A DNA stretch of 64,000 nt, taken from the IMG/VR virus record IMGVR_UViG_3300042562_001598, positions 153,149-217,148 of that record; one strand, written 5' to 3'. Within the stretch, counting starts at the first letter, position 1, and every line of letters begins with the position of its first letter. The position numbers were made by a program, and so were the translations under genes. The notes beneath the pieces are model-generated. The model was not told the DNA's origin, did no database searches, and worked only from the letters and a program-made list of their open reading frames with translations. Positions 1-64,000 of this stretch are shown piece after piece. The stretch comes from a virus.

Positions 1-492
1 ATAAAAGATTACATAGGTAAAGACTTTATATATGTTGAGCTTCCTGAAACTGTATATACCGTTAAAGAGTGTATTGGGGATTTTGTTAAGATAACTTGGG
101 ATAATCGTGATGTTCATTATCATATATCTCAAGTGACGGATTTTTTTGGTGAGGGTATTTGGGAATTAATTGATTCATCAGATGTTGAGATAAGTTATGA
201 TGGTGGGGATATGGAACGATTAGATACTGGACTCACCAGGAGAATTGATTATAAGGATTGGGTTTTATATAAAGGGACTGAATATGTTAGGGAAGAAACT
301 CTATTTCTAAAACATAAGTTAATTGATTTCCATACCATAACTTGGAAAGAAAGATTTGGGAATGTTGATGTGGAATTTTATACAGATGATAAAGGTTGGT
401 CTAAAGATGGTTATCAGGATAAGAATAATCTCACCCCCGAGATTGAGTTGGAGTTTAAGAGAACAATTGGTAAGGACTTAATTTATAATTAA
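1..492 (+). CDS. hypothetical protein, 5' truncated by window edge
   Basis: The reading frame is open from base 1 and ends at the TAA of 490-492, so the gene starts outside the window. A GTG at 133 could be read as an internal start, but 44 codons of open, protein-like sequence precede it. The visible 163 residues are acidic and rich in aromatic residues. A short sequence near the visible N-terminus (IGKDFIY) is echoed at the C-terminus (IGKDLIY), hinting at an internal duplication. No family recognised. Confidence 0.7.
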   Translation: MKDYIGKDFIYVELPETVYTVKECIGDFVKITWDNRDVHYHISQVTDFFGEGIWELIDSSDVEISYDGGDMERLDTGLTRRIDYKDWVLYKGTEYVREETLFLKHKLIDFHTITWKERFGNVDVEFYTDDKGWSKDGYQDKNNLTPEIELEFKRTIGKDLIYN

Positions 493-504
493 TTATATTG
501 GGGG

Positions 505-568
505 GAAGATAATTTATTATATACCCCGGACTCGTTCCACTCGCAAAGAATCCCCGGCCCTTTTTTTG
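505..568 (+). repeat. dispersed intergenic repeat, copy 1
   Basis: Begins GAAGATAATTT, then TTATATACCCCGGACTC, and ends in CCCCGGCCC followed by a T-run. It matches the block at 1969-2033 over about 65 bp with substitutions. It lies between two convergently unrelated genes. Confidence 0.55.
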
Positions 569-577
569 GATATCGGC

Positions 578-586
578 ATATTTATA
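578..586 (+). promoter_or_regulatory. late-type promoter motif ATATTTATA
   Basis: ATATTTATA lies 15 bp before the ATG at 602. The same motif precedes about 20 other genes here, mainly those with the shared N-terminal leader. It resembles the T4 late element TATAAATA read on the opposite strand. Confidence 0.55.
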
Positions 587-601
587 TTAATATAATAGAT
601 T

Positions 602-913
602 ATGAAGATTATAATTACTGAAAGACAAAAGAATTTATTGACGGAGACCATACCTGCAGCCATTCGTAGAAGGTTGGACTCGGAGTATATTCACGAGATT
701 GCTGAGAATATTATTGAATATGATATTGACCCTTGTGAATGGGAAGATACTAATGATTTTATTGTTGATTTTGCTGATTTGATTGTTCATAACATTATTA
801 TTGATATCAATGATGGTGAGGCAACATCCAAAGAGAAGGACTTATTATGGCATTATGTGATTGATAATTTTGGTGGTTATATCAGAAACTTATATATTAG
901 AGAATGTCAATAG
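602..913 (+). CDS. leader-bearing hypothetical protein (103 aa)
   Basis: The N-terminus MKIIITERQKNLLTE is the leader shared by many proteins in this window, followed by an unrelated body. The body is acidic, predicted mainly helical, with a hydrophobic stretch FADLIVHNIIIDI that is too short and charged to be a clear membrane segment. It lies 3 nt upstream of another leader-bearing gene, so the two are probably co-transcribed from the late-type motif at 578. Function unknown. Confidence 0.75.
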   Translation: MKIIITERQKNLLTETIPAAIRRRLDSEYIHEIAENIIEYDIDPCEWEDTNDFIVDFADLIVHNIIIDINDGEATSKEKDLLWHYVIDNFGGYIRNLYIRECQ

Positions 914-916
914 ATT

Positions 917-1282
917 ATGAAAATATTAATTAAAGAAGGAATTGTAAAGAAAATGGTTAATCGTGTGTTAGGTTACGACTTAACCGACCATATTGAAATG
1001 ATTACCAGTTGGGAAGAGTTGGACGAATCATTGAAAGATAATGTATTCACTATTAATAAAAGTACTTTTAATTGGACTCTTAATAATTATGGTCCAATGT
1101 TTTGTTTTAATATTGGTGATACCAAATTCCTAGTTCAGAATCGCCCTGATGGATGGTATATACGTAGTGATAATGATGATTTACCTCTTAATATAGAGGA
1201 TGATGAATTATTGGATTATATTGGTATTGGTTTTATGGGAGTTAAACTCCAACAAGTAATTGATGAATTTGTAGAAGAATAA
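917..1282 (+). CDS. leader-bearing hypothetical protein (121 aa)
   Basis: Starts MKILIKEGIVKKMVNRV, a divergent version of the shared leader. The body is acidic and alternates strands and helices, with the segment NRPDGWYIRSDNDDLPL near residues 75-90. Three nt separate it from the preceding gene, and a strong terminator follows immediately. No family recognised. Confidence 0.75.
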   Translation: MKILIKEGIVKKMVNRVLGYDLTDHIEMITSWEELDESLKDNVFTINKSTFNWTLNNYGPMFCFNIGDTKFLVQNRPDGWYIRSDNDDLPLNIEDDELLDYIGIGFMGVKLQQVIDEFVEE

Positions 1283-1289
1283 AATAATA

Positions 1290-1314
1290 AACCCCCTTGA
1301 TTGGGGGTTTTTTT
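1290..1314 (+). terminator. intrinsic terminator
   Basis: AACCCCC-TTGA-TTGGGGG hairpin followed by seven T. The same hairpin, including its A-rich upstream flank, is repeated at 1395-1418. Confidence 0.85.
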
Positions 1315-1394
1315 ATGTTTTGTATCGCCGTAGTGAGGTTAAACCTCACAAAACAACTATGAAAGATAACATTTTGTTGAAAAATAAAATAATA

Positions 1395-1418
1395 AACCCC
1401 CTTGATTGGGGGTTTTTT
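1395..1418 (+). terminator. duplicate intrinsic terminator
   Basis: Copy of the 1290 terminator with the same AAAATAATAAACCCCC flank. The 80 bases between the two contain a perfect palindrome, GTGAGGTTAAACCTCAC, and no gene. Confidence 0.8.
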
Positions 1419-1470
1419 ATGTTCATTATTTTTATTTGTTTAAGTATCTGAACTTTTTTATAAATTGAAC

Positions 1471-1479
1471 ATATTTATA
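1471..1479 (+). promoter_or_regulatory. late-type promoter motif
   Basis: ATATTTATA followed by ATAAAA, 12 bp before the ATG at 1492. Confidence 0.5.
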
Positions 1480-1491
1480 ATAAAAGCTATT

Positions 1492-1935
1492 ATGAAAAAA
1501 TGTACAAAATGTGGTGAAACTAAAGAATCGTGTAATTTTAGACCAAGAGGTAAAAGTTTGTTTTCCTGGTGTAAAAAATGTGAGTCAATTGGTAATTATG
1601 CAAGAGCTAAAGCGAAATATGTCCCAAAACCAATAAAACCTAAAGTCTTTAAGAGTGTTGAGGAAATAAGAATCGCGGCTAAGAAAAGAATGTTAAAGCA
1701 CCGATATGGCATTACTTTAGCACAATATGAAGATATGTATACTAATCAAAATGGGAAATGTGGTATATGTAAAAAAGACTATCATTTAGGAGGTTCAAAA
1801 GGGTTATTTGTTGACCATAACCATAAAACTATGGAAGTTAGAGGATTACTTTGTAGAAATTGTAATTCAGCTATTGGTCAATTATATGAGTGTAAAGATA
1901 TACTAAATGAAGCTATCAAATATTTAGACCTTTAA
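1492..1935 (+). CDS. recombination endonuclease VII-like HNH protein
   Basis: The 147-residue protein starts with a CxxC...CxxC zinc motif (CTKCG and WCKKC). It continues with the endonuclease VII signature: YGITLAQYEDMY, then CGICKK, LFVDHNHKT and RGLLCRNCNSAIG. The paired cysteines and DHNH are the expected zinc and catalytic residues. T4 endonuclease VII resolves branched DNA before packaging, while many free-standing relatives behave as mobile HNH nucleases. The ATG at 1492 is preferred over 1465 because it follows the late-type motif at 1471 at normal spacing. Whether this copy is a resolvase or a homing enzyme cannot be decided. Confidence 0.85.
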   Translation: MKKCTKCGETKESCNFRPRGKSLFSWCKKCESIGNYARAKAKYVPKPIKPKVFKSVEEIRIAAKKRMLKHRYGITLAQYEDMYTNQNGKCGICKKDYHLGGSKGLFVDHNHKTMEVRGLLCRNCNSAIGQLYECKDILNEAIKYLDL

Positions 1936-1968
1936 CGAAATACATACTTCATAAATGTTAAACATAAA

Positions 1969-2033
1969 GAAGATAATTTCTTATGTACCCCGAACTCCCT
2001 CCGGTCGCGAGAAATCCCCAGCCCCTTTTTTGG
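1969..2033 (+). repeat. dispersed intergenic repeat, copy 2
   Basis: GAAGATAATTTCTTATGTACC, then CCGAACTCCCTCCGGTCGCG and CCCCAGCCCCTTTTTT. Matches copy 1 (505-568). Its core GAACTCCCTCCGGTCGC recurs at 7130-7150. Confidence 0.55.
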
Positions 2034-2035
2034 TA

Positions 2036-2461
2036 TTATTTTGTTTTGCCCCAGGTCTTACCTTTTCCTTTGTCTTTACACTTGGCAGGCGTTGGTCTAC
2101 AGGCCGGATATTTGCTCCTGGATTCACCTTCTTGTCTTCCGCAAGCTTTGTATCCACCTTTTCCATCTGGTGCGTTACAATCAACCCATCCGCCTTGTTT
2201 TCCTTTTGGTCCTTTTCTTTTGAACCATTGATGTAGTGATTCCTTTTCTGTTACTTCGGTTGATTCTTTAATATCCTTCCAAATATTTCCTTTTCTGCAT
2301 CTAACGATTGCTCCGGATTTATATGCCGATGGTTTATCGTATTTTCTATCCGCAATTCTTTGGCATCTATCTTTTTTCTTTTCTTCAAGGACTTCGGTCT
2401 CAATAAGAATTTGGTTGATTATTCTTATCAAATCTGATTCCGTTAATTTTATAACTTTCAT
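2036..2461 (-). CDS. leader-bearing basic cysteine-rich protein
   Basis: 141 residues beginning MKVIKLTESDLIRIINQIL, the shared leader, then KK-rich linkers. Near residues 33-60 is a module RCQRIADRKYD...RCRKGNIWK. A second module around residues 80-130 has LHQWFKRK, GGWVDCNAP, ACGRQEGE and PACRPTPAKC. The second module resembles a small domain of unknown function (DUF5872-like) seen in viral proteins; I recall this from memory and could not check it. The protein is very basic at its C-terminus. The late-type motif on the minus strand (2476-2484) lies directly upstream. Virion association is a guess. Confidence 0.75.
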   Translation of the reverse strand: MKVIKLTESDLIRIINQILIETEVLEEKKKDRCQRIADRKYDKPSAYKSGAIVRCRKGNIWKDIKESTEVTEKESLHQWFKRKGPKGKQGGWVDCNAPDGKGGYKACGRQEGESRSKYPACRPTPAKCKDKGKGKTWGKTK

Positions 2462-2475
2462 AATCGTATTTTAAT

Positions 2476-2484
2476 TATAAATAT
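2476..2484 (-). promoter_or_regulatory. late-type promoter motif
   Basis: Minus-strand ATATTTATA, 14 bp before the start at 2461. Confidence 0.5.
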
Positions 2485-2490
2485 TATGGA

Positions 2491-2694
2491 TTATCGTTTA
2501 AGCGACCCCCAAATTGAAAGATAAATGAACCTGGTTGATGTATCCCATAATGAAACATTGACTGATTTCCATAATGAACTATTAATAAATTCACCTGTTA
2601 AATCATGAACTGATGGGATAATTGATTCATATATACATGTTGAATTGCTTCTTGGTCCATTACCTAAAAACTTAACTGGTTTTCCTACTTTCAT
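2491..2694 (-). CDS. SVxx-family small protein, array member 21 (last)
   Basis: 67 residues. The start is MKVGKPVKF, a shortened form of the array's usual MKTKxxLGKSV. Only scattered SV/SL units remain (KSVNVSL, LSIWGSL), so this is one of the most diverged copies. Its ATG overlaps the stop of the upstream member by 4 nt (ATGA). Confidence 0.65.
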   Translation of the reverse strand: MKVGKPVKFLGNGPRSNSTCIYESIIPSVHDLTGEFINSSLWKSVNVSLWDTSTRFIYLSIWGSLKR

Positions 2695-2873
2695 AACTTG
2701 GATATTCTAACTAATCTAATGGAATTATTAACTTTATCTTTAATTTGTTCATAGATATAACCTTCAACGGGGTTATATGTTGATTCTGACACTGAATTAC
2801 CTATTGGGCTATGTAATGACCAAAATATGGATGAAAATAATTTTCTTCTAACGGATATAAGTTTTGTTTTCAT
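2691..2873 (-). CDS. SVxx-family small protein, array member 20
   Basis: 60 residues from MKTKLISVRRKL. The in-frame start 15 codons upstream is less likely because all members begin MKTK-like and overlap the previous stop by 4 nt. A few SV/SI units remain (NSVSESTYNPVEG). Confidence 0.65.
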   Translation of the reverse strand: MKTKLISVRRKLFSSIFWSLHSPIGNSVSESTYNPVEGYIYEQIKDKVNNSIRLVRISKL

Positions 2874-3064
2874 GATAAAGTTTTCATTGGTAATGTTATT
2901 TCTCTTAAATTTTCCCAAATTGAACTATTAAATAAGTCTTTTTTTTGTTGAATAACAAATAAATCTGCTGATTTTTTTAATAAAACATCTGTTGGAACAT
3001 GTAATGACCAATTAACCTTACCAATAAGTCTATTTGCGACTGATTTCCCCAACTTTGTTTTCAT
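2870..3064 (-). CDS. SVxx-family small protein, array member 19
   Basis: 64 residues, MKTKLGKSVANRLIG then a lysine-rich middle (LLKKSADLF) with few repeats. ATGA overlaps at both ends. Confidence 0.65.
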   Translation of the reverse strand: MKTKLGKSVANRLIGKVNWSLHVPTDVLLKKSADLFVIQQKKDLFNSSIWENLREITLPMKTLS

Positions 3065-3258
3065 AACACTATCACCCATCTTGTTAAATTATTAATTGGT
3101 CTCCACACTGAAACATTAACAAAACCCCACACTGAATTTTTTGGTGCCATATATACCTCCTCGTTAACAGAATCTAAAACTGAATTATAGACTGAATTAA
3201 CAATTACATTATTTATTTTATATCTAACTGGTTTCCCCAATTTTACCTTTGTTTTCAT
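3061..3258 (-). CDS. SVxx-family small protein, array member 18
   Basis: 65 residues. MKTKVKLGKPVRYKIN head, then NSVYNSVLDSVNEEVY, and a C-terminal tail NNLTRWVIVL that recurs in members 11 and 7. ATGA overlaps at both ends. Confidence 0.7.
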   Translation of the reverse strand: MKTKVKLGKPVRYKINNVIVNSVYNSVLDSVNEEVYMAPKNSVWGFVNVSVWRPINNLTRWVIVL

Positions 3259-3458
3259 AATAAAGTTTTCATTAGTTCATCTATTGGGTCATATATTGTT
3301 TCATAAACTAAATTCGTCCCAGACCAAAACACTGAATTAGTTATTGTTTCACTGACTGATTTATAAACCAACTTATCAACCGAATTAGTTATTGCAATAC
3401 ACAAAGAAATATTCAGTTTTTCATCAACAGGGTTCCCCAATTTTACCTTTGTTTTCAT
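3255..3458 (-). CDS. SVxx-family small protein, array member 17
   Basis: 67 residues from MKTKVKLGNPVDEKLN. The start at 3458 gives the usual 4-nt overlap with member 16; an upstream in-frame ATG exists. The SV/TV units (NSVDKLVYKSVSETITNSVF) are degenerate. Confidence 0.7.
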   Translation of the reverse strand: MKTKVKLGNPVDEKLNISLCIAITNSVDKLVYKSVSETITNSVFWSGTNLVYETIYDPIDELMKTLL

Positions 3459-3700
3459 AAATTTATTCTCCATCTTGTTGAAGTATGTAATGGTGTAATC
3501 ACCGAATTAACAACCAACTTATGAACTCCATTGCTAACTGATTCCCTAACAGAACTCCACACTGAATTAAACAATGAATTATTCACTGAATCATACACTG
3601 AACCATACACTGAATCACTCACTGAATCACTCACTGACCTACCCACTGACCTATTCACTTTAGTCTTAACTGACTTACCCAATTTAATCTTTGTTTTCAT
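3455..3700 (-). CDS. SVxx-family small protein, array member 16 (archetype)
   Basis: 81 residues and the clearest example of the family. After MKTKIKLGKSVKTKVN comes an almost perfect run of four-residue units, for example SVSDSVSDSVYGSVYDSV (residues about 23-40), then SVWSSVRESV. In DNA this is a 12-bp period. The tail STRWRINL recurs in member 12. No signal peptide or membrane segment. Function unknown. Confidence 0.8.
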   Translation of the reverse strand: MKTKIKLGKSVKTKVNRSVGRSVSDSVSDSVYGSVYDSVNNSLFNSVWSSVRESVSNGVHKLVVNSVITPLHTSTRWRINL

Positions 3701-3876
3701 AATATAATGTTTGTTAAACTTCTGATTGGAGAATACACTGAATCATCCACTAAGTTACTCACCGAAATATCCATTTCACTCCTAACTGGACAATACACTG
3801 ACCTACTCACTAAACTATACACTTTATCCTTAACCGATTTCCCCAATATAATCCTGGGGGATATTACTTCTTTCAT
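3697..3876 (-). CDS. SVxx-family small protein, array member 15
   Basis: 59 residues, read directly from the sequence. It starts MKEVISPRIILGKSV, an alternative head also seen in members 14 and 7, then VYSLVSRSVYCPV and DISVSNLVDDSVYSPI. Its stop overlaps the ATG of member 16 and its ATG overlaps the stop of member 14. Confidence 0.75.
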   Translation of the reverse strand: MKEVISPRIILGKSVKDKVYSLVSRSVYCPVRSEMDISVSNLVDDSVYSPIRSLTNIIL

Positions 3877-4133
3877 ATATTATTATTTATTGAAGTCCAA
3901 ACCAAACTATGAACTGACCTACCCACTGAACGATACACTGAAGACCTTACCAATCTCCTTACTGAATCATACACTGAAATATCTACTGAACTCCACACTA
4001 AATCATCTACTGTCCAAACCGTAGTATTAACCGACCCAATACTTGATTCCTTCACATAATTATGTAGATAAACTCTCACTTTATCACTAACTGATTTCCC
4101 CAAGACTAACTTGGGGGGTATTACTTCTTTCAT
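3873..4133 (-). CDS. SVxx-family small protein, array member 14
   Basis: 86 residues, the longest member. Head MKEVIPPKLVLGKSV. Repeats from about residue 40: SSVDISVYDSVRRLVRSSVY then RSVGRSVHSLV. ATGA overlaps both neighbours. Confidence 0.75.
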   Translation of the reverse strand: MKEVIPPKLVLGKSVSDKVRVYLHNYVKESSIGSVNTTVWTVDDLVWSSVDISVYDSVRRLVRSSVYRSVGRSVHSLVWTSINNNI

Positions 4134-4309
4134 ATTCTATTATTTATTGAATTAGTCACTGAACCACTTACTGAATTCCACACTGAACTTCTCACTGAAA
4201 GGTTTACTGAATTATCCAATGAATCATACACTAAACTCCACACTGAACCATACACTGAACCATACACTTTATCTATAACCGACTTCCCCAATTTTACCTT
4301 TGTTTTCAT
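4130..4309 (-). CDS. SVxx-family small protein, array member 13
   Basis: 59 residues from MKTKVKLGKSVIDKVY, then GSVYGSVWSLVYDSLDNSV and RSSVWNSVSGSV. The start at 4309 is chosen for the 4-nt overlap with member 12. Confidence 0.75.
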   Translation of the reverse strand: MKTKVKLGKSVIDKVYGSVYGSVWSLVYDSLDNSVNLSVRSSVWNSVSGSVTNSINNRI

Positions 4310-4455
4310 AAATTTATTCTCCATCTCATTGAAATATTAATTGAATCTCTCACTGAACTCCATACTGAATTAGTCACTGGAATACTCACTGAACTAACAA
4401 TTGTATTATTTATTTTATATCTAACAGGTTCCCCCAATTTTACCTTTGTTTTCAT
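4306..4455 (-). CDS. SVxx-family small protein, array member 12
   Basis: 49 residues, the shortest member. MKTKVKLGEPVRYKINN head nearly identical to member 18, then SSVSIPVTNSVWSSVRDSI, and tail RWRINL as in member 16. Confidence 0.7.
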   Translation of the reverse strand: MKTKVKLGEPVRYKINNTIVSSVSIPVTNSVWSSVRDSINISMRWRINL

Positions 4456-4628
4456 AATGCTATTACCCATCTTGTTAAATCATTAATTGGTTCCATTGTT
4501 AATTTATTTGTATCCCATATTGAATCCCAAGCGACATCCTTTAATGAATTATATGTTGAAAAATTTACTGATGTATGAACTGATTCATATATTTCACGCC
4601 TAACCGATTCCCCCAATTTTGCTTTCAT
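4452..4628 (-). CDS. SVxx-family small protein, array member 11
   Basis: 58 residues from MKAKLGESVRREIYESV; the tail NDLTRWVIAL matches member 18. The repeats are decayed in the middle (DVAWDSIWDTNKL). Confidence 0.65.
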   Translation of the reverse strand: MKAKLGESVRREIYESVHTSVNFSTYNSLKDVAWDSIWDTNKLTMEPINDLTRWVIAL

Positions 4629-4810
4629 AACTTTAATTTCCACGCTAATGATTCATCAATTGAACGCCTCACCGAACTTCTCACTGAACCCCTCAATGAA
4701 AGTTCCACTGTCTTATTCACAGGACTATATACTTCACTATATACTGAACCAAACAATGAATTATCCACTAAACTCCAAACTGACTTACCTAACTCTAACT
4801 TTGTTTTCAT
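4625..4810 (-). CDS. SVxx-family small protein, array member 10
   Basis: 61 residues: MKTKLELGKSVWSLVDNSL, then GSVYSEVYSPV and RGSVRSSVRRSI. Three nt separate it from member 9, one of only three junctions without an ATGA overlap. Confidence 0.7.
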   Translation of the reverse strand: MKTKLELGKSVWSLVDNSLFGSVYSEVYSPVNKTVELSLRGSVRSSVRRSIDESLAWKLKL

Positions 4811-4813
4811 AAT

Positions 4814-5011
4814 TTATTTATTTATTGAATTATTAATAGGTTCAACTATTAAATTTCTAATTGGAATCCAAACTAATCTCAAAACTGGACTCCACACTGA
4901 ACTATGTATTGAACTACTTACTGAACTACTTACTAAAATAGTCACTGAACTATTCACTGAATTATTAATTAATTCACTAACTGACTTACCTAACTCTATC
5001 TTTGTTTTCAT
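4814..5011 (-). CDS. SVxx-family small protein, array member 9
   Basis: 65 residues: MKTKIELGKSVSELINNSV, then SSVTILVSSSVSSSIHSSV. The tail turns hydrophobic (RLVWIPIRNLIVEPI). Confidence 0.75.
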   Translation of the reverse strand: MKTKIELGKSVSELINNSVNSSVTILVSSSVSSSIHSSVWSPVLRLVWIPIRNLIVEPINNSINK

Positions 5012-5205
5012 AATCTTATTCTTATTAAACGACTAATTGAAATATTCACTGAACTCTGTAATGAAGCCCACACTGAATCATTGATTAAACCAATTACTGA
5101 ACTAACCAATGAACTATCCACAGAATAATACACCGAATCCCACACTTTCATTGAATTATTTATGTCACCCTTAACATTTTTACCTAACTCTAACTTTGTT
5201 TTCAT
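5008..5205 (-). CDS. SVxx-family small protein, array member 8
   Basis: 65 residues from MKTKLELGKNVKGDINN, with DSVYYSVDSSLVSSV and DSVWASLQSSVNISI. The start at 5205 gives the 4-nt overlap with member 7. Confidence 0.75.
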   Translation of the reverse strand: MKTKLELGKNVKGDINNSMKVWDSVYYSVDSSLVSSVIGLINDSVWASLQSSVNISISRLIRIRL

Positions 5206-5387
5206 AATCTTACACTCCATCTTGTTAAATCATTAATTTGTCTCCAAGTTGAACGATATATTGAATTATATACTAGTTTTGATGTTGATTTCCTTATTGG
5301 ATAATGCACTGAATTCTTCACTAATTGATACACTGACTTACCAACTGATTTTCCTAATCTAACCTTGGGGGTTATAACTTCTCCCAT
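5202..5387 (-). CDS. SVxx-family small protein, array member 7
   Basis: 61 residues. MGEVITPKVRLGKSV head as in members 14 and 15; tail NDLTRWSVRL shared with members 11 and 18. The start overlaps the end of member 6 by about 16 nt. Confidence 0.7.
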   Translation of the reverse strand: MGEVITPKVRLGKSVGKSVYQLVKNSVHYPIRKSTSKLVYNSIYRSTWRQINDLTRWSVRL

Positions 5388-5611
5388 AATCTATTATTTA
5401 TTGAATTACAAATAGGATTATATACTGAACTCCGCACTGAAATATGCACTGAAACATACACTGAATTAGTCACTGATTCACTTACTAAACCGCTCACTGA
5501 ACCACACATAGAACTATACGCTGAACGACACACGGAATCATGTACTGAAATATCCACCGAACCCCTCACTTTAACCTTAACTGGTTTTCCTAATCTAATC
5601 TTTGTATTCAT
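5372..5611 (-). CDS. SVxx-family small protein, array member 6
   Basis: 79 residues: MNTKIRLGKPVKVKVRGSV, then long regular repeats such as GSVSGLVSESVTNSVYVSV and ISVRSSVYNPI. Two cysteines sit within repeat units. Confidence 0.75.
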   Translation of the reverse strand: MNTKIRLGKPVKVKVRGSVDISVHDSVCRSAYSSMCGSVSGLVSESVTNSVYVSVHISVRSSVYNPICNSINNRLWEKL

Positions 5612-5618
5612 ATTATAA

Positions 5619-5777
5619 TTAATTTTTAAGTTTTTCTATAGGGATACTCACTGAACGCCAAACTGAATTGTAGGGAAAGTTCCACACTGAATCATTGACC
5701 GAAATAACTATTGAAAGATATAATAACTCAATAATTTCATTCCGTTGCATTACCTTAATTGGTTTACCTAATTTCAT
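5619..5777 (-). CDS. SVxx-family small protein, array member 5
   Basis: 52 residues read directly: MKLGKPIKVMQRNEIIELL, then VISVNDSVWNFPYNSVW and RSVSIPIEKLKN. Repeats are few but the LGKP head and ATGA overlap with member 4 place it in the family. Confidence 0.65.
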   Translation of the reverse strand: MKLGKPIKVMQRNEIIELLYLSIVISVNDSVWNFPYNSVWRSVSIPIEKLKN

Positions 5778-5965
5778 AATCTATTTGTTATTGAATCAAC
5801 CACTAAACCCCACACTGACATAAAGACTAAATCCCTAACTAAATCTCTCACATTATTATTAGTTATATGATATGATTGACTCAACATATCATCACTCACT
5901 AAAATATCAACTGAGCTACATACTGACCTTCCAACTGATTTACCTAAAATAATATTTCTTTTCAT
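5774..5965 (-). CDS. SVxx-family small protein, array member 4
   Basis: 63 residues: MKRNIILGKSVGRSVCSSV, a divergent middle (DDMLSQSYHITNNN), then RDLVRDLVFMSVWGLV. Confidence 0.65.
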   Translation of the reverse strand: MKRNIILGKSVGRSVCSSVDILVSDDMLSQSYHITNNNVRDLVRDLVFMSVWGLVVDSITNRL

Positions 5966-6132
5966 AATTTAATCCTCCATATCATTAAATTATTAATTGG
6001 TGTTCTAATTGAATCCCAACCTTTATCTAAAAGATTAGTTGTACGAATAGTCATTGACCATTTCACAGAGTTACTTACCGAACTCTTAAATAAGTAACCA
6101 ATTGGTTTTCCTATTTCTATCTTTGTTTTCAT
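5962..6132 (-). CDS. SVxx-family small protein, array member 3
   Basis: 56 residues read directly: MKTKIEIGKPIGYLFKSSV, SNSVKWSM, tail NNLMIWRIKL. ATGA overlaps at both ends. Confidence 0.65.
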   Translation of the reverse strand: MKTKIEIGKPIGYLFKSSVSNSVKWSMTIRTTNLLDKGWDSIRTPINNLMIWRIKL

Positions 6133-6320
6133 ATACTTCTTCTTATTGAACGAGCCATTGAACTATCCACTGAATTTCTAACCGGGACACACACTGACTC
6201 ACTCACAAAGATATAAGATTGGTTATTAAACTTAAAGTATATCAGTTCCTCTGTTTTATCTTCAACCATCTTATATATAAATTTATTCACCTCATTCTTA
6301 AGTGATTTCCCTGTTTTCAT
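6129..6320 (-). CDS. SVxx-family small protein, array member 2
   Basis: 63 residues: MKTGKSLKNEVNKFIYK, an insert rich in charged and aromatic residues, then SESVCVPVRNSVDSSM. Head is shortened (lacks the IKL segment). Confidence 0.65.
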   Translation of the reverse strand: MKTGKSLKNEVNKFIYKMVEDKTEELIYFKFNNQSYIFVSESVCVPVRNSVDSSMARSIRRSI

Positions 6321-6523
6321 TCTAATAATCTATTTTTTATTGTTTCTATAATTGGTGACCAAGCTAACCATTGTACTAAATCATCCACCGAATCATAAAT
6401 TATATCATCAACTAAATTATAAACTGAATTATTCACCAATTTATCAATTGATGGATACATATTACCCCCAATATCCCATATTTCTTCACTAATTGGTTTC
6501 CCCAATTTTATCTTTGTTTTCAT
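6317..6523 (-). CDS. SVxx-family small protein, array member 1 (first)
   Basis: 68 residues: MKTKIKLGKPISEEIWD, then NNSVYNLVDDIIYDSVDDLV. The first gene of the 21-member run, 11 nt after the HD-domain gene, so probably in the same transcript. Confidence 0.7.
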   Translation of the reverse strand: MKTKIKLGKPISEEIWDIGGNMYPSIDKLVNNSVYNLVDDIIYDSVDDLVQWLAWSPIIETIKNRLLE

Positions 6524-6534
6524 ATAATTGTTTA

Positions 6535-7035
6535 TTAAAGGTGAGTGCCACCGCCATCCAATTTATTTGTAAAATCCATCAACTTACCAAAAGAAGGGTG
6601 CGAGGATACTGGTTCCTTTTTAACATCTTTCATTACTTCCCAGATTGATGGTTTAACTTTCATATGGTTTTGGACCAAGTATTTTATTTCATCAACATCT
6701 GTATTGTTGAATGAGGAAATCCAACCACTGAAATCTTCAACATATTTGGTTGATTTATTCTCATGACCATATGCTGTTGGTTGGCCGGTTTTCGGATTAA
6801 TTGCGTATGTATCTATTTTCCCAAGGTCGTGGAATAATGCTGACATAATCATATTTGGGTCACCAGGGAAATGATGGTATGCTCGTTTTACAACAACAAG
6901 AATATGTTTCAAGGTATTTCCCTCCGGATGCCAATTTGGATTTTGTTTCGCATTCCATTGACTAAAGAATAATTTCTGTAATTCCTTGGGTGCTGACTTA
7001 ATTAATGATTTTGGTGTTCCTGGTATTGTATTCAT
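6535..7035 (-). CDS. HD-domain phosphohydrolase
   Basis: 166 residues from MNTIPGTPKSLIK. It carries an HD signature: HPEGNTLKHIL, then the metal-binding ALFHDLGK, and further histidines in YGHENKSTKYV and LVQNHMKVK. HD proteins hydrolyse phosphate esters of nucleotides or RNA ends; the substrate here is unknown. The ATG at 7035 is chosen because a host-type promoter lies at 7057-7064, which would place longer starts outside the transcript. The gene leads into the SVxx array on the same strand. Confidence 0.8.
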   Translation of the reverse strand: MNTIPGTPKSLIKSAPKELQKLFFSQWNAKQNPNWHPEGNTLKHILVVVKRAYHHFPGDPNMIMSALFHDLGKIDTYAINPKTGQPTAYGHENKSTKYVEDFSGWISSFNNTDVDEIKYLVQNHMKVKPSIWEVMKDVKKEPVSSHPSFGKLMDFTNKLDGGGTHL

Positions 7036-7056
7036 AATTCGTTCTTTTGATTGGAA

Positions 7057-7064
7057 CAAATATA
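7057..7064 (-). promoter_or_regulatory. host-type promoter -7 box
   Basis: TATATTTG on the minus strand, 21 bp before the HD gene start. It probably serves that gene and the 21-gene array. Confidence 0.5.
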
Positions 7065-7120
7065 TGAAAAATTTCACAATAAACCAAGATAATAACAATT
7101 ATTCTTTTTTTCACCTTTTA

Positions 7121-7178
7121 TCTATCATATCGCGAACTCCCTCCGGTCGCAAATCATCTTTTGGCCGTTTTTATGGCG
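7121..7178 (+). repeat. dispersed intergenic repeat, partial copy 3
   Basis: Carries the core CGCGAACTCCCTCCGGTCGC and a degenerate tail ending in a T-run, but lacks the GAAGATAATTT upstream part of copies 1 and 2. Confidence 0.45.
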
Positions 7179-7296
7179 TTTTATTGGCTTGGTTACACCA
7201 TAATTGTTTTTTGTTATATGTTGCCGGATTTGTTAAATGGGTCCGTTAAATGACCTTAAAATGACTAATTTCGTTTGTTTATATGTAAATAACCAC

Positions 7297-7304
7297 TATA
7301 TTTG
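7297..7304 (+). promoter_or_regulatory. host-type promoter
   Basis: TATATTTG with TTG 19 bp upstream (7275-7277), 20 bp before the ATG at 7325. Confidence 0.6.
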
Positions 7305-7324
7305 TAACATAAATTAACAATATT

Positions 7325-7540
7325 ATGCCGAAAACTAGGTTAATTATCGGAAAATCAATGAGTGAGGAGTTAATATCTCACATATCTTCAGGTTTTGCTC
7401 AATCCGAACATGAAACAATCCGAACCAATGCTAACGATGTAATTTGGGATAACATAATTGATTCTGTTTGGGCTGCAACAGATTTTGAGGTTGGCGAGTT
7501 AATTTGGAATACATTTAATGTTAAATTATCTTTATCATGA
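7325..7540 (+). CDS. SVxx-family relative, plus strand
   Basis: 71 residues starting MPKTRLIIGKSMSEEL, comparable to the array heads MKTKIKLGKSVSEEI. Repeat units are decayed (DNIIDSVWAATDF). It lies opposite the array across the HD gene and overlaps the next gene by ATGA, keeping the array's coupling style. Confidence 0.7.
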   Translation: MPKTRLIIGKSMSEELISHISSGFAQSEHETIRTNANDVIWDNIIDSVWAATDFEVGELIWNTFNVKLSLS

Positions 7541-7743
7541 AATTAGGAAAACATGTTTTAGTTCCCAGTTTAACTTATAAACTCCGGGAACCAACTTACA
7601 CAAAGATTAAAGACAGCGTGGATATATTAATTATAATTTCAACTGAACGGAAAGTCAGAAATATTATTTTTGATTTTGTGTCAAATTCGGTAACCACACC
7701 CATTAAAGTTAATGTTAAAAACAATTATTTTAGGTATTTATAG
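7537..7743 (+). CDS. SVxx-family relative, plus strand
   Basis: 68 residues starting MKLGKHVLVPSLTYKL, with DSVDILI and SNSVTTPI remnants. The assignment rests on the LGK head and position rather than repeats. Ends 2 nt before the first SVGG-repeat gene. Confidence 0.6.
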   Translation: MKLGKHVLVPSLTYKLREPTYTKIKDSVDILIIISTERKVRNIIFDFVSNSVTTPIKVNVKNNYFRYL

Positions 7744-7745
7744 TT

Positions 7746-8306
7746 ATGAAAATTATTATCACAGAAAATCAATATGAGTTATTGAAAGATAAACCAAAAG
7801 TTTATAACTTTCCATCTTTGGATATATTTGGACATGAAAAACCAATAGATAATTGGAATTTGATGCAAAAGTTTTTAGATAAAAAGGGTAATCCTGATTT
7901 TACCATTGATGGTAATTTGGATTTAAGGGATGCACCAATTGAATCATTAGGAAATTTAACTTCGGTTGGGGGGCATTTGGATTTATGTTTTACTCAAATT
8001 GAATCATTAGGAAATTTAACTTCGGTTGGGGGTTATTTAAATTTAAGATACACACCAATTAAATCATTGGAAAATCTAACATCAGTTGGGGGTACTTTGT
8101 TTTTAACAAATTCATCAATTGAATCATTGGGAAATCTAACTTCAGTTGGGGGTACTTTGAGTTTAGAAGGAACACCAATTAAATCACTAGGAAATCTAAC
8201 TTCAGTTGGGGGTAGTTTATTTTTAAGAAAAACTCCAATATCCGAAAAATACACTGAAGAAGAAATAAGAAGTCAAGTTAAAGTTGAAGGAGATATATAC
8301 TTATGA
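7746..8306 (+). CDS. SVGG-repeat solenoid protein 1 (186 aa)
   Basis: Leader MKIIITENQYELLK, a conserved 40-residue segment (FPSLDIFGHEKPIDNWNLMQ) and then five full 20-residue units of the type LxLxxTPIESLGNLTSVGG. It ends in a constant cap ISEKYTEEEIRSQV. The pattern resembles short leucine-rich or beta-solenoid repeats found in Bacteroidetes and their phages. It overlaps the next paralog by ATGA. The function is unknown; such surfaces usually bind protein or glycan. Confidence 0.8.
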   Translation: MKIIITENQYELLKDKPKVYNFPSLDIFGHEKPIDNWNLMQKFLDKKGNPDFTIDGNLDLRDAPIESLGNLTSVGGHLDLCFTQIESLGNLTSVGGYLNLRYTPIKSLENLTSVGGTLFLTNSSIESLGNLTSVGGTLSLEGTPIKSLGNLTSVGGSLFLRKTPISEKYTEEEIRSQVKVEGDIYL

Positions 8307-8932
8307 AAATAATAATAACAGAAAATCAATACGAATTATTGAAAGAAATGGAAGATAAACCAAAGGTTTATCACTTCCCTTCATTGGATATATTTGGACA
8401 TGAAAAACCAATAGATAATTGGAATTTGATGCAAAAGTTTTTAACTAAAAAAGGTAACCCTGATTTTACTATCACAGGTGATTTGGATTTAAGTGACACC
8501 CTCATTGAATCATTGGGAAATCTAATTTCGGTTGGGGGTACTTTGTATTTAATGGGAACACAAATTAAATCATTGGGAAAACTAACTTCAGTTGGGGGTG
8601 GTTTGTTTTTAGAGTATTCATCAATTGAATCATTGGGAAATCTAACAACAGTTGGGGGTGCTTTGAGTTTAGAAGGAACACCAATTAAATCATTGGGAAA
8701 TCTTAAATCGGTTGGGGGTAGTTTGTATTTAAAAAGTTCACCAATTAAATCATTGGGAGAACTAACATCAGTTGGGGGTAATATATATTTAACTGATACA
8801 TCAATTAAATCATTGGGAAATCTAACTTCGGTTGGTGGTAGTTTGTTTTTAAGAAGAACACCAATATCAAAAAATTACACTGAAGAAGAAATAAGAAGTC
8901 AAGTTAACGTTGAAGGAAAAATATACTTATGA
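8303..8932 (+). CDS. SVGG-repeat solenoid protein 2 (209 aa)
   Basis: Same layout as the preceding paralog, with six full repeat units. The leader reads MKIIITENQYELLKEMED. Variation falls mainly in the two or three residues after each LxL, while SLGNLTSVGG is constant at both protein and DNA level. Confidence 0.8.
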   Translation: MKIIITENQYELLKEMEDKPKVYHFPSLDIFGHEKPIDNWNLMQKFLTKKGNPDFTITGDLDLSDTLIESLGNLISVGGTLYLMGTQIKSLGKLTSVGGGLFLEYSSIESLGNLTTVGGALSLEGTPIKSLGNLKSVGGSLYLKSSPIKSLGELTSVGGNIYLTDTSIKSLGNLTSVGGSLFLRRTPISKNYTEEEIRSQVNVEGKIYL

Positions 8933-9558
8933 AAATAATAATTACAGAAAATCAATATGAGTTATTGAAAGAAACCAAAGATAAACCAAAAGTTTATAAC
9001 TTTCCATCGTTGGATATATTTGGTTATGAAAAACCAATAGACAATTGGAATTTGATGCAAAAGTTTTTAGCTAAAAAAGGTAATCCTGATTTTACCATTG
9101 ATGGTAATTTGGATTTAAGTGATACTCTAATTGAATCATTAGGAAATTTAACTTCGGTTGGGAATAATTTGTATTTATCATACACACCAATTAAATCATT
9201 AGGAAATCTAACTTCAGTTGGGGGTGATTTGAGTTTAGGAGGAACACCAATTAAATCATTGGGAAATCTTAAATCGGTTGGTGGTTATTTGGATTTAAGA
9301 GATACATCAATCGAATCATTGGGAAATCTAACTTCGGTTGGGGGTACTTTGCATTTAAATGAAACGCAAATTGAATCACTGGGAAATCTAACAACAGTTG
9401 GTGGTAATTTGGATTTAGAAGATACAACAATTGAATCGTTTGAAAATCTTACTTCGGTTGGTGGTAGTTTGTTTTTAAGAAGAACACCAATATCCGAAAA
9501 ATACACTGAAGAAGAAATAAGAAGTCAAGTTAAAGTTGAAGGAAAAATATACTTATGA
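8929..9558 (+). CDS. SVGG-repeat solenoid protein 3 (209 aa)
   Basis: Six full repeat units after the leader and the DNWNLMQKF segment. One unit has SVGNN in place of SVGG and one reads IESFENLTSVGG. ATGA overlaps with both neighbours show tight translational coupling. Confidence 0.8.
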   Translation: MKIIITENQYELLKETKDKPKVYNFPSLDIFGYEKPIDNWNLMQKFLAKKGNPDFTIDGNLDLSDTLIESLGNLTSVGNNLYLSYTPIKSLGNLTSVGGDLSLGGTPIKSLGNLKSVGGYLDLRDTSIESLGNLTSVGGTLHLNETQIESLGNLTTVGGNLDLEDTTIESFENLTSVGGSLFLRRTPISEKYTEEEIRSQVKVEGKIYL

Positions 9559-10175
9559 AAATTATTATCACAGAAAATCAATACGAATTATTGAAAGATA
9601 AACCAAAAGTTTATCACTTCCCTTCATTGGATATATTTGGTCATAAAAAACCTATAGATAATTGGAATTTGATGCAAAAGTTTTTAGATAAAAAAGGAAA
9701 CCCAGATTTTACTATCACAGGTGATTTGGATTTAAGTGACACCCCCATTGAATCATTGGGAAATCTAATTTCGGTTGGTGATAATTTGTATTTATCATAC
9801 ACACCAATTAAATCATTAGGAAATCTTACTTCGGTTGGGGGTGGTTTGGATTTAAGAAATACACCAATTGAATCATTGGGAAATCTAACTTCGGTGGGAG
9901 GTAATTTGTATTTAACATACTCAAAAATTGAATCATTGGGTAATCTTACTTCGGTTGGGGGCGATTTGGATTTAGATGATACACCGATTAAATCAATAGC
10001 TAATCTAACTTCAGTTGGGGGTAGTTTGTTTTTATATAATACACCAATTGAATCATTAGGAAAACTAAAATCGGTTGGGGGTAGTTTGTTTTTATATAAT
10101 ACACCAATATCCGAAAAATACACAAAAGAAGAAATAAAAAGTCAGGTTAAAGTTGAAGGAGGTCTATACTTATGA
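9555..10175 (+). CDS. SVGG-repeat solenoid protein 4 (206 aa)
   Basis: Six units; the last two share LFLYNTPI, which suggests a recent within-gene duplication of a 60-bp unit. The cap reads ISEKYTKEEIKSQVKV. It overlaps the next gene, which has the same leader but a different body. Confidence 0.8.
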   Translation: MKIIITENQYELLKDKPKVYHFPSLDIFGHKKPIDNWNLMQKFLDKKGNPDFTITGDLDLSDTPIESLGNLISVGDNLYLSYTPIKSLGNLTSVGGGLDLRNTPIESLGNLTSVGGNLYLTYSKIESLGNLTSVGGDLDLDDTPIKSIANLTSVGGSLFLYNTPIESLGKLKSVGGSLFLYNTPISEKYTKEEIKSQVKVEGGLYL

Positions 10176-10480
10176 AAATAATAATTACAGAAAATAGAAT
10201 ATTCAGTGTTGCTAAAAAACAACTGACTAAAAAGTTTGGTGATTTAACGCCTTTTACCTATGATGAGGAAGATGATATCGTTTATTATATTAATAATAAA
10301 CGAGCACTTTATTTTGAATATGATAAAGAAGAAAATTATTGCCGAATTGGTGATACTATTTGGGATTTCTTAACAGATATCTTTGGCTTAGATGATGACC
10401 AAATAAAAAAAGTTACAAAAGAATGGTTGGAAGACTATTATAATCTTAAGGATGTTTCAGTATTAAAATCAGAGTGGTAA
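10172..10480 (+). CDS. leader-bearing protein, paralog of 34346-34684
   Basis: 102 residues: MKIIITENRIFSVAKKQLTK then KFGDLTPF, and a C-terminal helix-rich part (IWDFLTDIFGLDDDQI and EWLEDYYNL). The gene at 34346 shares the same order of motifs. It is coupled to the SVGG genes by an ATGA overlap. No known family. Confidence 0.75.
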   Translation: MKIIITENRIFSVAKKQLTKKFGDLTPFTYDEEDDIVYYINNKRALYFEYDKEENYCRIGDTIWDFLTDIFGLDDDQIKKVTKEWLEDYYNLKDVSVLKSEW

Positions 10481-10521
10481 AATAATATTAAAATTATTTT
10501 CAAGTTATTCATTTTTTTCAT

Positions 10522-10529
10522 TATCTTTG
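10522..10529 (+). promoter_or_regulatory. host-type promoter
   Basis: TATCTTTG, 31 bp before the ATG at 10561. Confidence 0.65.
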
Positions 10530-10560
10530 TTCAAGAAATTAATCACTTAAACAAATCAAT

Positions 10561-10764
10561 ATGAAAATTAATCCCCACATTCTAGCAACATCCATATTCC
10601 TATTAATAATTTCAGGAATGATAGTAACAGAAGTCCTACAACAATTCATAACCTTTGAGGACTTAACCAACGAAATTATCCTTTATATAGGAACAACAAC
10701 AATGGGAATACTACTTTTCGTTAGTTCCTTTGAGAAAAATAAAACTAAAACCCCCCAGGACTAA
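10561..10764 (+). CDS. small two-helix membrane protein
   Basis: 67 residues with two predicted membrane helices (about residues 6-26 and 40-56) and a lysine-rich C-terminus (EKNKTKTPQD). A host-type promoter and a terminator make it a single-gene unit. A holin-like role is possible from size and topology but nothing specific supports it. Confidence 0.7.
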   Translation: MKINPHILATSIFLLIISGMIVTEVLQQFITFEDLTNEIILYIGTTTMGILLFVSSFEKNKTKTPQD

Positions 10765-10779
10765 CTTGGAGGGTTTTTT
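10747..10779 (+). terminator. intrinsic terminator overlapping gene end
   Basis: AACCCCCCAG-GACTAA-CTTGGAGGGTTTTTT hairpin; its 5' arm encodes the last codons of the membrane protein. Confidence 0.75.
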
Positions 10780-10822
10780 ATTATTACACTATAAATTTTA
10801 GTGAAAATTACCTATATTTACC

Positions 10823-10831
10823 ATATTTATA
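10823..10831 (+). promoter_or_regulatory. late-type promoter motif
   Basis: ATATTTATA, 4 bp before the ATG at 10836. A second partial copy (TATATTTACC) lies 10 bp upstream. Confidence 0.4.
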
Positions 10832-10835
10832 TAGT

Positions 10836-11330
10836 ATGAACGCAAAACTTAACGAAAAGCTAAAAAAGTTAGTAGAGGAAAAAGGTTATAGAGAAGCTTG
10901 TGAATTGATATCACTAAAGATGTATGATTTGGCAACATTAACTGACTTAAAAATAGAAGGTGAATTTGCTCAAGGTATATTATTTGATTTATTGGATGAT
11001 AATAAAATTCCAACCACTTATGAGGATTTCAACATTAAAACAAGAGATATTGAAGATATAATAATATGGGAAAATGATTCTGTTGCCGCGGAGGCAATGC
11101 CATTTTATAAACCCAACCAATTAAATGTTTGGATGTTTATCTATACCAATGAAAATGACGATGAGAAATATTTCCATGGTGAAATTCCGAACTCTTATAT
11201 AATGTCAAAGTGTAAAGGTAGTTTTGATAATCTTGAAGAATTTATTACTTGGATTAAAGATTATTATTACCCAACATCAGCAAAAATGATTGCAGAATTA
11301 ATATCATTAAATAATGATTCAACAAAATAA
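10836..11330 (+). CDS. tandem paralog A1, hypothetical
   Basis: 164 residues, first of three consecutive paralogs. Shared features are an N-terminal helix (KLNEKLKKLVEEKGY), the motif MYDLATL near residue 30, a central LPTTYxDF-like segment and a C-terminal LEEFITWIKDYYYPT. Acidic, no membrane segment. Function unknown. Confidence 0.8.
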   Translation: MNAKLNEKLKKLVEEKGYREACELISLKMYDLATLTDLKIEGEFAQGILFDLLDDNKIPTTYEDFNIKTRDIEDIIIWENDSVAAEAMPFYKPNQLNVWMFIYTNENDDEKYFHGEIPNSYIMSKCKGSFDNLEEFITWIKDYYYPTSAKMIAELISLNNDSTK

Positions 11331-11337
11331 CTAAAGT

Positions 11338-11829
11338 ATGACCCCAAAAGCAAAAGAAAAAATACAACAATTGGTTGATAAAATAGGATTTCATAGGACA
11401 TGTGAAAATTTACATATGAAATCATATGATTTAGTTAGACTATTTGGTGTGAAGATTAATAACTCAGAAGTATGTAATAATTTAGTATTTGATTTATATA
11501 CAGATTCTCTTTTACCAACAACATATAAAGAATTTACCCTTTATATTGATGATGAAGGTATTTTATCTTGGATTTCCACAGATGCCGAAGTTTGGGCAAC
11601 ACCTTATTGGAATTGTGAAAATGAACTACCAATAGATATAGTTCATTATAAACGCTATAATGAAGATAATATAGATTACGAATACTTATCAGATAATTTT
11701 AAGTTAAAACCGGAGTTTACCGATATTACAGAGTTCATTCAATATCTTAAAGATTTTACATATCCAGAGACATATAAAAAAATTCACAGGTTAATAGATA
11801 GAATTGAAGAATATGAAAATAATTTATAA
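11338..11829 (+). CDS. tandem paralog A2, hypothetical
   Basis: 163 residues, second paralog: MTPKAKEKIQQLVDKIGF, SYDLVRLFGVKINN, LPTTYKEFTLYIDD and a C-terminal FIQYLKDFTYPETYKKI. It lies 7 nt after paralog A1 and 12 nt before A3. Confidence 0.8.
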   Translation: MTPKAKEKIQQLVDKIGFHRTCENLHMKSYDLVRLFGVKINNSEVCNNLVFDLYTDSLLPTTYKEFTLYIDDEGILSWISTDAEVWATPYWNCENELPIDIVHYKRYNEDNIDYEYLSDNFKLKPEFTDITEFIQYLKDFTYPETYKKIHRLIDRIEEYENNL

Positions 11830-11841
11830 AATAACCACAGG

Positions 11842-12327
11842 ATGAACCCAAAAGCAAAAGAAAAAATATTAAAATTAATAGAAAGAGAAGGATTTGATGG
11901 AGTTCTTGATAGCCTACAACTAAAAGCGTATGACTTAGTTGAAAAGTTTGACCTTGAAATTAATAATCCTGATATGTGTTGGACTTTAATTTATGATTTA
12001 TATAAAGATAATAAATTACCCAGTCAATATAAAGAATTTACTATTGAACTTGATAATGATGGTTTTTTAGGTTGGGAGGATGTTTCAACGAATACTCTTT
12101 TTTACGCAACACCTTTCTGGGATGCTGAAAGTAATTTACCTATAAATATAGTAACTCATAAAGAATATGATGAAAGAGACTTACCGGATGAATTAAGGTA
12201 TATTTATATTCAAATACCTTATGAATTTAATAATCTTGAAGAATTTATTACTTGGTTAAGAGATTTTTATTATCCAACAACTTATAAAGTAATTAAAGAT
12301 ATAACTAATAGAATTGACCAAGCATGA
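11842..12327 (+). CDS. tandem paralog A3, hypothetical
   Basis: 161 residues: MNPKAKEKILKLIEREGF, AYDLVEKFDLEINN, LPSQYKEFTIELDN, and LEEFITWLRDFYYPTTYKVI. Closest to A2 over most of its length. Its stop overlaps the ATG of the next gene. Confidence 0.8.
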   Translation: MNPKAKEKILKLIEREGFDGVLDSLQLKAYDLVEKFDLEINNPDMCWTLIYDLYKDNKLPSQYKEFTIELDNDGFLGWEDVSTNTLFYATPFWDAESNLPINIVTHKEYDERDLPDELRYIYIQIPYEFNNLEEFITWLRDFYYPTTYKVIKDITNRIDQA

Positions 12328-12716
12328 AAATAATAATTACAGAGAATAAATTATATAACTCAATATACAACTATATTGATAAATTTTACGATACATCTAA
12401 AATAGGTCAATTCAACCCAACAACTGATGACGAAATTGGGAATTGGGGTGATAAGGAAAATCCGTATATTACAGAGTTTTATTACTATATATTTGATGGA
12501 GATTATGATGAAAACGGGGTAGCGTTTTTATATATTCAAAAAGAATATTATGACGAGAAACACTCAAATATGTCATTTATAAATCAATCACCAATATTAA
12601 TTGTTAATAATTATGGCGATTTTACAGAAATGTTTAGTGATTATTGGAAAGAACCAATGAAACAATGGTTTTGGGATAAATATAAACTACCGGTTAAAAC
12701 GATAGTTGCTGATTAA
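12324..12716 (+). CDS. leader-bearing hypothetical protein (130 aa)
   Basis: MKIIITENKLYNSIYNYID leader, then an acidic, tyrosine-rich body with three strands' worth of alternating residues (YITEFYYYIFDGDYDENG). Overlaps paralog A3 by 4 nt, tying the leader genes to the same operon. Confidence 0.75.
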   Translation: MKIIITENKLYNSIYNYIDKFYDTSKIGQFNPTTDDEIGNWGDKENPYITEFYYYIFDGDYDENGVAFLYIQKEYYDEKHSNMSFINQSPILIVNNYGDFTEMFSDYWKEPMKQWFWDKYKLPVKTIVAD

Positions 12717-12727
12717 TAAAATAAAAT

Positions 12728-13108
12728 ATGAAAATAATAATCACAGAAAATAAGCTAAACACCTCATTTGAGAAAATGCTTAATAGGGAATTGAAACACC
12801 TAAAAGAATATAAGGAATCCGACGATTTTGACGAAGAAAGTCTCCCAGATAATATTTCTTGGGATACAATGAATTGGATTGAATATGTTGATAAAATTGA
12901 GGTTGTTCAAGTTGATAAAGAAACTAACCCAAATCCAGAATTTAGTTCTTTTAATGTTCTAATTAATGTTTATACAAGTTATTTAACTAATTTTGATGTT
13001 GAAAGTATTATTTCAGACCTTGAAGATAATATTAACGAAACTTTACAATATAATGTAAGTTTAATTGAAAACGATGTAATAAATAACGGAACAACAACTG
13101 AATGGTAA
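12728..13108 (+). CDS. leader-bearing hypothetical protein (126 aa)
   Basis: MKIIITENKLNTSFEKMLN le ader then an acidic body, for example YKESDDFDEESLPDN at about residues 30-44. The C-terminal half looks beta-rich (VLINVYTSYL). No family recognised. Confidence 0.75.
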   Translation: MKIIITENKLNTSFEKMLNRELKHLKEYKESDDFDEESLPDNISWDTMNWIEYVDKIEVVQVDKETNPNPEFSSFNVLINVYTSYLTNFDVESIISDLEDNINETLQYNVSLIENDVINNGTTTEW

Positions 13109-13109
13109 T

Positions 13110-13559
13110 ATGAAAATAATAATTACAGAAAATCAATATACATTATTGAAAGAAATGGAAGATAACCCAAAAGTTTATAACTTCCCATCATTGGATGTTT
13201 TCGGTAACGAAGAACCAATAGATAATTGGAATTTGATGCAAAGTTTTTTAGAGAAAAAAGGTAACCCAGATTTTTCTATTAGTGGTAATTTGGATTTAAG
13301 AGATACACCAATTGAATCACTAGGAAATCTTACTTCGGTTGGGGGTTATTTAAATCTATATGGTACACCAATTGAATCATTAGGTAATCTAACTTCAGTT
13401 GGGGGTAGTTTGATTTTATCACGAACACCAATTGAATCATTGGAAAATCTAACTTCGGTTGGGGGGTTTTTAATTTTACGAAATACACCAATATCAGAAA
13501 AATACACAGAAAAAGAAATAAGAAGTCAGGTTGAAGTTAAAGGAAATATACACTTATGA
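13110..13559 (+). CDS. SVGG-repeat solenoid protein 5 (149 aa)
   Basis: A shorter paralog of the 7746-10175 proteins with only three full 20-residue units, same leader, DNWNLMQSFL segment and ISEKYTEKEIRSQ cap. It is separated from the other four by 2.9 kb of unrelated genes, so it dispersed or the cluster was interrupted. Confidence 0.8.
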   Translation: MKIIITENQYTLLKEMEDNPKVYNFPSLDVFGNEEPIDNWNLMQSFLEKKGNPDFSISGNLDLRDTPIESLGNLTSVGGYLNLYGTPIESLGNLTSVGGSLILSRTPIESLENLTSVGGFLILRNTPISEKYTEKEIRSQVEVKGNIHL

Positions 13560-14083
13560 GAATAATAATTACAGAAAATCAAAGAACCCAAATGTTAAAT
13601 AAAATTTGGGACAAATTAAAAGCAAACGGAAAACAACCAACACTAAACCGTGAGGTTCTAAACTCTTTAGGTTTTAATACTTGGGATTCCGAACCAAGAT
13701 TTGCATTAACACATTACCTTGGCGGTTATGATAAAGTAAAGGAAGATGCTAAAAATTTAGTATTAGGAAAAACCTTTAATACCGATGACTATGATGGAAC
13801 TGGTAGTTATAGTTTTACTTTTACAGTTGAAGATGTATGGGAAGAAAATGAAGAAGAACAAGCAATCCAATTTATAGTAAAATTTGGTAACGGAACTGTT
13901 GATTGGTATGATGAAGATGGTGAAGAAATTGGTCCAACAGATATTTTAGATGCTTATTCACAAGCGGATATGACTGAAAGTTGGGAATTTAAGTCTGAAA
14001 TACAAGATGTTATTAAAATGATTTTAGAACAAGAAGTAACCAACAAAACCGGAATTGATGTTGAAGTTGAATTATTATGGTAA
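13556..14083 (+). CDS. leader-bearing hypothetical protein (175 aa)
   Basis: MRIIITENQRTQMLNKIWDK leader followed by a body containing LNSLGFNTWDSEPRF and VEDVWEENEEEQAIQF, the latter beta-rich. Overlaps the SVGG gene by 4 nt. Ends the plus-strand operon at a bidirectional terminator. Confidence 0.75.
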   Translation: MRIIITENQRTQMLNKIWDKLKANGKQPTLNREVLNSLGFNTWDSEPRFALTHYLGGYDKVKEDAKNLVLGKTFNTDDYDGTGSYSFTFTVEDVWEENEEEQAIQFIVKFGNGTVDWYDEDGEEIGPTDILDAYSQADMTESWEFKSEIQDVIKMILEQEVTNKTGIDVEVELLW

Positions 14084-14090
14084 AATCAAT

Positions 14091-14122
14091 AAAAAAACCC
14101 ATCTTATTTAGATGGGTTTTTT
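14091..14122. terminator. bidirectional terminator
   Basis: AAAAAACCCATCT-TATTT-AGATGGGTTTTTT lies between convergent genes and can serve both. Confidence 0.8.
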
Positions 14123-14124
14123 AT

Positions 14125-14859
14125 TTATCGTTTTAAGATTTCTTTAGTGTAATACTCATCAAAACCTTCCATCATCTGACTAACTGATTTGTTTTTATCA
14201 ATTCCAATAACCGTATCAATTAAACCAAATTCTTTAGCTTCGTCAGAATTAAACCATTTATCATGTCTTGATGATTCAAGCATTTCCTCAAAAGTTTTTC
14301 CGCAATTATCAGCTAAAATTTTGAATAACATATAGTTATATTTTTCAGCTTCCAATTGGTTAATCCTAGTATCTTGTACATTACCCCCTGTAGAATGTGA
14401 AACAAAATGCGTCATAACCTTTGAGTGAATTAATGATGACCTTTTACCCTTTTCTCCAGAAGATAACAATACAGAACCCATTGACGCACACATTCCAACA
14501 TTGATTGTTGCAACATCAGCTTTAATGTAATTCATAACATCTCTAATCCCCAATCCAGCTAATACTGAACCCCCAGGGCTTGATATCTGTAGAGTAATAT
14601 CTTTTTTATTAACACTATCCAAGAACAATAATTGGGCTTCAACAATTGACGCCATTGTATCTTCAACACCTCCGGATACCCAAATAATCCTATCCATAAG
14701 AAGTCGCGAGAAAATATCTATTTGGGTAGCTCTCATTTCCCTTTCTTCCAAAATGTATGGTGTTACATTATCAATATGTTTTTGATAGTAATGTAGATTA
14801 AGGCCTGATAAACCTTTTTCACCCATTGCAAATTTCTCAAATTCGTTTTTGTAATTCAT
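14125..14859 (-). CDS. clpP: ClpP-like serine protease
   Basis: 244 residues with the ClpP fold signature: SSPGGSVLAG (about residues 93-102), nucleophile Ser126 in GMCASMGSV, His151 in KVMTHF, and Asp200 in SRHDKWFNSDEAKEFGLID. All three catalytic residues are present. ClpP forms a barrel that degrades proteins delivered by Clp ATPases; phage homologs can also act in capsid maturation. The N-terminus is about 40 residues longer than bacterial ClpP. A Clp ATPase gene lies at the window end. Substrates are unknown. Confidence 0.92.
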   Translation of the reverse strand: MNYKNEFEKFAMGEKGLSGLNLHYYQKHIDNVTPYILEEREMRATQIDIFSRLLMDRIIWVSGGVEDTMASIVEAQLLFLDSVNKKDITLQISSPGGSVLAGLGIRDVMNYIKADVATINVGMCASMGSVLLSSGEKGKRSSLIHSKVMTHFVSHSTGGNVQDTRINQLEAEKYNYMLFKILADNCGKTFEEMLESSRHDKWFNSDEAKEFGLIDTVIGIDKNKSVSQMMEGFDEYYTKEILKR

Positions 14860-14951
14860 ATATTAATTTTTTTAGTTATTCCAAATGATAGGTTAAAAAA
14901 ATAAGATTGCCAACATTGAAAATTAATGTTTTTCTATTTGATTATTTAATT

Positions 14952-14959
14952 TATTTATA
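14952..14959 (+). promoter_or_regulatory. late-type promoter motif
   Basis: TATTTATA, 15 bp before the ATG at 14975. Confidence 0.4.
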
Positions 14960-14974
14960 TTATATTTTTTTATC

Positions 14975-15202
14975 ATGGAAAAAACTGTTATGAGTGAGTT
15001 AATTACGGAGTTATATCCGGAGGTTATCATATTATACATTGAGGAATTGGAAAGGCAAATGTTGGATAAAGGGAATATGTGGATACCGGATACCCCCTCT
15101 TATTTTGTTCAGGTGATGTATACTACAATTTCTTATAATGATTATAATATGTCAAACCTTGTATCGGATTTTACGGGATGTGAAGTTAATATATTCAAAT
15201 AA
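14975..15202 (+). CDS. hypothetical small acidic protein (75 aa)
   Basis: Begins MEKTVMSELITELYPEV; an internal ATG at 14990 is also possible. Mostly helical N-terminal half (VIILYIEELERQML), then a tyrosine-rich segment. No family recognised. Confidence 0.65.
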   Translation: MEKTVMSELITELYPEVIILYIEELERQMLDKGNMWIPDTPSYFVQVMYTTISYNDYNMSNLVSDFTGCEVNIFK

Positions 15203-15258
15203 TCAGTCTATAACCTTAAAAAAAATAAAATAAATCAGTCTATAACCTTAAAAAATAA
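15203..15258 (+). repeat. two tandem copies of a 28-32 bp unit
   Basis: AATCAGTCTATAACCTTAAA is followed by an A-rich stretch, and the whole unit repeats immediately before the gene at 15269. Confidence 0.7.
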
Positions 15259-15268
15259 AAATTAATAT

Positions 15269-15853
15269 ATGAGCAATTTAGTAGAACACGCAAGAACAGA
15301 ATTAAAATCAGCAGGATTGTTAGATGAGACCACAGATTTTTATGGTGGTGAAACCGGTAAGGCGGTATTGGAATTAATTGAGAAATTTTCAGAACAAGGT
15401 CATTCCGGGACTTCAGCGGGTCTTGTGGCGGGTTTATTCGCAAGATTGGCGAAATATGATGTTATCACCCCAATCACTGGTGAAGATGATGAATGGAACA
15501 ATATTTCAGAAGAAATGGGTCAAATATTACATCAAAATAAAAGATGTTCATCATTATTCAAGAGAGCGGATAATAAAGTAAGTTATTCTGATGCGATAAT
15601 CTTTAGAGGTGAAGAATCCTGGGACACTTTTACCGGTAAAGTTGAGGATATTTCAAGTAGTCAATTCATTAAAGGGTTCCCATTCACACCTAAAACATTT
15701 TACATTGATGTTTATAAAGAAATTTATGATTATGATAAACACGGAAGTGAAGAAGATGCGAGAATTATCACCACTAGTAATGGTAATTATGTATATTTCA
15801 TTAAAGATAAAACCCAATTAGAAGAAATTTTCAATTATTACGATAAAAAATAG
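15269..15853 (+). CDS. hypothetical protein (194 aa)
   Basis: An N-terminal helical half with a repeated small-residue pattern (GHSGTSAGLVAGLFARLA, about residues 44-61) and a C-terminal beta-rich half (TPKTFYIDVYKEIYDYD). The first half recalls other phage proteins of unknown function, but I cannot name a family. Soluble and acidic. Confidence 0.75.
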   Translation: MSNLVEHARTELKSAGLLDETTDFYGGETGKAVLELIEKFSEQGHSGTSAGLVAGLFARLAKYDVITPITGEDDEWNNISEEMGQILHQNKRCSSLFKRADNKVSYSDAIIFRGEESWDTFTGKVEDISSSQFIKGFPFTPKTFYIDVYKEIYDYDKHGSEEDARIITTSNGNYVYFIKDKTQLEEIFNYYDKK

Positions 15854-15872
15854 TTTATCCAAATAATTTGTT

Positions 15873-15880
15873 TATCTTTG
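15873..15880 (+). promoter_or_regulatory. host-type promoter
   Basis: TATCTTTG, 28 bp before the ATG at 15909. Confidence 0.65.
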
Positions 15881-15908
15881 TATCGTTGAATGTATAAAAC
15901 AAAAATAT

Positions 15909-16142
15909 ATGAGCACTAATTTAGAAGACTGGGAAGCTGTAAATTACAGAATGAGAGAAGAAGGGATTGACTATTGCTTTGAACATTATAGCAATTGGGA
16001 TGAAATCCAAGATGACGAATTCCACCGATTAAGATTGGGTTTTCTTCAATATATGAAAGAAATTAGAGAATATGTTAATAAAAAAATTGAGGAAGAAGAG
16101 TTTAAAGAGTGGGATAGATTAGATGACTTATTTGAAGAATAA
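15909..16142 (+). CDS. small helical protein, paralog of next gene's C-terminus
   Basis: 77 residues consisting almost entirely of one domain: REEGIDYCFEHYSNWDEIQD then FLQYMKEIREYVNKKI. The same domain forms the C-terminal third of the following gene. First gene of an operon running to thyA. Confidence 0.75.
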   Translation: MSTNLEDWEAVNYRMREEGIDYCFEHYSNWDEIQDDEFHRLRLGFLQYMKEIREYVNKKIEEEEFKEWDRLDDLFEE

Positions 16143-16161
16143 CCAATAAAAATTATATATT

Positions 16162-16635
16162 ATGAACAAGTACAATACAAAGAATAACAAAAAATATTTA
16201 GGGTTACTAAACTTTGAAGGTGATGTTTTTAGAGCATACAAAGAAACTGAAGATAAATTTGTTATCATTGACGATAACCACGAATTTATTTTAACAACAG
16301 ATAAAAATGGTGTTCGCGATGTTTTATCAGGTAAAATTATATTAACAACAAGTAGTGGTAGAACTTACAAAATATCTGAAGAACACCAAAACGCAAGACC
16401 AAAACAAGAAGCTATTGATAATTTCTTGGGGACTGAATCCGGTGACGACTATAAGTTATGGTTTGACCTTAAAAATAAAATTGATAAAAAAGGTTTTGAG
16501 AAGTGTTTTCTTATCTATAGCGATTGGGACGAAATTAAAGATAAAGAATTTCATTCCTTAAAAAGACATTTTATAAAATCTATGGGAACATTGATGGGTT
16601 ATGTTAATACAAAAGTTAGCGAAGGTAAAAAATAA
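16162..16635 (+). CDS. two-domain hypothetical protein (157 aa)
   Basis: Residues 1-80 are beta-rich (YLGLLNFEGDVFRAYKETED, IILTTSSGRTYKI). Residues 95-150 (KKGFEKCFLIYSDWDEIKD, FIKSMGTLMGYVNTKV) repeat the domain that makes up the preceding small gene. The pair therefore arose by partial duplication or fusion. Confidence 0.75.
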   Translation: MNKYNTKNNKKYLGLLNFEGDVFRAYKETEDKFVIIDDNHEFILTTDKNGVRDVLSGKIILTTSSGRTYKISEEHQNARPKQEAIDNFLGTESGDDYKLWFDLKNKIDKKGFEKCFLIYSDWDEIKDKEFHSLKRHFIKSMGTLMGYVNTKVSEGKK

Positions 16636-16636
16636 T

Positions 16637-16816
16637 ATGGGTAAAACTTTGCCAACACCATATCCTGGTCAATCATTAGAAGACTATAAAAACCAACTAA
16701 TATCTTTTAAGAAAAACTATTGGAAATTCCTTAACCCCCTCTCTAAAAGTAAAAGTAAAAGTGGGGGTAGGGAAATTCCATTACCACCTGAACACTTAAG
16801 ACCAAAAAAAGAATAG
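16637..16816 (+). CDS. short proline-rich hypothetical protein (59 aa)
   Basis: MGKTLPTPYPGQSLEDYKNQ, a basic SKSKSKSGG stretch and a proline-rich end (IPLPPEHLRPKKE). The ATG at 16637 follows the previous stop by 2 nt, so the upstream in-frame ATG is unlikely. Confidence 0.65.
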   Translation: MGKTLPTPYPGQSLEDYKNQLISFKKNYWKFLNPLSKSKSKSGGREIPLPPEHLRPKKE

Positions 16817-16819
16817 GGG

Positions 16820-16909
16820 ATGAAGAAGATGATACTAGTGATTGCGTTAATACTCCAATTGTTGTTAGATGAATTAAAACGAAAAAGAAAAAGTATATGG
16901 GACTTATGA
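16820..16909 (+). CDS. 29-residue hydrophobic peptide upstream of thyA
   Basis: Read directly: MKKMILVIALILQLLLDEL, then KRKRKSIWDL. One hydrophobic helix plus a basic tail, so probably membrane-inserted. The stop overlaps the thyA ATG as ATGA. Confidence 0.6.
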   Translation: MKKMILVIALILQLLLDELKRKRKSIWDL

Positions 16910-18144
16910 ATAAATTAGATAAACAATACACAGACCTACTTCAAGATATCCTTGATAATGGAACCACTAAAGGTGACCGTACTGGTACAGGGACAATCTC
17001 AGTATTCGGAAGACAAATCAGACATAAAATGTCAGAGGGATTCCCACTTTTGACTACAAAGAAAATGCCGTTCAAAACAATCGTAACTGAACTTCTTTGG
17101 TTTTTAAGAGGTGATACAAATATTAAGTATTTGGTTGATAATGGATGTAATATTTGGAATGGTGATGCTTTTATTAATTACAATAAGTACGTATGGAAGT
17201 TAAGTAATTTAGAATTACTAACACAAGAAGAATTCATCAACAAAATCAAAACAAATGATACATTTGCTAAAGAGTGGGGTGAGTTAGGTCCAATCTACGG
17301 TAAGCAATGGAGACAATGGAATACTCATAAAACTGTAGTAGTAGGGCATAATGGAAATCATAATGAATTTGGGACAGTTGTTATAGACCAAATCCAAAAC
17401 CTAATCAACGACCTTAAAACAAATCCAGACTCAAGACGATTAATGGTTACTGCTTGGAATCCTGCAGATTTAGAAGCAGCAGTGCTTCCTCCATGCCATT
17501 ATGGATTTCAAGTTTATACAAGAGAGTTGAGTTTGGATGAACGATTTAAGATTGCTTACAAAAATTTAGAACTAAGAAAAAAATTAGAAGCTGAATCTGC
17601 TATGCTACATTATCCATCAGGACATAATAAAGTTATGGATGACGCAAATATTCCAACCAGAGCAATCTCTTTAATGTGGAATCAAAGAAGTTGCGATTTT
17701 TTTCTCGGAATTCCTTTTAATGTAGCGTCTTATGGATTGTTATTAGAAATAATTGCTAAAGAAGTCAATATGATTCCAGATGAATTGATTGGTAATTTAG
17801 GTGATGTTCATTTGTATTCAAATCATATTGAACAAGCAAAAGAACAAATCGGTAGAGAATTAACTCACGAAGAAAAAATTGAGTATGCTCGTTCATTATA
17901 TGGGAATGAAGTGTGGTGGGATATAAATGATAAAAGAGTTATAACAGTTTTACAAAGAAAGAGACAAACAAGAGAACCATATCCATTACCAACATTAAAC
18001 ATCAACACAGAGTTTTGGAAAACACAAAGTGGAAAATGTGGAGTAGGTCTATTGGATACTAATCTAGAAGGATTTGAAATAAGTGATTTTCAAATAGAGA
18101 ATTATCAATCACATCCAACAATAAAAGCACCTTTAAGTAACTAA
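16906..18144 (+). CDS. thyA: thymidylate synthase (ThyA type)
   Basis: Makes dTMP from dUMP using methylene-tetrahydrofolate. Signatures are DRTGTGTISVFGRQIRH (residues 24-40), LLTTKK, the FLRGDTN segment, PDSRRLM, and the nucleophile Cys197 in LPPCHYGFQVY. At 412 residues it is far longer than the usual 264-316. Extra sequence lies around residues 95-125, 138-160 and 208-245, with the core motifs intact between. The start at 16906 gives an ATGA overlap; the ATG at 16897 is in frame and possible. A phage dTMP supply gene; no partner dihydrofolate reductase is visible. Confidence 0.95.
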   Translation: MNKLDKQYTDLLQDILDNGTTKGDRTGTGTISVFGRQIRHKMSEGFPLLTTKKMPFKTIVTELLWFLRGDTNIKYLVDNGCNIWNGDAFINYNKYVWKLSNLELLTQEEFINKIKTNDTFAKEWGELGPIYGKQWRQWNTHKTVVVGHNGNHNEFGTVVIDQIQNLINDLKTNPDSRRLMVTAWNPADLEAAVLPPCHYGFQVYTRELSLDERFKIAYKNLELRKKLEAESAMLHYPSGHNKVMDDANIPTRAISLMWNQRSCDFFLGIPFNVASYGLLLEIIAKEVNMIPDELIGNLGDVHLYSNHIEQAKEQIGRELTHEEKIEYARSLYGNEVWWDINDKRVITVLQRKRQTREPYPLPTLNINTEFWKTQSGKCGVGLLDTNLEGFEISDFQIENYQSHPTIKAPLSN

Positions 18145-18146
18145 TT

Positions 18147-18296
18147 ATGTGGGACATTGTAGTAATAAAAGAAGACGGAGATAATTATATCGTAATGACT
18201 CCTAATGGAGATGTACATAGTATATCAAAAGAAACTTTTCAAACCTTTGAAAAGGCTGGTAGGGTAAGTTATAACCCTGAACATAAAAAAATGTAA
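18147..18296 (+). CDS. hypothetical small protein (49 aa)
   Basis: Read directly: MWDIVVIKEDGDNYIVMTPN, then DVHSISKETFQTF. Two nt after thyA. Looks like a small beta-hairpin protein. No family recognised. Confidence 0.6.
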   Translation: MWDIVVIKEDGDNYIVMTPNGDVHSISKETFQTFEKAGRVSYNPEHKKM

Positions 18297-18307
18297 ATAA
18301 AAAAAAT

Positions 18308-18637
18308 ATGACGACACAGACCTTAAAAGAATTGATAGAAGTTGAATTTGATAGATGTGAAACTATTTCAGAATTCAAAACAAATGTTTTTAGATTAATT
18401 GATTTATATGGAAAAGATGTTACAACCACTTTTCCAGGAAGTATTACTTTCCCTACACCAACAGAACCTGACGAAGTAAAATACGGAACAATATGTTCTT
18501 GTAACCCACTAAATGGTGGTAGTGGTATATGTGGTTGTGTAATGGGTAATAAACTAGTTAAAAACCCTAAAAAATATAACAACACATCCATTACCACAAA
18601 TATGAATACTTGTTCAACAAATACAAATAACCTATGA
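18308..18637 (+). CDS. cysteine-containing hypothetical protein (109 aa)
   Basis: Helical N-terminus (LKELIEVEFDRCETISEF), then a glycine/cysteine segment TICSCNPLNGGSGICGC around residues 61-77 that could bind metal or form disulfides, and an Asn/Thr-rich tail. Overlaps the next gene by 4 nt. Confidence 0.7.
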   Translation: MTTQTLKELIEVEFDRCETISEFKTNVFRLIDLYGKDVTTTFPGSITFPTPTEPDEVKYGTICSCNPLNGGSGICGCVMGNKLVKNPKKYNNTSITTNMNTCSTNTNNL

Positions 18638-18972
18638 ATTTTATCTTAGGGTTAATTTTTGGAATATTAGCACAAATAGTAACCTTCATCCAATTACAGG
18701 GTCAGTTTAAGTATCCTTGGATGAAGGATAATCCTATGTTGGTAGCTTTAATAGGTGTGCCGTTATCACTCCTTTATATTAAAGCGGTTAGTCATATGGT
18801 TGAACATTTCAATGGTGAAATGTGGCCTTCCAGGATTTTAGGTTTTGCCGTAGGAGTGATAGTTTTCACCATTATGTCTTGGTTATGGTTTAAGGAACCA
18901 CTAACATTAAAAACCTTAGTTTGTTTAGGTTTGGCGTGTTGTATTTTAGCTATTCAATTATTATGGAAATAA
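18634..18972 (+). CDS. four-helix integral membrane protein
   Basis: 112 residues with four predicted membrane helices (about 3-20, 35-52, 67-84, 90-109). Conserved-looking loops are GQFKYPWMKDNP and GEMWPSRILGF, with a C-terminal FKEPLTLKTLVCLGLACCIL. The last two helices resemble one half of a small-multidrug/EamA-type carrier, but the identity is uncertain. Confidence 0.75.
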   Translation: MNFILGLIFGILAQIVTFIQLQGQFKYPWMKDNPMLVALIGVPLSLLYIKAVSHMVEHFNGEMWPSRILGFAVGVIVFTIMSWLWFKEPLTLKTLVCLGLACCILAIQLLWK

Positions 18973-19012
18973 TTTTCATATAATTTAATTTATATGATAT
19001 ATATCATATAAA

Positions 19013-19022
19013 CCCCCCCCCC
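19013..19022 (+). repeat. homopolymeric C10 tract before start codon
   Basis: Ten consecutive C in a roughly AT-only surrounding, ending 5 nt before the ATG at 19028. A near-palindrome, TATATGATATATATCATATA, sits just upstream. Confidence 0.85.
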
Positions 19023-19027
19023 TTTAT

Positions 19028-19219
19028 ATGACACACGAATACACAATTATTACGGAGAGAGTAGCCCCGGATGGTGCTCAAAAATGGGATTTAGTAATCC
19101 CTGATGGTCCTCACACAATAACAGAAATTGAGGCTGTTATGTTTAAATTAAAAGAATACGAAAGTGTTAAATTGGTAACTTGGGAAAAGTACCAACAAAT
19201 GTTAAAAGAAAGAAAATAA
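19028..19219 (+). CDS. hypothetical small protein (63 aa)
   Basis: MTHEYTIITERVAPDGAQKW, then HTITEIEAVMFKLKEYESV. Probably a beta-hairpin followed by a helix. Its leader carries the C10 tract, so its expression may vary if that tract slips. Confidence 0.65.
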   Translation: MTHEYTIITERVAPDGAQKWDLVIPDGPHTITEIEAVMFKLKEYESVKLVTWEKYQQMLKERK

Positions 19220-19220
19220 A

Positions 19221-19580
19221 ATGAATCAAGAAGAAATTAAAACAGAAGAAACTACAAAAGTTTACAAAAAACCATATAAGAACCATTTTAATAAAATAGT
19301 TAAGGAATATGAGAGTGCTACAAATAAAGAGATTTGGGAGGGTATAAGAGACAATTTCATCTACGGCTTCCTTGGTGCTGTATTAGTTGTTTTTATCGCC
19401 ACAAAGTCAGATATTGCAGTTTTATTAGGTTTTTTGGTATATTACTTCTTTTTAGGTAAGATTGTTAATAGACCAAAATACATTACAGACTTGGGAAAAT
19501 TGATTGTTTTTCCTATACCGTCAGCCCTGGGAGCGTTTGTAGGGTATAAATTATCATATTTTTTAATCAATTTTATGTAA
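19221..19580 (+). CDS. membrane protein with charged N-terminal domain
   Basis: 119 residues: a lysine/glutamate-rich first 45 residues, then three hydrophobic stretches (about 47-62, 64-82, 95-117). One nt separates it from the preceding gene and it overlaps the next by 1 nt. Confidence 0.7.
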   Translation: MNQEEIKTEETTKVYKKPYKNHFNKIVKEYESATNKEIWEGIRDNFIYGFLGAVLVVFIATKSDIAVLLGFLVYYFFLGKIVNRPKYITDLGKLIVFPIPSALGAFVGYKLSYFLINFM

Positions 19581-19864
19581 TGAAAGGATTTAGTAAAGAA
19601 AAAATAGTAACCGACTTAAAACGTATTTTGGATAAATACGAAGGTATGTTAATACACGATATCTTTTCTGATATTGAGAATGAGATTCAAGAGTATATTA
19701 ATGATTATCTAACAACTCACGATGTGTATGTTTCAGACTTCCCAATTGAGTTTTGTAATAGTAATGGTAAATTTATATTGCAGGCTAATGGTGAATGTCA
19801 GGTAATACCCAAGTTATATATAGAAAAAATGGATATTAATGTTGTAATAATAAAAAACCCTTAA
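19580..19864 (+). CDS. hypothetical protein (94 aa)
   Basis: MKGFSKEKIVTDLKRILDKY helix, an acidic helix DIFSDIENEIQEYIND, then a beta-rich end. Last gene before a terminator. No family recognised. Confidence 0.7.
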   Translation: MKGFSKEKIVTDLKRILDKYEGMLIHDIFSDIENEIQEYINDYLTTHDVYVSDFPIEFCNSNGKFILQANGECQVIPKLYIEKMDINVVIIKNP

Positions 19865-19885
19865 GGTTAACTTAAGGGTTTTTCT
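19855..19885 (+). terminator. intrinsic terminator
   Basis: ACCCTTAAG-GTTAA-CTTAAGGGTTTTT, nearly identical to the hairpin at 20380. Confidence 0.8.
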
Positions 19886-19915
19886 TTTTAAAAAGTTTTT
19901 CATTGTATTTATTAT

Positions 19916-19924
19916 AACACATCA
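19916..19924 (+). promoter_or_regulatory. late-type promoter motif
   Basis: TATTTATTA, 7 bp before the ATG at 19932. Confidence 0.45.
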
Positions 19925-19931
19925 CTTAAAT

Positions 19932-20375
19932 ATGAAAAAATTTTTAATTACGGAATCAGAAAAAAAAACTATAAGACAATTATATGGACTAAGTGAACAA
20001 CAAACAGCTCCGGAATCATCTGTAGACACTACAACAACAGCAATACCACCTAAACAACAAATGGGGTCAACTCCTGAACAAAGAGCTGCAGCTAAAGAGA
20101 GAAATAGGTTAAGATTAGCACCTATTGAAACGGCTCAAAAAACAAAGATACAAAATTGGATTGATTGTAATAGTAAACCGGGGAGTACACCTTTAACTAC
20201 TGCTGATTATTGGAAATGGCAAGAAAAAAGAAACAAAGGTAATGATGCTGACCCATATGGTGGACAATTAAATACTTCCTCAGCAAACAAAAGAGGAGAA
20301 ACAAAAGGAAGTTGTAATGCTGATGGTTCGGCCGGAGACACCAAAAAAGGTGAATCGTTGCAAGATATAAAATAA
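19932..20375 (+). CDS. leader-bearing low-complexity protein (147 aa)
   Basis: Leader MKKFLITESEKKTIRQLYGL ending in SEQQ, then a Thr/Pro/Gln-rich linker (TTTTAIPPKQQ) and a basic middle. The C-terminal half has IQNWIDCNSKPGSTPL and GSCNADGSAGDTKKG. Two cysteines. Leader, linker and short module recur in other proteins here. Virion localisation is a guess. Confidence 0.75.
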   Translation: MKKFLITESEKKTIRQLYGLSEQQTAPESSVDTTTTAIPPKQQMGSTPEQRAAAKERNRLRLAPIETAQKTKIQNWIDCNSKPGSTPLTTADYWKWQEKRNKGNDADPYGGQLNTSSANKRGETKGSCNADGSAGDTKKGESLQDIK

Positions 20376-20379
20376 GAAA

Positions 20380-20410
20380 AAAACCCTTAAGATTAACTTA
20401 AGGGTTTTTT
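20380..20410. terminator. intrinsic terminator
   Basis: AAACCCTTAAG-ATTAA-CTTAAGGGTTTTTT between convergent genes. Confidence 0.8.
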
Positions 20411-20520
20411 GTTTTAATCTTAGGTTCAATACCTTTTGATTTGTAATGTAAGTTCCAATCTAAAATAGATTGTTTACTTTTTTTTAATATAGTGTGTAGT
20501 TTTTTAATTAAATTATTCAT
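20398..20520 (-). CDS. hypothetical 40-residue basic peptide
   Basis: Read directly: MNNLIKKLHTILKKSKQSIL, then DWNLHYKSKGIEPKIKTKNP. Follows the transglycosylase gene after 6 nt on the same strand, and its stop lies inside the terminator hairpin. Confidence 0.5.
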   Translation of the reverse strand: MNNLIKKLHTILKKSKQSILDWNLHYKSKGIEPKIKTKNP

Positions 20521-20526
20521 ATTATC

Positions 20527-21087
20527 TTATGATACTCTTTTGAGGTATTTCCAATTTTTTTGGTAATCAATGTTATTAACACAAAATCTTGCGTAACCAT
20601 TAACCTTTAAATGACCTGTGTTATAGTATCCACATACGATACTCCAATTTCCGTATCTATTATGTAGTGTATGAAGTAATTTCATACTGGTTTGAATATT
20701 AAAATTTATGTTTGTTTTTAACTTTTTTACAGACACTTTTCTGTGATGAACATCGTTTGCTGTTGTTGGCATAATTTGCATTGGACCTACAGCTCCCGCT
20801 GATGATGTTTGACTTGGTTTATATTTCCAATCAAATGGACCGCAATATCTTGTTTCTAAAAACGCCACATTGAAAGCAATGTGTTTTGGTATTTTGTATT
20901 TATCAGAATACATATCAATTAATTCATACATTTCTAATGAAGTAGGTGATGTTGGTGTTCCCCCCATCTTTGCCATTTCAATTTTAGGGTCTGTTTTTTC
21001 TTTTTTACTCATTGCGATGAAGGATGAAAATATCACTATCATTGAGAGGGTAAAACAAGAAAATAAAAAGATTTTTTTTACATTCAT
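20527..21087 (-). CDS. lytic transglycosylase with N-terminal anchor
   Basis: 186 residues. An N-terminal signal anchor (IFLFSCFTLSMIVIFSSFIA) precedes a soluble-lytic-transglycosylase domain with catalytic Glu78 in NVAFLETRY, the SSAGAVGPMQIMPTTA motif, and SIVCGYYNTG. Such enzymes cleave peptidoglycan glycan strands, for lysis or DNA entry. The anchor would place the domain in the periplasm. It is coupled to the membrane protein upstream, 1 nt away. Confidence 0.85.
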   Translation of the reverse strand: MNVKKIFLFSCFTLSMIVIFSSFIAMSKKEKTDPKIEMAKMGGTPTSPTSLEMYELIDMYSDKYKIPKHIAFNVAFLETRYCGPFDWKYKPSQTSSAGAVGPMQIMPTTANDVHHRKVSVKKLKTNINFNIQTSMKLLHTLHNRYGNWSIVCGYYNTGHLKVNGYARFCVNNIDYQKNWKYLKRVS

Positions 21088-21088
21088 A

Positions 21089-21427
21089 TTAATTCATTTT
21101 ATCGGTTATGGTGTTATTCTCACCCCACACATTTTTGGCATATAGTTTGAAGATAGTTTTACCTATGCTATCAGAGTATATGGTGTAGTCTCCAGTTTGG
21201 TTATTGATAACGATTAAATGGTTGTTTTCGTCTATTGCGAGGTTCACATTTTGTTTCAAAACATGGGTCACTTTAAACTTCGCATCCTCTCGTTTCATAA
21301 TAAGTTTGTTATAATAAATACCTATAAAAAAAGCCGAAGCTACTGACAACAATATAATAACATATACCAATAGGTTGTTAAGTGTTGATTTTACTGTGTT
21401 TAATCTGTTTTTTAATTTCTCGTTCAT
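21089..21427 (-). CDS. single-pass membrane protein
   Basis: 112 residues: a helical basic N-terminus, one membrane helix (about 20-37, LVYVIILLSVASAFFIGIYY) and an outside beta-rich domain (HLIVINNQTGDYTIYSD). Placed directly before the transglycosylase. Topology is compatible with a spanin-like or lysis accessory protein, which is unproven. Confidence 0.7.
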   Translation of the reverse strand: MNEKLKNRLNTVKSTLNNLLVYVIILLSVASAFFIGIYYNKLIMKREDAKFKVTHVLKQNVNLAIDENNHLIVINNQTGDYTIYSDSIGKTIFKLYAKNVWGENNTITDKMN

Positions 21428-21489
21428 AGTCTTAAAGTTTTAATTGTTTTTATAATTATAGGTAAATAATTTCAGAAAACAAGGTGTAA

Positions 21490-21519
21490 TAAAAAAGGGT
21501 GGAAGACCACCCTTTTTAT
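21490..21519 (-). terminator. intrinsic terminator
   Basis: AAAAAGGGTGG-AAGA-CCACCCTTTTT just after the FKBP gene stop. Confidence 0.8.
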
Positions 21520-21538
21520 AAGTTAAAGTTAATGTTAA

Positions 21539-21964
21539 TTAGTCAACACTAACAACTTCCAAATCAAAAATCAATTTCTGACCTGCTAATGGGTGGTTTG
21601 CGTCTAATACGACAACATCTTCTTTTACTTCAGTTACTCTAACTGAAATAGGACCCATTGGTCCATTACCTTGTAATGTTTCACCAACTTGAACACCTTC
21701 TGGAACTTGTTCTTTAGGGATTTCGGTAATCATATCTTCTCTGTAATCTCCGTAAGCGTCAGCTACTTCAATTTCAATTGTTTTAGTTTCAGATTCGGTC
21801 ATGCCGATTAATCCTGCTTCAAAACCTTTAATTAATGAACCTTGACCTAGTGTTACTTCTAACGGCTCACGACCTTCGGTCAATGATGTATCAAAAATTT
21901 CACCTGTTGTAAGTTTTCCGGTGTAATGAACTTTTACATTACTAGTTGTTTCTACTGTTTTCAT
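21539..21964 (-). CDS. FKBP-type peptidyl-prolyl isomerase (SlyD-like)
   Basis: 141 residues with the FKBP signature VHYTGKLTTGEIFDTS, LGQGSLIKGFEAGLIGM, and an inserted flap followed by LDANHPLAGQKLIFDLEVV typical of SlyD. The histidine-rich metal tail of bacterial SlyD is absent. It catalyses prolyl cis-trans isomerisation and helps fold proteins. A phage copy is unusual and probably serves phage protein folding. Confidence 0.9.
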   Translation of the reverse strand: MKTVETTSNVKVHYTGKLTTGEIFDTSLTEGREPLEVTLGQGSLIKGFEAGLIGMTESETKTIEIEVADAYGDYREDMITEIPKEQVPEGVQVGETLQGNGPMGPISVRVTEVKEDVVVLDANHPLAGQKLIFDLEVVSVD

Positions 21965-21996
21965 ATATAAATTGATTTTATTTTTAATAAGTATAG

Positions 21997-22296
21997 TTAA
22001 TTTTTTTCAATAGTCAAATTAGTTTCTAAAATATCTAACGATGTTACTATTGAGATATCCGAATCAATCCCCATATATTTCCAAGCTTCACCTATAATAT
22101 ACTGGAGACCATAAGGATAACTTTCTTCACATAATTCAACATCATCACTATATAATGTGCAATTAATTACAAATAATTTTGCGTTGGTTGAATACTTTAT
22201 TGGACCATTTACCTTAATAAAACTGCTATTCCCAAATAATAGGAGTAACTCTTCTTTAAGAAGACCATTAATTAATAACTCAAAACCTTTTTTCAT
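21997..22296 (-). CDS. hypothetical protein (99 aa)
   Basis: MKKGFELLINGLLKEELLLL, then beta-rich middle (AKLFVINCTLYSDDVEL) and GLQYIIGEAWKYMGI. Divergent from the leader-bearing gene at 22335. No family recognised. Confidence 0.7.
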   Translation of the reverse strand: MKKGFELLINGLLKEELLLLFGNSSFIKVNGPIKYSTNAKLFVINCTLYSDDVELCEESYPYGLQYIIGEAWKYMGIDSDISIVTSLDILETNLTIEKN

Positions 22297-22311
22297 TCCA
22301 AAAAAATAGTT

Positions 22312-22320
22312 ATATTTACA
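22312..22320 (+). promoter_or_regulatory. late-type promoter motif, variant
   Basis: ATATTTACA followed by ATAAAA, 14 bp before the ATG at 22335. Confidence 0.35.
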
Positions 22321-22334
22321 ATAAAAATCAAATC

Positions 22335-22625
22335 ATGGGAAAGTTAATTATAACCGAACAGGAAAGACAAGATATATTGGGTAAGTATAATGATGAGAAT
22401 ACCAATAAAGAGGTTCTTGTTTATTTACGCAGACATTTTACGACACATACTTATCCTGGAGTTCCTGACCAAGTAATGATATCTATCAATGATAAATTAT
22501 ATCCGGTGTATTCTAATAAAAAATATGTTAAAAATAGAATATACAATATAGTTAAGGAAGTCTTTGATAACTTGGATGAAGCGATTATAAAAAAAACAAT
22601 TAAAAATTATTTAGATTATTTGTAA
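22335..22625 (+). CDS. leader-bearing hypothetical protein (96 aa)
   Basis: Leader MGKLIITEQERQDILGKYND followed by YLRRHFTTHTYPGVPDQVM and a helical C-terminus. No family recognised. Confidence 0.75.
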   Translation: MGKLIITEQERQDILGKYNDENTNKEVLVYLRRHFTTHTYPGVPDQVMISINDKLYPVYSNKKYVKNRIYNIVKEVFDNLDEAIIKKTIKNYLDYL

Positions 22626-22632
22626 AAATAGT

Positions 22633-22640
22633 TATCTTTG
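22633..22640 (+). promoter_or_regulatory. host-type promoter
   Basis: TATCTTTG, 21 bp before the ATG at 22662 and only 9 bp before the ATG at 22650. Confidence 0.6.
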
Positions 22641-22661
22641 TAAAAAAATATGGAAACAAAA

Positions 22662-22901
22662 ATGAAATACTTGTGCGGATTAATAGTTGTTAGTTTATTA
22701 ACATTCACTTCTTGTAAAAAAGATGAAATATCTTCATCAATAGAAGGTAACGGATTTAAAGTTGAATTTTTATTTGAGAAGGATGGTATAAAAGTGTATC
22801 GTTTTATTGATGGTAGTAGTACTCATTATTTTACTTCTAGAGGTGAAACAATTAGTTCCCAACAGCATGGGAAAACCAGTTATGATGAAAATATAAATTA
22901 A
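22662..22901 (+). CDS. small lipoprotein
   Basis: 79 residues. MKYLCGLIVVSLLTFTSC is a lipoprotein signal with lipobox LTFTSC, so the mature protein would be lipid-anchored. The body (FKVEFLFEKDGIKVYRF, THYFTSRGE) resembles a small Bacteroidetes lipoprotein domain (DUF4884-like, from memory). The start at 22662 is preferred given the promoter at 22633; 22650 is in frame. A possible superinfection-exclusion factor by analogy with other phage lipoproteins. Confidence 0.7.
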   Translation: MKYLCGLIVVSLLTFTSCKKDEISSSIEGNGFKVEFLFEKDGIKVYRFIDGSSTHYFTSRGETISSQQHGKTSYDENIN

Positions 22902-22908
22902 GATAAAA

Positions 22909-23415
22909 ATGATAGACTTTACCAAATATTCAGTAGAAGAATTAAGAGAACTTCAAAATAGTATTGGAACTTATCTTACTAACATAAATGATGGGTTTAT
23001 ATATATCTGTGAGGTTAGGTCATATGGTAGCAGTTGGGTATTAAACTTTACCAATGAACTTTCGGTGAATGATTTATGTGTGACTTATGATGGACAAGAT
23101 GGAATTGTGGATGTATATACCACAAATCCAAATGCTAAAATTAACAACTATGGCGGTGAGGTTAATTATATTGAATCACAAATGAATTATGATAGATGGA
23201 AAAAAGCCAACGATTTGGTTCATACTATAAGAAAAGCTGAAGATGATATAAAAAGATGGGAAGATAGAGATAATATCCCTTTTCATTCAAGACCATCGTT
23301 TGAACCAGTATGGTCTGAAGAAGATGTTGTTGGAATGAAAAAAGTGTTGGAAGAAATTGGTGAATATGAAAACCCTACACCAATAAATGTTAATAGTTAT
23401 GATGAAGAATACTAA
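22909..23415 (+). CDS. hypothetical protein (168 aa)
   Basis: A helix (YSVEELRELQNSIGTYL), a beta-rich domain (GFIYICEVRSYGSSWVLNF, TYDGQDGIVDVYT) and an acidic helical end (WSEEDVVGMKKVLEEI). No family recognised. Second gene of the 22662-24248 run. Confidence 0.75.
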   Translation: MIDFTKYSVEELRELQNSIGTYLTNINDGFIYICEVRSYGSSWVLNFTNELSVNDLCVTYDGQDGIVDVYTTNPNAKINNYGGEVNYIESQMNYDRWKKANDLVHTIRKAEDDIKRWEDRDNIPFHSRPSFEPVWSEEDVVGMKKVLEEIGEYENPTPINVNSYDEEY

Positions 23416-23427
23416 AATAAAATAGAT

Positions 23428-23649
23428 ATGACACTAAAAGATAAGTTACAAGTTGAGATAATGGATTTACCAATTATGGATGAGGTAATTGATGACATTG
23501 GAACTAATTTAGAATATGTTGCTGATAATTTTGCTAAAGAAGTTTTGAGAACTTATATAAGTAACAAAACTTTACAATATAAACAAAGTCAAGGAGATTA
23601 TAGTTTAGATGAATTACTACTAATTATTAAAAAAGAAAAAGGATTATGA
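23428..23649 (+). CDS. hypothetical helical protein (73 aa)
   Basis: MTLKDKLQVEIMDLPIMDEV then helices to a basic end. Overlaps the next gene by 4 nt. Confidence 0.7.
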   Translation: MTLKDKLQVEIMDLPIMDEVIDDIGTNLEYVADNFAKEVLRTYISNKTLQYKQSQGDYSLDELLLIIKKEKGL

Positions 23650-24248
23650 CAATATTCAACGATGAAGATAAAAAAATAGGAATTATTGAGAAAATTTCAC
23701 TTTGGTATAGATTTGATGGTAGACACATTCCAAGGAATATTATGGAAGGTATTAAAAATATCATCTATTGGTTTCCTATTATTTGGAAAGATAGAAATTG
23801 GGACCAATCATTCATTTATGAAGTGTTGAAACATAAACTAAAAGCTCAAGCTAACTATATTGATACTAAAGATAGACACACTAGAGCTAAACAAGATGCT
23901 CGTAGAATGAGATTATGTGTTAGTTTAATACAGATATGTCAAGACGATACTTACAATACGGAATATATGGATTACGCCGAAACCGACTTTTGGTTTGAGG
24001 ATGTTGAGGATAAACCTGGATATTCAACCATAAAGAGTGACATCATTTGGGAGAAATATGATGATTACTTCAAGAAATATCCGTTAATTTATAAGAGAGT
24101 GATGAATGGTGAAGGTGTGTTTAGTCTTGAGGGTAGAGACGACGATAAACAAGTTATTGCAATGAACATCGGACACATCAACCAAGACAGAGCACATAAG
24201 CTTTTGTTTAAAATACTGGAATCTAATATAAATTCTTGGTGGGATTAG
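23646..24248 (+). CDS. hypothetical phage protein (200 aa)
   Basis: Tryptophan-rich: NIIYWFPIIWKDRNWDQSF then a charged helix with RHTRAKQDARRMRLC. Resembles a group of large-phage proteins of unknown function, recalled only from general pattern. No catalytic motif is evident. Confidence 0.75.
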   Translation: MTIFNDEDKKIGIIEKISLWYRFDGRHIPRNIMEGIKNIIYWFPIIWKDRNWDQSFIYEVLKHKLKAQANYIDTKDRHTRAKQDARRMRLCVSLIQICQDDTYNTEYMDYAETDFWFEDVEDKPGYSTIKSDIIWEKYDDYFKKYPLIYKRVMNGEGVFSLEGRDDDKQVIAMNIGHINQDRAHKLLFKILESNINSWWD

Positions 24249-24250
24249 AC

Positions 24251-24260
24251 TATTTATAAT
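24251..24260 (+). promoter_or_regulatory. late-type promoter motif
   Basis: TATTTATAAT, 11 bp before the ATG at 24272. Confidence 0.5.
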
Positions 24261-24271
24261 AAAAAATAGTT

Positions 24272-24625
24272 ATGATTACCAGATTAAAGAAAAATATTTA
24301 CTTAACAATATACGGGGTCTCACTCTTAACATTAATAATGATATGGAGTGGACCCCAATTATTTACACCGGTTGAAACTTATAAAACAACAATTAAAGAA
24401 GAACCGGAATTACCTATCGTATATGTTGATTCAGCATCATCTGGACCGGTAGAACAACTCCCAAGAAGTGTTAAACCTGAACCAGTCGTTGAACCAAAGG
24501 TTACACAGATAGAACCACCCCTATCAATCTTTTCATTTATAAAAGAAATAACATCTTCAATAATCGCAATAGGTAATATAATCCTATTATTTTATCAAAT
24601 TAGAGATAAAAAAAAGACCACATAA
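24272..24625 (+). CDS. membrane protein with proline-rich spacer
   Basis: 117 residues: one membrane helix near residues 9-27, a proline/valine-rich exposed spacer (GPVEQLPRSVKPEPVVEPK), and a second helix near 88-108 followed by RDKKKTT. It looks like a two-anchor protein with a periplasmic loop. Confidence 0.7.
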   Translation: MITRLKKNIYLTIYGVSLLTLIMIWSGPQLFTPVETYKTTIKEEPELPIVYVDSASSGPVEQLPRSVKPEPVVEPKVTQIEPPLSIFSFIKEITSSIIAIGNIILLFYQIRDKKKTT

Positions 24626-24652
24626 TAGTTTGATAAAGTCGTATTAATAGTC

Positions 24653-24660
24653 TATCTTTG
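24653..24660 (+). promoter_or_regulatory. host-type promoter
   Basis: TATCTTTG with TTG 20 bp upstream (24630-24632), before the phosphoesterase start at 24678. Confidence 0.75.
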
Positions 24661-24677
24661 TTAAAAATATAGAAACA

Positions 24678-25367
24678 ATGATTATCACTCTAATCTCAGA
24701 TACACACGGAAAACATAATGAAATCACTCAGGATTTACCTGGTGGTGATTTGTTATTGCACTCAGGAGATATCTCATCAATGGGATACCAACACGAAGTT
24801 CAACAATTCTGTAAATGGTTTAACAATGTTGAAAACTACGACCATAAAATCTTCATTGCTGGAAACCACGATTGGGGTTTTCAGAATAATGTTGAAAAGA
24901 TTATGGAAATTGTTAACTCATACAAAACCGTAGATTACATCCAAGACGAAACCATCAGTGTTGGTGATGATGAAAAAATGGTTAATATTTATGGGTCACC
25001 TTGGCAACCAGAATTCTATAATTGGGCGTTTAACTTACCTAAAAATGGTGTAGAACTAGCGGCAAAATGGGATGCTATTCCAGATAATACCGATATCTTA
25101 ATCACTCACGGACCAGCATTTGGTGTTTTAGATACCGTTGCCGGAAAAATGTGGGATAACTTGGGTTGTCAGTTATTGACCAATAAAATTAAGTCAATTA
25201 AACCCAAAATCCATGTTTGTGGTCATATCCATTCAGGTTATGGTTATTACTTTGATGGTGATACTCACTTCATCAATGCGTCTGTATTAAACGAAGCGTA
25301 TCAATACACAAATAAACCAATCACTATTGATTGGAATCAGGAAACCAATGAGGTAACCTTTTTATAA
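24678..25367 (+). CDS. calcineurin-like metallophosphoesterase
   Basis: 229 residues with the full two-metal motif set: LISDTHGKH (residues 6-14), LLHSGDISS, AGNHDWGF, LITHGPAFG and VCGHIHSGYGYY. The closest pattern is the MPPED family of phosphodiesterases. The natural substrate is unknown; cyclic nucleotides or RNA 2',3'-cyclic phosphates are possible given the RNA-repair genes elsewhere in the window. Confidence 0.9.
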   Translation: MIITLISDTHGKHNEITQDLPGGDLLLHSGDISSMGYQHEVQQFCKWFNNVENYDHKIFIAGNHDWGFQNNVEKIMEIVNSYKTVDYIQDETISVGDDEKMVNIYGSPWQPEFYNWAFNLPKNGVELAAKWDAIPDNTDILITHGPAFGVLDTVAGKMWDNLGCQLLTNKIKSIKPKIHVCGHIHSGYGYYFDGDTHFINASVLNEAYQYTNKPITIDWNQETNEVTFL

Positions 25368-25368
25368 A

Positions 25369-25401
25369 AGAAAACCCCTTCTTTACAGAGGGGGTTTTTT
25401 G
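25369..25401 (+). terminator. intrinsic terminator
   Basis: AAAACCCC-TTCTTTACAGA-GGGGGTTTTTT. Confidence 0.75.
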
Positions 25402-25584
25402 TTACATTAACCTTTGCAATTCCGCCATAACTCTTTGTTGTTGTTCTTGGAGTTGTTTGATTCTGGTTAATTGTTGTGTGTTTAAATCAATACTTTCACC
25501 TTTTATTGAGGCAATTTCATTGTCCAGTGTATCAAAATTATATGTTAACTGGTTGTACTTTTGGGCTTTTTGGTTATCGTTCAT
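25402..25584 (-). CDS. coiled-coil small protein (60 aa)
   Basis: MNDNQKAQKYNQLTYNFDTL, then glutamine-rich heptads to the end (RIKQLQEQQQRVMAELQRLM). Probably forms an oligomeric coiled coil. It may share transcription with the endolysin gene upstream. Confidence 0.65.
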   Translation of the reverse strand: MNDNQKAQKYNQLTYNFDTLDNEIASIKGESIDLNTQQLTRIKQLQEQQQRVMAELQRLM

Positions 25585-25621
25585 ATGATTAACATAACCA
25601 TAATTTTGTTATTGTGAATGA

Positions 25622-26413
25622 TTAAGATAATAACTTATAAAACTTATTAAATTCCTCTATGCGGTGCTCAATCCCAATTAACCCCCCATTTACACATTTA
25701 GAAACACTTTCAATTGCTGCTTTAGTTGCGCCAGCATCACATTTCTTAACACAATTTGTCTTGAAGAACCAAGCTGCGGAAACTAATGAGTATTTTGTAG
25801 CTACTAAATCCGGGTTTGCTAACAAATCAACACCTATTGCTTTACCGAAGGCTTTATAGTTGTCCTTACCTGTCAATTGGCAAGCACCCCTCCCCCGAAA
25901 CTTATAACCATCCTTTGTAGCTTCATTACCATTACCCATTCTACTACCATAAACTTTTGACGCAATTTTTTCAGGGTTACGAGAATAACTTTCAGATAAG
26001 TTACCAGGGAAATATTTTGGAAAAATAACCTTTAGTCTATCACCTGAATAGTTTAAGTTTTCTTGTAGGATTGAGAAGTTAGCACTTTCGTGACTACATT
26101 GAGCTAAAAAGTGTGCTAATCTTAAAGGTGTGTCAATATCAAATTTTTCAATAACCTCAGGAATTTGAGATAAAATTGTATCTGGTATTACCCCCTTTAA
26201 TTTAGAAGTGTTTAATGTATTTGGAACAGTTGTTCCTAATCCTAGTTTTGACCAAGTTGTATCACCAACAATACCATCGGCAGTTAATTCATTTTTTTCT
26301 TGCCAAGTTTTAACCGCCTTTTCGGTTGCTGGTCCGAAATCACCATCGGGAGTTAATCCCAATTTTGTCTGTAATTGTTTTACTTCATCACCTGAAGAAC
26401 CTAATTTTAACAT
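25622..26413 (-). CDS. endolysin: peptidoglycan-binding domain plus GH19-type hydrolase
   Basis: 263 residues. Residues 1-57 form a peptidoglycan-binding type 1 domain (GSSGDEVKQLQTKLGL, DGDFGPATEKAVKTWQ). Residues about 75-262 form a chitinase/lysozyme family 19 domain with catalytic Glu109 in CSHESANF, GYKFRGRGACQLTGKDNY, and CVNGGLIGIEHR. It cuts peptidoglycan glycan chains. No signal peptide, so release would need a holin; a candidate lies at 30990-31274. The late-type motif upstream fits late expression. Confidence 0.92.
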   Translation of the reverse strand: MLKLGSSGDEVKQLQTKLGLTPDGDFGPATEKAVKTWQEKNELTADGIVGDTTWSKLGLGTTVPNTLNTSKLKGVIPDTILSQIPEVIEKFDIDTPLRLAHFLAQCSHESANFSILQENLNYSGDRLKVIFPKYFPGNLSESYSRNPEKIASKVYGSRMGNGNEATKDGYKFRGRGACQLTGKDNYKAFGKAIGVDLLANPDLVATKYSLVSAAWFFKTNCVKKCDAGATKAAIESVSKCVNGGLIGIEHRIEEFNKFYKLLS

Positions 26414-26428
26414 AATATTTAGTTTAAC

Positions 26429-26437
26429 TATAAATAT
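26429..26437 (-). promoter_or_regulatory. late-type promoter motif
   Basis: Minus-strand ATATTTATA, 15 bp before the endolysin start. Confidence 0.5.
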
Positions 26438-26441
26438 TATG

Positions 26442-26636
26442 TTATACTATTTTTTTGGTTAGTTTTCTACTTGTTACAGGTTTGGGTGTAGAGCGTGGGT
26501 TCTTTGATTTTATTTCAACCTCGTAAGGACCGGTCTTATTTTTGGATAAGTCGTATCTCCAAATGATTGTTTCATCAACATCATCGTAGATTTTTTCCCA
26601 TTTGGTATCACCAATGTTTTTATTATCTTTTTTCAT
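26442..26636 (-). CDS. small basic hypothetical protein (64 aa)
   Basis: MKKDNKNIGDTKWEKIYDDV, then a beta hairpin (IIWRYDLSKNKTGPYEV) and a basic tail (SRKLTKKIV). No family recognised. Confidence 0.65.
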   Translation of the reverse strand: MKKDNKNIGDTKWEKIYDDVDETIIWRYDLSKNKTGPYEVEIKSKNPRSTPKPVTSRKLTKKIV

Positions 26637-26683
26637 AATGTAAAAATATTAAAATCTTTTTGGATAATCAAATGTTTTTTTTG

Positions 26684-26691
26684 TATATTTG
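26684..26691 (+). promoter_or_regulatory. host-type promoter
   Basis: TATATTTG, 27 bp before the ATG at 26719. Confidence 0.65.
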
Positions 26692-26718
26692 TTGAGTAGA
26701 ATTAAAGCAATAGAAATT

Positions 26719-27513
26719 ATGAAAAATATACATATATTACCAACAACGCAAAAAAGTAGGTTAGCAACTAAAGATTCCAATGGTAAATTAGAAATAAGTG
26801 ATAAAAATACTTTTTTTGTTAATGGGTGGGGATTTACTCCTCAAAACATTTATATTACTTCCGCACAAGAAATTAAAGTGGGGGATTGGTATTACTTACC
26901 AAGAACAAATTCGGTTCATAAATGTATTGAAGACCCAACAGAATTAAATTTAGAAATAAGATTAGGTGTTGCGAAAATCATCATAACAACAGACCAAAGT
27001 TTAATTGTTGATGGTATACAAGTTATTGACGATACTTTTTTAGAATGGTTTGTTCAGAATCCAAGTTGTGAGGAAGTTGAAGTATTGAGATGTCCAATAG
27101 AAGGGTTATGCACAATTATTCCAAAAGAAGAATTACATTCTATGGACGATGAAGTTGAATGTAATAATTGTGGTTATTTAATGTCTTTAACAGAAGACGA
27201 AAGTGTTTATGCTTGTTACAATTCTGAATGTACAAGTTGTTATGAGGAATATGAAGAAGAACCTAAACAAGAAACACTTGAAGAAGCTGCTGAAAGACAC
27301 GTAAATATAAATGTTGCTAAATACGCATCTAAATTAATGTATAAAGAACATTTTATTGCAGGTGCTAAATGGCAAATAGATAAACAAGAAAGAAGTTATA
27401 GTGAGGAAGAAGTATTTAATTTACTTATGGAATTTTCTTCACGAGATATAAATTCATCTTCAAGAACACCTCATAGTGTTGCTAATTGGTTTGAACAATT
27501 TAAAAAGAAATAA
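26719..27513 (+). CDS. conserved phage protein with zinc-ribbon-like segment (264 aa)
   Basis: The N-terminal domain (FFVNGWGFTPQNIYITS, then VGDWYYLP) is a pattern I recognise from many Bacteroidetes phage proteins of unknown function. A four-cysteine ribbon follows (VECNNCGY...CYNSECTSC). The C-terminus has FIAGAKW and EEEVFNLLMEFSSRD...VANWFEQFKK, also a recurrent phage tail sequence. The start at 26719 fits the promoter at 26684. The role is unknown. Confidence 0.8.
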   Translation: MKNIHILPTTQKSRLATKDSNGKLEISDKNTFFVNGWGFTPQNIYITSAQEIKVGDWYYLPRTNSVHKCIEDPTELNLEIRLGVAKIIITTDQSLIVDGIQVIDDTFLEWFVQNPSCEEVEVLRCPIEGLCTIIPKEELHSMDDEVECNNCGYLMSLTEDESVYACYNSECTSCYEEYEEEPKQETLEEAAERHVNINVAKYASKLMYKEHFIAGAKWQIDKQERSYSEEEVFNLLMEFSSRDINSSSRTPHSVANWFEQFKKK

Positions 27514-27514
27514 G

Positions 27515-27712
27515 ATGAAATTTAAATTAAGTCTAAAACCCCCATTTTTATTATACAATGATACTTTATGTGAATGTGGTGAACATAAAAAATGTGTTAG
27601 AAAAATAAATGCTTCAAATAACGGAAGACTATGGGTTGAAAATAAAGACCATTTTAGATGTGGGAAGGTTAGAAATCAAATTGAAAAACTAAATGAATTA
27701 TTTAATAAATAA
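27515..27712 (+). CDS. cysteine-containing hypothetical protein (65 aa)
   Basis: MKFKLSLKPPFLLYNDTLCE then CGEHKKCVRKI and HFRCGKVRNQI; four cysteines could bind zinc. One nt after the previous gene. Confidence 0.7.
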   Translation: MKFKLSLKPPFLLYNDTLCECGEHKKCVRKINASNNGRLWVENKDHFRCGKVRNQIEKLNELFNK

Positions 27713-27718
27713 TAACTT

Positions 27719-27976
27719 ATGATAACACATACAAAAGGTGGTTTAATTATTGAGGAAATTAAAATAGGTGATATTCATTATGAATATGATTATGGGATGG
27801 GAATGAAGTGTGAAGTAATAACTTTACCAAAACTTAACGAATCTAGCCAATACGAGTGGAATAGTAGAAATGTAAATACAGGTAATATTATCAATTATCT
27901 AGTAGACCCAAAATACCCCCACTATTCACCTAACTTATATAATCACGAGGCTTATAAAGTTAATACTTACATATAA
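27719..27976 (+). CDS. conserved small phage protein (85 aa)
   Basis: GGLIIEEIKIGDIHYEYDYG then MGMKCEVITLP and a C-terminal HYSPNLYNHEAY. A recurrent small protein of Bacteroidetes phages as far as I recall. Function unknown. Confidence 0.7.
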   Translation: MITHTKGGLIIEEIKIGDIHYEYDYGMGMKCEVITLPKLNESSQYEWNSRNVNTGNIINYLVDPKYPHYSPNLYNHEAYKVNTYI

Positions 27977-27985
27977 TAAAAAAAA

Positions 27986-28570
27986 ATGAAAACAAATAAA
28001 ATCTTATTCTTGGACAACGACGGAGTTCTATGCTTAAGTAATAATTGGGGTGGTAGAACTAAAAAATGGAATGAGTATAGAAAACTCAATCCTGACCAAG
28101 ATATGCTTGAGTTAGCACCAGTTGAGGTAAGATTTGATGATTTTGATAAAAAAGCGGTTAAGGTATTAAACCAGGTATTGGAAGAAACCGGAGCTGAAAT
28201 CGTTGTTTCCTCTGATTGGAGATTACACGCAAATTTAGAAGAACTCGGAGAATATTACCTATCCAAAGGTATCTTAAGAGCCCCAATCGGTGTAACCAAA
28301 AGATACTTTAATTGCGATAATCCGGATGAACTTGAATGGAATAGAAGAACAGCTTACGAACTACAGAGATGTATTGAAGTTAAACAATACCTAACCGACC
28401 ATCCGGAAGTTACTCATTGGGTTTGTGTTGATGATTTGCAATTGGGTGAGAAAGATACCTATGGTCATATCCAAAAGTGGGGTTTATCCAATTTTGTTCA
28501 TACACCCAGGATGGATGAGGGAATCAAACAATCAGGTGTTAAAGAGAAATTAATCAAATACTTAAAATAA
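27986..28570 (+). CDS. HAD-superfamily phosphatase (RNA-repair-type)
   Basis: 194 residues: catalytic FLDNDGVLCL (Asp10 and Asp12), a motif II-like VVSSDWRLH, and CVDDLQLGEKD as the acidic motif. This pattern fits the HAD domains associated with RNA repair systems (HAD-SAK type), which remove phosphates from damaged RNA ends. That match is from memory. The RNA ligase and cyclic-phosphate receiver genes at 49-51 kb would be natural partners. Confidence 0.8.
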   Translation: MKTNKILFLDNDGVLCLSNNWGGRTKKWNEYRKLNPDQDMLELAPVEVRFDDFDKKAVKVLNQVLEETGAEIVVSSDWRLHANLEELGEYYLSKGILRAPIGVTKRYFNCDNPDELEWNRRTAYELQRCIEVKQYLTDHPEVTHWVCVDDLQLGEKDTYGHIQKWGLSNFVHTPRMDEGIKQSGVKEKLIKYLK

Positions 28571-28571
28571 T

Positions 28572-29033
28572 ATGGAAAGAATCAATCATAGAACATTCAA
28601 GGATGAAAGAGGGTCATACACACCCATTTCAACGACGGTTTTAGACCAAAAGTGGGAACAATGTTCTGTTAGTATCAATGATGAAAAATTTACCTTTAGA
28701 GGCCTCCATTATCAAACAAATCCCCCACAAACAAAATACATTAAAGTGGTTCAGGGGTCCATTGTTGATTTTATGGTTGATTTGGAAACTGGTGAAACGG
28801 ATTATATTGCACTTTACGATTCCGATGCGGTGTTAATACCAAATAATAAGGCTCACGGATTTTTGACATTAGAACCCAACACAATTGTGGTTTATATGGT
28901 TGAGGGTGAATATAACCCGGAATCAGAACATAGTATTGTATGGGATACGAATAAGGAGGTCAAACGAGTTGTTAATAATTTTAAACAACAAAACCCCTTA
29001 ATCATTTCAGAAAAAGATGCGTTAGGTAAATAA
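28572..29033 (+). CDS. dTDP-4-dehydrorhamnose 3,5-epimerase-like protein (RmlC cupin)
   Basis: 153 residues with DERGSYTPIS, FRGLHYQ (catalytic His46), KYIKVVQGSIVDFMVD, PNNKAHGFLTL (His95) and EHSIVWD. Cellular RmlC makes activated deoxysugars. It begins 1 nt after the HAD gene. No other sugar-nucleotide gene is visible, so it may act on a host pathway product or modify phage glycans. Confidence 0.88.
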   Translation: MERINHRTFKDERGSYTPISTTVLDQKWEQCSVSINDEKFTFRGLHYQTNPPQTKYIKVVQGSIVDFMVDLETGETDYIALYDSDAVLIPNNKAHGFLTLEPNTIVVYMVEGEYNPESEHSIVWDTNKEVKRVVNNFKQQNPLIISEKDALGK

Positions 29034-29047
29034 ATTTATTATCTTCA

Positions 29048-29056
29048 ATATTTATT
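29048..29056 (+). promoter_or_regulatory. late-type promoter motif
   Basis: ATATTTATT then AATAAAA, 13 bp before the ATG at 29070. Confidence 0.5.
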
Positions 29057-29069
29057 AATAAAATCACAA

Positions 29070-29423
29070 ATGAAAATAATTATCACCGAAGAACAATACA
29101 AACATTTTAATATTGTTAAAAAATCAGATTTAGAGGATTCCGGAACTTGGTCTGCGGATGTATTAACACATAAAAGTGAAGGTAAAAATATATATACTTA
29201 TAGTGATGGTGTTTTTACAAAAAGAGAAAAAAAACCATTGGAAAGAGGTGTCACTCGTCACGGGGGTAGTAGAACCGAAGTTTTTTATCTATCTGATGAA
29301 CAAGCGGAACAGGCAAATGATTTAATTAGACAGTCTCGTGAGTTAGAACAACAGGCGAAAGAATTACGTCAACAAGCCAAAGAAGTTATACAACAAGAAT
29401 TTCATTTACCACAAAAACGATAA
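29070..29423 (+). CDS. leader-bearing protein with coiled-coil end (117 aa)
   Basis: Leader MKIIITEEQYKHFNIVKK, a short beta-rich middle, then a C-terminal coiled coil (EQANDLIRQSRELEQQAKEL). Monocistronic between late-type motif and terminator. Confidence 0.75.
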   Translation: MKIIITEEQYKHFNIVKKSDLEDSGTWSADVLTHKSEGKNIYTYSDGVFTKREKKPLERGVTRHGGSRTEVFYLSDEQAEQANDLIRQSRELEQQAKELRQQAKEVIQQEFHLPQKR

Positions 29424-29425
29424 AT

Positions 29426-29456
29426 AAAAACCCCTCCGGTAAAGAGGGGATTTTTA
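29426..29456 (+). terminator. intrinsic terminator
   Basis: AAAACCCCTCC-GGTAAA-GAGGGGATTTTT; the same hairpin recurs at 30960. Confidence 0.8.
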
Positions 29457-29499
29457 TTGACATATAGTGATTTTTAACCTATTTTTATATAAAAAAAAT

Positions 29500-30369
29500 A
29501 TGTGGAATAAAGACGATTATAATAAGTTTCATTTAATTGACATTATTGATGGTATGAAAAAAATACCTGATAATAGTGTTGATATAGTTCTTAGTGACCC
29601 CCCATATAATATTGGTAAAGATTTTGGTATCTGTAAAGATAATATGGAATTAACTTCTTATTTGGAATGGTGTGATTTATGGATTGACGAATGTAAACGA
29701 ATTATAAAACCAACAGGTGTTATTTACATTTACGGGTTCAGTGAAATTTTAGCACATATTTCAGTAAGGATTGATTTACCCAAAAGATGGTTAATATGGC
29801 ACTACACCAATAAAACAACACCATCTTATAAGGGGTGGCAGAGAAGTCACGAGAGTATTTTATATATTTGGAAAGATAAACCAGTGTTTAACAGAGATGC
29901 TGTTAGAGTTCCGTATACCGAAACATTCCTAAAAAATTCATCAGGTAAAAAAAGAACCAATACCGGAACTGCAAGATTTGGTAATTCATCAGATACGGTA
30001 TACACCGCTCATGAAAATGGTGCGTTACCTAGAGATGTATTTACAGAAATTTCAACATTAGCCGGAGGTGCTGGTAGAGAAAGATATTTCTTATACAAAG
30101 GAGTTGTTTACCCTTCAAAAGAGATTAAGAAATTTCCCGTTGATGAATGTATTAAACACCCAACGCAAAAACCTTCTAAATTAACTGAAAAGTTAATAAA
30201 AGCATCATTACCGGAGAAAGATGGTGTTGTAGTTATACCTTTTGGAGGTTCAGGAACTGAAGGTGTTGTGTGTAAAAGAATGGGGGTTGATTTCATCGGA
30301 TTTGATATTAACGATGAATATATTAAGTTAGCGGAAGGGGCTTTAGAACAATATAAAACAATATATTAA
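29500..30369 (+). CDS. DNA methyltransferase (N4-cytosine/N6-adenine type)
   Basis: 289 residues with catalytic DPPYNIGKDFG (residues 33-43), a tryptophan-rich middle, the HPTQKPSKLTEKL target-recognition-proximal motif and the SAM-binding VVIPFGGSGTEGVV near the C-terminus. This motif order is the beta class. It methylates an exocyclic amino group in DNA. It is convergent with a PD-(D/E)XK nuclease gene, 16 bp apart, suggesting a restriction-modification pair or a protected nuclease. Confidence 0.9.
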   Translation: MWNKDDYNKFHLIDIIDGMKKIPDNSVDIVLSDPPYNIGKDFGICKDNMELTSYLEWCDLWIDECKRIIKPTGVIYIYGFSEILAHISVRIDLPKRWLIWHYTNKTTPSYKGWQRSHESILYIWKDKPVFNRDAVRVPYTETFLKNSSGKKRTNTGTARFGNSSDTVYTAHENGALPRDVFTEISTLAGGAGRERYFLYKGVVYPSKEIKKFPVDECIKHPTQKPSKLTEKLIKASLPEKDGVVVIPFGGSGTEGVVCKRMGVDFIGFDINDEYIKLAEGALEQYKTIY

Positions 30370-30373
30370 TTTT

Positions 30374-30407
30374 ATTTCATAGCGTTAAGAGTTTAACGCT
30401 ATGAAAT
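30374..30407. terminator. bidirectional hairpin between MTase and nuclease
   Basis: ATTTCATAGCGTTAA is complementary to TTAACGCTATGAAAT across a 4-nt loop. It overlaps the nuclease stop region. Confidence 0.75.
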
Positions 30408-30912
30408 TATTTAGTTCTTCAATTCCATTAATAGGTGTTAAGTAATCTTTAATTTTACTATAGTCACACCATAACCCTTGACCTCCAGCACCACCTTGTT
30501 GTGTTACTAAACCTATAGATTTTAATTCCATAAATTTCTCTTTCCCAATAACATAAACATCTATTGAATTAAAATTGACACCCACCATCAATAAATAATC
30601 ATAAAGATGGTCTTCCATAATATGTTGCCATTTCCAATCACCACTGGTAACCCAAAATCTTGCAGATTTAACCTCAAATTTAATCCCAGTTGATTCTTGT
30701 AGGATATCATGACCACTTTCAGTTGGTTTATCCAGGGATAAACATTCTTTAATAATCCTTTGAGCTTTTTCCCCAAATGATTTATTACCCAATCTTACAA
30801 TTTTAACAATATCAGGGTGCGCGTTATTCTCAATATAGTAATCTACTTGAGTTTTAACATTTTTAATAGTGTCAAAAGCATTCGTTTTGTTTACTTGATT
30901 TATATCAAACAT
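30385..30912 (-). CDS. PD-(D/E)XK endonuclease, probable restriction enzyme
   Basis: 175 residues. The core is GHDILQESTGIKFEVKSARF, with Asp69, Glu80 and Lys82 in D-x10-E-V-K spacing. This is followed by TSGDWKWQHI and YDYLLMVGVNFNSIDVYVI, as in type II restriction enzymes. The adjacent convergent methyltransferase would protect the cognate site. The recognition sequence cannot be read from sequence alone. Confidence 0.75.
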   Translation of the reverse strand: MFDINQVNKTNAFDTIKNVKTQVDYYIENNAHPDIVKIVRLGNKSFGEKAQRIIKECLSLDKPTESGHDILQESTGIKFEVKSARFWVTSGDWKWQHIMEDHLYDYLLMVGVNFNSIDVYVIGKEKFMELKSIGLVTQQGGAGGQGLWCDYSKIKDYLTPINGIEELNNFIALNS

Positions 30913-30929
30913 AGTTTATTTATTTTTTA

Positions 30930-30937
30930 TAAAGATA
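30930..30937 (-). promoter_or_regulatory. host-type promoter
   Basis: TATCTTTA on the minus strand, 18 bp before the nuclease start. Confidence 0.5.
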
Positions 30938-30959
30938 CAACTAAATTTAATATAAAACA

Positions 30960-30992
30960 AAAAACCCCTCCGGTAAAGAGGGGATTTTTTTA
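30960..30992 (-). terminator. intrinsic terminator
   Basis: Second copy of the CCCCTCC-GGTAAA-GAGGGG hairpin, here with T-runs usable by flanking genes. Confidence 0.7.
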
Positions 30993-31274
30993 TTCTTCAG
31001 ATGTTGTATCTTTCTTTTCTTTTTGTATTTGATTGACTATGTAACCGGATATTGCAAATTCAAGGGTTGCCCACATAAGAAAATCTGACATTGTTAATAC
31101 TTCGTGTTTTTGGTATAGGAAAAATAACATTCCGATTTGACCTATAAGAAATGCAACACCTGATTCCACTCTTTTCTTTGAGAAGTGAGATTTGTTTCCG
31201 TTATACATTTTACCTATCTCCCGGATGAACCATTTAATATTTTCCCATCCAAAGAAAAAATTATCCTTTTTCAT
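30990..31274 (-). CDS. holin-like two-helix membrane protein
   Basis: 94 residues from MKKDNFFFGWENIKWF: a basic segment (SKKRVESG), then two hydrophobic helices (about 47-63 and 68-86) and a short charged tail (QIQKEKKDTTSEE). Size, two helices and charged tail fit a class II-type holin. Annotation as holin is inference. The start at 31274 follows a minus-strand late-type motif. Confidence 0.65.
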   Translation of the reverse strand: MKKDNFFFGWENIKWFIREIGKMYNGNKSHFSKKRVESGVAFLIGQIGMLFFLYQKHEVLTMSDFLMWATLEFAISGYIVNQIQKEKKDTTSEE

Positions 31275-31291
31275 ATTTACTTTTTTATAAT

Positions 31292-31300
31292 TATAAATAT
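31292..31300 (-). promoter_or_regulatory. late-type promoter motif
   Basis: Minus-strand ATATTTATA, 17 bp before the start at 31274. Confidence 0.5.
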
Positions 31301-31311
31301 ATGGAAATGAA

Positions 31312-31341
31312 AAAAGGAGAGGTAGCGACACTTCTCCTTTT
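31312..31341. terminator. intrinsic terminator
   Basis: AAAAGGAGA-GGTAGCGACAC-TTCTCCTTTT hairpin. The 60 bases after it hold no gene. Confidence 0.65.
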
Positions 31342-31405
31342 AATTTGTTACCATCACTGATAACGGTCCTAAAATCCCCCAGAGTTGGAGGTGAATTATA
31401 AAATA

Positions 31406-31930
31406 TTATTTTTCTTTAAGTAATACCAAACATCTTTTTAGATATTCTTTAGCTCTTGGAGATGGAGTATACTCATCTTCTTTTGTTTGTAAAGCCAATA
31501 CTTTTTCAATATCTTTTACAAGTTCAGTTCCGTGTTCATTTTCTTTATAAAGTTCAATTACTTTATCCATAGCTTTATGACACTCATTTGATGTTTCATC
31601 AAAGTAATTTTTACCTCTATACTTATTCAAGTTATTAAGCATTTCGTAAGCTAAATGAGCTCCACCATCGTTAACATCCTTAAATAATCTCAATCCGTTT
31701 AAGATACCTAAAGTATCAACCATTGAGTTAACACCATTTCTTCTTTTCTTAACACCTGGAGTATAGTGGTGAAAATCATCAGCTTTACCAGTAATTTCTT
31801 CTAGTGGCATAACATTAGATGTTAAACAATGATTTTTCTTTTCTTCTTTAACTTCTGGTTGTGCTTGTTCCAGGATATGTTTTCTAATAGATTGACGAAG
31901 TAATTTTTCGTCTATAATAACTCTTTTCAT
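31406..31930 (-). CDS. leader-bearing helical protein (174 aa)
   Basis: Leader-like start MKRVIIDEKLLRQSIRKHIL ending in EQ, then a mostly helical body (LAYEMLNNLNKYRGKNYFDE, EKVLALQTKEDE). No enzymatic motif. Preceded by a late-type motif on the minus strand. Confidence 0.75.
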   Translation of the reverse strand: MKRVIIDEKLLRQSIRKHILEQAQPEVKEEKKNHCLTSNVMPLEEITGKADDFHHYTPGVKKRRNGVNSMVDTLGILNGLRLFKDVNDGGAHLAYEMLNNLNKYRGKNYFDETSNECHKAMDKVIELYKENEHGTELVKDIEKVLALQTKEDEYTPSPRAKEYLKRCLVLLKEK

Positions 31931-31943
31931 ATAATACTTTTTT

Positions 31944-31952
31944 TATAAATAT
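31944..31952 (-). promoter_or_regulatory. late-type promoter motif
   Basis: Minus-strand ATATTTATA, 13 bp before the start at 31930. Confidence 0.5.
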
Positions 31953-32164
31953 CACTTATTTGGTAATTGTTCATCATCTTCATATTTTGTTGAAGTTAAT
32001 GTTAATGTAACCCAAACATCAAATACTAAAAAATATATCCACCAGGTTAAATTGGATAATGGAAATTCATCTGGGTATAACCCATTCATGGTGAATAGAT
32101 AAATAATTTTTATCATTATTATAAATTTCAATAATGATGTGATAACTTTAAATGCTTCTTTCAT
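31952..32164 (-). CDS. two-helix membrane protein (70 aa)
   Basis: MKEAFKVITSLLKFIIMIKI forms one helix; a second lies around residues 39-56 (LTWWIYFLVFDVWVTLTL). Acidic tail. Four nt after the kinase gene on the same strand. Confidence 0.65.
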   Translation of the reverse strand: MKEAFKVITSLLKFIIMIKIIYLFTMNGLYPDEFPLSNLTWWIYFLVFDVWVTLTLTSTKYEDDEQLPNK

Positions 32165-32168
32165 AATA

Positions 32169-32567
32169 TTATAATTTTATTTCAAATCTTTTTTTCATTT
32201 GTTCAATTTTTTCCTCCGGAACATTATGTTGGTTAGTTCCCTGATGTCTTTTCTCAACAATAATTGAGAAAATTGTAAAATCATATTTTTCGGCCAATTC
32301 ATAATATGGTTTCATTTCCCATTCTTGGGTGAATGTATTGGATACCGCAATTCGTTTATCCCCAATTACATTATCAGATAATTTCATTGTTATTTCAACT
32401 TGGTTTTGACACCATTGATGAGCTTGTTTTAATTTGGTTGGGTCAAATTTATATTCATTCCCCTCCATAAAAAACATATCAGCCTCAAAATTAACCACCC
32501 CCATTGTTTTCGCCAATGAACTTTTACCTGCTGATGGCAGCCCTCTCAATAGATATAGTGTTTTCAT
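32169..32567 (-). CDS. P-loop kinase (AAA_33/zeta-like)
   Basis: 132 residues starting MKTLYLLRGLPSAGKSS, with the Walker A motif GLPSAGKSS at residues 9-17, followed by NFEADMFFM, and a C-terminal PYYELAEKYDFTIFSIIV. This type phosphorylates small molecules or nucleic-acid 5' ends. Given the RNA ligase and phosphatase in the window, an RNA end-processing kinase is plausible. The start at 32567 is preferred over one 7 codons upstream. Confidence 0.8.
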   Translation of the reverse strand: MKTLYLLRGLPSAGKSSLAKTMGVVNFEADMFFMEGNEYKFDPTKLKQAHQWCQNQVEITMKLSDNVIGDKRIAVSNTFTQEWEMKPYYELAEKYDFTIFSIIVEKRHQGTNQHNVPEEKIEQMKKRFEIKL

Positions 32568-32569
32568 AA

Positions 32570-33040
32570 TTAAATTTTTGTTATCCAAAGATAATATTTT
32601 GTGTTATTTGCTGAACCAATTGTTATATCAATAAAAGGTAGTCCCCTAATATCACCATTTAGATTTGAATCGTAAATAGTTCCACTCAAATTCCCCCAAA
32701 CAGTTCCGTTTAATGTTAGATTATAACCTGAACCTGTAACATAAAAAGAATAGGTATTTTGTGTTTTGGATTGATTTGTGGAATACATATAGTTATTTTT
32801 TGTAATAAAATGTAAGGTATCACTACAAGTCCTTGTTGTTGTTTCCGTTCCTATTTTATATTCTTTGATAACCCATTTTTGACCTATTAATGTGGGTGCT
32901 GAAGTAGTCCCTCCACCACCTGGGGGTGGATTAACAATTGGGTTATTCCCATTACCATTAACATTATTATTATCGGTGGGAATTTCTTGAATATAACAAG
33001 AAGAAAGTAATAAAGTAGTTAAGATGATTAATTTTTTCAT
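32570..33040 (-). CDS. lipoprotein with glycine/asparagine-rich linker
   Basis: MKKLIILTTLLLSSCYIQ is a lipoprotein signal (lipobox LLSSC). A Asn/Gly/Pro-rich linker (NNNVNGNGNNPIVNPPPGGG) follows, then a beta-rich domain (KWVIKEYKIGTETTTRTC, YNLTLNGTVWGNLSGT) reminiscent of lipocalin-like Bacteroidetes lipoproteins. Expressed from a host-type promoter. A surface role such as superinfection exclusion is possible. Confidence 0.75.
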   Translation of the reverse strand: MKKLIILTTLLLSSCYIQEIPTDNNNVNGNGNNPIVNPPPGGGGTTSAPTLIGQKWVIKEYKIGTETTTRTCSDTLHFITKNNYMYSTNQSKTQNTYSFYVTGSGYNLTLNGTVWGNLSGTIYDSNLNGDIRGLPFIDITIGSANNTKYYLWITKI

Positions 33041-33054
33041 ATCGTCTTTTTTTA

Positions 33055-33062
33055 CAAAGATA
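33055..33062 (-). promoter_or_regulatory. host-type promoter
   Basis: TATCTTTG on the minus strand, 14 bp before the lipoprotein start at 33040. Confidence 0.65.
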
Positions 33063-33065
33063 ATC

Positions 33066-33074
33066 ATATTTATA
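33066..33074 (+). promoter_or_regulatory. late-type promoter motif
   Basis: ATATTTATA followed by TTATAAAAG, 20 bp before the ATG at 33095. Confidence 0.55.
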
Positions 33075-33094
33075 TTATAAAAGAAACAATTTTT

Positions 33095-34333
33095 ATGAAA
33101 TTAGTTGAAAATATTAAAATATCAAAAGAATTACAATATCATATTGATAATAACCTACCATTAAACGAGAATGTATTCAGACCAAACTCTGAAAAATATT
33201 TCCAATTGTTTAATGAAGTTAGAGAATTATTTAACGATGATAAAATTAGATTGACCGAGGATGATATATTTTTGGTTGAAAGTGATTTGGGTAAAAAAGT
33301 AAAACTATCCAATGGTCAGACCGTATGGCTGGATGCCCCAATTGAGGAAGAATTAATTTCGGAAACAATAAAATTGGATATTAAAGTTGGCGATACTTTA
33401 ATGGGTGGAAAATTTAAGAATAAAAAAGTTGTTGTAAAAACAATTGATAAAAATGAAAAGGGGGATATTACAATCAACGGAAAACCATTATTGAGGTTTA
33501 GAATGATTAATGAAGTTAGAGTTCCAAGGGACGAAAGAGTTGAATTATATAGAGACGATAATATCCTTGTTATTGTTCCATTAACTCATAGAGCTTTAAG
33601 AAAATATGCAAACTCCTGTCAGTGGTGTATTAATTCAGATGTTTCAGAATGGGAAGATTATCATAAAGGATTACACACAATTATCCTTCAAAGAAACCCT
33701 AAAGAAGTAAAAACCGGAATAACAGGAAATCCAACCGCTAGTGAAATATTAATGGGTCAAAGATGGGGTGAAGGTTATACTTTTGATGATATTCAAGATA
33801 TTTTAGGATATGAATTTGAGAACGAACAACAAGCGGAAGAATATTTAATATCACTAACTAAAGATATTGATAATTTCGCAACTAATGCTGTTTATTATTC
33901 ACCTGGTTATGGAATTTATGATATGGAAGATAATCATATGGGTGATTATCATTATGAAATTACCGATATACCAAATGTAACACCTGAAATTGTTAAACTA
34001 ATTGATGAATACCTTGTTAATGAAGAAGTATTATCTGAAGCCGAATATAAAGGTAAAAATGTGGAACTAAACAAACCTACTAGAAGTTCTGGACCTAAAA
34101 AATATCAGGTATATGTTAAAAACCCATCAACCGGAAATATTAAAAAAGTAAGTTTTGGTGATGCAAAGGGGGGATTAACCGCTAAAGTATCAAACCCTAA
34201 AGCAAGAAAAGCATTTGCTGCTCGTCATAATTGTAAAGATAAAAAAGATAAAACTAAAGCCGGATACTGGGCTTGTAGAGCAAATAGGTTCGCTAATCTG
34301 TGGGGTGGTAAAACTTATCCAGGGTTTTGGTAA
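33095..34333 (+). CDS. large multi-domain phage protein (412 aa)
   Basis: N-terminal helical leader-like segment (MKLVENIKISKELQYHIDNN). A central domain has PLTHRALRKYANSCQWCIN (about 165-185). The C-terminal module is YQVYVKNPSTGNIKKVSFGD, then ARKAFAARHNCKDKKDKTKAG and YWACRANRF. The C-terminal module is one I recall from large-phage structural proteins, and the middle 'KY..xxxQWC' pattern also recurs in such phages. No enzymatic assignment. Virion or assembly role inferred only. Confidence 0.8.
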   Translation: MKLVENIKISKELQYHIDNNLPLNENVFRPNSEKYFQLFNEVRELFNDDKIRLTEDDIFLVESDLGKKVKLSNGQTVWLDAPIEEELISETIKLDIKVGDTLMGGKFKNKKVVVKTIDKNEKGDITINGKPLLRFRMINEVRVPRDERVELYRDDNILVIVPLTHRALRKYANSCQWCINSDVSEWEDYHKGLHTIILQRNPKEVKTGITGNPTASEILMGQRWGEGYTFDDIQDILGYEFENEQQAEEYLISLTKDIDNFATNAVYYSPGYGIYDMEDNHMGDYHYEITDIPNVTPEIVKLIDEYLVNEEVLSEAEYKGKNVELNKPTRSSGPKKYQVYVKNPSTGNIKKVSFGDAKGGLTAKVSNPKARKAFAARHNCKDKKDKTKAGYWACRANRFANLWGGKTYPGFW

Positions 34334-34345
34334 AATAAATAAGAT

Positions 34346-34684
34346 ATGAAAATTATAATTACAGAAAATAGGGTATTAAGTGTTGCGAAAAAAGAGCTAA
34401 CTAAACACTTTGGTGATTTGACACCTGTTGAGGATAAAAGAAACCCTAATGTTGTTTTTTATACTGATAAAAACCGAAAAATTTATATTCAGTATATTGC
34501 ACACTTCAAGAAAGCCGGTGTTAATGAAATTTATTCATTTTTAGAAGACATATTTGGTTTTGATGAAGACCAAATAAATGAAATTATGACGGAATGGTTT
34601 CAAGAACAATATGGTTTAGATGTAAAAAGAACCATTCAGGCCAGTCGTGAATTTTGGGGTTGGGATGGTATAACAAATAATTAA
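34346..34684 (+). CDS. leader-bearing protein, paralog of 10172-10480
   Basis: 112 residues: MKIIITENRVLSVAKKELTK, HFGDLTPV, then IYSFLEDIFGFDEDQINEIM. Aligns along its length with the 10172 gene except for a longer C-terminus ending FWGWDGITNN. Confidence 0.75.
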   Translation: MKIIITENRVLSVAKKELTKHFGDLTPVEDKRNPNVVFYTDKNRKIYIQYIAHFKKAGVNEIYSFLEDIFGFDEDQINEIMTEWFQEQYGLDVKRTIQASREFWGWDGITNN

Positions 34685-34687
34685 GAT

Positions 34688-34960
34688 ATGGAAAATAATA
34701 AAAAAAACTTACCATTTACTGAAGTAAATGATGGAAATAAGAAAATAAGAACCTTTTCAGCTAATGTTGAAGAAGGTGAGTTGCAATGGCATAGAGACCG
34801 GGAAGATAGATTAGTTGAAACTACTCATGAAACCAATTGGAAAATCCAATTTGATAATGAATTACCTAGAGACCTAAAAAGAGTAATAATCCCTGAAGGT
34901 GTTTATCATAGACTTATTAAAGGAACTGATGATTTAACAATATCAATTATCTATATATAA
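34688..34960 (+). CDS. cupin-like small protein (90 aa)
   Basis: A single beta-barrel-like domain: ELQWHRDREDRLVETTH, WKIQFDNELPRDL and IIPEGVYHRLIKGTDDLTI. Spacing of His and acidic residues resembles a small cupin metal site. Substrate unknown. Confidence 0.75.
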   Translation: MENNKKNLPFTEVNDGNKKIRTFSANVEEGELQWHRDREDRLVETTHETNWKIQFDNELPRDLKRVIIPEGVYHRLIKGTDDLTISIIYI

Positions 34961-34963
34961 ACA

Positions 34964-35593
34964 TTACCCTTTGAACCTTCGGAGTAATTTAGATATTAAT
35001 TCTCTAACCATTACACTTGATACCGTTAATAAACCAAACGAAGCCAATCTTAAAGCGACTTGTTTAATATCGTTATTATCGTAATTACCACTTTGAGCCA
35101 TTTGATATAACATAGGAATTAATGGAATGATGAAGGTATAACTCATCATATTAGAGACTTTATGTAAAGTTAGATTTAAACTATCCATAAACTTTAAGAA
35201 AGTATCTTTTAATTCATCCCCCTTTTTAATTAAAGATTTGAAAGTATCATAAAGACCATTTTCTTTTATTTTACTAACAATTTTATTTAAAGCAGTCTTA
35301 TTATCAAGATAATATGTTGCGATAATACCAGTTAATAACAAACTAATTTCAACATCAGATAACGATGGGTCAATATGATTTAAGAAATCGTTAAGAGGAC
35401 CAACCATACCACCAATACTCGCACCCCAAGTTATAGTAAATTTCAAGTCAAACCCAATTTGGTCTGCCGATTTATTTAGAATGGTTTTAACAAATTCGTA
35501 GTTTTTTTTGATTGTATCACCAAAATCTCTATTAATAGATTCTAGTAAAATCACCTTTTTTTGGTGTTCCGTGATTAATAAATTAACTTTCAT
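34964..35593 (-). CDS. leader-bearing multi-pass membrane protein (209 aa)
   Basis: Leader MKVNLLITEHQKKVILLES, then several hydrophobic segments (about 55-72, 83-95, 148-166, 186-202) separated by amphipathic helices. Start at 35593 is set by the late-type motif at 35597. A leader on a membrane protein shows the leader is not limited to soluble products. Confidence 0.75.
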   Translation of the reverse strand: MKVNLLITEHQKKVILLESINRDFGDTIKKNYEFVKTILNKSADQIGFDLKFTITWGASIGGMVGPLNDFLNHIDPSLSDVEISLLLTGIIATYYLDNKTALNKIVSKIKENGLYDTFKSLIKKGDELKDTFLKFMDSLNLTLHKVSNMMSYTFIIPLIPMLYQMAQSGNYDNNDIKQVALRLASFGLLTVSSVMVRELISKLLRRFKG

Positions 35594-35596
35594 ATT

Positions 35597-35605
35597 TATA
35601 AATAT
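35597..35605 (-). promoter_or_regulatory. late-type promoter motif, divergent pair (minus)
   Basis: Minus-strand ATATTTATA immediately before the start at 35593. A plus-strand copy lies 12 bp away. Confidence 0.5.
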
Positions 35606-35617
35606 TAACAATTTATG

Positions 35618-35626
35618 ATATTTATA
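35618..35626 (+). promoter_or_regulatory. late-type promoter motif, divergent pair (plus)
   Basis: ATATTTATA followed by AATAAAAAG, 17 bp before the ATG at 35644. Confidence 0.5.
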
Positions 35627-35643
35627 AATAAAAAGAAAAAAAA

Positions 35644-35883
35644 ATGATAAATCCAAAACTAAAAATAGGCGACAGAGTTGTTTTGCTGGATATGGAAAAC
35701 GAAGAGAATGTTACCCCTGGAACTTGGGGTACGGTAACAAGAATATCTCATGTATTCGGAACAACAGATTATGGTGTAAAATGGGATGATGGTGGTTCCT
35801 TAAACTTATTATCAGATGTTGATAAGTGGGATACCAATGAAAATAGAGTTAATAACGGAAGAAAACCAATCAAGGGGGAATAA
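35644..35883 (+). CDS. small SH3-like barrel protein (79 aa)
   Basis: KLKIGDRVVLLDMENEENV, TPGTWGTVTRISHVFG and YGVKWDDGGSLNLL form a small SH3/KOW-type barrel pattern. Single domain, no other motif. Confidence 0.7.
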   Translation: MINPKLKIGDRVVLLDMENEENVTPGTWGTVTRISHVFGTTDYGVKWDDGGSLNLLSDVDKWDTNENRVNNGRKPIKGE

Positions 35884-35897
35884 TAACAATAACGCAT

Positions 35898-35906
35898 ATA
35901 TTTATA
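35898..35906 (+). promoter_or_regulatory. late-type promoter motif
   Basis: ATATTTATA then ACAAAAC, 14 bp before the ATG at 35921. Confidence 0.55.
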
Positions 35907-35920
35907 ACAAAACAAATATT

Positions 35921-36460
35921 ATGAACGCATATTTTTTTAACATGACAAATGAGGAAAGAGAAAACATCCTTGACCAACATAAAGAGATTTATGACGGATA
36001 TGTAACAAATTACGCTCAACCTAAAGAGCAACCATTATATACTCAAGATTTCGCTAACGATAAAAATGGTATAACCATTAATAATAAAGGTGAAGTATCT
36101 GAATATAAACATATGAACATTAATGAAATGAGATATGATGGAAAAACTACCGGATTATTTGATGAGAATAATGCTCAAGTTGGTGCGGAACTTTTACCTG
36201 AACCTACATTTGAGGGTGAGTATAACGAATTAGATGAAGTTTTAGATTATATTGGTGATGGTAAAGATGATTTAACTCACGGAACTATTGAAAATTCTGA
36301 AGATAATGACCTTGAAATTATAGAATTAGACCCTTCAGTTTTTGACGAAATGGATATTGAAGACTTCCAAGATGAGGTTGACGAGGATATCATTGACTCA
36401 TTAAAAGAAAGTGTAAACGAATCATTAAGTATGTTCAAAAGATTTACAAAATATAATTAG
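35921..36460 (+). CDS. leader-bearing acidic protein (179 aa)
   Basis: MNAYFFNMTNEERENILDQH leader variant, followed by a strongly acidic body (ELDEVLDYIGDGKDDL, DEMDIEDFQDEVDEDI) and a basic end FKRFTKYN. The start at 35921 is favoured over 35816 by the promoter motif. Possibly a scaffold or internal virion protein; inference only. Confidence 0.75.
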   Translation: MNAYFFNMTNEERENILDQHKEIYDGYVTNYAQPKEQPLYTQDFANDKNGITINNKGEVSEYKHMNINEMRYDGKTTGLFDENNAQVGAELLPEPTFEGEYNELDEVLDYIGDGKDDLTHGTIENSEDNDLEIIELDPSVFDEMDIEDFQDEVDEDIIDSLKESVNESLSMFKRFTKYN

Positions 36461-36466
36461 AATTTT

Positions 36467-36778
36467 ATGAGCACCGAAATTAATGAATTAGTCTCCTATT
36501 TTATCAACGAAGAAAATCAAACTTTAGAAGTTACTTTTAGATTTGATTCAGATAACGAAGATGAAATAAGAACCGACCAAATTGATTTATCAGAATCAAC
36601 AACATTTGGTTATAATTTAATACCAAATAATACAGATTTTTACAACGATAGATATGATGATGAGGATGATGAATTTGAGGAATATTATGAAGTTGTTGAT
36701 GAAGATGAAGTAATATCCTTCCTCAACGAATATTACCTAATATACCCAACCAAATTACCAAAATCAGAATTATTTTAA
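36467..36778 (+). CDS. very acidic hypothetical protein (103 aa)
   Basis: Beta-rich first half (TLEVTFRFDSDNEDEI), then an Asp/Glu/Tyr run (DRYDDEDDEFEEYYEVVDED). Follows the preceding acidic gene after 6 nt and ends at a terminator. Confidence 0.7.
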   Translation: MSTEINELVSYFINEENQTLEVTFRFDSDNEDEIRTDQIDLSESTTFGYNLIPNNTDFYNDRYDDEDDEFEEYYEVVDEDEVISFLNEYYLIYPTKLPKSELF

Positions 36779-36782
36779 TATA

Positions 36783-36813
36783 AAAAACCCCTCTTTAACA
36801 GAAGGGTTTTTTT
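36783..36813 (+). terminator. intrinsic terminator
   Basis: AAAAACCCCTCT-TTAAC-AGAAGGGTTTTTTT. Confidence 0.75.
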
Positions 36814-37309
36814 ATGGACCAACTCTAGTTAGATGGATTGTTATTAATTGATTTGAACCAATATTACCATAAGGCCATAATCCAGTGTTTCTTAACACCA
36901 AACTCTCATGACCATCCTCAATCACTTTAAAGATTCTAACACCACCATTCATCTCAATTTTAACATAACCCAAATCATAAACAGAATAATGATTAATGAT
37001 GAAATACGGATATTGTTTTTCCCATACAACACGACCACCATTAATCATTGTAGGATTGAAATATACAAACATATAATCAAAACTCCATCTAGTGAAACCA
37101 ACCTTTATTTGGTCTAATGGGAATGAATCATCCGTATTTGTATAAACATCACCCGGGTAATAAACAAGACTGGTCTGTTGAGCGTTTTCCGTATTGGTCT
37201 TCGTTATCCTATCTATAATATATTCACCACTTAAACTAAGTGATGAGGGTTGTTGATATATTTCACAAGAAGATAGAAATAAACTCAAAATTATTATTAT
37301 TCTTTTCAT
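36812..37309 (-). CDS. lipoprotein (165 aa)
   Basis: MKRIIIILSLFLSSCEIY is a lipoprotein signal (FLSSC). The body is beta-rich (GEYIIDRITKTNTENAQQ, VKIEMNGGVRIFKVIEDG) and resembles the lipoprotein at 32570-33040 in layout: short linker, then a barrel-like domain. The start at 37309 is set by the promoter at 37330; an in-frame ATG at 37351 would lie upstream of the transcript. Confidence 0.75.
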   Translation of the reverse strand: MKRIIIILSLFLSSCEIYQQPSSLSLSGEYIIDRITKTNTENAQQTSLVYYPGDVYTNTDDSFPLDQIKVGFTRWSFDYMFVYFNPTMINGGRVVWEKQYPYFIINHYSVYDLGYVKIEMNGGVRIFKVIEDGHESLVLRNTGLWPYGNIGSNQLITIHLTRVGP

Positions 37310-37329
37310 TTTTACACTATTTATATTTA

Positions 37330-37337
37330 CAAAGATA
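37330..37337 (-). promoter_or_regulatory. host-type promoter
   Basis: TATCTTTG on the minus strand, 20 bp before the lipoprotein start. Confidence 0.65.
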
Positions 37338-37371
37338 TGAATTATTTTCATATATCAAAATAATTATTATT

Positions 37372-37617
37372 ATGGGAACAGATATTGACTACATAATCTC
37401 TTTAATGAAAGAATTTACACCCAAAGCAACTACTGATGAATTGGGTGAACAAGAAGACACTACAACTACAAGTGATACTGGTGGCGAAAAACCAGATTAC
37501 CCTACAATAACTAAATGGGAAACTGGTGTGGTTAGAGGACCCGCAAATCAAATAGGAAATACTAAATGGTCTGATAGTGTTAAACCAGTCAGAGGTAAAG
37601 GTAATACTTTATTATAG
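37372..37617 (+). CDS. hypothetical low-complexity protein (81 aa)
   Basis: MGTDIDYIISLMKEFTPKAT, then an acidic/Thr-rich segment (GEQEDTTTTSDTGGE). Overall disordered-looking. The first ATG inside the transcript is at 37372. First of three consecutive late-type genes. Confidence 0.65.
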   Translation: MGTDIDYIISLMKEFTPKATTDELGEQEDTTTTSDTGGEKPDYPTITKWETGVVRGPANQIGNTKWSDSVKPVRGKGNTLL

Positions 37618-37624
37618 GATAAAG

Positions 37625-37633
37625 ATATTTATA
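37625..37633 (+). promoter_or_regulatory. late-type promoter motif
   Basis: ATATTTATA, 8 bp before the ATG at 37642. Confidence 0.5.
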
Positions 37634-37641
37634 ATTATAAA

Positions 37642-38616
37642 ATGAAAAATAATATGGAAAAATACGATTTAAACGAGGGAAATGAAGCTCTAAATAGAGT
37701 CCTTCTTATGATGAAATACGATAGTAAAAAAACATTAACTGAAAATAAAGTAATTGTTAATGAACAAAGTCCATCAACAACCAAAACAGCCGAAAGTTAC
37801 GCTAAATCTGAAGACGCTAAATTAGACGAAACTTTATCATCACCAAATCCACCTAAAGGATGGTTGGAAATTAGTTATGATGAAATACAACGTTTAGTTT
37901 CAAATAATGAAGGTTTAGCGGATAATTTAGATGCTTCTTTATTAGGTAAAGGGTCAATTTTTGGTGGTTCTATGTCAATTGACGATATGTCTCAAGTGAC
38001 TAAAACATTGAGAAGTGCTAAAAATACATTTTTTAGAACTCAAAAAATGGGAAGTGATGAATGGGTTTGTTATCCAATGATTGAAGGATTAAGAGCGCAA
38101 TATGGTATAGAAGAAAGTGGTGAATCATTATATGGTGAGATAAGTGACCCTAGAGGTTCTAATTCAGCCGAAGTACAGAATTGGTCAACAAATACAATAA
38201 GGTTATTAGTGTCTTTATATAAACAATGGTTAACTGACATAAAACTAAAAACACCAACACCAACACCAACACCGACACCAAGTCCAACACCAAGTCCAAC
38301 ACCAAGTCCAACACCATTACCAAAAAAAAGTAAATATCGTGTTTGTGTAGGAACTTACACGAAAGGTTGTAAATCACCAATTATTGCAAAGGTTCAAGGT
38401 TGTTTAGGTTTAGTCCCTGATGGTAAATTTGGACGTAATACAGATGCCGCTTTAAAAGCTAAAGGATTTGATATTGGTTTTACCGATAATGATGTTAAAA
38501 GAATTTGTAATACAAATGTTATTCCACCGAAGGAAGTACAACCACCAATAAAACTATCTGATGAAGATACATTAGCGGATAATCAAGGTGACGCATCAGC
38601 AGAAAATGGTCTTTAA
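37642..38616 (+). CDS. protein with PT/PS linker and peptidoglycan-binding-like domain (324 aa)
   Basis: The N-terminal leader (EALNRVLLMMKYDSKKTL) ends NEQ. A helical domain follows (about 70-200), then a PTPTPTPSPTPSPTPSPTP linker around residues 210-228. A C-terminal domain (IAKVQGCLGLVPDGKFGRNT) matches peptidoglycan-binding type 1 repeats as in the endolysin. Suggests a virion protein that docks on the cell wall. The PT repeat is a 6-bp tandem repeat in DNA. Confidence 0.8.
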   Translation: MKNNMEKYDLNEGNEALNRVLLMMKYDSKKTLTENKVIVNEQSPSTTKTAESYAKSEDAKLDETLSSPNPPKGWLEISYDEIQRLVSNNEGLADNLDASLLGKGSIFGGSMSIDDMSQVTKTLRSAKNTFFRTQKMGSDEWVCYPMIEGLRAQYGIEESGESLYGEISDPRGSNSAEVQNWSTNTIRLLVSLYKQWLTDIKLKTPTPTPTPTPSPTPSPTPSPTPLPKKSKYRVCVGTYTKGCKSPIIAKVQGCLGLVPDGKFGRNTDAALKAKGFDIGFTDNDVKRICNTNVIPPKEVQPPIKLSDEDTLADNQGDASAENGL

Positions 38617-38634
38617 CATTAAAAAAAATATAAT

Positions 38635-40266
38635 ATGAAAAATAAAATAATTTTAGAACAAGAACCTACAGGTAAACCACCTGTAACAACTACAACCATA
38701 GATTTAGGACAAGCATATAAATCAGGTTGTTTCACAATTTATAAATGGTTTACTATTGACCCAGCGCCACAACCTAAAAAAACAAAAACAGGTCAATCTG
38801 TAATCTCTGGTAAAAACAATAAAGGTGAACAAATATTTTTTTACGAAAATGGTACCGTTAAAAATGTTATAACACAAAAACAATTAAATTGGTCTTGTAG
38901 TAATGTATCAACTGAATCTAATAGTATTTTATCAAATTTTGGTATTACTAAAAATGATAAAGAAAAAGTAAAACAATTTACACCAATATTACAAGGGTAT
39001 ATTAATAAAGGTGCGGTATCTGATGTATTTACACCATGGAATAATATGTTATCTGTTAATTTTCCTGATGTTACAAAATTAACCCAATCAGGTGACATAC
39101 CATTTAATTTACCACTTAATTTAGCGGATTTAGAAAGTAAATACAAACCAATTCCTGGGTTAGATAAAACATATAACTGGAATAATGTTAAAATTTATTT
39201 ACCTTACAAGGAAACGGAAAATTTAACAACACCAGGAAAAGTTAATTTAACTGTTGCTGATTGTCAGACAAAATTAAAAGAATATTTTATTTCCGCAATT
39301 CAAACTAATGCGGGTATTACTCAAGCTATGGATTCAACACAAAGTCTTAAATATCAAAATGATATTAGAAGATGTTGGGCGAATAACGCTTATAAGGATT
39401 TTAAAGGTATTACAAAAGATGATATCTCAAATTTAACTAGTCAATTAACACCTTTTGGATTCTTCGAAAGAAACCTTAGTTATAATAATATTAAAAAAAT
39501 ATTTAAAGGAGGAACAAAATATCTAACACCAAGAAACGCGTTTCCTTATATTTTTGATATTGAAGAAAGAATAAAAAAAGAATCAACAATAGATAATTTA
39601 GACTCATTAATTAAAGAAAATTTAATAATGTCTTTAAACGAAAAAAAGAAAAATGTTTTAACTGAAAATACAATCCTTAAAAATAGAACCGAAATATTGT
39701 TAGAAGGTGGTATGCCAACAACAAAAGAAGGTCAAGAAAAATTAATTGACGAAATTATTAACGAAGCAATTTCATTAAACTCACAAGGTTATACTCAAGA
39801 ATTAATTAATGAGAATTTTTGGGATGCAATTAAAGGTTTATTTGGAAGTCATATAGGTGGTGGTGTAGTTGAAATGTTTAAGGAGAAATTTATGAGATAC
39901 CTTATCGGTAAATTGACCCCAATTGACCCTGATGGATGGGGTGCTGGAATAGTTGAGAAAGCTTTCGGTAATATCCCAGTATCAGATTATTTTAATGGTA
40001 AAATATTAGAATGTGATTATTTAACACATGTTATCGCAAAATCATTAGTTGAAGAAGTTGTCGCTAAAGCAGGTCAAAAAATGGGTGCTGAAAACGCAAT
40101 ATTTGATGTGTTAAGAAACTCTATAGTTAACCAACTTGATGATACAGATTTTGCTAAAAATATAGAACACGGTTTATCAAAAATAGTATGTCCAGCTATT
40201 CAAGGTATCTCAGGCAAAATGTCAACAGCCGTAGATAAAATGAAGGACAAAGCTTTGGCAGCTTAA
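38635..40266 (+). CDS. large structural-type protein (543 aa)
   Basis: Short leader MKNKIILEQEPTGKPP, a beta-rich first 250 residues (GQAYKSGCFTIYKWFT, GYINKGAVSDVFTPWNNML). Around residues 330-365 a leader-like segment reappears internally (SLNEKKKNVLTENTILKNRT), which suggests a fusion. The C-terminal 150 residues are helical with glycine-rich loops (GSHIGGGVVEMFKEKFM). No enzymatic signature. Probably a virion component, on size and neighbours only. Confidence 0.7.
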   Translation: MKNKIILEQEPTGKPPVTTTTIDLGQAYKSGCFTIYKWFTIDPAPQPKKTKTGQSVISGKNNKGEQIFFYENGTVKNVITQKQLNWSCSNVSTESNSILSNFGITKNDKEKVKQFTPILQGYINKGAVSDVFTPWNNMLSVNFPDVTKLTQSGDIPFNLPLNLADLESKYKPIPGLDKTYNWNNVKIYLPYKETENLTTPGKVNLTVADCQTKLKEYFISAIQTNAGITQAMDSTQSLKYQNDIRRCWANNAYKDFKGITKDDISNLTSQLTPFGFFERNLSYNNIKKIFKGGTKYLTPRNAFPYIFDIEERIKKESTIDNLDSLIKENLIMSLNEKKKNVLTENTILKNRTEILLEGGMPTTKEGQEKLIDEIINEAISLNSQGYTQELINENFWDAIKGLFGSHIGGGVVEMFKEKFMRYLIGKLTPIDPDGWGAGIVEKAFGNIPVSDYFNGKILECDYLTHVIAKSLVEEVVAKAGQKMGAENAIFDVLRNSIVNQLDDTDFAKNIEHGLSKIVCPAIQGISGKMSTAVDKMKDKALAA

Positions 40267-40338
40267 AAGTACCTTTGGAGTAGTGTCCAAATGGAATAAA
40301 CCTATCTAAAAGAAAGGAGGGGAAGTTCCAAATCTTGC

Positions 40339-40364
40339 AAAAAGATGTCATTTGACATCTTTTT
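40339..40364 (+). terminator. intrinsic terminator
   Basis: AAAAAGATGTCA-TT-TGACATCTTTTT. The 70 bases before it, after the 38635 gene, hold no ORF. Confidence 0.75.
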
Positions 40365-40401
40365 GTGGTTAATACATTTTGATATATCAATTTTAATTTT
40401 A

Positions 40402-40409
40402 TATATTTG
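40402..40409 (+). promoter_or_regulatory. host-type promoter
   Basis: TATATTTG with TTG 20 bp upstream (40379-40381), before the ATG at 40435. Confidence 0.7.
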
Positions 40410-40434
40410 TCCTATAATCTTAAAACAAATAATT

Positions 40435-40689
40435 ATGCCAGACTTTACAGCAGACATTGATATCTCACCAAGTGATTATATCTACGAATGTTCCGATTAC
40501 GAAATAAAAGAACTAATAACAGAACTTAAAGAAAGCGGTTACTTAAAGGGGGGTATTACAGATACCGACGATGATAATATTATTGACGACGAATGGACAG
40601 AAATGATTAATAAAATCTATAAAAATAGATTATTACTATCCAACGAAGATGAGGAAATCATTAGAAATATTTCCAAAAAATTAATTTAA
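40435..40689 (+). CDS. small acidic helical protein (84 aa)
   Basis: MPDFTADIDISPSDYIYECS, then two helices (EIKELITELKESGYL; SNEDEEIIRNISKKLI) around an acidic loop. The start is set by the promoter at 40402. No family recognised. Confidence 0.7.
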   Translation: MPDFTADIDISPSDYIYECSDYEIKELITELKESGYLKGGITDTDDDNIIDDEWTEMINKIYKNRLLLSNEDEEIIRNISKKLI

Positions 40690-40764
40690 TTGAAAAATAT
40701 TTGACTTTAAGTGAATTTTACTTAATATCGTAATACTTATTATAAACAAAGTAAAAAACACAAA

Positions 40765-40887
40765 ATGAAAAATATTAATAAACATATGAATTTAGTATCC
40801 TGGAATCAACAATTTAATAATTGTTCGTATCCGAGTGTGCAAAATATTGATTCAGATGATTCATTGAGTGATTTAACAACAATCTAA
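40765..40887 (+). CDS. 40-residue peptide in its own transcription unit
   Basis: Read directly: MKNINKHMNLVSWNQQFNNC, then SYPSVQNIDSDDSLSDLTTI. It is followed directly by a terminator and preceded by TTTAAGTGAATTTTAC, a sequence also found before the 24-residue ORF at 46073 (TTTAGTGAATTAGTA). No family recognised. Confidence 0.5.
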   Translation: MKNINKHMNLVSWNQQFNNCSYPSVQNIDSDDSLSDLTTI

Positions 40888-40906
40888 AAGTTAAACATAA
40901 AATATC

Positions 40907-40942
40907 AAAAATTCTGAATCTAAAAAGTTCAGAATTTTTTTT
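40907..40942 (+). terminator. intrinsic terminator
   Basis: AAAATTCTGAA-TCTAAAAAG-TTCAGAATTTTTTTTT. Confidence 0.8.
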
Positions 40943-40975
40943 TATAATAAATTTGACACAGAACAAAAAATAGTA

Positions 40976-40983
40976 TATCTTTG
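40976..40983 (+). promoter_or_regulatory. host-type promoter of the tRNA array
   Basis: TATCTTTG with TTG 20 bp upstream (40953-40955), 50 bp before the first tRNA. Confidence 0.8.
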
Positions 40984-41034
40984 TAGAGAATTAAAAAAGG
41001 GTGTTCATTGACATAACGGTAAACAAATTATAAA

Positions 41035-41119
41035 GGAGAATTGGCAGAGCGGTCGAATGCGGCAGTCTTGAAAACTGTTGTACTGAAAGGTACCGGGGGT
41101 TCGAATCCCTCATTCTCCG
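41035..41119 (+). tRNA. tRNA-Ser(UGA)
   Basis: Acceptor GGAGAAT/ATTCTCC, anticodon loop CTTGAAA, long variable arm typical of serine, T-loop TTCGAAT. G73 and an encoded CCA (GCCA) follow. Confidence 0.93.
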
Positions 41120-41128
41120 CCATAGTAT

Positions 41129-41200
41129 TGGATTATAGTGTATCGGTTCGCACATAACTCTTTGAAAGTTATAGGTCAAGTTCGACTCTTGATAATCCAA
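41129..41200 (+). tRNA. tRNA-Gln(UUG)
   Basis: Acceptor TGGATTA/TAATCCA, which starts with U as usual for glutamine; anticodon loop CTTTGAA, T-loop TTCGACT. CCA not encoded. Confidence 0.9.
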
Positions 41201-41210
41201 CAAAATAATA

Positions 41211-41282
41211 CGGGGTGTATTCTCGGAGTGAGAAACCTGCCTTGGACGCAGGAAGCGGAAAGTGCGACTCTTTTCACCCCGA
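41211..41282 (+). tRNA. tRNA-Pro(UGG)
   Basis: Acceptor CGGGGTG/CACCCCG as in bacterial proline tRNAs; anticodon loop CTTGGAC. T-arm is weak (AAAGTGCGACTCTTTT). Confidence 0.85.
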
Positions 41283-41289
41283 CGGAGTG

Positions 41290-41350
41290 GACTGTTACTA
41301 ATTCATAGACTTGGCCTCAAGTGCATAGAATTAGAATTTCAGTCTGACTG
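41290..41350 (+). other. structured spacer hairpin between tRNA-Pro and tRNA-Lys
   Basis: GGACTG pairs with CAGTCT around an inner hairpin (ACTTG-GCCT-CAAGT extended by TAATTC/GAATTA). Not tRNA-like. Could be a processing signal. Confidence 0.5.
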
Positions 41351-41356
41351 ATAATT

Positions 41357-41427
41357 ACCCCCAAGGCTTTAAAGTGAAGCACGATACTTTTAATATCGGG
41401 AAGAAGGAGCATTACCTTCTGGGGGTA
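41357..41427 (+). tRNA. tRNA-Lys(UUU), noncanonical elbow
   Basis: Acceptor ACCCCCA/TGGGGGT, D-stem GCTT/AAGC, anticodon stem CGATA/TATCG with loop CTTTTAA, T-stem GAAGG/CCTTC. The T-loop is AGCATTA instead of TTCGANN, and the D-loop (TAAAGTG) lacks the GG pair. Confidence 0.85.
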
Positions 41428-41434
41428 CAAGTGT

Positions 41435-41486
41435 TTTGGTTTAGAGATTATTCCGGGTATTGGCTTTAATAATACGAAAACTCTAA
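41435..41486 (+). other. structured spacer between tRNA-Lys and tRNA-Tyr
   Basis: TTAGAG/CTCTAA encloses ATTATT/AATAAT. No coding potential or tRNA features. Confidence 0.4.
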
Positions 41487-41488
41487 TT

Positions 41489-41569
41489 GGGTCGCAAAAG
41501 TCGTTCGGATACGGCAGCTTGACTGTAAATCAAGTCCTCACGGGAGTGGTTCGAGTCCACTGTTATCCA
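41489..41569 (+). tRNA. tRNA-Tyr(GUA)
   Basis: Anticodon stem CTTGA/TCAAG with loop CTGTAAA, long variable arm, T-loop TTCGAGT, D-loop with GG. The acceptor GGGTCGC/GTTATCC has wobble pairs and one mismatch, so the 5' boundary is less certain. Confidence 0.75.
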
Positions 41570-41625
41570 CTTTAGTTTATAGGTCGTACTGTCCTTGGGT
41601 TCTATAAAAATCCTAAAAAAGGTAA

Positions 41626-41698
41626 GGGTCTTTGGTATAGCTGGTGCGTACGTTAGTCTGAAGAACTAAAGGAACAGGTTCGATTCCTGTAGGACCCA
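41626..41698 (+). tRNA. tRNA-Phe(GAA)
   Basis: Acceptor GGGTCTT/AGGACCC, D-loop with GG, anticodon loop CTGAAGA, T-loop TTCGATT. Confidence 0.92.
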
Positions 41699-41702
41699 CA
41701 AA

Positions 41703-41840
41703 CAAGGTGACGCTACAGTCGTAAGATTCCGGAATCGAGAAGACAAAGAGCCTAAGTGTAAAGATGAGCTCCTACAGCCTTGGACTACTATTAAGGAATG
41801 ATACGAGCCTCCAAAGTTCGAAAGGAGTCAGGTAGTAGTC
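41703..41840 (+). ncRNA. two abutting closed RNA structures, unassigned
   Basis: 41703-41782 is closed by CAAGG/CCTTG and 41783-41840 by GACTACTA/TAGTAGTC. The second contains a T-arm-like hairpin (CTCC-AAAGTTCGAA-AGGAG). Neither folds as a normal tRNA. Confidence 0.45.
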
Positions 41841-41847
41841 AAAAATT

Positions 41848-41919
41848 GGACTTGTAGCTCAGTAGGAGAGCATTCGCCTGTTAAGCGAAGGGTCGGGATG
41901 GCAGAATTCCCCAAGTCCG
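41848..41919 (+). tRNA. tRNA-Asn(GUU)
   Basis: Acceptor GGACTTG/CAAGTCC, D-arm GCTC/GAGC with GG in the loop, anticodon stem TTCGC/GCGAA with loop CTGTTAA. The T-loop region (GGGAT-GGCAGAA-TTCCC) is noncanonical. Confidence 0.88.
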
Positions 41920-41943
41920 CGGAGTCCTGATATAACAGGAAAC

Positions 41944-41989
41944 CCCCACTCCCATATGGCAGCCGGTCCGTTAAGCCGGTGAAGTGGGG
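41944..41989 (+). ncRNA. short tRNA-like structure lacking a T-arm
   Basis: CCCCACT/AGTGGGG closes a 46-nt element whose inner hairpin CCGGT-CCGTTAA-GCCGG looks like an anticodon arm. There is no room for a T-arm. Confidence 0.45.
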
Positions 41990-41996
41990 TAATATG

Positions 41997-42067
41997 GTGT
42001 TTCTAGCTTAATTGGTAAAGTGCTACACTGTGAATGTAGAGAACAGGGTTCGAAACCCGGAAACACA
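41997..42067 (+). tRNA. tRNA-His(GUG)
   Basis: Acceptor GTGTTTC/GAAACAC preceded by a G that could be G-1, anticodon stem CTACA/TGTAG with loop CTGTGAA, T-loop TTCGAAA, D-loop with GG. Confidence 0.9.
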
Positions 42068-42136
42068 CAAAAGGAACAGAATAATACCTGGACAGTCTTC
42101 AAGGAGACAGGGTAAAGTTTGGACAGCTCCTTAATT

Positions 42137-42207
42137 ACACAATACAGGCAAGGTGTCGGTCAAGTCTCCAAAACTTAGGCGGGTAAGTTCGATTCTTACA
42201 TTGTGTG
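42137..42207 (+). tRNA. tRNA-Trp(CCA)
   Basis: Acceptor ACACAAT/ATTGTGT, anticodon loop CTCCAAA, T-arm GTAAG-TTCGATT-CTTAC, discriminator G. Confidence 0.88.
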
Positions 42208-42244
42208 CAAAAAAGAAATGTTTAATTATTAATTATTAATTATT

Positions 42245-42751
42245 GTGAGTAAGTACCAGAAAACATTAGTTTTAGATTCCAGTTTTACCGCTAGAAGTAT
42301 CATAACCACGGAGAGAGCTTTTGCTATTCATTATAAGGGAAACGCTGACGTAATAAAAGAACACCCAGAAACATTTGGTTTAGTTAATCCAGACTTAAAG
42401 ATTAAAAAACCATCAGTTATCAAAGTTTATAAATTTGTTAACCAAAACATCCAAAAAGTACCATTAAATAGAGACAATGTTTATCGTAGAGATAATCATC
42501 AGTGTGTTTATTGTGGATGTAATAATAGAAAGACCTTAACTTTAGACCATGTTTTACCCCAATCTAAGGGAGGAAAAGACACCTGGGACAACTTGGTTAC
42601 CTGTTGTCTGAGATGTAACCGTGAGAAGTCTGATTTGACCCTGGAGGAGTATGGTAAAGAAATACCCCAACCTAAACGACCCCACTTTTTAATGTTAATG
42701 AAACAATTGATGTATATTCCGGATGAGTGGAAACCTTATTTATTTTTTTAG
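42245..42751 (+). CDS. HNH endonuclease inserted in the tRNA array
   Basis: 168 residues from a GTG start. The HNH fold is clear: CVYCGCNNRKTLTLDHVLPQ, SKGGKDTWDNLV and CCLRCNREKSD, with two CxxC zinc pairs and the catalytic LDHV histidine. The N-terminal 80 residues (TLVLDSSFTARSIITTERAF) are typical of a free-standing HNH family in phages. Its place among tRNAs fits a mobile (homing) nuclease. No ATG alternative in frame. Confidence 0.9.
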   Translation: MSKYQKTLVLDSSFTARSIITTERAFAIHYKGNADVIKEHPETFGLVNPDLKIKKPSVIKVYKFVNQNIQKVPLNRDNVYRRDNHQCVYCGCNNRKTLTLDHVLPQSKGGKDTWDNLVTCCLRCNREKSDLTLEEYGKEIPQPKRPHFLMLMKQLMYIPDEWKPYLFF

Positions 42752-42783
42752 TATAAAATGTTTGGTGGATTGTAAAAAAGGTG

Positions 42784-42791
42784 TATCTTTG
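42784..42791 (+). promoter_or_regulatory. host-type promoter
   Basis: TATCTTTG with TTG about 19 bp upstream, before the ATG at 42814. Confidence 0.7.
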
Positions 42792-42813
42792 TAAAAATAA
42801 AAAGGTAGAAACT

Positions 42814-43050
42814 ATGGAACCAATAAAACAATTATTTTCAGATTTAAGTGATGAAGAATTAATCTTAACAATTAAAGAGATTAAAGAATCGGATGTGACT
42901 GGATTATTTCCTGAAAACACAAATGTTAGAGCTTTATGTCAGGAATTGACTAAAATCACCAAGATGGATGTATCGTCACATTTATTGATGGTTAAAATCA
43001 ATATTCTTAAAGAAGGGTCTTACAGATGGTTAAAAACAATTGAACAATAA
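42814..43050 (+). CDS. hypothetical helical protein (78 aa)
   Basis: MEPIKQLFSDLSDEELILTI then helices to RWLKTIEQ. The start is set by the promoter at 42784. Overlaps or abuts the next gene. Confidence 0.7.
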   Translation: MEPIKQLFSDLSDEELILTIKEIKESDVTGLFPENTNVRALCQELTKITKMDVSSHLLMVKINILKEGSYRWLKTIEQ

Positions 43051-43063
43051 AAACATAGAAATC

Positions 43064-43390
43064 ATGACATTAGAAAAAGAATTATTGGATTTTACTAACT
43101 GGTTGGTTGATAATAAATGGACCTTGGTTGGTAATGGTTTGTGTTTGAATAACGACACTAAAAAACTTGTTTCAATTGGGGAATTGGTTCGTCAAAGTAA
43201 TTCACTTAAAGATTATTACGAACAAGACTTCCAGGTGGGTGAAATTGTTAGAGAAAAGAACAGTGGTGACGAAGTTGAAATTAAAACCATTGAATATAAT
43301 AAATTTGATAATGAATACCAATATTGGTATGAAGATGAAGATGGTGAGGAGTGGTATGGTTTCGCTGACGAGTTTGAGAAAATAAATTAA
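43064..43390 (+). CDS. hypothetical protein (108 aa)
   Basis: A helix (MTLEKELLDFTNWLVDNKW), then an SH3-like segment (VGEIVREKNSGDEVEIKTI, WYEDEDGEEWYGFADEF). ATG at 43064 chosen; 43040 is in frame but overlaps the previous gene. Confidence 0.7.
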   Translation: MTLEKELLDFTNWLVDNKWTLVGNGLCLNNDTKKLVSIGELVRQSNSLKDYYEQDFQVGEIVREKNSGDEVEIKTIEYNKFDNEYQYWYEDEDGEEWYGFADEFEKIN

Positions 43391-43420
43391 AATAAGTTTG
43401 GTATTAATAAAAAATTGATT

Positions 43421-43428
43421 TACATTTG
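43421..43428 (+). promoter_or_regulatory. host-type promoter
   Basis: TACATTTG with TTG 20 bp upstream, before the ATG at 43450. Confidence 0.6.
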
Positions 43429-43449
43429 CTAACACAAAACAGATAAACT

Positions 43450-43578
43450 ATGAAAACAAAGCCATCAATTACCAGTGTAGAGTTTAAGAATTTTTCAACA
43501 AGATTATGTAGAATGTATCCTGAGATAGGTTCAACATTTACAACTAAAGAAATATACGACGAATATTTCGGTCGTTAA
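43450..43578 (+). CDS. 42-residue hypothetical protein
   Basis: Read directly: MKTKPSITSVEFKNFSTRLC, then RMYPEIGSTFTTKEIYDEYF. Own promoter; ends 9 nt before a tRNA-like element. No family recognised. Confidence 0.6.
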   Translation: MKTKPSITSVEFKNFSTRLCRMYPEIGSTFTTKEIYDEYFGR

Positions 43579-43587
43579 TTAGAATAA

Positions 43588-43659
43588 AGTCAGGTGGCTC
43601 ATTGGTAAGAGCGACAGCCGAAATGGATGTGGGTACAGGTTCGATTCCTGTCCTGACAA
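43588..43659 (+). ncRNA. AGTCAGG-family tRNA-like element 1
   Basis: AGTCAGG/CCTGACA acceptor (A1.A72 mismatch), normal D-arm GCTC-ATTGGTAA-GAGC and T-arm ACAGG-TTCGATT-CCTGT. The anticodon arm (ACAGCC-GAAAT-GGATGT) closes a 5-nt loop, so no normal anticodon is formed. Confidence 0.6.
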
Positions 43660-43675
43660 CAAATTTAGAAAATAT

Positions 43676-43782
43676 CCTTCTGTAGTTTAACAAGAGCAAA
43701 ACACAGAGACGAATACATCTCCCTACGGTAACCATCCCAAGAATGTATTAAGAGTATGTGGGTTCAACTCCCACTGGAAGGG
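43676..43782 (+). ncRNA. tRNA-like element with expanded anticodon arm
   Basis: Acceptor CCTTCTG/TGGAAGG, T-arm GTGGG-TTCAACT-CCCAC. A 7-bp stem AATACAT/ATGTATT in the anticodon position closes a 24-nt loop instead of 7 nt. Confidence 0.55.
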
Positions 43783-43806
43783 CAAATCATAGGAGTAATT
43801 ACCTTA

Positions 43807-43930
43807 TGACTGAGAGATTCGAAGCTCTCGATTGATTATGGTGTAAAGGCGCACGGTAGAAGGTAGTAGGTCCGAATTATGCGAGACCGAGGGTGGAAAC
43901 AGGATTAAGGTTCGAATCCTTATTAGTCAG
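43807..43930 (+). ncRNA. tRNA-like element, 124 nt
   Basis: Acceptor TGACTGA/TTAGTCA and T-arm TAAGG-TTCGAAT-CCTTA enclose an extra hairpin (GAGA-TTCGAAGC-TCTC) directly after the 5' acceptor strand and a GGTC/GACC hairpin later. Confidence 0.5.
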
Positions 43931-43938
43931 CAAAATAA

Positions 43939-44056
43939 AGTCAGGTGGCGGAATTGGTAGACGCAACATGGTATGGCAATACAGAGGGTGATAGTATAAG
44001 TCCTATCAGTGGTAAGTGACCTCTCTTATAACAGGTTCGAATCCTTGTCCTGACTA
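43939..44056 (+). ncRNA. AGTCAGG-family tRNA-like element 2
   Basis: AGTCAGG/CCTGACT acceptor, a leucine-type D-arm (GGCGGAATTGGTAGACGC) and canonical T-loop. The interior 70 nt forms GTAT/ATAC and nested GAGG(GATAG/CTATC)CCTC hairpins rather than one anticodon arm. Confidence 0.6.
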
Positions 44057-44081
44057 CAAATTTAAAATAAAAATAAAAATT

Positions 44082-44168
44082 ATGAAAAGAAAAGACGTTT
44101 ACGTTTGTGTTTGTGATGGTAGTTGTACTAGTCCAGAGGATTGTTCACCAATTAAGTCAAAACGATAA
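44082..44168 (+). CDS. 28-residue cysteine-rich peptide
   Basis: Read directly: MKRKDVYVCVCDGSCTSPED then CSPIKSKR. Four cysteines in 13 residues suggest metal binding or disulfides. Lies between two tRNA-like elements. Confidence 0.5.
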   Translation: MKRKDVYVCVCDGSCTSPEDCSPIKSKR

Positions 44169-44175
44169 TAAAAAT

Positions 44176-44300
44176 AGTCAGGTGGCGGAAAACGAGGTAT
44201 GCCAATAGGGTGTAGCCCGCAAGCAAGACGCTAATTGTAGTAAGTGTACTCATACGACATATAATCGGTACACATACAGGTTGGAATCCTGTTCTGACTA
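44176..44300 (+). ncRNA. AGTCAGG-family tRNA-like element 3
   Basis: AGTCAGG/TCTGACT acceptor. Compared with element 2 the D-loop carries about 29 extra nt with hairpins GGTA/TGCC and GGGTGTAGCCC. A GTGTAC/GTACAC stem occupies the middle. The T-loop is TTGGAAT. Confidence 0.55.
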
Positions 44301-44306
44301 ATAAAT

Positions 44307-44406
44307 AGTAGAAACAACATCCCCCCAGTTTCTTGGTCTGTGCACGGATAGGATTTGTAAGGGGGTTGAGATTGGATGACGTTTATCTTTTGTAATCCAA
44401 CAATAA
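44307..44406 (+). other. structured spacer
   Basis: Contains CCCCC/GGGGG (44322-44366) and TTGGAT/ATCCAA (44373-44401) hairpins. No gene. Confidence 0.35.
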
Positions 44407-44421
44407 ACAGAAAAAGATGTT

Positions 44422-44555
44422 AGTCAGGTGGCGAAAGGAGTGGGGTGTCCCTGCTCGTGGTAGACGCACACCTTTATGGTTAAAGCGGAGTGTGAAGTAT
44501 AAACACACCATACAGTTAACAGTATGAATTACGGGTTCGAATCCTGTCCTGACTA
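44422..44555 (+). ncRNA. AGTCAGG-family tRNA-like element 4
   Basis: AGTCAGG/CCTGACT acceptor. D-loop expanded by a GAG-tg-GGG-tgt-CCC-tg-CTC hairpin. The middle has three consecutive hairpins (CTTTA/TAAAG, GTGTG/CACAC, CATAC/GTATG). T-arm ACGGG-TTCGAAT-CCTGT. Confidence 0.6.
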
Positions 44556-44613
44556 CGATTGCTGAGGAACGGTCCAGAGTAGTGGAATTATAGTTAAATT
44601 CAATACGTTGACA

Positions 44614-44629
44614 GCTTGGAAAGACAAGC
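44614..44629 (+). other. GGAAAGAC-type hairpin upstream of element 5
   Basis: GCTTG-GAAAGA-CAAGC, 5 nt before the element. An equivalent hairpin precedes element 6. Confidence 0.5.
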
Positions 44630-44634
44630 AAAAC

Positions 44635-44736
44635 AGTCAGGTGGCAGAGTGGTTTAATGCTAACTAGGGAGAGTCTGAGGGTGGTAACCTAGTACCTATA
44701 CCCATATGACCGCAGGTTCGAATCCTGTCCTGACTA
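44635..44736 (+). ncRNA. AGTCAGG-family tRNA-like element 5
   Basis: AGTCAGG/CCTGACT acceptor, D-arm GGCAGAGTGGTTTAATGC. An ACTAGG/CCTAGT stem in the anticodon position closes a 19-nt loop. T-loop TTCGAAT. Confidence 0.6.
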
Positions 44737-44745
44737 CAAATACAA

Positions 44746-44867
44746 GGTTCCTGAGATAAAGGATTAGCTTAGCACTAACTAACTAAATACTTAAACTCCA
44801 GCATAACGGTTTGCTACCCCAGTTAGTGATGGTGGTGGAAAGATAGGTTCAACTCCTATAGGGACTA
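44746..44867 (+). ncRNA. tRNA-like element, 122 nt
   Basis: Acceptor GGTTCCT/AGGGACT, T-arm ATAGG-TTCAACT-CCTAT. The interior includes CTAACT/AGTTAG pairing and a segment CAGCATAACGG that resembles the element at 47575. Confidence 0.5.
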
Positions 44868-44920
44868 CAAAGCTGACAACCTAGTGATTGATGTGTGAAG
44901 CTAACACATAAGTTGTTGAC

Positions 44921-44936
44921 TGATGGAAAGACATCA
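44921..44936 (+). other. GGAAAGAC-type hairpin upstream of element 6
   Basis: TGATG-GAAAGA-CATCA, 4 nt before the element. Confidence 0.5.
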
Positions 44937-44940
44937 AAAT

Positions 44941-45025
44941 AGTCAGGTGGTGAAATGGATAGACACTACCCTGTTTGGGGGAGAGGTGAAAGAAACTCGT
45001 ACAGGTTCGAATCCTGTCCTGACTA
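44941..45025 (+). ncRNA. AGTCAGG-family tRNA-like element 6
   Basis: The most tRNA-like member (85 nt): acceptor AGTCAGG/CCTGACT, GTG/CAC D-stem, an anticodon arm CT(A)CCC-TGTTTGG-GGGAG without U33, and a GAG/CTC variable arm. Could be a functional class II tRNA of uncertain identity. Confidence 0.6.
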
Positions 45026-45035
45026 CAAAATAATT

Positions 45036-45105
45036 GGTCTTGTTGGTCGAAGCGGCCGGTAAGTCTGCAAAACTTACGGAGGGGGTGCAATACCCTCCAA
45101 GACCT
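45036..45105 (+). tRNA. tRNA-Cys(GCA)
   Basis: Acceptor GGTCTTG/CAAGACC, anticodon stem GTAAGT/ACTTAC with loop CTGCAAA, U73 as expected for cysteine. The T-loop is 9 nt (GGTGCAATA) and the D-loop short (GAAGC). Confidence 0.87.
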
Positions 45106-45175
45106 CAAAAGTTTAACAATTTGGTAGATACCGGTGATAATCACCGGTAAGTAAGGAAAATATAAATTAGAAAAG

Positions 45176-45370
45176 TTTAACACCTCGATGGTTGTCTGTA
45201 ACCAACATATGAAACAGAATAGGCGTGTTGATAGTGGTAAGCCTCGCTAATTGTAACCGATTAAGTTCAAAGGAAGATAAGGACTAGTACGCCTGTGACG
45301 AACACGACGAATTCAGGATTTCCCATAGTAGCCCCGTTACAAACCAGAGTGCCGCAGAGGTGTTAAATTT
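45176..45370 (+). ncRNA. structured RNA closed by an 11-bp stem
   Basis: TTTAACACCTC pairs with GAGGTGTTAAA across about 175 nt and is followed by eight T. Internal stems include GGTT/AACC and GGCGT/ACGCC. Just upstream is the palindrome TACCGGTGATAATCACCGGTA (45129-45149). No ORF. Might be a free ncRNA using its own closing stem as terminator. Confidence 0.6.
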
Positions 45371-45378
45371 TTTTTAAT

Positions 45379-45387
45379 ATATTTATC
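45379..45387 (+). promoter_or_regulatory. late-type promoter motif
   Basis: ATATTTATC, 3 bp before the ATG at 45391. Spacing is unusually short. Confidence 0.35.
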
Positions 45388-45390
45388 AAT

Positions 45391-45774
45391 ATGAAAAAAT
45401 TTGTAATTACAGAAGAAGAAAAAGACGATATATTAAACCAACATAACGAAATGATGGATAAACCAAAACTTCCGGAAAATAGAAGAATGTTAGATTTGGA
45501 TATAACTCCAATGAGTTTAAAAAAATTTAAGTCTCAAGGTCTTACACCATATTACTATGATGGTGATACTGATATTATTGAAATGAAAGGTCCAATTAAA
45601 GGTAAAGTATATAATACAAAACCAAAAGAAGTTTTCTTATTAACATCTGATGAATATGATAAGATTAAACAATTATCAGATAAAATTAAGGAAATGATTG
45701 AACTTAAATTATACACTATTAAACTATATAAGGAATACCTCCCATCTAGTTTAATTAAAATTGTGGAAAAATAA
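45391..45774 (+). CDS. leader-bearing hypothetical protein (127 aa)
   Basis: MKKFVITEEEKDDILNQHNE leader, a middle with LDLDITPMSLKKFKSQGLTP, and a helical C-terminus. Sits within the tRNA/ncRNA region yet keeps the late-type motif. No family recognised. Confidence 0.75.
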   Translation: MKKFVITEEEKDDILNQHNEMMDKPKLPENRRMLDLDITPMSLKKFKSQGLTPYYYDGDTDIIEMKGPIKGKVYNTKPKEVFLLTSDEYDKIKQLSDKIKEMIELKLYTIKLYKEYLPSSLIKIVEK

Positions 45775-45815
45775 AAAAAATATTCTAAAAAGTTTGTGGA
45801 TATTAGAAAAAGAGT

Positions 45816-45823
45816 TATCTTTG
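45816..45823 (+). promoter_or_regulatory. host-type promoter of ncRNA
   Basis: TATCTTTG with TTG 19 bp upstream (45794-45796). Confidence 0.75.
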
Positions 45824-45828
45824 TCAAA

Positions 45829-45998
45829 GAAAATAAGTCTTAGCCGAAAAGACTGAGCACAAAACTAGAGTTTGTGTAGGAATACATCTAAAGATGGTGG
45901 CTAAGTGGGTCTCTTGGATACACCCGACCAAGCGTAAGGCGACAACACGTTAGGGAAAGCTGTCGTAATACTAACCCCCAACTATAATTGGGGGTTTT
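45829..45998 (+). ncRNA. small RNA with own promoter and terminator
   Basis: About 170 nt from the predicted start to the terminator, without an ORF. Structure: CTTAGCC/GGCTAAG encloses CACAAACT/AGTTTGTG; then GGGT/ACCC and a GACAAC/GCTGTC stem. No known family recognised. Confidence 0.75.
45973..45998 (+). terminator. intrinsic terminator
   Basis: AACCCCCAA-CTATAA-TTGGGGGTTTT ends the ncRNA. Confidence 0.85.
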
Positions 45999-46072
45999 AT
46001 AAAAAAAATTAAAAATACTTTACACTTTAGTGAATTAGTATATATTTATTAGAAATAACAATAAAACAACAA

Positions 46073-46147
46073 ATGAAAAATCTAAACATATCACTTACAA
46101 TAGCGGCAACTGAGGGTAGAGATACAACTTGGATGTTGATGGTATGA
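46073..46147 (+). CDS. 24-residue peptide in its own transcription unit
   Basis: Read directly: MKNLNISLTIAATEGRDTTW then MLMV. Followed by a terminator. The upstream TTTAGTGAATTAGTA resembles the region before the 40-residue ORF at 40765. Confidence 0.4.
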   Translation: MKNLNISLTIAATEGRDTTWMLMV

Positions 46148-46168
46148 AATATATTTAACTAAAAATAT

Positions 46169-46208
46169 TAAAAAATCCATCTTCAAAAAAAAGGTGGATT
46201 TTTTTTTA
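46169..46208 (+). terminator. intrinsic terminator
   Basis: AAAAAATCCATCT-TCAAAAAAA-AGGTGGATTTTTTTTT. Confidence 0.8.
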
Positions 46209-46238
46209 TGTGTTGTTGTTATAATCAAATATTATCCT

Positions 46239-46246
46239 TATCTTTG
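46239..46246 (+). promoter_or_regulatory. host-type promoter
   Basis: TATCTTTG, 21 bp before the ATG at 46268. Confidence 0.65.
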
Positions 46247-46267
46247 TTAAAAGAAATTATAAAAAAT

Positions 46268-46444
46268 ATGAAAGATACAAAAACTAACCAGGAGGTTACA
46301 TTAAACGAAGAATTGGTGATGGAGTATTCACCAATATTAGGAACAACATACACATTAAAACCAGTTGAGTGGGATGAAGACCACGCGTTTAGTTTAGTTC
46401 TAAATGATATCCTTGATGATTTGGATATTGATGAGTTAAAATAG
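46268..46444 (+). CDS. small acidic protein (58 aa)
   Basis: MKDTKTNQEVTLNEELVMEY, then an acidic end (LVLNDILDDLDIDELK). Start set by the promoter at 46239. No family recognised. Confidence 0.65.
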   Translation: MKDTKTNQEVTLNEELVMEYSPILGTTYTLKPVEWDEDHAFSLVLNDILDDLDIDELK

Positions 46445-46453
46445 TAATACAAT

Positions 46454-46525
46454 GGCCCGGTCGTCTAAAAGTTAGGACCTCACATTTTCATCGTGAAAAC
46501 CGGGGAGCGTTACCCCGTCGGGCTA
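46454..46525 (+). tRNA. tRNA-Glu(UUC), noncanonical elbow
   Basis: Acceptor GGCCCGG/TCGGGCT, GTC/GAC D-stem, anticodon loop TTTTCAT (UUC), T-arm CGGGG-AGCGTTA-CCCCG. The D-loop TAAAAGTTAG lacks GG. Confidence 0.87.
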
Positions 46526-46548
46526 CGAAAGATATAAAATAAATTCAC

Positions 46549-46627
46549 GCGGTTGTGAAAGATATAGGTGAATGTCGGGTTCGATTCCCGGCAACCAGGA
46601 CGGTTCGACTCCGCTGGTGCTGGCCGC
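46549..46627 (+). ncRNA. tRNA-like element with two T-arms
   Basis: GCGGTTG/TGGCCGC closes an element holding two T-loop hairpins (GTCGGG-TTCGATT-CCCGGC and ACGG-TTCGACT-CCG) and an ATTCAC/GTGAAT stem overlapping its 5' end. No anticodon arm is obvious. Confidence 0.5.
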
Positions 46628-46659
46628 AATATACTATTTCATTTTTTATATCTTTAATT

Positions 46660-46731
46660 GGGGCTATCGTATAAAAGCTATTACAATGGTTTTGCAAATC
46701 ATAGAACACGGAGCGTTACCGTGTAGCTCCA
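46660..46731 (+). tRNA. tRNA-Ala(UGC), noncanonical elbow
   Basis: Acceptor GGGGCTA/TAGCTCC, anticodon stem ATGGT/ATCAT with loop TTTGCAA, T-arm CACGG-AGCGTTA-CCGTG, D-loop without GG. TATCTTTA 4 bp upstream may be its own promoter box. Confidence 0.88.
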
Positions 46732-46774
46732 CAAAAAAAACAAAAATAAGTTTGATTATTAAAATAATATAACT

Positions 46775-46782
46775 TAAATTTG
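46775..46782 (+). promoter_or_regulatory. host-type promoter
   Basis: TAAATTTG with TTG 20 bp upstream, 17 bp before tRNA-Asp. Confidence 0.6.
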
Positions 46783-46798
46783 TAGAGAATAAAAACAA

Positions 46799-46869
46799 AG
46801 TCTAGTAGTGAAAAAGAATCATCCAACACTGTCACTGTTGAGTAGCCGGAGCATTACCGGTCTAGACTG
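46799..46869 (+). tRNA. tRNA-Asp(GUC), noncanonical elbow
   Basis: Acceptor AGTCTAG/CTAGACT, D-arm GTGA-AAAAGAA-TCAT, anticodon stem CAACA/TGTTG with loop CTGTCAC, T-arm GCCGG-AGCATTA-CCGGT, G73. Confidence 0.9.
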
Positions 46870-46886
46870 CAAAATAAATAATACAT

Positions 46887-46957
46887 CGCGGGAAGCTAAG
46901 TAGCAGTCGGGTCTCATAAGCCATGATGTGTAGTAGGAGCGTTACCTTCTCCCGCAA
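46887..46957 (+). tRNA. initiator-type tRNA-Met(CAU), noncanonical elbow
   Basis: CGCGGGA faces TCCCGCA, leaving the C1.A72 mismatch that marks initiator tRNA. Anticodon loop CTCATAA. The GTCGGG 5' of the loop recalls the initiator GGG pairs, but only GGT/GCC pair here. T-loop AGCGTTA; D-loop is 4 nt (AAGT). Confidence 0.8.
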
Positions 46958-46979
46958 CTAATTTAATAAATAATTAACT

Positions 46980-47153
46980 ATGGCTACAGCACCGCAAAAA
47001 TCAAGAAAACAAAGAGCTTTAAGTGTTCTTGAAACACAATTAAGTAATTCAGTTAAAACTGAAAAAGGAACAACAGATGTTAAAATTCCTCTAACTGAAG
47101 CAGATGTTAAGAGAATTAAAAAAGAAATTGAAATCTTAAAAACAAGAGTTTAA
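46980..47153 (+). CDS. small basic protein (57 aa)
   Basis: Read directly: MATAPQKSRKQRALSVLETQ, then KIPLTEADVKRIKKEIEIL. Basic N-terminus and a C-terminal helix. Embedded between tRNAs and translated from a good A-rich start context. Confidence 0.65.
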   Translation: MATAPQKSRKQRALSVLETQLSNSVKTEKGTTDVKIPLTEADVKRIKKEIEILKTRV

Positions 47154-47162
47154 TTTAGTTCC

Positions 47163-47234
47163 GCGGGTGTCGTATAATGGTCATTACAATTGACTTCCAA
47201 TCAATAGACGAGATTTCGATTATCTCCATCCGCT
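47163..47234 (+). tRNA. tRNA-Gly(UCC)
   Basis: Acceptor GCGGGTG/CATCCGC, D-loop with GG, anticodon stem ATTGA/TCAAT with loop CTTCCAA, T-arm GAGAT-TTCGATT-ATCTC. Confidence 0.92.
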
Positions 47235-47241
47235 CTTTCTC

Positions 47242-47414
47242 AGAGAATTACGACGAAAACTGGGTTTTAGCCCCTGTTATAACACCACCAAGATACTCTA
47301 GCAATTCCGGATTAGTTAGGTTGCGGTGATAAGGAAATAAGTCGGGTATAGCTAACCAAAAAGACGAAAACCTTGTAGTGGATTATGGTGACGCTCCATA
47401 GCAGTAAATCTCTT
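47242..47414 (+). ncRNA. structured RNA segment closed by a 9-of-10 bp stem
   Basis: AGAGAATTAC faces GTAAATCTCT across about 165 nt. Inside, GTTAG/CTAAC and GGTTTTAGCC-type hairpins occur. No ORF or tRNA features. Boundaries approximate. Confidence 0.45.
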
Positions 47415-47422
47415 ATTATAAT

Positions 47423-47492
47423 AATTGGGTAGCTCAGTGGATAGAGCAGTCAATATATTGATGTGCCGGTGGTTTGATTCCACCCCCAATTA
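47423..47492 (+). tRNA. tRNA-like element with 4-nt anticodon loop
   Basis: Acceptor AATTGGG/CCCAATT, D-arm GCTC-AGTGGATA-GAGC, T-arm GGTGG-TTTGATT-CCACC are normal. The anticodon stem GTCAA/TTGAT closes only TATA, three nt short of normal, so no anticodon can be assigned. Confidence 0.6.
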
Positions 47493-47496
47493 TAAC

Positions 47497-47571
47497 ACCC
47501 CCATGGGCAAACTGGTAAAGTCGCTTCACTTAGGATGAAGAGTTCTGTGAGTTCAACTCTCACTGGGGGTA
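47497..47571 (+). tRNA. tRNA with UAG anticodon (Leu codon CUA), class I
   Basis: Acceptor ACCCCCA/TGGGGGT, anticodon stem CTTCA/TGAAG with loop CTTAGGA, T-arm GTGAG-TTCAACT-CTCAC. G37 fits leucine, but the variable loop is short (AGTTCT), unlike normal leucine tRNAs, so the charged amino acid is uncertain. Confidence 0.75.
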
Positions 47572-47574
47572 CAA

Positions 47575-47646
47575 ATTAGAATTAGCTTATAGTAAAGCGG
47601 CAGGAGTTTAACTTACTGCATAACGGATTCCAACACCGGTTCTAAT
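47575..47646 (+). ncRNA. tRNA-like element, 72 nt
   Basis: Acceptor ATTAGAA/TTCTAAT and D-stem GCTT/AAGC are good. The anticodon arm GCAG/CTGC closes 12 nt and the T-arm CGG-ATTCCAACA-CCG is noncanonical. Followed directly by T-rich sequence. Confidence 0.55.
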
Positions 47647-47685
47647 TTTTTATAAAATAAAATAGGTTTATAAGTATAGATTTTA

Positions 47686-47693
47686 TATATTTG
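47686..47693 (+). promoter_or_regulatory. host-type promoter of ncRNA
   Basis: TATATTTG upstream of the 0.5-kb non-coding stretch. Confidence 0.55.
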
Positions 47694-47699
47694 TTAAAA

Positions 47700-48220
47700 T
47701 AAACATAACCCAGTAGATAGGTCCGCCAAGAAAGTCTTTAAACAACGTGGGAACTGCGGCTCTCCCAATGTGGCTGGAATGTTTTAATAAAAGGCTGAAC
47801 ATCGAACCTTTGTAATAGACTATAAAAGGTCTTTAAGACGTAGTATTGTAATAAATATTATGCTTTACATAAAGATATCAACAGAGATGTTGAATGCGTT
47901 GTTCCCTTGAGAAAGGAAAATAGAGTGGCTACAAGGTTGTTGCAACAACTAGTAAAGACTAACGCAAATGAGCTCTCAGCAAGCAACCTGTTTGGGTTCA
48001 TCCAGCAGCTGCGTGACCCTACTCTTATACAAGCTCCGTAACTGATAACTCGGCAAGCTATAAGAAAGGGTGCTAAATAAAAACTACTTGAGTAAGTGGG
48101 GGTGGTCAATCAACAACCCATTGAAGTTTCAGGTGAATATATAGACAGGATTGGTGAGTCTATATAAGTAAGTAACAAGTTAATGTGTTTTTAGAAAGAT
48201 TGAATAGTTTTTAACATTGG
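47700..48220 (+). ncRNA. large structured ncRNA candidate (about 0.5 kb)
   Basis: No convincing ORF over 520 nt. Local hairpins include TTCCCTT-GAGA-AAGGAA (a GNRA tetraloop), GTTGTT-GCA-ACAAC, GGGT/ACCC around AGCAGCTGC, and AGCT/AGCT. It is headed by a host-type promoter and followed by a tRNA-like element. Large ornate RNAs such as GOLLD or ROOL occur next to phage tRNAs, so this is a candidate of that kind; no family match can be claimed. Confidence 0.6.
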
Positions 48221-48228
48221 CGAAAAAT

Positions 48229-48312
48229 AGTCAGGTGACGTAATGTAAACGTTATGGTGCAAGTCCATTTCAACTCAAGTGAGTAATATAGGTGCGAATC
48301 CTGTTCTGACTA
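48229..48312 (+). ncRNA. AGTCAGG-family tRNA-like element 7
   Basis: AGTCAGG/TCTGACT acceptor, 3.2 kb from the other members. ATGG-TGCAAGT-CCAT stem-loop in the anticodon position, CTC-AAGT-GAG variable hairpin, T-loop TGCGAAT. Confidence 0.55.
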
Positions 48313-48314
48313 CA

Positions 48315-48485
48315 ATGAGTAAGAGATACTCAGAAGTCTTTAATCCAAGACTTTTTAACAATGGATTGGGTAATGAATTGGACATCCTCAAAGCCAATTC
48401 CTTGGGTGAAAGACAGGTAGTAGCGTCTCCAAGTAAACTTGACTTTTTTGTTTGGGTAAGACCGTCTTCGTTTTTGAAAGGATAA
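48315..48485 (+). CDS. possible small protein (56 aa)
   Basis: MSKRYSEVFNPRLFNNGLGN, ends FVWVRPSSFLKG. It begins 3 nt after the tRNA-like element and ends 15 nt before a terminator. Composition is protein-like but no family or promoter supports it. Confidence 0.4.
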   Translation: MSKRYSEVFNPRLFNNGLGNELDILKANSLGERQVVASPSKLDFFVWVRPSSFLKG

Positions 48486-48499
48486 AACGAGTAATATCT

Positions 48500-48528
48500 A
48501 CACCGAAATATCTCATCGGTGGTTTTTT
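48500..48528 (+). terminator. intrinsic terminator
   Basis: CACCGA-AATATCTCA-TCGGTG followed by GTTTTTT, directly before tRNA-Met. Confidence 0.65.
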
Positions 48529-48600
48529 GGTCTCGTAGCTCAAAGGTGGAGCAGTTCGCTCATAACGAAAAGGATGGGATATCGTAATTCCCCGAGACCA
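48529..48600 (+). tRNA. tRNA(CAU), elongator Met or Ile2
   Basis: Acceptor GGTCTCG/CGAGACC fully paired (not initiator), D-arm GCTC-AAAGGTG-GAGC, anticodon loop CTCATAA, A73. T-loop ATCGTAA is noncanonical. Met versus lysidine-modified Ile cannot be distinguished. Confidence 0.88.
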
Positions 48601-48636
48601 CAAATTATCCCCCCTTTGTGTTCTATCACATCGGCC

Positions 48637-48666
48637 AACCTCCAGGGAAACTTGGGGGTTTTTTTA
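48637..48666 (+). terminator. intrinsic terminator closing the tRNA region
   Basis: AACCTCCA-GGGAAAC-TTGGGGGTTTTTTT. Confidence 0.75.
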
Positions 48667-48700
48667 AAAAATATTATGTGAAACTTAAATATAATTTATT

Positions 48701-48708
48701 TATATTTG
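48701..48708 (+). promoter_or_regulatory. host-type promoter
   Basis: TATATTTG, 16 bp before the ATG at 48725. Confidence 0.6.
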
Positions 48709-48724
48709 TAAAAAGAAAATAAGT

Positions 48725-48976
48725 ATGGGAGTAAATAGAGAAAAATTGGCAGATAACCTATATGAGTTACAATACCAATTAAAGATGTCAAAAGATAAGG
48801 AGTTGATATATAAAGATATTTTATCTAATATTGAGGGGTCATTGGTTGAGTTATTTCAACGAGAGACGGAGAATGAAAGGTTTAACCTGGGTGATGAGAT
48901 TAACTTCCGGGAGAGTATGGTTAACCTAAAAAGTTCGTTAGACGAGTATAAAAGATTATATAAATTAAGATTTTAA
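48725..48976 (+). CDS. helical hypothetical protein (83 aa)
   Basis: Long amphipathic helices (LADNLYELQYQLKMSKDKEL, RESMVNLKSSLDEYKRLYKL) suggest a coiled coil. First gene of a run leading to the RNA-repair genes. Confidence 0.7.
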   Translation: MGVNREKLADNLYELQYQLKMSKDKELIYKDILSNIEGSLVELFQRETENERFNLGDEINFRESMVNLKSSLDEYKRLYKLRF

Positions 48977-48977
48977 T

Positions 48978-49196
48978 ATGGACGACAAAGTATACAATCC
49001 TTCAACCTATCCATTGGTGGAGACTGCAATAACTAATAGAATAATTATTAAAGACCCGGGTAAGGAGATGAGGGATGATTTTGCTGGTCAGGCAATGATG
49101 GCGTTAATTAATAATTTGGGTAGTAGTGATTATGTGGAGACAGCTAAAATAGCGTATAAGTATGCTGACGCAATGATGAAAGTAAGAAATAAATAA
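48978..49196 (+). CDS. small conserved phage protein (72 aa)
   Basis: DDFAGQAMMALINNLGSSDY followed by AKIAYKYADAMM matches a small domain commonly seen in phages and prophages next to replication or RNA genes (recalled pattern). Function unknown. Confidence 0.75.
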   Translation: MDDKVYNPSTYPLVETAITNRIIIKDPGKEMRDDFAGQAMMALINNLGSSDYVETAKIAYKYADAMMKVRNK

Positions 49197-49208
49197 ATAA
49201 TAAATAAA

Positions 49209-49661
49209 ATGAAAAGAAGAATTTACCTAGATGATATCCGTACACCAGTTGAGGACAATTGGATTGTTGTAAGAGATTATAATGAATTTGTTAAAAAAGT
49301 TATGGAGATTGGCGTTAAGAACATTGATTTCATTTCTTTGGACCACGATTTGGGGGATACTGCTATGGCGGAATATTACAACAATGTATCTAAAAATTAT
49401 GTTTTAGACTACAATAACATTGATGAGAAAACTGGTTATGACGCCGCTAAATGGTTGGTTAATGAGTTTTATTCAGTTAATGAAGATAGAATTAATATGA
49501 CTAGTGAACAAAAAAGAAAATCTGATTTTATTTTCCCAACTGTTTATGTGCATTCAGCAAATCCGGTCGGAGCTCACAATATCTGTGGTTATGTTAACAA
49601 TTTCTATAAAAACGAAAAACAGAAAGAAACTTGTATTAGAGTGAATATTCCAATTAAATAA
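49209..49661 (+). CDS. cyclic-phosphate processing receiver-like protein (cREC)
   Basis: 150 residues: IYLDDIRTPVEDNWIVVRDY at the start, FISLDHDLGD (about residues 37-46), then a long insert and VYVHSANPVGAHNICGYVNN. This matches the receiver-like family predicted to process 2',3'-cyclic phosphate ends in RNA repair (match recalled). The RNA ligase follows 1 kb downstream on the same strand. Confidence 0.82.
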   Translation: MKRRIYLDDIRTPVEDNWIVVRDYNEFVKKVMEIGVKNIDFISLDHDLGDTAMAEYYNNVSKNYVLDYNNIDEKTGYDAAKWLVNEFYSVNEDRINMTSEQKRKSDFIFPTVYVHSANPVGAHNICGYVNNFYKNEKQKETCIRVNIPIK

Positions 49662-49703
49662 AAAGTTTTTCACTTTCTGTTTGGTAGATTAAAAGTTTTA
49701 TTG

Positions 49704-49711
49704 TAGTTTTG
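49704..49711 (+). promoter_or_regulatory. host-type promoter
   Basis: TAGTTTTG with TTG 20 bp upstream (49681-49683), before the ATG at 49744. Confidence 0.6.
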
Positions 49712-49743
49712 TCATATCAAAATAACAATAAAACTTTTTTATT

Positions 49744-50115
49744 ATGAAATCACGTAGCAAAACATTAGGATTACACGAATGGTCAAAAGAAGATACAATC
49801 GTAACATTGTATTACACAAAATACGGAACATATGGTTTGTATTTGAAAGATGAGAGTTCGTTAGCAAAATGGATTGGAACTTCACTTGGTTCCTTGAAGA
49901 TGCAATCTGGAAACTTTAGAGGGTTAATGGGTGAGACTGAAAGAGCCTTGAGTGATTACTCTAAATTACAAGCGGAAGTTTATAATGAGTATGGTGATAT
50001 GACTAAAATACAATTGATGAAAGTTGTTAAGTCAATCATTGACCAGGACGCTTATGAGAGAAACGCGATTTTAATTAAAATGGGTAAAGACCCTAAAAAA
50101 ATGGTGAAAGCATGA
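49744..50115 (+). CDS. hypothetical protein (123 aa)
   Basis: KTLGLHEWSKEDTIVTLYYT then GTYGLYLKDESSLAKWIGTS; the second segment resembles a short helical DNA-binding or 'SLAKWIG' domain. C-terminus helical and basic (MGKDPKKMVKA). Overlaps the next gene by ATGA. Confidence 0.7.
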   Translation: MKSRSKTLGLHEWSKEDTIVTLYYTKYGTYGLYLKDESSLAKWIGTSLGSLKMQSGNFRGLMGETERALSDYSKLQAEVYNEYGDMTKIQLMKVVKSIIDQDAYERNAILIKMGKDPKKMVKA

Positions 50116-50492
50116 AAATCAGAATCAACAATATTGAATGTAGAGAATATAGTGCAACCAAAGTTGACAAACTCTTTTATGAGATAGTTAAATGGGATAC
50201 TAATGTCTACTACGGTAAAGAAGATGAATATCGGACAAATGGTTATGAAGATGAATTTGATAGTGGTTTTTTAACAAAAAATGGTCATAGTATTCAAAAG
50301 ACATTTTTTACAACTAAAGAGTGTTGTTATACCGTCGCCACTTTGGAATTGAATTACGGTGAACCTGATGTTAATCTGAAGAGTGTTGGGTCTAGATTAT
50401 TAGACCTTAAAGGGTCTGAAATAAAAGACTTTTTTAAGGTGTATGAATTAGCAAATAAAAAAATAAATAAAAAACATTTCAAAAGAAAATGA
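50112..50492 (+). CDS. hypothetical protein (126 aa)
   Basis: MKIRINNIECREYSATKVDK, beta-rich with a basic tail (KKINKKHFKRK). Starts with MKIR but lacks the T-E of the shared leader. Overlaps both neighbours by 4 nt. Confidence 0.7.
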   Translation: MKIRINNIECREYSATKVDKLFYEIVKWDTNVYYGKEDEYRTNGYEDEFDSGFLTKNGHSIQKTFFTTKECCYTVATLELNYGEPDVNLKSVGSRLLDLKGSEIKDFFKVYELANKKINKKHFKRK

Positions 50493-50656
50493 AAGCTAAA
50501 GACCAAGCAAAAGAATTAGTTGAAAAATTTACAACCAAGGAAGATGCTTTGAATGCTATTGACCTTCTTAAAGAATTTATTGTAAAATACGATAACCATT
50601 TAGAGGATTTTTTATTTTGGGAGAAAGTTGAGAAAAAAATTAAGAAATCATGTTAG
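50489..50656 (+). CDS. small helical protein before RNA ligase (55 aa)
   Basis: Read directly: MKAKDQAKELVEKFTTKEDA, then LNAIDLLKEFIVKYDNHLED. All-helical. Its start overlaps the previous stop and its stop overlaps the ligase ATG at 50650. Confidence 0.65.
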   Translation: MKAKDQAKELVEKFTTKEDALNAIDLLKEFIVKYDNHLEDFLFWEKVEKKIKKSC

Positions 50657-51684
50657 AGATATTAAATAAGTATTATTTGGATGGCCTGTTGTATAAACAG
50701 GTTCATCCTGTTTTACCATTAACCATATGGAATTATTCAGAAAAATGTCAGTATGAGGAGAAATGGGATTCTGTGTCTTTGATGTGCCGTGGACTTGTAA
50801 CCGATAACGAAGGTAATATTGTTGCAAGACCTTTCAGAAAATTTTTTAATATTGAGGAAGAAAAACATACTCCAACACAAGATTTTGAGGTCTACGCTAA
50901 AATGGACGGTTCCTTAATAATTTCATTTTATTATAATGGTGAGTTGGTTGTTGCTAGTCGTGGTTCATTTACTTCTGACCAAGCTATTGCAGCTAAAAAA
51001 CTATTATCTGAAAAATACAACCCAAACAATGGTATGTTACCAGGTTATACTTATCTATTTGAATTCATCGCACCATGGAATAGAATTGTTGTTGATTATG
51101 GTGATGTTGAAAAACTAATTGTATTGGGTGTTATTGAAACTGAAACCGGAAAGGAAGTTGAGTTTTCAGAAATGGAAAATGAGGGGTTTGAGATTGTAAA
51201 AAAATACGATGGTATAAAAGACTACTCAATCTTAAAATCTATCATTAAAGATAACGAGGAAGGTTTTGTTGTTAGATTTTCAAATGGAGATAGAATGAAG
51301 ATAAAAGGAACCGAGTATTTACGTCTTCATAAAATCATGACCAATGTATCAACCACCGGGATATGGGAAATGTTAAAAAACGGTGATGACGTTACAGAGA
51401 TATTAAAAGATGTTCCGGATGAGTTTTACAGAAAAATAAAATTATATGTTAAAGAATTAAAATATTTTTATTATTCAATGAAGGACAATGTTGGTAAAAA
51501 ATTTGACTATTTTATGTATGGGAAATACAACGATAAAGACCCTATAGAAAATAAAAAAGTTTACGCTGAATGGGTCTTAACTCAACCTAAACACTTACAA
51601 CCTATTTTATTTAAGATGTTTGATAAGAAAGATTACTCAGAAATAATCTGGAAATTAATTAAACCTAAATTCAGAAAATTATAG
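50650..51684 (+). CDS. T4 Rnl1-like RNA ligase
   Basis: 344 residues. The nucleotidyltransferase motif I is YAKMDGSLI with AMP-acceptor Lys84. Other family motifs visible are MCRGLVTDNEGNIVARPFRK upstream, ASRGSFTSDQ, LFEFIAPWNRIVVDY, EGFVVRFSNGDRMKIKG. It joins RNA ends with ATP; T4 Rnl1 reseals tRNA cut by the host anticodon nuclease PrrC. The tRNA array and the cREC, HAD and kinase genes make an equivalent repair role likely. The C-terminal 100 residues correspond to the tRNA-specific domain position. Confidence 0.92.
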   Translation: MLEILNKYYLDGLLYKQVHPVLPLTIWNYSEKCQYEEKWDSVSLMCRGLVTDNEGNIVARPFRKFFNIEEEKHTPTQDFEVYAKMDGSLIISFYYNGELVVASRGSFTSDQAIAAKKLLSEKYNPNNGMLPGYTYLFEFIAPWNRIVVDYGDVEKLIVLGVIETETGKEVEFSEMENEGFEIVKKYDGIKDYSILKSIIKDNEEGFVVRFSNGDRMKIKGTEYLRLHKIMTNVSTTGIWEMLKNGDDVTEILKDVPDEFYRKIKLYVKELKYFYYSMKDNVGKKFDYFMYGKYNDKDPIENKKVYAEWVLTQPKHLQPILFKMFDKKDYSEIIWKLIKPKFRKL

Positions 51685-51704
51685 TATTTACTATTTACTT
51701 TTGT

Positions 51705-51736
51705 AAAAATCCGATGTAATTATCGGATTTTTTTTT
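51705..51736 (+). terminator. intrinsic terminator
   Basis: AAAAATCCGAT-GTAATT-ATCGGATTTTTT after the ligase. Confidence 0.85.
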
Positions 51737-51769
51737 ATTTCAGATATTTATAGTAAAATAACCTTATTA

Positions 51770-51778
51770 ATATTTATA
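51770..51778 (+). promoter_or_regulatory. late-type promoter motif
   Basis: ATATTTATA, 4 bp before the ATG at 51783; another TATTTATAG lies 25 bp upstream. Confidence 0.45.
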
Positions 51779-51782
51779 ACAT

Positions 51783-52394
51783 ATGGATTCATCTGTCATT
51801 GTCGCATTTATATCTGGGGTCGTAGGGCCAGTTCTTCTTTTATTCATTAAAAATAAATTTGAAGAACGAAAACAAAATACGGACATCATTAAAGACGCCT
51901 TAGCTGTAAGTGAATGTGTTGAATCTAAATTAGACGCTATTAAAGAAGATTATAAAGCCGACAGAGTATGGATAACCCAATTTCATAATGGGGGTCACTT
52001 CTACCCAACAGGTAAATCAATCGCGAAATTTACTATGTTATATGAGGTTGTTGAAGCTGGTACAACTTCAATCCAATCAAATTTTCAAAGTATTCCGGTT
52101 AATCTATTTAGTAAATCTATTAATAGATTATTATCTAATGATGTTATTGAAATATATGACTATAAAGATAAAGAGACTCCAACTTACGGTCTTGAATATA
52201 TTGCAAATGAAAATAGTTGTAAGTCAGGTTATTTATTTGCAATAAAAAATATTGATGGTAAATTTGTGGGTATTTTAGGTGTTGATTATACAAAGAAAAA
52301 AAATAAACTGACACCAAATGATATTATTCATTTACAAGTGTCGGCGACATTATTAGGTGGTGTTTTAATGACTCACTTATGTCAAAATAGTTAA
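51783..52394 (+). CDS. membrane-anchored GAF-like domain protein
   Basis: 203 residues: an N-terminal membrane helix (IVAFISGVVGPVLLLFI), a short coiled segment, then a GAF/PAS-like domain (VWITQFHNGGHFYPTGKSIA, GYLFAIKNIDGKFVGILGVD). The 'FHNGG...PTG' pattern recurs in large-phage proteins. May sense or bind a small ligand; unknown. Confidence 0.75.
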   Translation: MDSSVIVAFISGVVGPVLLLFIKNKFEERKQNTDIIKDALAVSECVESKLDAIKEDYKADRVWITQFHNGGHFYPTGKSIAKFTMLYEVVEAGTTSIQSNFQSIPVNLFSKSINRLLSNDVIEIYDYKDKETPTYGLEYIANENSCKSGYLFAIKNIDGKFVGILGVDYTKKKNKLTPNDIIHLQVSATLLGGVLMTHLCQNS

Positions 52395-52397
52395 ATT

Positions 52398-52943
52398 ATG
52401 ATAAAATTAATAACACTCCTTGAAATGACCGCTGACGATTTTAAAAAACAATTAGTTAGTGTTGGTCATACCGAAAAGAATGGTAGTCAATTAACCAATG
52501 GTGGTGATTTAGACCCAAAATTTTTAGACATTGTTTCCGCATTTTTAACTGAATGGGATGGTTTAGTTGGTAAAACTAGTTGTAGGTTAAAGTTTACGGC
52601 AGGTCATGATATCTCTCATAAAACAAGCAATCCAAAAAGTGCTCATAATACAGGTAATGGTATTGATTTTACTTTAGATTCTAGTTGTCATCCTAAACTT
52701 ATACAACTTCTTACAACCTATAAATCAAAATATCCGGGTTTTAGTTTTTTAGATGAATATACAAATCCAACCAAACATTCGTCAGGACCTCACTTTCACA
52801 TTCAATATGGAACAGGTTCCGCTACCGCGACGACACCAGCAACAGGTACAACAACAACCACTACTACAGGTGGTGTGGATGCAAAAACTATGGCTAAAAA
52901 TTTCTTAGGTAATGTTATTTCAAATTTTGGTATCGGTAAATAA
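52398..52943 (+). CDS. M15-type peptidoglycan peptidase
   Basis: 181 residues. MIKLITLLEMTADDFKKQL resembles the shared leader. The catalytic motifs are KSAHNTGNGIDFTLD (first His and Asp ligands) and GPHFHIQYG (catalytic region and second His). A Thr-rich tail (ATTPATGTTTTTTT) precedes a hydrophobic C-terminus. Such enzymes cut peptide cross-links in peptidoglycan. Likely late, for entry or lysis. Confidence 0.85.
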   Translation: MIKLITLLEMTADDFKKQLVSVGHTEKNGSQLTNGGDLDPKFLDIVSAFLTEWDGLVGKTSCRLKFTAGHDISHKTSNPKSAHNTGNGIDFTLDSSCHPKLIQLLTTYKSKYPGFSFLDEYTNPTKHSSGPHFHIQYGTGSATATTPATGTTTTTTTGGVDAKTMAKNFLGNVISNFGIGK

Positions 52944-52962
52944 AAAATAATAATAAAAAAAT

Positions 52963-53499
52963 ATGGTAAATTTTATAAATCCCCAACCAAAATCGAGTAG
53001 TTCCATAATTGTTGCACCTTACCCTGGTGAGGTTATTGAAGTTGACCCATCAGTATGTGATGGTAATATAAAAATAAAACATAACATTAATGGTGTTAGT
53101 TATATTTCAGAATTTTGTAATGTAGAGAGAATTAGTGTTCGTGTTGGTGAATCTGTTAGACAAAAGGAAAAAATAGGTAATTTGGGTTATAAATCGTTAA
53201 AATCTTGGGTGTATGATAACCATGGTAAAAAATACTCAATGACACACTTTATTAATGATACTGAAAAAGATAAAGAGTCAAAAGTAACAACTACAAAAAA
53301 AGAAAAAAAACAACCTATAAATTATGATACAAAATATTCTGGGTTAGCTAAATTACCGATTGATGTTCTTTTATCACCACTTTCATTAATGAAGGATGTT
53401 ATGTCTTACAAGACCGATAAACAAAAACAAAAGGAAAAGGAAAAAGAAGAACAAAATTTAAACGAAGAAATTAATAGAATAAAAGAATTATTAAAATAA
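52963..53499 (+). CDS. M23-like (LytM fold) protein, possibly inactive
   Basis: 178 residues. The fold signature is VAPYPGEVIEVDP, IKIKHNINGVSYISEFCN and VRVGESVRQKEKIGNLGYKS. The canonical metal ligands (HxxxD and HxH) are not evident, so catalytic activity is doubtful. C-terminal coiled coil (EEQNLNEEINRIKELLK). Directly downstream of the M15 gene. Confidence 0.75.
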   Translation: MVNFINPQPKSSSSIIVAPYPGEVIEVDPSVCDGNIKIKHNINGVSYISEFCNVERISVRVGESVRQKEKIGNLGYKSLKSWVYDNHGKKYSMTHFINDTEKDKESKVTTTKKEKKQPINYDTKYSGLAKLPIDVLLSPLSLMKDVMSYKTDKQKQKEKEKEEQNLNEEINRIKELLK

Positions 53500-53526
53500 A
53501 AAACCCCCAAGTTAATGGGGGTTTTT
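53499..53526. terminator. intrinsic terminator
   Basis: AAACCCCCA-AGTTAA-TGGGGGTTTTT between convergent genes. Confidence 0.8.
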
Positions 53527-53531
53527 AGTTA

Positions 53532-53741
53532 TTATTGTTTTGCAACTTCTTTAACTGGTTCAACAACTTTAGTTGTGTCAGCTTTAGTAGAGTCAGCTTT
53601 AACTTCAACTTTTGTTGAATCAACAACAACTGCTGTAGAATCGGTAACAACTGCTTCAACATTTCCTTCAGTTTCATTGTGTTTGCAAGATGCGAACGTC
53701 AAGGCAGCTACTGCCAACATAGATAAAATTACTTTTTTCAT
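53532..53741 (-). CDS. lipoprotein with DST-rich tail
   Basis: 69 residues: MKKVILSMLAVAALTFASC is a lipoprotein signal; the mature part is a low-complexity run with repeats of DSTKV/DSTKA. GC-richer codons in the signal than neighbours. Could be host-derived; a surface-exposed spacer or exclusion protein is possible. Confidence 0.75.
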   Translation of the reverse strand: MKKVILSMLAVAALTFASCKHNETEGNVEAVVTDSTAVVVDSTKVEVKADSTKADTTKVVEPVKEVAKQ

Positions 53742-53834
53742 AAAAATTTGTTTTAGTTTATTATTTATAGATAATTAATAGGTATAAAAGATTTGAATGT
53801 CAAGTCGGGTAATAAAAATAAAAATATTGTAAGT

Positions 53835-54059
53835 ATGACAGTTGCTGAACTAATAATAAAATTAAATACCATTGAGAATCAAAACGCTCCTGTTTTTGTG
53901 AAAGGTTATGAAGATGGGTTAGATGATATTACTTTTGATAATAAATTACATAATGTATTATTAAATGTGAATAGTGAATGGTATTATGGTAAACACGAAT
54001 TAACTTACACTAATAATAGTAAAACTCATAAAATTGTTGAAGGGGTGATAATTTCTTAA
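53835..54059 (+). CDS. hypothetical protein (74 aa)
   Basis: MTVAELIIKLNTIENQNAPV, then beta-rich GLDDITFDNKLHNVLLNV. Start at 53835 fits the A-rich context; 53793 is in frame. No family recognised. Confidence 0.6.
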   Translation: MTVAELIIKLNTIENQNAPVFVKGYEDGLDDITFDNKLHNVLLNVNSEWYYGKHELTYTNNSKTHKIVEGVIIS

Positions 54060-54170
54060 AAACCATTTGACAAACCAAAAGTCATGACCTATACTTTTTA
54101 AGAGTTTAATAAAAATGTTATTAAATGAAAAAAAAATACAAAATATAGTTTACAACTGAAAAAGAATAAC

Positions 54171-54178
54171 TATCTTTG
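54171..54178 (+). promoter_or_regulatory. host-type promoter of the large ncRNA
   Basis: TATCTTTG starting the 0.94-kb non-coding transcript; the -33 element is weak (TTTAC). Confidence 0.65.
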
Positions 54179-54184
54179 TAAAAC

Positions 54185-55127
54185 AAATCGGGAATAACCG
54201 ATATCGTTCTTTGAGAAAACAGATTATCCATTATAATACTTCGGTATTGTAAAAAACGATAATGGGCGGCTTATAGTCCTTATATAAATTGATGAAAATC
54301 AATATAAAGTGAATCTGTTGTGTTAACAGATTTGCGGTTTCAGAAATGGAACTCAAGTAAGCAAGCAGGATACTATATAATCTTGATTACCGAGGCCAAC
54401 GGTGTAGGGAAAGTGATTATATAACTGGGTGATGTGGGTCATCTGGTTGAGGGGGGAACTCTAATAGGAATAACCTGTAGGATTTGTGCAAAAAATATGA
54501 TTATCCAATTATATTATTGCGACTTCCAAAATTAAAGGAAACTTAAAACCGAAAGGTATGACAACAAACAGGTGGTGCTGAAATTGTCCTTGATACTTAT
54601 CTACCAAGGTAAATATCTCGAAGTAGTCTTGAAATTTGAGAGTAGGGATACTCTAAGATGAAGTTAAGTATTCTGATGTCCAAAAGATATCGGAGCTTGG
54701 GGTAAACCACTTCGTCTATTCATCCACAACACAATACCTTATACTTTATTTAAGTAAAACTAAAAAAATGTAAGCAAAAGTGTTTACCACTATGAAACGG
54801 AAGTTGCCCACATATTCACTGGCTGTCAGTGGAACGTAATAACCGCAAGTTTGACCGTATTTTTATGAAAAATCTCTAAGCCGTCGGAAGCTGAATCAGG
54901 ACGCAATCTTGATGAGACAGGAGTAGTAAGAGAGTAGTTTCATAGTTAAGGGGTGATTGGTCTAACCAATCGGCAATGAGAAATACTAATCAAAAGTTAG
55001 TGGAAAAGTAGGGAAACCATAATCCTATGAAAGGTTCTTAAAATTAAAGTTTATTCTCAGCTTTTTTTATTTTTTATCAAAACATACAGAAAATCCTTTA
55101 ACAAAATAATGTTAAAGGATTTTTTTG
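54185..55127 (+). ncRNA. large structured ncRNA (about 940 nt)
   Basis: No ORF above 60 codons in 1.1 kb. Bounded by a host-type promoter and an intrinsic terminator. Helices visible: CCATTAT/ATAATGG enclosing AATAC-TTCG-GTATT (UUCG tetraloop), ATTGAT-GAAA-ATCAAT (GNRA tetraloop), TCTGTT-GTGTT-AACAGA, TATATAATC/GATTATATA, AGAGT-AGGGAT-ACTCT. Lacks the conserved core of RNase P RNA. Size and phage setting recall GOLLD-like RNAs; this is unproven. Confidence 0.75.
55090..55127 (+). terminator. intrinsic terminator of the large ncRNA
   Basis: AAATCCTTTAAC-AAAATAAT-GTTAAAGGATTTTTTT. Confidence 0.85.
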
Positions 55128-55136
55128 TTAATTGAT

Positions 55137-55145
55137 ATATTTATA
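55137..55145 (+). promoter_or_regulatory. late-type promoter motif
   Basis: ATATTTATAATAAAAAACTA, 13 bp before the ATG at 55159; identical to the 59242 region. Confidence 0.6.
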
Positions 55146-55250
55146 ATAAAAAACTAATATGAAAAATTTATTTAATGACATTTCTCAAGAAGAGAAAAAT
55201 AGAATCCTTGAGATGCACTCGGGTAAAAAAAATGTGATATCTGAACAAGA
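55137..55250 (+). repeat. promoter-plus-leader cassette, copy 1
   Basis: About 114 bp nearly identical to 59242-59355, covering the late-type motif and the first 30 codons of two proteins whose remaining sequences are unrelated. Confidence 0.9.
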
Positions 55251-55569
55251 AATTGGTGGTTACAAAGAAGGACCTGGTGACCCTCAAGGTGATGAACTTG
55301 ACCACTATAATAAAATTGTAAAACCAAAATTGTTAGCTGTAGGTTTTAAAGATGAATATGATAAAAATTTAAAACAATTTGGCACGGAGAATTCTTTAAC
55401 TTATGGTGGACACAATAACGGTGTTAATGTCCTATGGGATAGAATAAAAGGGGTTTATCATGTGTGGGCCGGAAATGATAAGGGAAAACGACAATTCCAA
55501 CTTGGTCCAAATGACCCAAAAGTTGTCGCTAATAAAGTTGTTCAGTACGCTTTATCATTAAAGAGATAA
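55159..55569 (+). CDS. leader-bearing protein (136 aa)
   Basis: Leader MKNLFNDISQEEKNRILEMH ending ISEQ, the same as in the gene at 59264. The body (DHYNKIVKPKLLAVGFKDEY, NNGVNVLWDRIKGVYHVWAG) is unrelated to that gene. Helical then beta-rich. Unknown function. Confidence 0.8.
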   Translation: MKNLFNDISQEEKNRILEMHSGKKNVISEQEIGGYKEGPGDPQGDELDHYNKIVKPKLLAVGFKDEYDKNLKQFGTENSLTYGGHNNGVNVLWDRIKGVYHVWAGNDKGKRQFQLGPNDPKVVANKVVQYALSLKR

Positions 55570-55580
55570 TAAATGACAAA

Positions 55581-55609
55581 TAAACCACCAATTATGGTGG
55601 TTTTTTTTG
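55581..55609 (+). terminator. intrinsic terminator
   Basis: AAACCACC-AATTAT-GGTGGTTTTTTTT. Confidence 0.75.
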
Positions 55610-55628
55610 TTTTTATAATATTTTTATT

Positions 55629-55636
55629 TACATTTG
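55629..55636 (+). promoter_or_regulatory. host-type promoter
   Basis: TACATTTG only 4 bp before the smpB ATG, so the transcript would be nearly leaderless. Confidence 0.5.
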
Positions 55637-55640
55637 TTCT

Positions 55641-56093
55641 ATGAAAAAAGAAATCAACATAGTCAATAAGAAAGCGAAACACGAATACGAGTTTTTACAG
55701 ACTTACGTATGCGGCGTTAAGCTAATCGGTTGTGAAGTAAAATCAATACGCCTAGGTAAGGTTTCCATATCCGAGGGGTATTGTTACTTCAACAATAACG
55801 AATTATTCATTAAAGGAATGAACATATCTGATTATGGTTACGGCACAGTCCATGATAACACCTCAGATAGAAAGTTATTATTAAAACGGAAAGAGTTAAA
55901 CAAATTAGAAAAAGAACTCGTAAAAGGCCTTACAATCGTTCCTTACAGGGTCTTTACAAATGAGAGAGGATTGATTAAAATAGAGATATCCCTATCTCGT
56001 GGTAAAAAGAACTACGATAAAAGAAATGACCTAAAGTCCAGGGATATTGATAGAGATAGTAAAAGAGAAATTAGTGGTCGGTTCACAAAATAA
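55641..56093 (+). CDS. smpB: SsrA-binding protein SmpB
   Basis: 150 residues. Full-length SmpB signature: NKKAKHEYEFLQTY, GCEVKSIRLGKVSISEGY, FIKGMNISDYGYGT, RKLLLKRKELNKL, LTIVPYRVFTNERGLIKIEI, and the tail RGKKNYDKRNDLKSRDI that reaches into the ribosomal A site. It binds tmRNA and delivers it to stalled ribosomes. The tmRNA gene lies 436 bp downstream on the opposite strand. Rare in phages. Confidence 0.95.
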   Translation: MKKEINIVNKKAKHEYEFLQTYVCGVKLIGCEVKSIRLGKVSISEGYCYFNNNELFIKGMNISDYGYGTVHDNTSDRKLLLKRKELNKLEKELVKGLTIVPYRVFTNERGLIKIEISLSRGKKNYDKRNDLKSRDIDRDSKREISGRFTK

Positions 56094-56117
56094 ATAAATT
56101 AAAAAAAAATTAAAATT

Positions 56118-56423
56118 ATGGTAGATTTAATGTCATTAGCGTTAGGGGTAGTTGCAGTTCTTATTGTATTGGGGGTTGTGATTATGTTTTATGCTGTCAA
56201 TCAAGTTTTTTTACTTAAAAAAAAGTTTGGTTATTTAGAAAAAGAAACACAAGATAATTATAACTTCTTACATAGAAGGATTAACGAATCAGAAATAAGT
56301 TCAGAACAAATGGTTATGCGGTCACACAATCATATTGATGAGGTTGAAAAACAATTAATAAGTATGATTGACTCCAGGTTGGATAAACTGGAAAATAAAA
56401 TAATCCAAAAACAAGTATTATAA
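56118..56423 (+). CDS. membrane protein with coiled-coil domain (101 aa)
   Basis: One N-terminal membrane helix (LALGVVAVLIVLGVVIMFY), then a long charged coiled coil (KKFGYLEKETQDNYNFLHRR, EKQLISMIDSRLDKLENKII). 25 nt after smpB, probably co-transcribed. Confidence 0.7.
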   Translation: MVDLMSLALGVVAVLIVLGVVIMFYAVNQVFLLKKKFGYLEKETQDNYNFLHRRINESEISSEQMVMRSHNHIDEVEKQLISMIDSRLDKLENKIIQKQVL

Positions 56424-56447
56424 ATAAACGAACCGACCATTAATTAC

Positions 56448-56473
56448 ACCCCTCTTCACCGGAGGGGTTTTTT
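56448..56473 (+). terminator. intrinsic terminator
   Basis: ACCCCTC-TTCACCG-GAGGGGTTTTTT. Confidence 0.8.
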
Positions 56474-56528
56474 ATTACCCATACTTAAGTATTAACCAAA
56501 AAAAAATGAGACCCGAAGGTCTCATTGC

Positions 56529-56915
56529 TGGTGGAGATGCCGGGATTTGAACCCGGGTCTTGCCCATCCTAAAGATTAAGGACTACACGCTTAGGTCAAC
56601 ATTTTTCTAATGTTCCGAAAATAGTTAGTTCGTTCTTCACCATTGTAAACTAACAACCAATGGATGACTCGATTTCGGGTTCAGTCATTTTTCCACCTTT
56701 GTAAGACCTTATGTTCCTGGGTTATATGGTTACCGACCCGTTGTTGTTCAACTAATTAAGCTGTAACAACTTCTTCAGAGCGGATTAATCCTACTGCTGA
56801 AAGTTTTGCGATTGTTTCGCCGTTTGAATTTTGTGACCATAGATTTAAGTGATAGGAAACTTCTCACTGCGTGCCCCCAATAAATAGCAATGCCAATCAA
56901 TACCATTTCATCCCC
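56529..56915 (-). ncRNA. ssrA: tmRNA (10Sa RNA)
   Basis: About 387 nt on the minus strand. The 5' GGGGATG pairs with 3' CATCTCC, followed by A73 and an encoded CCA (ending ATCTCCACCA). The T-arm is CCGGG-TTCAAAT-CCCGG. The tag frame is best read 56821-56756: 21 codons beginning GETIAK and ending EEVVTA, then TAA. Bacteroidetes tags I know start GE and end in ALAA, so this tag is longer with a changed end. The resume codon is inferred, not proven. SmpB is encoded nearby. Confidence 0.92.
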
Positions 56916-56933
56916 CATTGTTTTATTATACTA

Positions 56934-56941
56934 CAAATATA
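56934..56941 (-). promoter_or_regulatory. host-type promoter of tmRNA
   Basis: TATATTTG on the minus strand, 18 bp before the mature 5' end, leaving a short leader for RNase P removal. Confidence 0.6.
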
Positions 56942-56973
56942 TATGATTATTTATTAATAATCAAATATAGAGT

Positions 56974-56982
56974 ATATTTATT
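56974..56982 (+). promoter_or_regulatory. late-type promoter motif
   Basis: ATATTTATT, 14 bp before the ATG at 56997. Confidence 0.5.
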
Positions 56983-56996
56983 AATAAATATTTTTT

Positions 56997-58352
56997 ATGG
57001 CTGATATAGATAATAGTAAAAACAACGCATACGAAGGAACTCGTATTATTGTAAATACTGAAGACTTAATGTTTTTGGAGGTTTTAGCTCCGGATTCTTT
57101 AGGTTATTTTGGACTTGATTGGGTTAAGAACCGATATGATAGATTTAGAGATGGTAATTTATATTTAATTGTTGATAAGAGAGAACTCCCTGTAAATGTT
57201 AAAGTATTATATACTGACACTGATGGTGAATTTTTCGGATATTATCAATCTGGGGATACTATAAAGTATTCTGAACTACTTTTAGAGTATCCTGAGTTAG
57301 TGGACCAAATAACAGCTTTAGAACCGGTGAGTGAAATATATGACGCATTACTTTCAATCTCTGAAGGACAGGAATTATCAAAATACAACCTTAGAAATAT
57401 TGATGACTTAGTTAGTGATTTCAAATTTAACAAACGAAGTCCAAGGGCTAGTTCTGTTATGTTATCATTTGATGATGTTGATGATATTCTTGGGATATTT
57501 GATGTTAGTGAGGACGATAAGTGGTTTGTGGGAGCTGTAACATCTTATGATAGTTATGAATTTGAGTATTGGGATAATGTTCATGATGATTGGTTACAAG
57601 GGTATGGTTTAGACCATTTTAGTGGTGTCGAAAACGAAACTAGAATTGATAATATTTTAAAAGTTATATTACCTGGTCATAGTATAAATACGAATGATGA
57701 TGAGGAACGACAATTAATTTGCAATACTTTAGAGACTTTTTTCCCAAGTGAAATTGAGGATGTTTTAGATACCTATATTCGTGAACAAAATTATTGTAAA
57801 ACAAGAGGAACCTTAAAGGAAATAGAATCAGATGTTTCTAATTTATTTGAACCATATAACATATTCAAAGTAGGTGAAGGGTATAATTATGTTACAAGTG
57901 TTAAAACTTTATTAAGTCTATATGAAAATGTGGGTTCTAAAAAATATACATTAAAAGAACTTTTAGCTGAAATTAATAAAGATACTGAAGTTGGTGGTTG
58001 GGCTGAATACATGTATGAAACAGAATGTGATGAGTTTGACCAAGTAACTATGGATAGAACTGTAAGTCAGGCTTTAGATTCTATGGAAGAAGGTTTAGAG
58101 GATTCTGATAAGTTTGAGGATATTGAGGAATTTAAAAAAATGGCGGATTTTATTTTATCAAAATATGATTTAAATAGAAATTATGAAACACCTAAAGATA
58201 GTAATATCAGATTTACCATACATCAACTAGACCCCTCCGATAATTCTGTATTGGTTACGGTTAAAAACCTTGAGAAAAGAACTTCAGAAAAAAGAAGATT
58301 AGATTTGGAAGGGTTTAATAATTTATTAACTCAACAAGAATTATTTCAATAA
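56997..58352 (+). CDS. large acidic hypothetical protein (451 aa)
   Basis: MADIDNSKNNAYEGTRIIVN, then an N-terminal beta-rich domain (YFGLDWVKNRYDRFRDGNLY), a middle with FVGAVTSYDSYEFEYWDNVH, and helical acidic C-terminal half (DSMEEGLEDSDKFEDIEEF). No leader sequence and no recognised family, though it is driven by a late-type motif. Confidence 0.75.
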   Translation: MADIDNSKNNAYEGTRIIVNTEDLMFLEVLAPDSLGYFGLDWVKNRYDRFRDGNLYLIVDKRELPVNVKVLYTDTDGEFFGYYQSGDTIKYSELLLEYPELVDQITALEPVSEIYDALLSISEGQELSKYNLRNIDDLVSDFKFNKRSPRASSVMLSFDDVDDILGIFDVSEDDKWFVGAVTSYDSYEFEYWDNVHDDWLQGYGLDHFSGVENETRIDNILKVILPGHSINTNDDEERQLICNTLETFFPSEIEDVLDTYIREQNYCKTRGTLKEIESDVSNLFEPYNIFKVGEGYNYVTSVKTLLSLYENVGSKKYTLKELLAEINKDTEVGGWAEYMYETECDEFDQVTMDRTVSQALDSMEEGLEDSDKFEDIEEFKKMADFILSKYDLNRNYETPKDSNIRFTIHQLDPSDNSVLVTVKNLEKRTSEKRRLDLEGFNNLLTQQELFQ

Positions 58353-58380
58353 AGATAGTGACGATTAAATTTCTTTTTAT

Positions 58381-58388
58381 TATCTTTG
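58381..58388 (+). promoter_or_regulatory. host-type promoter
   Basis: TATCTTTG, 4 bp before the peptidase ATG at 58393. Confidence 0.6.
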
Positions 58389-58392
58389 TTTT

Positions 58393-59211
58393 ATGGAAAG
58401 AAATTATCAACTATTGAAAGATGTTTTATCGGTTCCGACTAAAACATATAATGAAGGATTAATGGTGGAATTCATAACCAATTGGTTATCGGAGAATAAC
58501 ATCCCCTTCTATATTGACGAGTATCAAAATATTTACGCTACAAAACAAACTTTTGAGGTGGAATATTTCCCTTGTGTTATTGCACATACGGATACCGTTC
58601 ATAACATTGACACTATCAATGTAAGAGAAGAAAATCTTAAAAACGCACAAGGTGAAATAAAACCTGCGTTAAAGGCTTATAATGATTTGGGTAATCCAAC
58701 TGGTATTGGTGGTGATGATAAATGTGGCGTTTATGCTTGTCTTGAATTACTAAAAGAATTACCAAATCTAAAAGCTGGATTTTTCGTATCTGAAGAAACT
58801 GGATGTCACGGTTCTAAAAACGCGGACCCTGAATTTTTTAAGAATGTGGGGTATGCTATTCAATTTGACGCTCCGGAGAACTGGATGGTTTCAGAATATT
58901 GTATGGGTGTTAAGTTATTTGATAGAGAGAGTGATTTCTTCAAGTCTTGTGATTTTGTTATAAACGAAAACTTTAATGGTCGTCAATTATACCAAGCACA
59001 TCCTTATACAGATGTTTATAAATTAAAACAGATTTTTAATTTTTCTTGTATTAATTTCTCAATCGGGTATTACGATTATCATACAAAATATGAATATGTA
59101 ATTATTGAAGATGTTTATAGTGGTATTAAAACCGGGAAAGAAATGATTGAAAAACTAGGATATCAAAAATATACCTTAGAATACGAACAATCAACATATA
59201 ACTTTTATTAA
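58393..59211 (+). CDS. zinc aminopeptidase-like protein (M20/M28/M42 type)
   Basis: 272 residues with co-catalytic zinc motifs: VIAHTDTVH (His65, Asp67), GIGGDDKCGV (Asp108), VSEETGCHGS (Glu134/135 general base region), a later Asp in QFDAPENW, and YDYHTKYEYV (last His ligand). It would hydrolyse small peptides or modified amino acids. The phage role is unknown. A fragment of its 3' end is duplicated at 60500-60682. Confidence 0.9.
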   Translation: MERNYQLLKDVLSVPTKTYNEGLMVEFITNWLSENNIPFYIDEYQNIYATKQTFEVEYFPCVIAHTDTVHNIDTINVREENLKNAQGEIKPALKAYNDLGNPTGIGGDDKCGVYACLELLKELPNLKAGFFVSEETGCHGSKNADPEFFKNVGYAIQFDAPENWMVSEYCMGVKLFDRESDFFKSCDFVINENFNGRQLYQAHPYTDVYKLKQIFNFSCINFSIGYYDYHTKYEYVIIEDVYSGIKTGKEMIEKLGYQKYTLEYEQSTYNFY

Positions 59212-59233
59212 GAGACTTCGGTCTCTTTTTTTT
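59211..59233 (+). terminator. intrinsic terminator
   Basis: AGAGAC-TTCG-GTCTCTTTTTTTTTT, a UUCG-loop hairpin. Duplicated at 60682 with the peptidase fragment. Confidence 0.85.
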
Positions 59234-59241
59234 TTTGTGAT

Positions 59242-59250
59242 ATATTTATA
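59242..59250 (+). promoter_or_regulatory. late-type promoter motif
   Basis: ATATTTATAATAAAAAACTA, identical to the region before 55159. Confidence 0.6.
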
Positions 59251-59355
59251 ATAAAAAACTAATATGAAAAATTTATTTAATGACATTTCTCAAGAAGAGA
59301 AAAATAGAATACTTGAGATGCACTCAGGTAAAAAGAATGTAATTTCTGAACAAAA
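59242..59355 (+). repeat. promoter-plus-leader cassette, copy 2
   Basis: Near-identical to 55137-55250 with a handful of mostly synonymous differences; identity ends just after the ISEQ codons. Confidence 0.9.
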
Positions 59356-59965
59356 TAGTCAACAAGTTTATAAAGAAATTGCGGATTATTTATATAATTC
59401 TATGAAAGGGTTAAGTTCCTCTGAGGATTCAGAAAATGTTGAAACAATTATACTTAATAGAATAAAAAATAAAAATGATTGGGAAGGAGTTAAAAAGGCT
59501 TTTGGGGTAAAAGACGGTGAAAATTTGGAACAGTGGTTAAAAGGTGAACTTAGACTTGATTATAATGAAATAATGGGAATGATAAATCGAAATGACGGTA
59601 ATTTTAAGAAAGAAGATTCAATGTATAATCCGGGGTCTAAAATTAGTTTAATTACTAATAGACAGTTTCTTATGTCAAGAGCATATCAATATGCAAGTAT
59701 TATGGGTGACAAAAAAGAATTAGAATTGGATATTAATAACGCAATAATTATTCGTAGAGATAAAGATGGGATAGTTATTAAAACTGATTATGTTGATTAT
59801 TACCCAATTCCTGAATATACAAGAGGAAAATCTACACCAAAACAAGAAAGATTAACAAAACCTTGTATAAAAATCCCTTTTAAAGATGTAATTGAATGGA
59901 GAGATGGTACTTTACAAATTAGATGGTTTTCTGATTTTGTTAAAAGTAGGGTAGTACCTTGTTAA
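59264..59965 (+). CDS. leader-bearing protein (233 aa)
   Basis: Leader MKNLFNDISQEEKNRILEMH identical to the 55159 gene, then an unrelated body. The first half is helical (QVYKEIADYLYNSMKGLSSS); the second has NNAIIIRRDKDGIVIKTDYV and ends in ...VVPC. An annealing-like 'NRIKNKNDWEGVKKAFGVKDG' segment, typical of phage structural proteins with leaders, sits near residue 65. Function unknown. Confidence 0.8.
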   Translation: MKNLFNDISQEEKNRILEMHSGKKNVISEQNSQQVYKEIADYLYNSMKGLSSSEDSENVETIILNRIKNKNDWEGVKKAFGVKDGENLEQWLKGELRLDYNEIMGMINRNDGNFKKEDSMYNPGSKISLITNRQFLMSRAYQYASIMGDKKELELDINNAIIIRRDKDGIVIKTDYVDYYPIPEYTRGKSTPKQERLTKPCIKIPFKDVIEWRDGTLQIRWFSDFVKSRVVPC

Positions 59966-59986
59966 ATTCTAAATTAATATAAAAAA

Positions 59987-60010
59987 AAAGAGGACTATTT
60001 GTCCTCTTTC
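59987..60010. terminator. bidirectional terminator
   Basis: AAAGAGGAC-TATTT-GTCCTCTTT between convergent units. Confidence 0.7.
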
Positions 60011-60025
60011 CTTTTTCTTGTTTTC

Positions 60026-60505
60026 TTAGATGTCTCTTGGAGACTTAACTTCTTTTTCTACTGAAACAAGGGTATATAACACACCTTCCACCATATTTCC
60101 TTTGATAATCTCTTCGGATACAAAATCCTCAATCTTATCTTGGATTGTTCTTTTGATTGGTATAGCTTCGTAAGTCTCGTCAAATCCAACATCGGAAATC
60201 AAATGTAAAATAGTTTCATCAAATGTGATGTTATAGTTCAAACCAACTAATCTTTTTGATAACTTATCTAATTCCAATGTTACAATTTTTTTAACATCTT
60301 CCTTCACCAACGAATTAAAGATAACAACCTCATCAATTCTATTTAAGAATTCCGGAGTAAAGAATTTTTTAAGTTCTTTTTTAAGAATTTCTCGTTTGTA
60401 TTCTTCTTCAGCATAAGAGTTATTACCGGTTTTAAATCCCACACCTGAACCAAAGTCTTGTAATTTTTTAACCCCCACATTTGATGTCATAATGATGACA
60501 CAATT
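60026..60505 (-). pseudogene. C-terminal fragment of a Clp ATPase gene
   Basis: Encodes about 155 residues (MTSNVGVKKLQDFGSGVGF, FTPEFLNRIDEVVIFNS, IPIKRTIQDKIEDFVSEEI) that align with the C-terminal half of the D2 domain in the 62954-64000 gene. Walker A and B are missing, and GARPIKRA has become AIPIKRT. Homology stops at about 60505, where a peptidase fragment on the other strand begins. An open frame from 60490 could still be translated, but no promoter is visible. Confidence 0.75.
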
Positions 60506-60682
60506 TTTAATTTTTCTTGTATTAATTTCTCAATTGGGTATTATGATTATCACACAAAATATGAATATGTAATTATTGAGGATGTTTATAGTGGTATTAA
60601 AACCGGGAAAGAAATGATTGAAAAACTAGGATATCAAAAATATACCTTGGAATATGAACAACCAATTTATAACCTTTATTAA
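60500..60682 (+). pseudogene. 3' fragment of the zinc peptidase gene
   Basis: Repeats about 180 bp of the 58393-59211 gene's 3' end, in frame to its stop (INFSIGYYDYHTKYEYVIIE, ending YNLY), plus the following UUCG terminator. No start codon or upstream catalytic motifs. Joined head-on to the Clp fragment at an A/T-rich AATTTTTAA. Confidence 0.85.
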
Positions 60683-60702
60683 GAGACTTCGGTCTCTTTT
60701 TT
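60682..60702 (+). terminator. intrinsic terminator, duplicated copy
   Basis: AGAGAC-TTCG-GTCTCTTTTTT carried along with the peptidase fragment. Confidence 0.8.
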
Positions 60703-60711
60703 ATTTATTGG

Positions 60712-60720
60712 TATTTATTA
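60712..60720 (+). promoter_or_regulatory. late-type promoter motif
   Basis: TATTTATTAATAAAA, 13 bp before the ATG at 60734. Confidence 0.5.
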
Positions 60721-60733
60721 ATAAAATGTTATT

Positions 60734-61126
60734 ATGAAAAAATTAATAATTACTGAAGAAGAAAAAAATAGAATACTTAATCTTCATTTAAACGAACAAA
60801 GTAAAGAAAATTCCGCAGTTAAATTTATAAAAAATTTATTGGTAACAAATCCAAATTTATTTAATGGTAAAAAACCTTTAAGTTTATTAGAAAAACCATT
60901 GAATGATTTTAACTCAAAAAACCCTTCCGATAGATTAGATATACCATCATTAGTAAAACAGTTGTCGGTTAATAATTCACCTTTTAAAATGACCACATTC
61001 AACATTCAAACCTATGAACCAAAACGCATTACTAGGTTAGATTATGACTTAAACAACATTGGTTTTACCTTAACAAAAAATGAAATTGATAACTCAATAC
61101 AGGGTGGTGTTAAATTAAAATTTTAA
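60734..61126 (+). CDS. leader-bearing protein (130 aa)
   Basis: Leader MKKLIITEEEKNRILNLHLN ending NEQ, then a body with SAVKFIKNLLVTNPNLFNG and a beta-rich end (LDYDLNNIGFTLTKNEIDN). No family recognised. Confidence 0.78.
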   Translation: MKKLIITEEEKNRILNLHLNEQSKENSAVKFIKNLLVTNPNLFNGKKPLSLLEKPLNDFNSKNPSDRLDIPSLVKQLSVNNSPFKMTTFNIQTYEPKRITRLDYDLNNIGFTLTKNEIDNSIQGGVKLKF

Positions 61127-61147
61127 GAGACTTCTGTCTTTTTTTTT
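61125..61147 (+). terminator. intrinsic terminator, imperfect
   Basis: AAGAGAC-TTCT-GTCTTTTTTTTT, a weaker variant of the 59211 hairpin. Confidence 0.5.
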
Positions 61148-61155
61148 ATTTTAAG

Positions 61156-61164
61156 TATTTATTA
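61156..61164 (+). promoter_or_regulatory. late-type promoter motif
   Basis: TATTTATTACTAAAACACTA, 13 bp before the ATG at 61178. Confidence 0.5.
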
Positions 61165-61177
61165 CTAAAACACTATT

Positions 61178-61996
61178 ATGAAAAACTTATTTATACTAAC
61201 CGAAGAAGAAAAAAATAGAATTTTAAATCTTCATGAAAGTGCCACAAAACGACATTATTTAGTTGAACAAGAAATAAAACAAGGACCTGAAGGTGACCCA
61301 TATCAATATAAAAAAATTGGTGACGAATATTTTTACGCTAAGAAAAATGACGACAATTGGACTAAAGTTAATAACCCTAAAGGTATTACAGATATCAAAA
61401 ATACTATTTTTAATTCATCAATAAATAAATTAACAACTCAAAAACCTGAAGCTTATTTATTATTTGATGGTACTAATTTAAATTGGATTGAGAATGGTAA
61501 AGTTATTAAACGATGGTCAGCAATTTCAGGAAGAACTAAATTTAATACTTTTGGTGATAAAAATTTGGAGAAATTAGTTAAAAAATATGGGGCTAATAGG
61601 ATGGAATTTATGAAAATTAAAGACCAAGGTCCTATACCTGTTGGTGAATATTCTATAGGTCAAGTACAAAAACGAACAAATGGTGACGCTCAAAGATTTA
61701 TACAAGGTAAAACGGATAAAGAGTTACAACGTATTATGTTACAAAATGTTAAACACGATTGGAATTTAGGAACAGAAACTGATATGGTTGCTTGGGGTAA
61801 TTACAGATTACCAATAACTAAAGTTGGTGAAACTGAAACTTTTGGTAGAGGTAGTTTTTACATTCATGGTGGTGGTATTCCAGGTTCTATTGGTTGTATT
61901 GATTTATTAACTCAAATGGATGATTTCGCAAACTATTTCACAAATTGGAAGAATAAAACAAAAAAAAATAAATTAAAATTAGTTGTTAAGTATTAA
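61178..61996 (+). CDS. leader-bearing Tlde1/DUF2778-like L,D-transpeptidase-fold enzyme
   Basis: 272 residues. Leader MKNLFILTEEEKNRILNLHE ending VEQ (residues 1-31). The catalytic domain starts near 92 (YLLFDGTNLNWIENGKVIK, WSAISG), with GPIPVGEYSIG, and SFYIHGGGIPGSIGCIDL carrying His230 and Cys240. This family acts on peptidoglycan stem peptides. It gives a clear case of the leader placed in front of a complete cell-wall enzyme. Confidence 0.85.
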   Translation: MKNLFILTEEEKNRILNLHESATKRHYLVEQEIKQGPEGDPYQYKKIGDEYFYAKKNDDNWTKVNNPKGITDIKNTIFNSSINKLTTQKPEAYLLFDGTNLNWIENGKVIKRWSAISGRTKFNTFGDKNLEKLVKKYGANRMEFMKIKDQGPIPVGEYSIGQVQKRTNGDAQRFIQGKTDKELQRIMLQNVKHDWNLGTETDMVAWGNYRLPITKVGETETFGRGSFYIHGGGIPGSIGCIDLLTQMDDFANYFTNWKNKTKKNKLKLVVKY

Positions 61997-61997
61997 T
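61961..61997 (+). repeat. direct repeat copy 1 around the 62031 gene
   Basis: AAATAAATTAAAATTAGTTG then TTAAGTATT; encodes the last residues of the 61178 protein. Repeated at 62368-62404. Confidence 0.85.
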
Positions 61998-62001
61998 TTT
62001 A

Positions 62002-62026
62002 CTAATAAATAAATAAATAAATAAAT
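62002..62026 (+). repeat. tetranucleotide (AATA)n microsatellite
   Basis: About six tandem units of TAAA immediately before the ATG at 62031, in the translation-initiation region. Confidence 0.85.
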
Positions 62027-62030
62027 AAAA

Positions 62031-62366
62031 ATGAAAAAAGTAGTTAAATTAACTGAAAGAGAATTAAATAATCTTATTAGGAGAATGATTAACGAAGATA
62101 TGGAATCTTCTTTAGAATCAAAAGGTGGTAAATGGTTAAGTGTTAAAAACAAAATACCCGCAAACCCACCTAAAATGTCTCTTGGTGCTTTAAAAGAAAG
62201 ATTGGGTAATGACGGATATTCTAATGATAATAGTGATGAACCTTTAGCAAACATTCAAGTTTTTGTTCATGGAGCAAAAAACCCTGGTGAGAACATTCCG
62301 ATGAGATTATTATTCCGTAACCCAACAGACCCAACAGACAGAAAATGGTATGAACTAGTTGCTTAA
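62031..62366 (+). CDS. leader-bearing protein (111 aa)
   Basis: Leader MKKVVKLTERELNNLIRRMI ending NED, similar to that of 2036-2461. The body (KGGKWLSVKNKIPANPPKMS, LFRNPTDPTDRKWYELVA) is small and beta-rich. Flanked by a direct repeat, suggesting it was inserted or duplicated into place. Confidence 0.75.
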   Translation: MKKVVKLTERELNNLIRRMINEDMESSLESKGGKWLSVKNKIPANPPKMSLGALKERLGNDGYSNDNSDEPLANIQVFVHGAKNPGENIPMRLLFRNPTDPTDRKWYELVA

Positions 62367-62367
62367 T

Positions 62368-62404
62368 AAAAAAAAAATAAATTAAAATTAGTTGTTAAGT
62401 ATTG
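62368..62404 (+). repeat. direct repeat copy 2 around the 62031 gene
   Basis: Same AAATAAATTAAAATTAGTTG then TTAAGTATT as at 61961, but here non-coding. Confidence 0.85.
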
Positions 62405-62415
62405 ATATTTTTTTA

Positions 62416-62423
62416 TATTTTTG
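62416..62423 (+). promoter_or_regulatory. host-type promoter
   Basis: TATTTTTG, 12 bp before the ATG at 62436. Confidence 0.45.
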
Positions 62424-62435
62424 TAAAAAAAAGAT

Positions 62436-62942
62436 ATGAAACTAATAACATTATTACTCGTAATTACAACATCACTTTATGGTCAGTCAAAAATAGAGAT
62501 TGCTAAAGAATTACAAAAACAATATAACCCCCCTAATAAGAATTATGTTGTTTTTATTGATTACTCAAAACCAATTTCAGAAAAAAGATTATACGTGATT
62601 GATATGAAAACATCAGAAACAATTTTAACCACTAAAGTTGCTCACGGAATAAATAGTGGTAAAGAATACGCTACTGAATTTAGTAACACTGATAAAAGTT
62701 TAAAAAGTAGTTTAGGTGTTTATGTTACTCAAGAAACATATTATGGTTACTTTGGTTACTCTTTAAGAATTAATGGTTTAGATAAAACCAATTCTAATGC
62801 GAGACAAAGAAATATTATATTTCATTCTAACACAAAAATGAGTAAAAAATGGTCTTGGGGTTGTTTCTCAACAGATGAAAAAACTAACAAAAAACTAATT
62901 AATATAATAAAAAATGGGTGTTTAGTTTATGTTTATAAATAA
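62436..62942 (+). CDS. secreted L,D-transpeptidase-like protein (YkuD_2 type)
   Basis: 168 residues with a signal peptide (MKLITLLLVITTSLYG). The catalytic domain has VAHGINSGKEYATEFSNTD, SSLGVYVTQETYYGYFGYSL, NIIFHSN (His130) and WSWGCFST (Cys143). Such enzymes remodel peptidoglycan cross-links. It lacks the shared leader and uses a host-type promoter, unlike the neighbouring 61178 enzyme, so it probably acts at another time or place. Confidence 0.87.
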   Translation: MKLITLLLVITTSLYGQSKIEIAKELQKQYNPPNKNYVVFIDYSKPISEKRLYVIDMKTSETILTTKVAHGINSGKEYATEFSNTDKSLKSSLGVYVTQETYYGYFGYSLRINGLDKTNSNARQRNIIFHSNTKMSKKWSWGCFSTDEKTNKKLINIIKNGCLVYVYK

Positions 62943-62970
62943 AAAAAAGGGGATTATTCGTCCCCTTTTT
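62941..62970. terminator. bidirectional terminator
   Basis: AAAAAAAGGGGA-TTATTCG-TCCCCTTTTTT between convergent genes; its minus arm encodes the end of the Clp ATPase. Confidence 0.75.
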
Positions 62971-64000
62971 TCTTTCTACCTCTTTTCAAAGGTTCTTTAT
63001 TTTTAGTTATAATAACTTCTTTATCTACAACATCAACCACACTTGAGTCCCCCTCGTTAATTTCACCTTTCAAAATCTCTTCAGAGATGAAGTCTTCAAT
63101 TTTATCTTGAATAGCTCTTTTAATAGGTCTTGCTCCATAGTTTTCATCATAACCAACATCAGATATCAATTCAGTTACTTTATCGGTATAACTAAAGTTA
63201 TATTTGATTTTAGCAAGACGACCCATTAGTTTATCTAATTCTAAAGTAACAATCTTTTTAACATTCTCTTTATCTAAAGATTTAAACATAATAACATCAT
63301 CAATTCTGTTTAAGAATTCAGGCGCGAAGAATTTTTTAAGTTCAGCTTTAAGGATATCGTTTTTAAGTTCTTGTTCAATATATTCGTTACCACCATTTTT
63401 AAATCCAACACCAGTTCCGAAGTCTTGTAATTTTTTAACACCTAAATTAGATGTCATAATGATAAGACAGTTTTTAAAGTTAATTTTTTTACCTAAAGAG
63501 TCAGTTAAGTGACCTTCATCTAACATTTGTAAAAGTGTTGAGAAGATATTTTTATCCGCTTTTTCAATCTCATCAAATAAGATAACAGAGTAAGGTTTAT
63601 TTTTAACTTCATTAGTTAAGAATCCACCTTCTTCGTGGGCAACATAACCTGGAGGAGAACCTATAAGTCTTGAGATTGTATGTTTTTCTTGATATTCTGA
63701 CATATCAATTCTAATCATATTTTCTTCACTACCAAAAATTTCTTTTGCTAATTGTTTTGCTAAATAAGTTTTTCCTACTCCGGTAGAACCTAAAAAGATG
63801 AATGAACCAATTGGACGATTTGGGTCTTTAATACCTAATCTATTTCTTCTGATAGCTTTTGCGATTTTAACCACGGCTTCAGGTTGACCAACAACTTTAT
63901 CAGCTAAAGCTTGTTCTAAATTAACTAATGCTTTAGTATCGTCAATTGATAATTTTGATACAGGTATTTTAGTCATATTAGATACAACTTCATATACTAG
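62954..64000 (-). CDS. Clp/Hsp100 AAA+ ATPase, N-terminus outside window
   Basis: The frame stays open to the window edge (upstream codons read LVYEVVSN before MTKIPVSKL), so the gene continues beyond 64000. Visible D2 domain: Walker A LGSTGVGKTYLAK, IDMSEYQEKHTISRLIGSPP, Walker B VILFDEIEKAD, sensor TSNLGVKK, FLNRIDDVI, and YGARPIKRAIQDKIEDF. A basic tail (PLKRGRKKKGDE) is unusual. It would unfold proteins, with ClpP (14125-14859) as a possible partner, or act alone as a ClpB-like disaggregase. The IGF/ClpP-binding loop cannot be confirmed. Confidence 0.92.
   Translation of the reverse strand, partial: LVYEVVSNMTKIPVSKLSIDDTKALVNLEQALADKVVGQPEAVVKIAKAIRRNRLGIKDPNRPIGSFIFLGSTGVGKTYLAKQLAKEIFGSEENMIRIDMSEYQEKHTISRLIGSPPGYVAHEEGGFLTNEVKNKPYSVILFDEIEKADKNIFSTLLQMLDEGHLTDSLGKKINFKNCLIIMTSNLGVKKLQDFGTGVGFKNGGNEYIEQELKNDILKAELKKFFAPEFLNRIDDVIMFKSLDKENVKKIVTLELDKLMGRLAKIKYNFSYTDKVTELISDVGYDENYGARPIKRAIQDKIEDFISEEILKGEINEGDSSVVDVVDKEVIITKNKEPLKRGRKKKGDE

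Follow-up and report, generated by a model that had tools for sequence, protein, structure and literature searches.

The window, i.e. the whole stretch of 64,000 nucleotides analysed here (positions 153,149 to 217,148 of IMG/VR record IMGVR_UViG_3300042562_001598), contained a tandem array of short genes that was one of three in a large T4-like phage. In the reading that we favour, at a probability of about 40%, this array belongs to a recurring module and provides a tunable repertoire of mini-proteins that would most likely serve in counter-defence.

On recount, 21 consecutive minus-strand ORFs spanned positions 2491-6523, all of them intact and 49-86 codons long with starts at the conserved MKTK-type ATG (Table 1). 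They carried SVxx tetrapeptide repeats and 17 of their 20 junctions were exact 4-nt ATGA overlaps, as the earlier note on this DNA had claimed; the three others were gaps at 4810/4814 (3 nt) and 5611/5619 (7 nt) and an overlap at 5387/5372 (16 nt). Its statement that nearly all members start with MKTKxxLGK(S/P)V was too strong, since about five did so exactly and about 11 nearly. Three members started with MKEVI or MGEV and most others retained some form of [LIVT]GK[SPN][VIL]. The minus-strand frame was identified as coding since variation of V codons peaked at the third position and was lowest at the second; plus-strand ORFs (e.g. 3707-4024) were spurious and corresponded to the antisense of the repeat.

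Table 1. The window array and its immediate neighbours, in order of coordinates.
Feature	Coordinates	Strand	Junction or profile match
DUF5872 protein, 29 nt downstream of last member	2036..2461	-	PF19197, E 2e-7
Member 21, most divergent, MKVGKPV start	2491..2694	-	
Member 20, MKTK start; long ORF 2691-2918 has spurious TTG start	2691..2873	-	ATGA overlap
Member 19	2870..3064	-	ATGA overlap
Member 18, MKTKVKLGKPV	3061..3258	-	ATGA overlap
Member 17	3255..3458	-	ATGA overlap
Member 16, most regular SVxx; predicted single helix	3455..3700	-	
Member 15, MKEVI start	3697..3876	-	ATGA overlap
Member 14, MKEVI start; segment VRVYLHxYV..GSVNTTV common to an array B gene	3873..4133	-	
Member 13	4130..4309	-	ATGA overlap
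Member 12	4306..4455	-	ATGA overlap
Member 11	4452..4628	-	ATGA overlap
Member 10	4625..4810	-	3-nt gap to member 9
Member 9	4814..5011	-	ATGA overlap with member 8
Member 8	5008..5205	-	ATGA overlap
Member 7, MGEVITP start	5202..5387	-	16-nt overlap with member 6
Member 6	5372..5611	-	7-nt gap to member 5
Member 5	5619..5777	-	ATGA overlap with member 4
Member 4	5774..5965	-	ATGA overlap
Member 3	5962..6132	-	ATGA overlap
Member 2, little SVxx, MKTGKSL start	6129..6320	-	ATGA overlap
Member 1, first translated	6317..6523	-	
HD-domain protein, upstream of member 1 at a distance of 11 nt	6535..7038	-	PF01966, E 6e-4, just under curated cut-off
Divergent LGK-type short ORF (...LIIGKSMSEEL...), opposite strand to array	7325..7540	+	
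Second divergent LGK-type short ORF (MKLGKHV...)	7537..7743	+	ATGA-coupled to 7325..7540

The host record is a 282-kb T4-like virus whose three SVxx-type arrays comprised about 52 genes in all. Besides these, two divergent relatives of the array genes lay on the plus strand (7325-7743), and other tandem paralogs with ATGA overlaps occupied 7746-10175. The HD-domain gene is probably co-transcribed with the window array. Three C5 methyltransferase genes were located near arrays of this genome, which was counted toward the counter-defence reading. Its DUF6745-like gene, at 122 kb, passed the cut-off of the Pfam model (PF20530); the distance of this gene from the nearest array (about 11 kb) and from the window array (33 kb) counts against our model.

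At least 25 further IMG/VR records carried such arrays, usually with a DUF6745-like gene and a small companion close by. A full-length DUF6745-like gene was present in 18 of 26 array records and in none of 37 controls, which were not a random sample and were taken from unrelated simple repeats (SVSV, GVSV) matching the generic SVxx DNA pattern. The initial count with the Pfam model alone (15/26) was an underestimate, as several homologues next to arrays scored under the Pfam threshold. The gene often shared the strand of the array and lay within about 1 kb of it, the companion gene being nearby. Sister arrays in DUF6745-like loci carried NVxx, QVxx or AVxx instead of SVxx, and coupling differed by lineage (ATGA in the window array, 11-nt overlaps in loci L001 and L107). 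A 368-kb phage (G073) kept intact about 84 tandem genes that had only an MKLGK start in common and no SVxx repeats, again in a DUF6745-like locus; across related modules, the number of mini-genes ranged from 1 to about 84. Identical SVxx tetrads were also found inside viral DUF6745 proteins (e.g. L018, L070), although the array proteins themselves matched no Pfam family. None of the seven loci with such internal tetrads had separate arrays, whereas in array-bearing phages the DUF6745-like protein lacked the SVxx segment, which was present as separate genes (p 0.011; p 0.079 for SV arrays alone; values not corrected for phylogeny).

A clear constraint was observed at the protein level. N/S was about 0.13 per opportunity for the LGKSV anchor and 0.10 for the V slot of SVxx, so that SV and the N-terminal LGKSV tag were under purifying selection and the array was not decaying DNA; the equality of synonymous and nonsynonymous changes named earlier as the mark of a decaying repeat was not seen. 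SV codons differed by phage (TCAGTG, TCTGTA, TCTGTT) while the amino acids remained unchanged. Variation resided in whole 12-bp units and in the two x residues, where it was concentrated at the first and second codon positions, a bias that strong codon preference and recent unit amplification could partly yield without selection for variety. Positions 7, 8, 10 and 11 of the unit varied, G and T positions included, and variation was therefore not restricted to adenine. Rare AGG and GGG codons predominated at the first x residue, as expected for recent replacement changes from TGG, and Y, W, S, N, D, R and G were abundant among the variable residues.

The shuffling proposed in the earlier note found support in a 56-nt identical block that occurred, at differing offsets, in genes from two arrays separated by about 14 kb, and in the offsets of identical blocks, which were mostly multiples of 12. 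Likewise, similarity of 5' ends was no predictor of similarity of 3' ends (Mantel r 0.095, p 0.13), a picture that saturation would also give. The variable proteins that the note had envisaged were also encountered across phages: over about 8.8 kb, the near-identical G007 and G060 were distinguished by 2 point differences, yet two of the SVxx genes differed in length by +36 and +12 bp, a kind of difference that repeat collapse in metagenome assemblies can mimic. This change of unit number was observed in a related array; no near-identical relative of the window genome was found.

It is conceivable, if doubtful, that the arrays reflect repeat-driven expansion with little function, slippage and unequal recombination multiplying 12-bp units, selection doing no more than keeping the products soluble and harmless, and the coupled mini-genes being a by-product. 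Units within arrays were codon-frozen (L104 and L112, with almost no third-position change) and GTG reached 57% in SV versus 9% genome-wide in G000, which together indicate that amplification outruns codon equilibration. Unit gain was moreover faster than point mutation in G007/G060, and the window phage contains the further ATGA-overlapping tandem paralogs at 7746-10175. Yet expansion of this kind agrees poorly with purifying selection on tag and V, with start-stop coupling maintained differently by lineage (ATGA, or the 11-nt overlaps of L001 and L107), with one period-4 design bearing different dipeptides across DUF6745-like loci, and with the roughly 84 intact members that G073 keeps in the absence of SVxx repeats.

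Aliphatic residues of the window array displayed a four-residue periodicity relative to composition shuffles (z = +14.7 at lag 4 and +13.2 at lag 8), all remaining lags up to 8 being negative. The common core of the mini-proteins is a tag followed by an aliphatic residue at every fourth position. Pentapeptide-repeat proteins were rejected, since a five-residue period was absent (z = -10.4 at lag 5 against +24.9 at lag 4) and Pfam gave no match. A canonical heptad coiled coil, in which lags 3, 4 and 7 should be enriched in aliphatic residues, was also rejected because lags 3 and 7 were depleted, despite the long helix predicted. Modelled in isolation, member 16 formed one confident helix (residues 9-80, pLDDT 88), whereas the identical repeat inside DUF6745 was modelled with pLDDT below 50, and no structural conclusion was therefore drawn.

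A multi-subunit assembly appears unlikely. In this reading, the DUF6745-like protein would organise co-translated mini-proteins into a helical bundle, a filament or an intracellular compartment, and variety would stem from specialisation of the subunits. The wide copy-number range (1 to about 84 among related modules), the free replacement of many x residues, the negative lags 3 and 7 and the poorly modelled SVxx segment of DUF6745 all speak against such an assembly, even though genes coupled in translation are well suited to stoichiometric complexes, a single member was predicted as one long helix, and the constant tag and period-4 core suggest packing.

Sensitive profile searches with the array proteins, as recommended at the outset, returned nothing reliable in Pfam, PHROGs, NCBIfam or PADLOC; a PADLOC 'REase_II' match was set aside as probably low-complexity. 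The proteins had no match to Pfam DUF6745 (PF20530) above cut-off, no known anti-defence domain was found with these profiles, and a PDB sequence search gave nothing, nor did Foldseek reveal a fold match in PDB for the DUF6745 model. BLAST against isolated phages, in which the low-complexity filter masks the repeats, gave no match, and the DNA pattern of the exact MKTK start had no match outside the window's own genome. Matches to the generic SVxx DNA pattern were mostly unrelated simple repeats (SVSV, GVSV), and a scan of cellular genomes with one codon form of SVxx gave 9 matches, none recognised as a real SVxx array.

Another reading is a phage-encoded defence (superinfection exclusion), in which variable mini-proteins would sense competing phages and the DUF6745-like protein would act as effector. 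Module-like association and a diversifying repertoire fit such an immune-like role equally with counter-defence, but the PADLOC matches were low-complexity only, a toxic or enzymatic domain was not recognised and DUF6745 had no PDB fold match, which leaves this role distinctly improbable. Neither the 'surface binder' nor the 'toxin-like' reading of the earlier note gained support. It is very unlikely that the arrays encode variable proteins for the surface or for receptor binding, or that they are the variable region of a diversity-generating retroelement: the variable residues do resemble those of binding surfaces, and such retroelements are likewise a phage route to amino-acid variety at set positions, but tail or fibre domains were not recognised, the arrays lay away from the tail genes identified so far, and a retroelement target was rejected since the 282-kb record had no RVT_1 (reverse transcriptase) match while control genomes were positive, and variation was not limited to adenines. 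That the DNA itself is functional, as a recombination hotspot or repeat element in which ORFs arise incidentally, can practically be dismissed in spite of the repetitive 12-bp DNA and the antisense ORFs. Reading frame, starts, overlaps, conservation of amino acids and N/S below 1 speak against it, as does an SV dipeptide kept constant through codon changes (TCAGTG, TCTGTA, TCTGTT).

The counter-defence reading draws on the precedent of gp54 from mycobacteriophage Tweety (homologues Che8 gp57 and PMC gp51), an AAxx tetrapeptide-repeat protein acting as tunable counter-defence (PMC2884959, PMC9262239), whose defence-escape mutants alter repeat number (PMC9262239) and which varies at first and second codon positions (PMC2884959). 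Both systems display a 12-bp, four-residue unit in which two residues are fixed and the other two vary at the first and second codon positions. In both, W and G at the third residue are encoded by GG-type codons, and unit numbers differ between phages, for the arrays as seen in the G007/G060 pair. However, gp54 is a single long polypeptide, not a series of tandem coupled mini-genes; its repeat is based on AA rather than SV and stands between unique N- and C-terminal regions. In the window proteins, the repeat is flanked by no more than a short tag and a short tail, while the fused DUF6745 form has a gp54-like flanked layout. Since gp54 matches no Pfam family and does not belong to DUF6745, its link to the arrays is one of analogy only. 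The anti-defence proposal of the earlier note gained just this functional analogue (PMC9262239), and counter-defence would, by this analogy, be the most likely use of the repertoire. Phage proteins of the 'MCKFFSFV...' type (L029, L096, L103; no Pfam family) shared the SVxx tetrads and a W-rich third residue, but were single genes with SVxx internal between unrelated N- and C-terminal regions. The bbp36 gene of Bordetella phage BMP-1, with its VR2 repeat, also has a variable count of short in-frame repeats and is not essential for growth, as cited in PMC2884959; it differs by a 24-bp unit, a single gene and a different sequence.

In the counter-defence model, the module would combine tandem mini-genes, coupled in translation, with a DUF6745-like protein and its small companion. 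Each mini-protein has a short tag at its N-terminus that is specific to the lineage ([M]xxLGK[SP]V in the window array), followed by a period-4 aliphatic body (here SVxx). The tag would dock the mini-proteins on a common partner, probably the DUF6745-like protein, and the tetrad body may act as a tunable interaction surface or spacer. Many versions would be co-translated and re-tuned by gain or loss of 12-bp units and by shuffling between copies, the repertoire being directed at changing host (or prophage) counterparts. More tentatively, such modules may be widespread among phages, the DUF6745-like protein and companion staying constant while working with an expandable library of tagged, co-translated mini-proteins, a protein-level repertoire against host or rival defences whose bodies (SVxx, NVxx, QVxx, AVxx or freely diverged) would be rewritten by gain, loss and shuffling of units.

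Within the limited literature covered, the module appears to be undescribed so far. Fast-evolving phage repeat proteins had been known as single genes (Tweety gp54; PMC2884959, PMC9262239), whereas here the repeat forms stand-alone tandem mini-genes that accompany one uncharacterised pair of genes across many uncultured phages. Direct tests are made possible by the existence of both fused and separate forms and of phage pairs for which repeat number is almost the sole difference. If our inference holds, these arrays would represent a phage-encoded protein repertoire system and offer a first handle on DUF6745.

The earlier note had described 21 mini-genes in the window, and these were borne out as real; its exact ATGA overlaps were recovered at 17 of 20 junctions once starts were placed at the conserved MKTK-type ATG. 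The record holding the window (282,192 bases, of which the window is 153149-217148) encodes tail sheath, terminase, portal and major head protein families, hence a large tailed phage, which from these families we take to be T4-like. Protein searches uncovered three arrays in it, together about 52 genes (see table). Since the HD-domain and DUF5872 genes adjoin the window array at the short distances listed, all three may form one operon; scanning for promoters and terminators brought up no excess of matches over chance expectation.

Coordinates of arrays, neighbouring genes and other features
Feature	Position	Strand	Remark
First array	record, about 133.8-137.4 kb	+	
Second array	record, 148.2-150.8 kb	-	
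Window array	window 2491-6523	-	21 genes
Divergent array relatives (two)	window 7325-7743		additional to the about 52 genes
HD-domain gene	window 6535-7038		end 11 nt ahead of first array member's start
DUF5872 gene	window 2036-2461	-	start 29 nt past last array member
DUF6745 gene	record, 122 kb		
Small companion gene	record, 123.4 kb		
C5 methyltransferase genes (three)	record, 116.9-131 kb		
Interrupted one of the three C5 methyltransferases	record 129195-131123 (L011 1196-3124)		intein-like insert
Other two of the three C5 methyltransferases	record, 116.9 and 126.6 kb		
Antisense ORFs	window 3531-3707, 3707-4024	+	LTExxTE repeats
LRR-like paralogs (four)	window 7746-10175	+	tandem, ATGA-coupled
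MxPKAKEKIxxLV... paralogs	window 10836-14083	+	tandem, short
tRNA genes (13, predicted)	window 41035-48601	+	clustered, one anticodon unreadable
HD_4 protein (PF13328)	locus L205 438-908	+	5 kb upstream of SVxx array in G064
PADLOC-matching gene	locus L070 4848-6278	-	

Several neighbouring features deserve mention. The DUF5872 protein has an N-terminus (MKVIKLTESDLIRIINQILIE) similar to those of other proteins of the same phage with LTE/ITE motifs at their start, and this type of N-terminus is possibly a common targeting or processing signal. The long antisense ORFs arise from the reverse complement of SVxx and are likely to be miscalled as genes. The LRR-like paralogs (N-terminus MKIIITENQYELLK, 'SLGNLTSVGG' repeats) constitute another tandem family in the style of the SVxx array; the first of the MxPKAKEKIxxLV... 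paralogs had no Pfam match.

Junction-pattern scans of IMG/VR revealed about 25 further array-bearing records, with start tags including GKSVKDKV, MNIEKEI, MNNSxIxKAV, MTLKDSV and MSIEDK, while 84,980 cellular genomes scanned with one codon form yielded no recognised SVxx array. Coupling differed by lineage, with 4-nt overlaps in the window array and 11-nt ones in loci L001 and L107. The HD_4 protein of G064 is presumably alarmone-hydrolase-like.

An association was observed with DUF6745 (PF20530). Full-length DUF6745-like proteins occurred in 17 of the 25 other array records, as in the window's record, versus 0 of 37 control records, four of which gave weak partial matches (p 6e-10); eight rows of the model came from array records, leaving about ten matches independent. 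The companion was matched in 19 of the 25 (two weakly), and in many cases the array lay within about 1 kb of the DUF6745-like gene on the same strand. Conversely, 16 of 48 readable DUF6745-like loci carried SVxx mini-genes and six more carried other tandem arrays. None of the seven loci at which SVxx is internal to DUF6745 carried an array (p 0.011; for SV arrays only, p 0.079). Because SVxx and DUF6745 form one protein in some viruses and are encoded apart in others, they probably function jointly. The internal repeat was predicted at pLDDT <50 between well-folding domains without PDB match; for a window member with 48 relatives, the predicted structure was a single long helix (pLDDT 88).

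Other phage proteins (L029, L096, L103, L121, L091) displayed unrelated N-termini, then a common SVxx segment and a common C-terminal region (...NPFQxxxDLWExGLVPSFDGKxWRLHxG...). In L070, the SVxx segment alone was matched by a profile that PADLOC names 'type II nicking endonuclease' (E 1e-9); this reflects low complexity, or else SVxx also occurs in a family of restriction enzymes.

Other DUF6745-like loci displayed NVxx (L270, L272), QVxx (L263, L283) or AVxx/EVxx (L282) repeats. In a 368-kb record (G073), DUF6745 and companion were followed by a tandem series of about 84 ORFs, each about 60 aa long and chosen by its start motif M-x-[LI]-G-[KNE]; they overlapped by exactly 4 nt in 39 places, and only 8 of 3570 pairs of bodies were similar at E<0.01. 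Among the candidate ORFs of L238 the motif rate was 33 of 73, well above the 7 of 169 in the genome background (p 5e-14). All array sets displayed an aliphatic residue every fourth position, weakly but clearly in G073 (lag 4 z 6.8), and no enrichment at lags 3 and 7. As this period recurs across differing array types, each unit consists of a tag followed by a body of period 4, and SVxx is one form of this unit.

Genes of arrays A and B shared an identical block of at least 56 nt at different offsets, and displacements of shared blocks were mostly multiples of 12. Similarity of 3' ends was not predicted by that of 5' ends (r 0.095, p 0.13). Between two records obtained from different samples (G007 and G060), there were 2 point differences over about 8.8 kb, and two adjoining SVxx genes differed by +36 and +12 bp (three and one tetrads), possibly through assembly collapse.

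Among 44 members with alignable LGKSV, scored against the commonest codon, this anchor displayed 56 synonymous and 18 non-synonymous single-base changes (0.133 per opportunity); the same measure gave 0.10 for V and 0.70 for S of the repeat. The anchor and V ratios, with SV kept across codons varying by phage (TCAGTG, TCTGTA, TCTGTT), refute decaying non-coding repeats and uphold the selected gene array of the earlier note. The x residues varied chiefly at codon positions 1 and 2, which the authors working on mycobacteriophage Tweety read as selection for variation (PMC2884959). In MNNS-type arrays, AGG encoded 31 of 42 arginines at x1, the first variable residue, compared with 5% in flanking genes, and GGG encoded 35 of 39 glycines, compared with at most 17%. 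Such a bias is what recent mutation of TGG codons should produce; a strong preference for certain codons, and amplification in the recent past, can account for part of it. The main rival explanation of the arrays is a repeat-driven, near-neutral expansion.

The only functional precedent found was the AAxx-repeat protein gp54 of Tweety, whose repeat number was altered in mutants escaping the prophage Phrann gp29/gp30 defence (PMC9262239); searches of open-licence literature on phage tetrapeptide repeats, DUF6745 and jumbo-phage tandem paralogs returned the Tweety work only. As gp54 has no Pfam match, this is a likeness of design, not membership. The C5 methyltransferases, one of them interrupted by a Hint/LAGLIDADG insert, give the arrays surroundings that would fit counter-defence. 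On account of this precedent and these surroundings we tentatively favour, at a probability of roughly 0.4, that the arrays would be tunable interaction modules that work with DUF6745 to counter the defences of host or prophage. We class the arrays with phage variable tetrapeptide-repeat proteins, in a new form; read as a module, they would be categorically new if a function were demonstrated.
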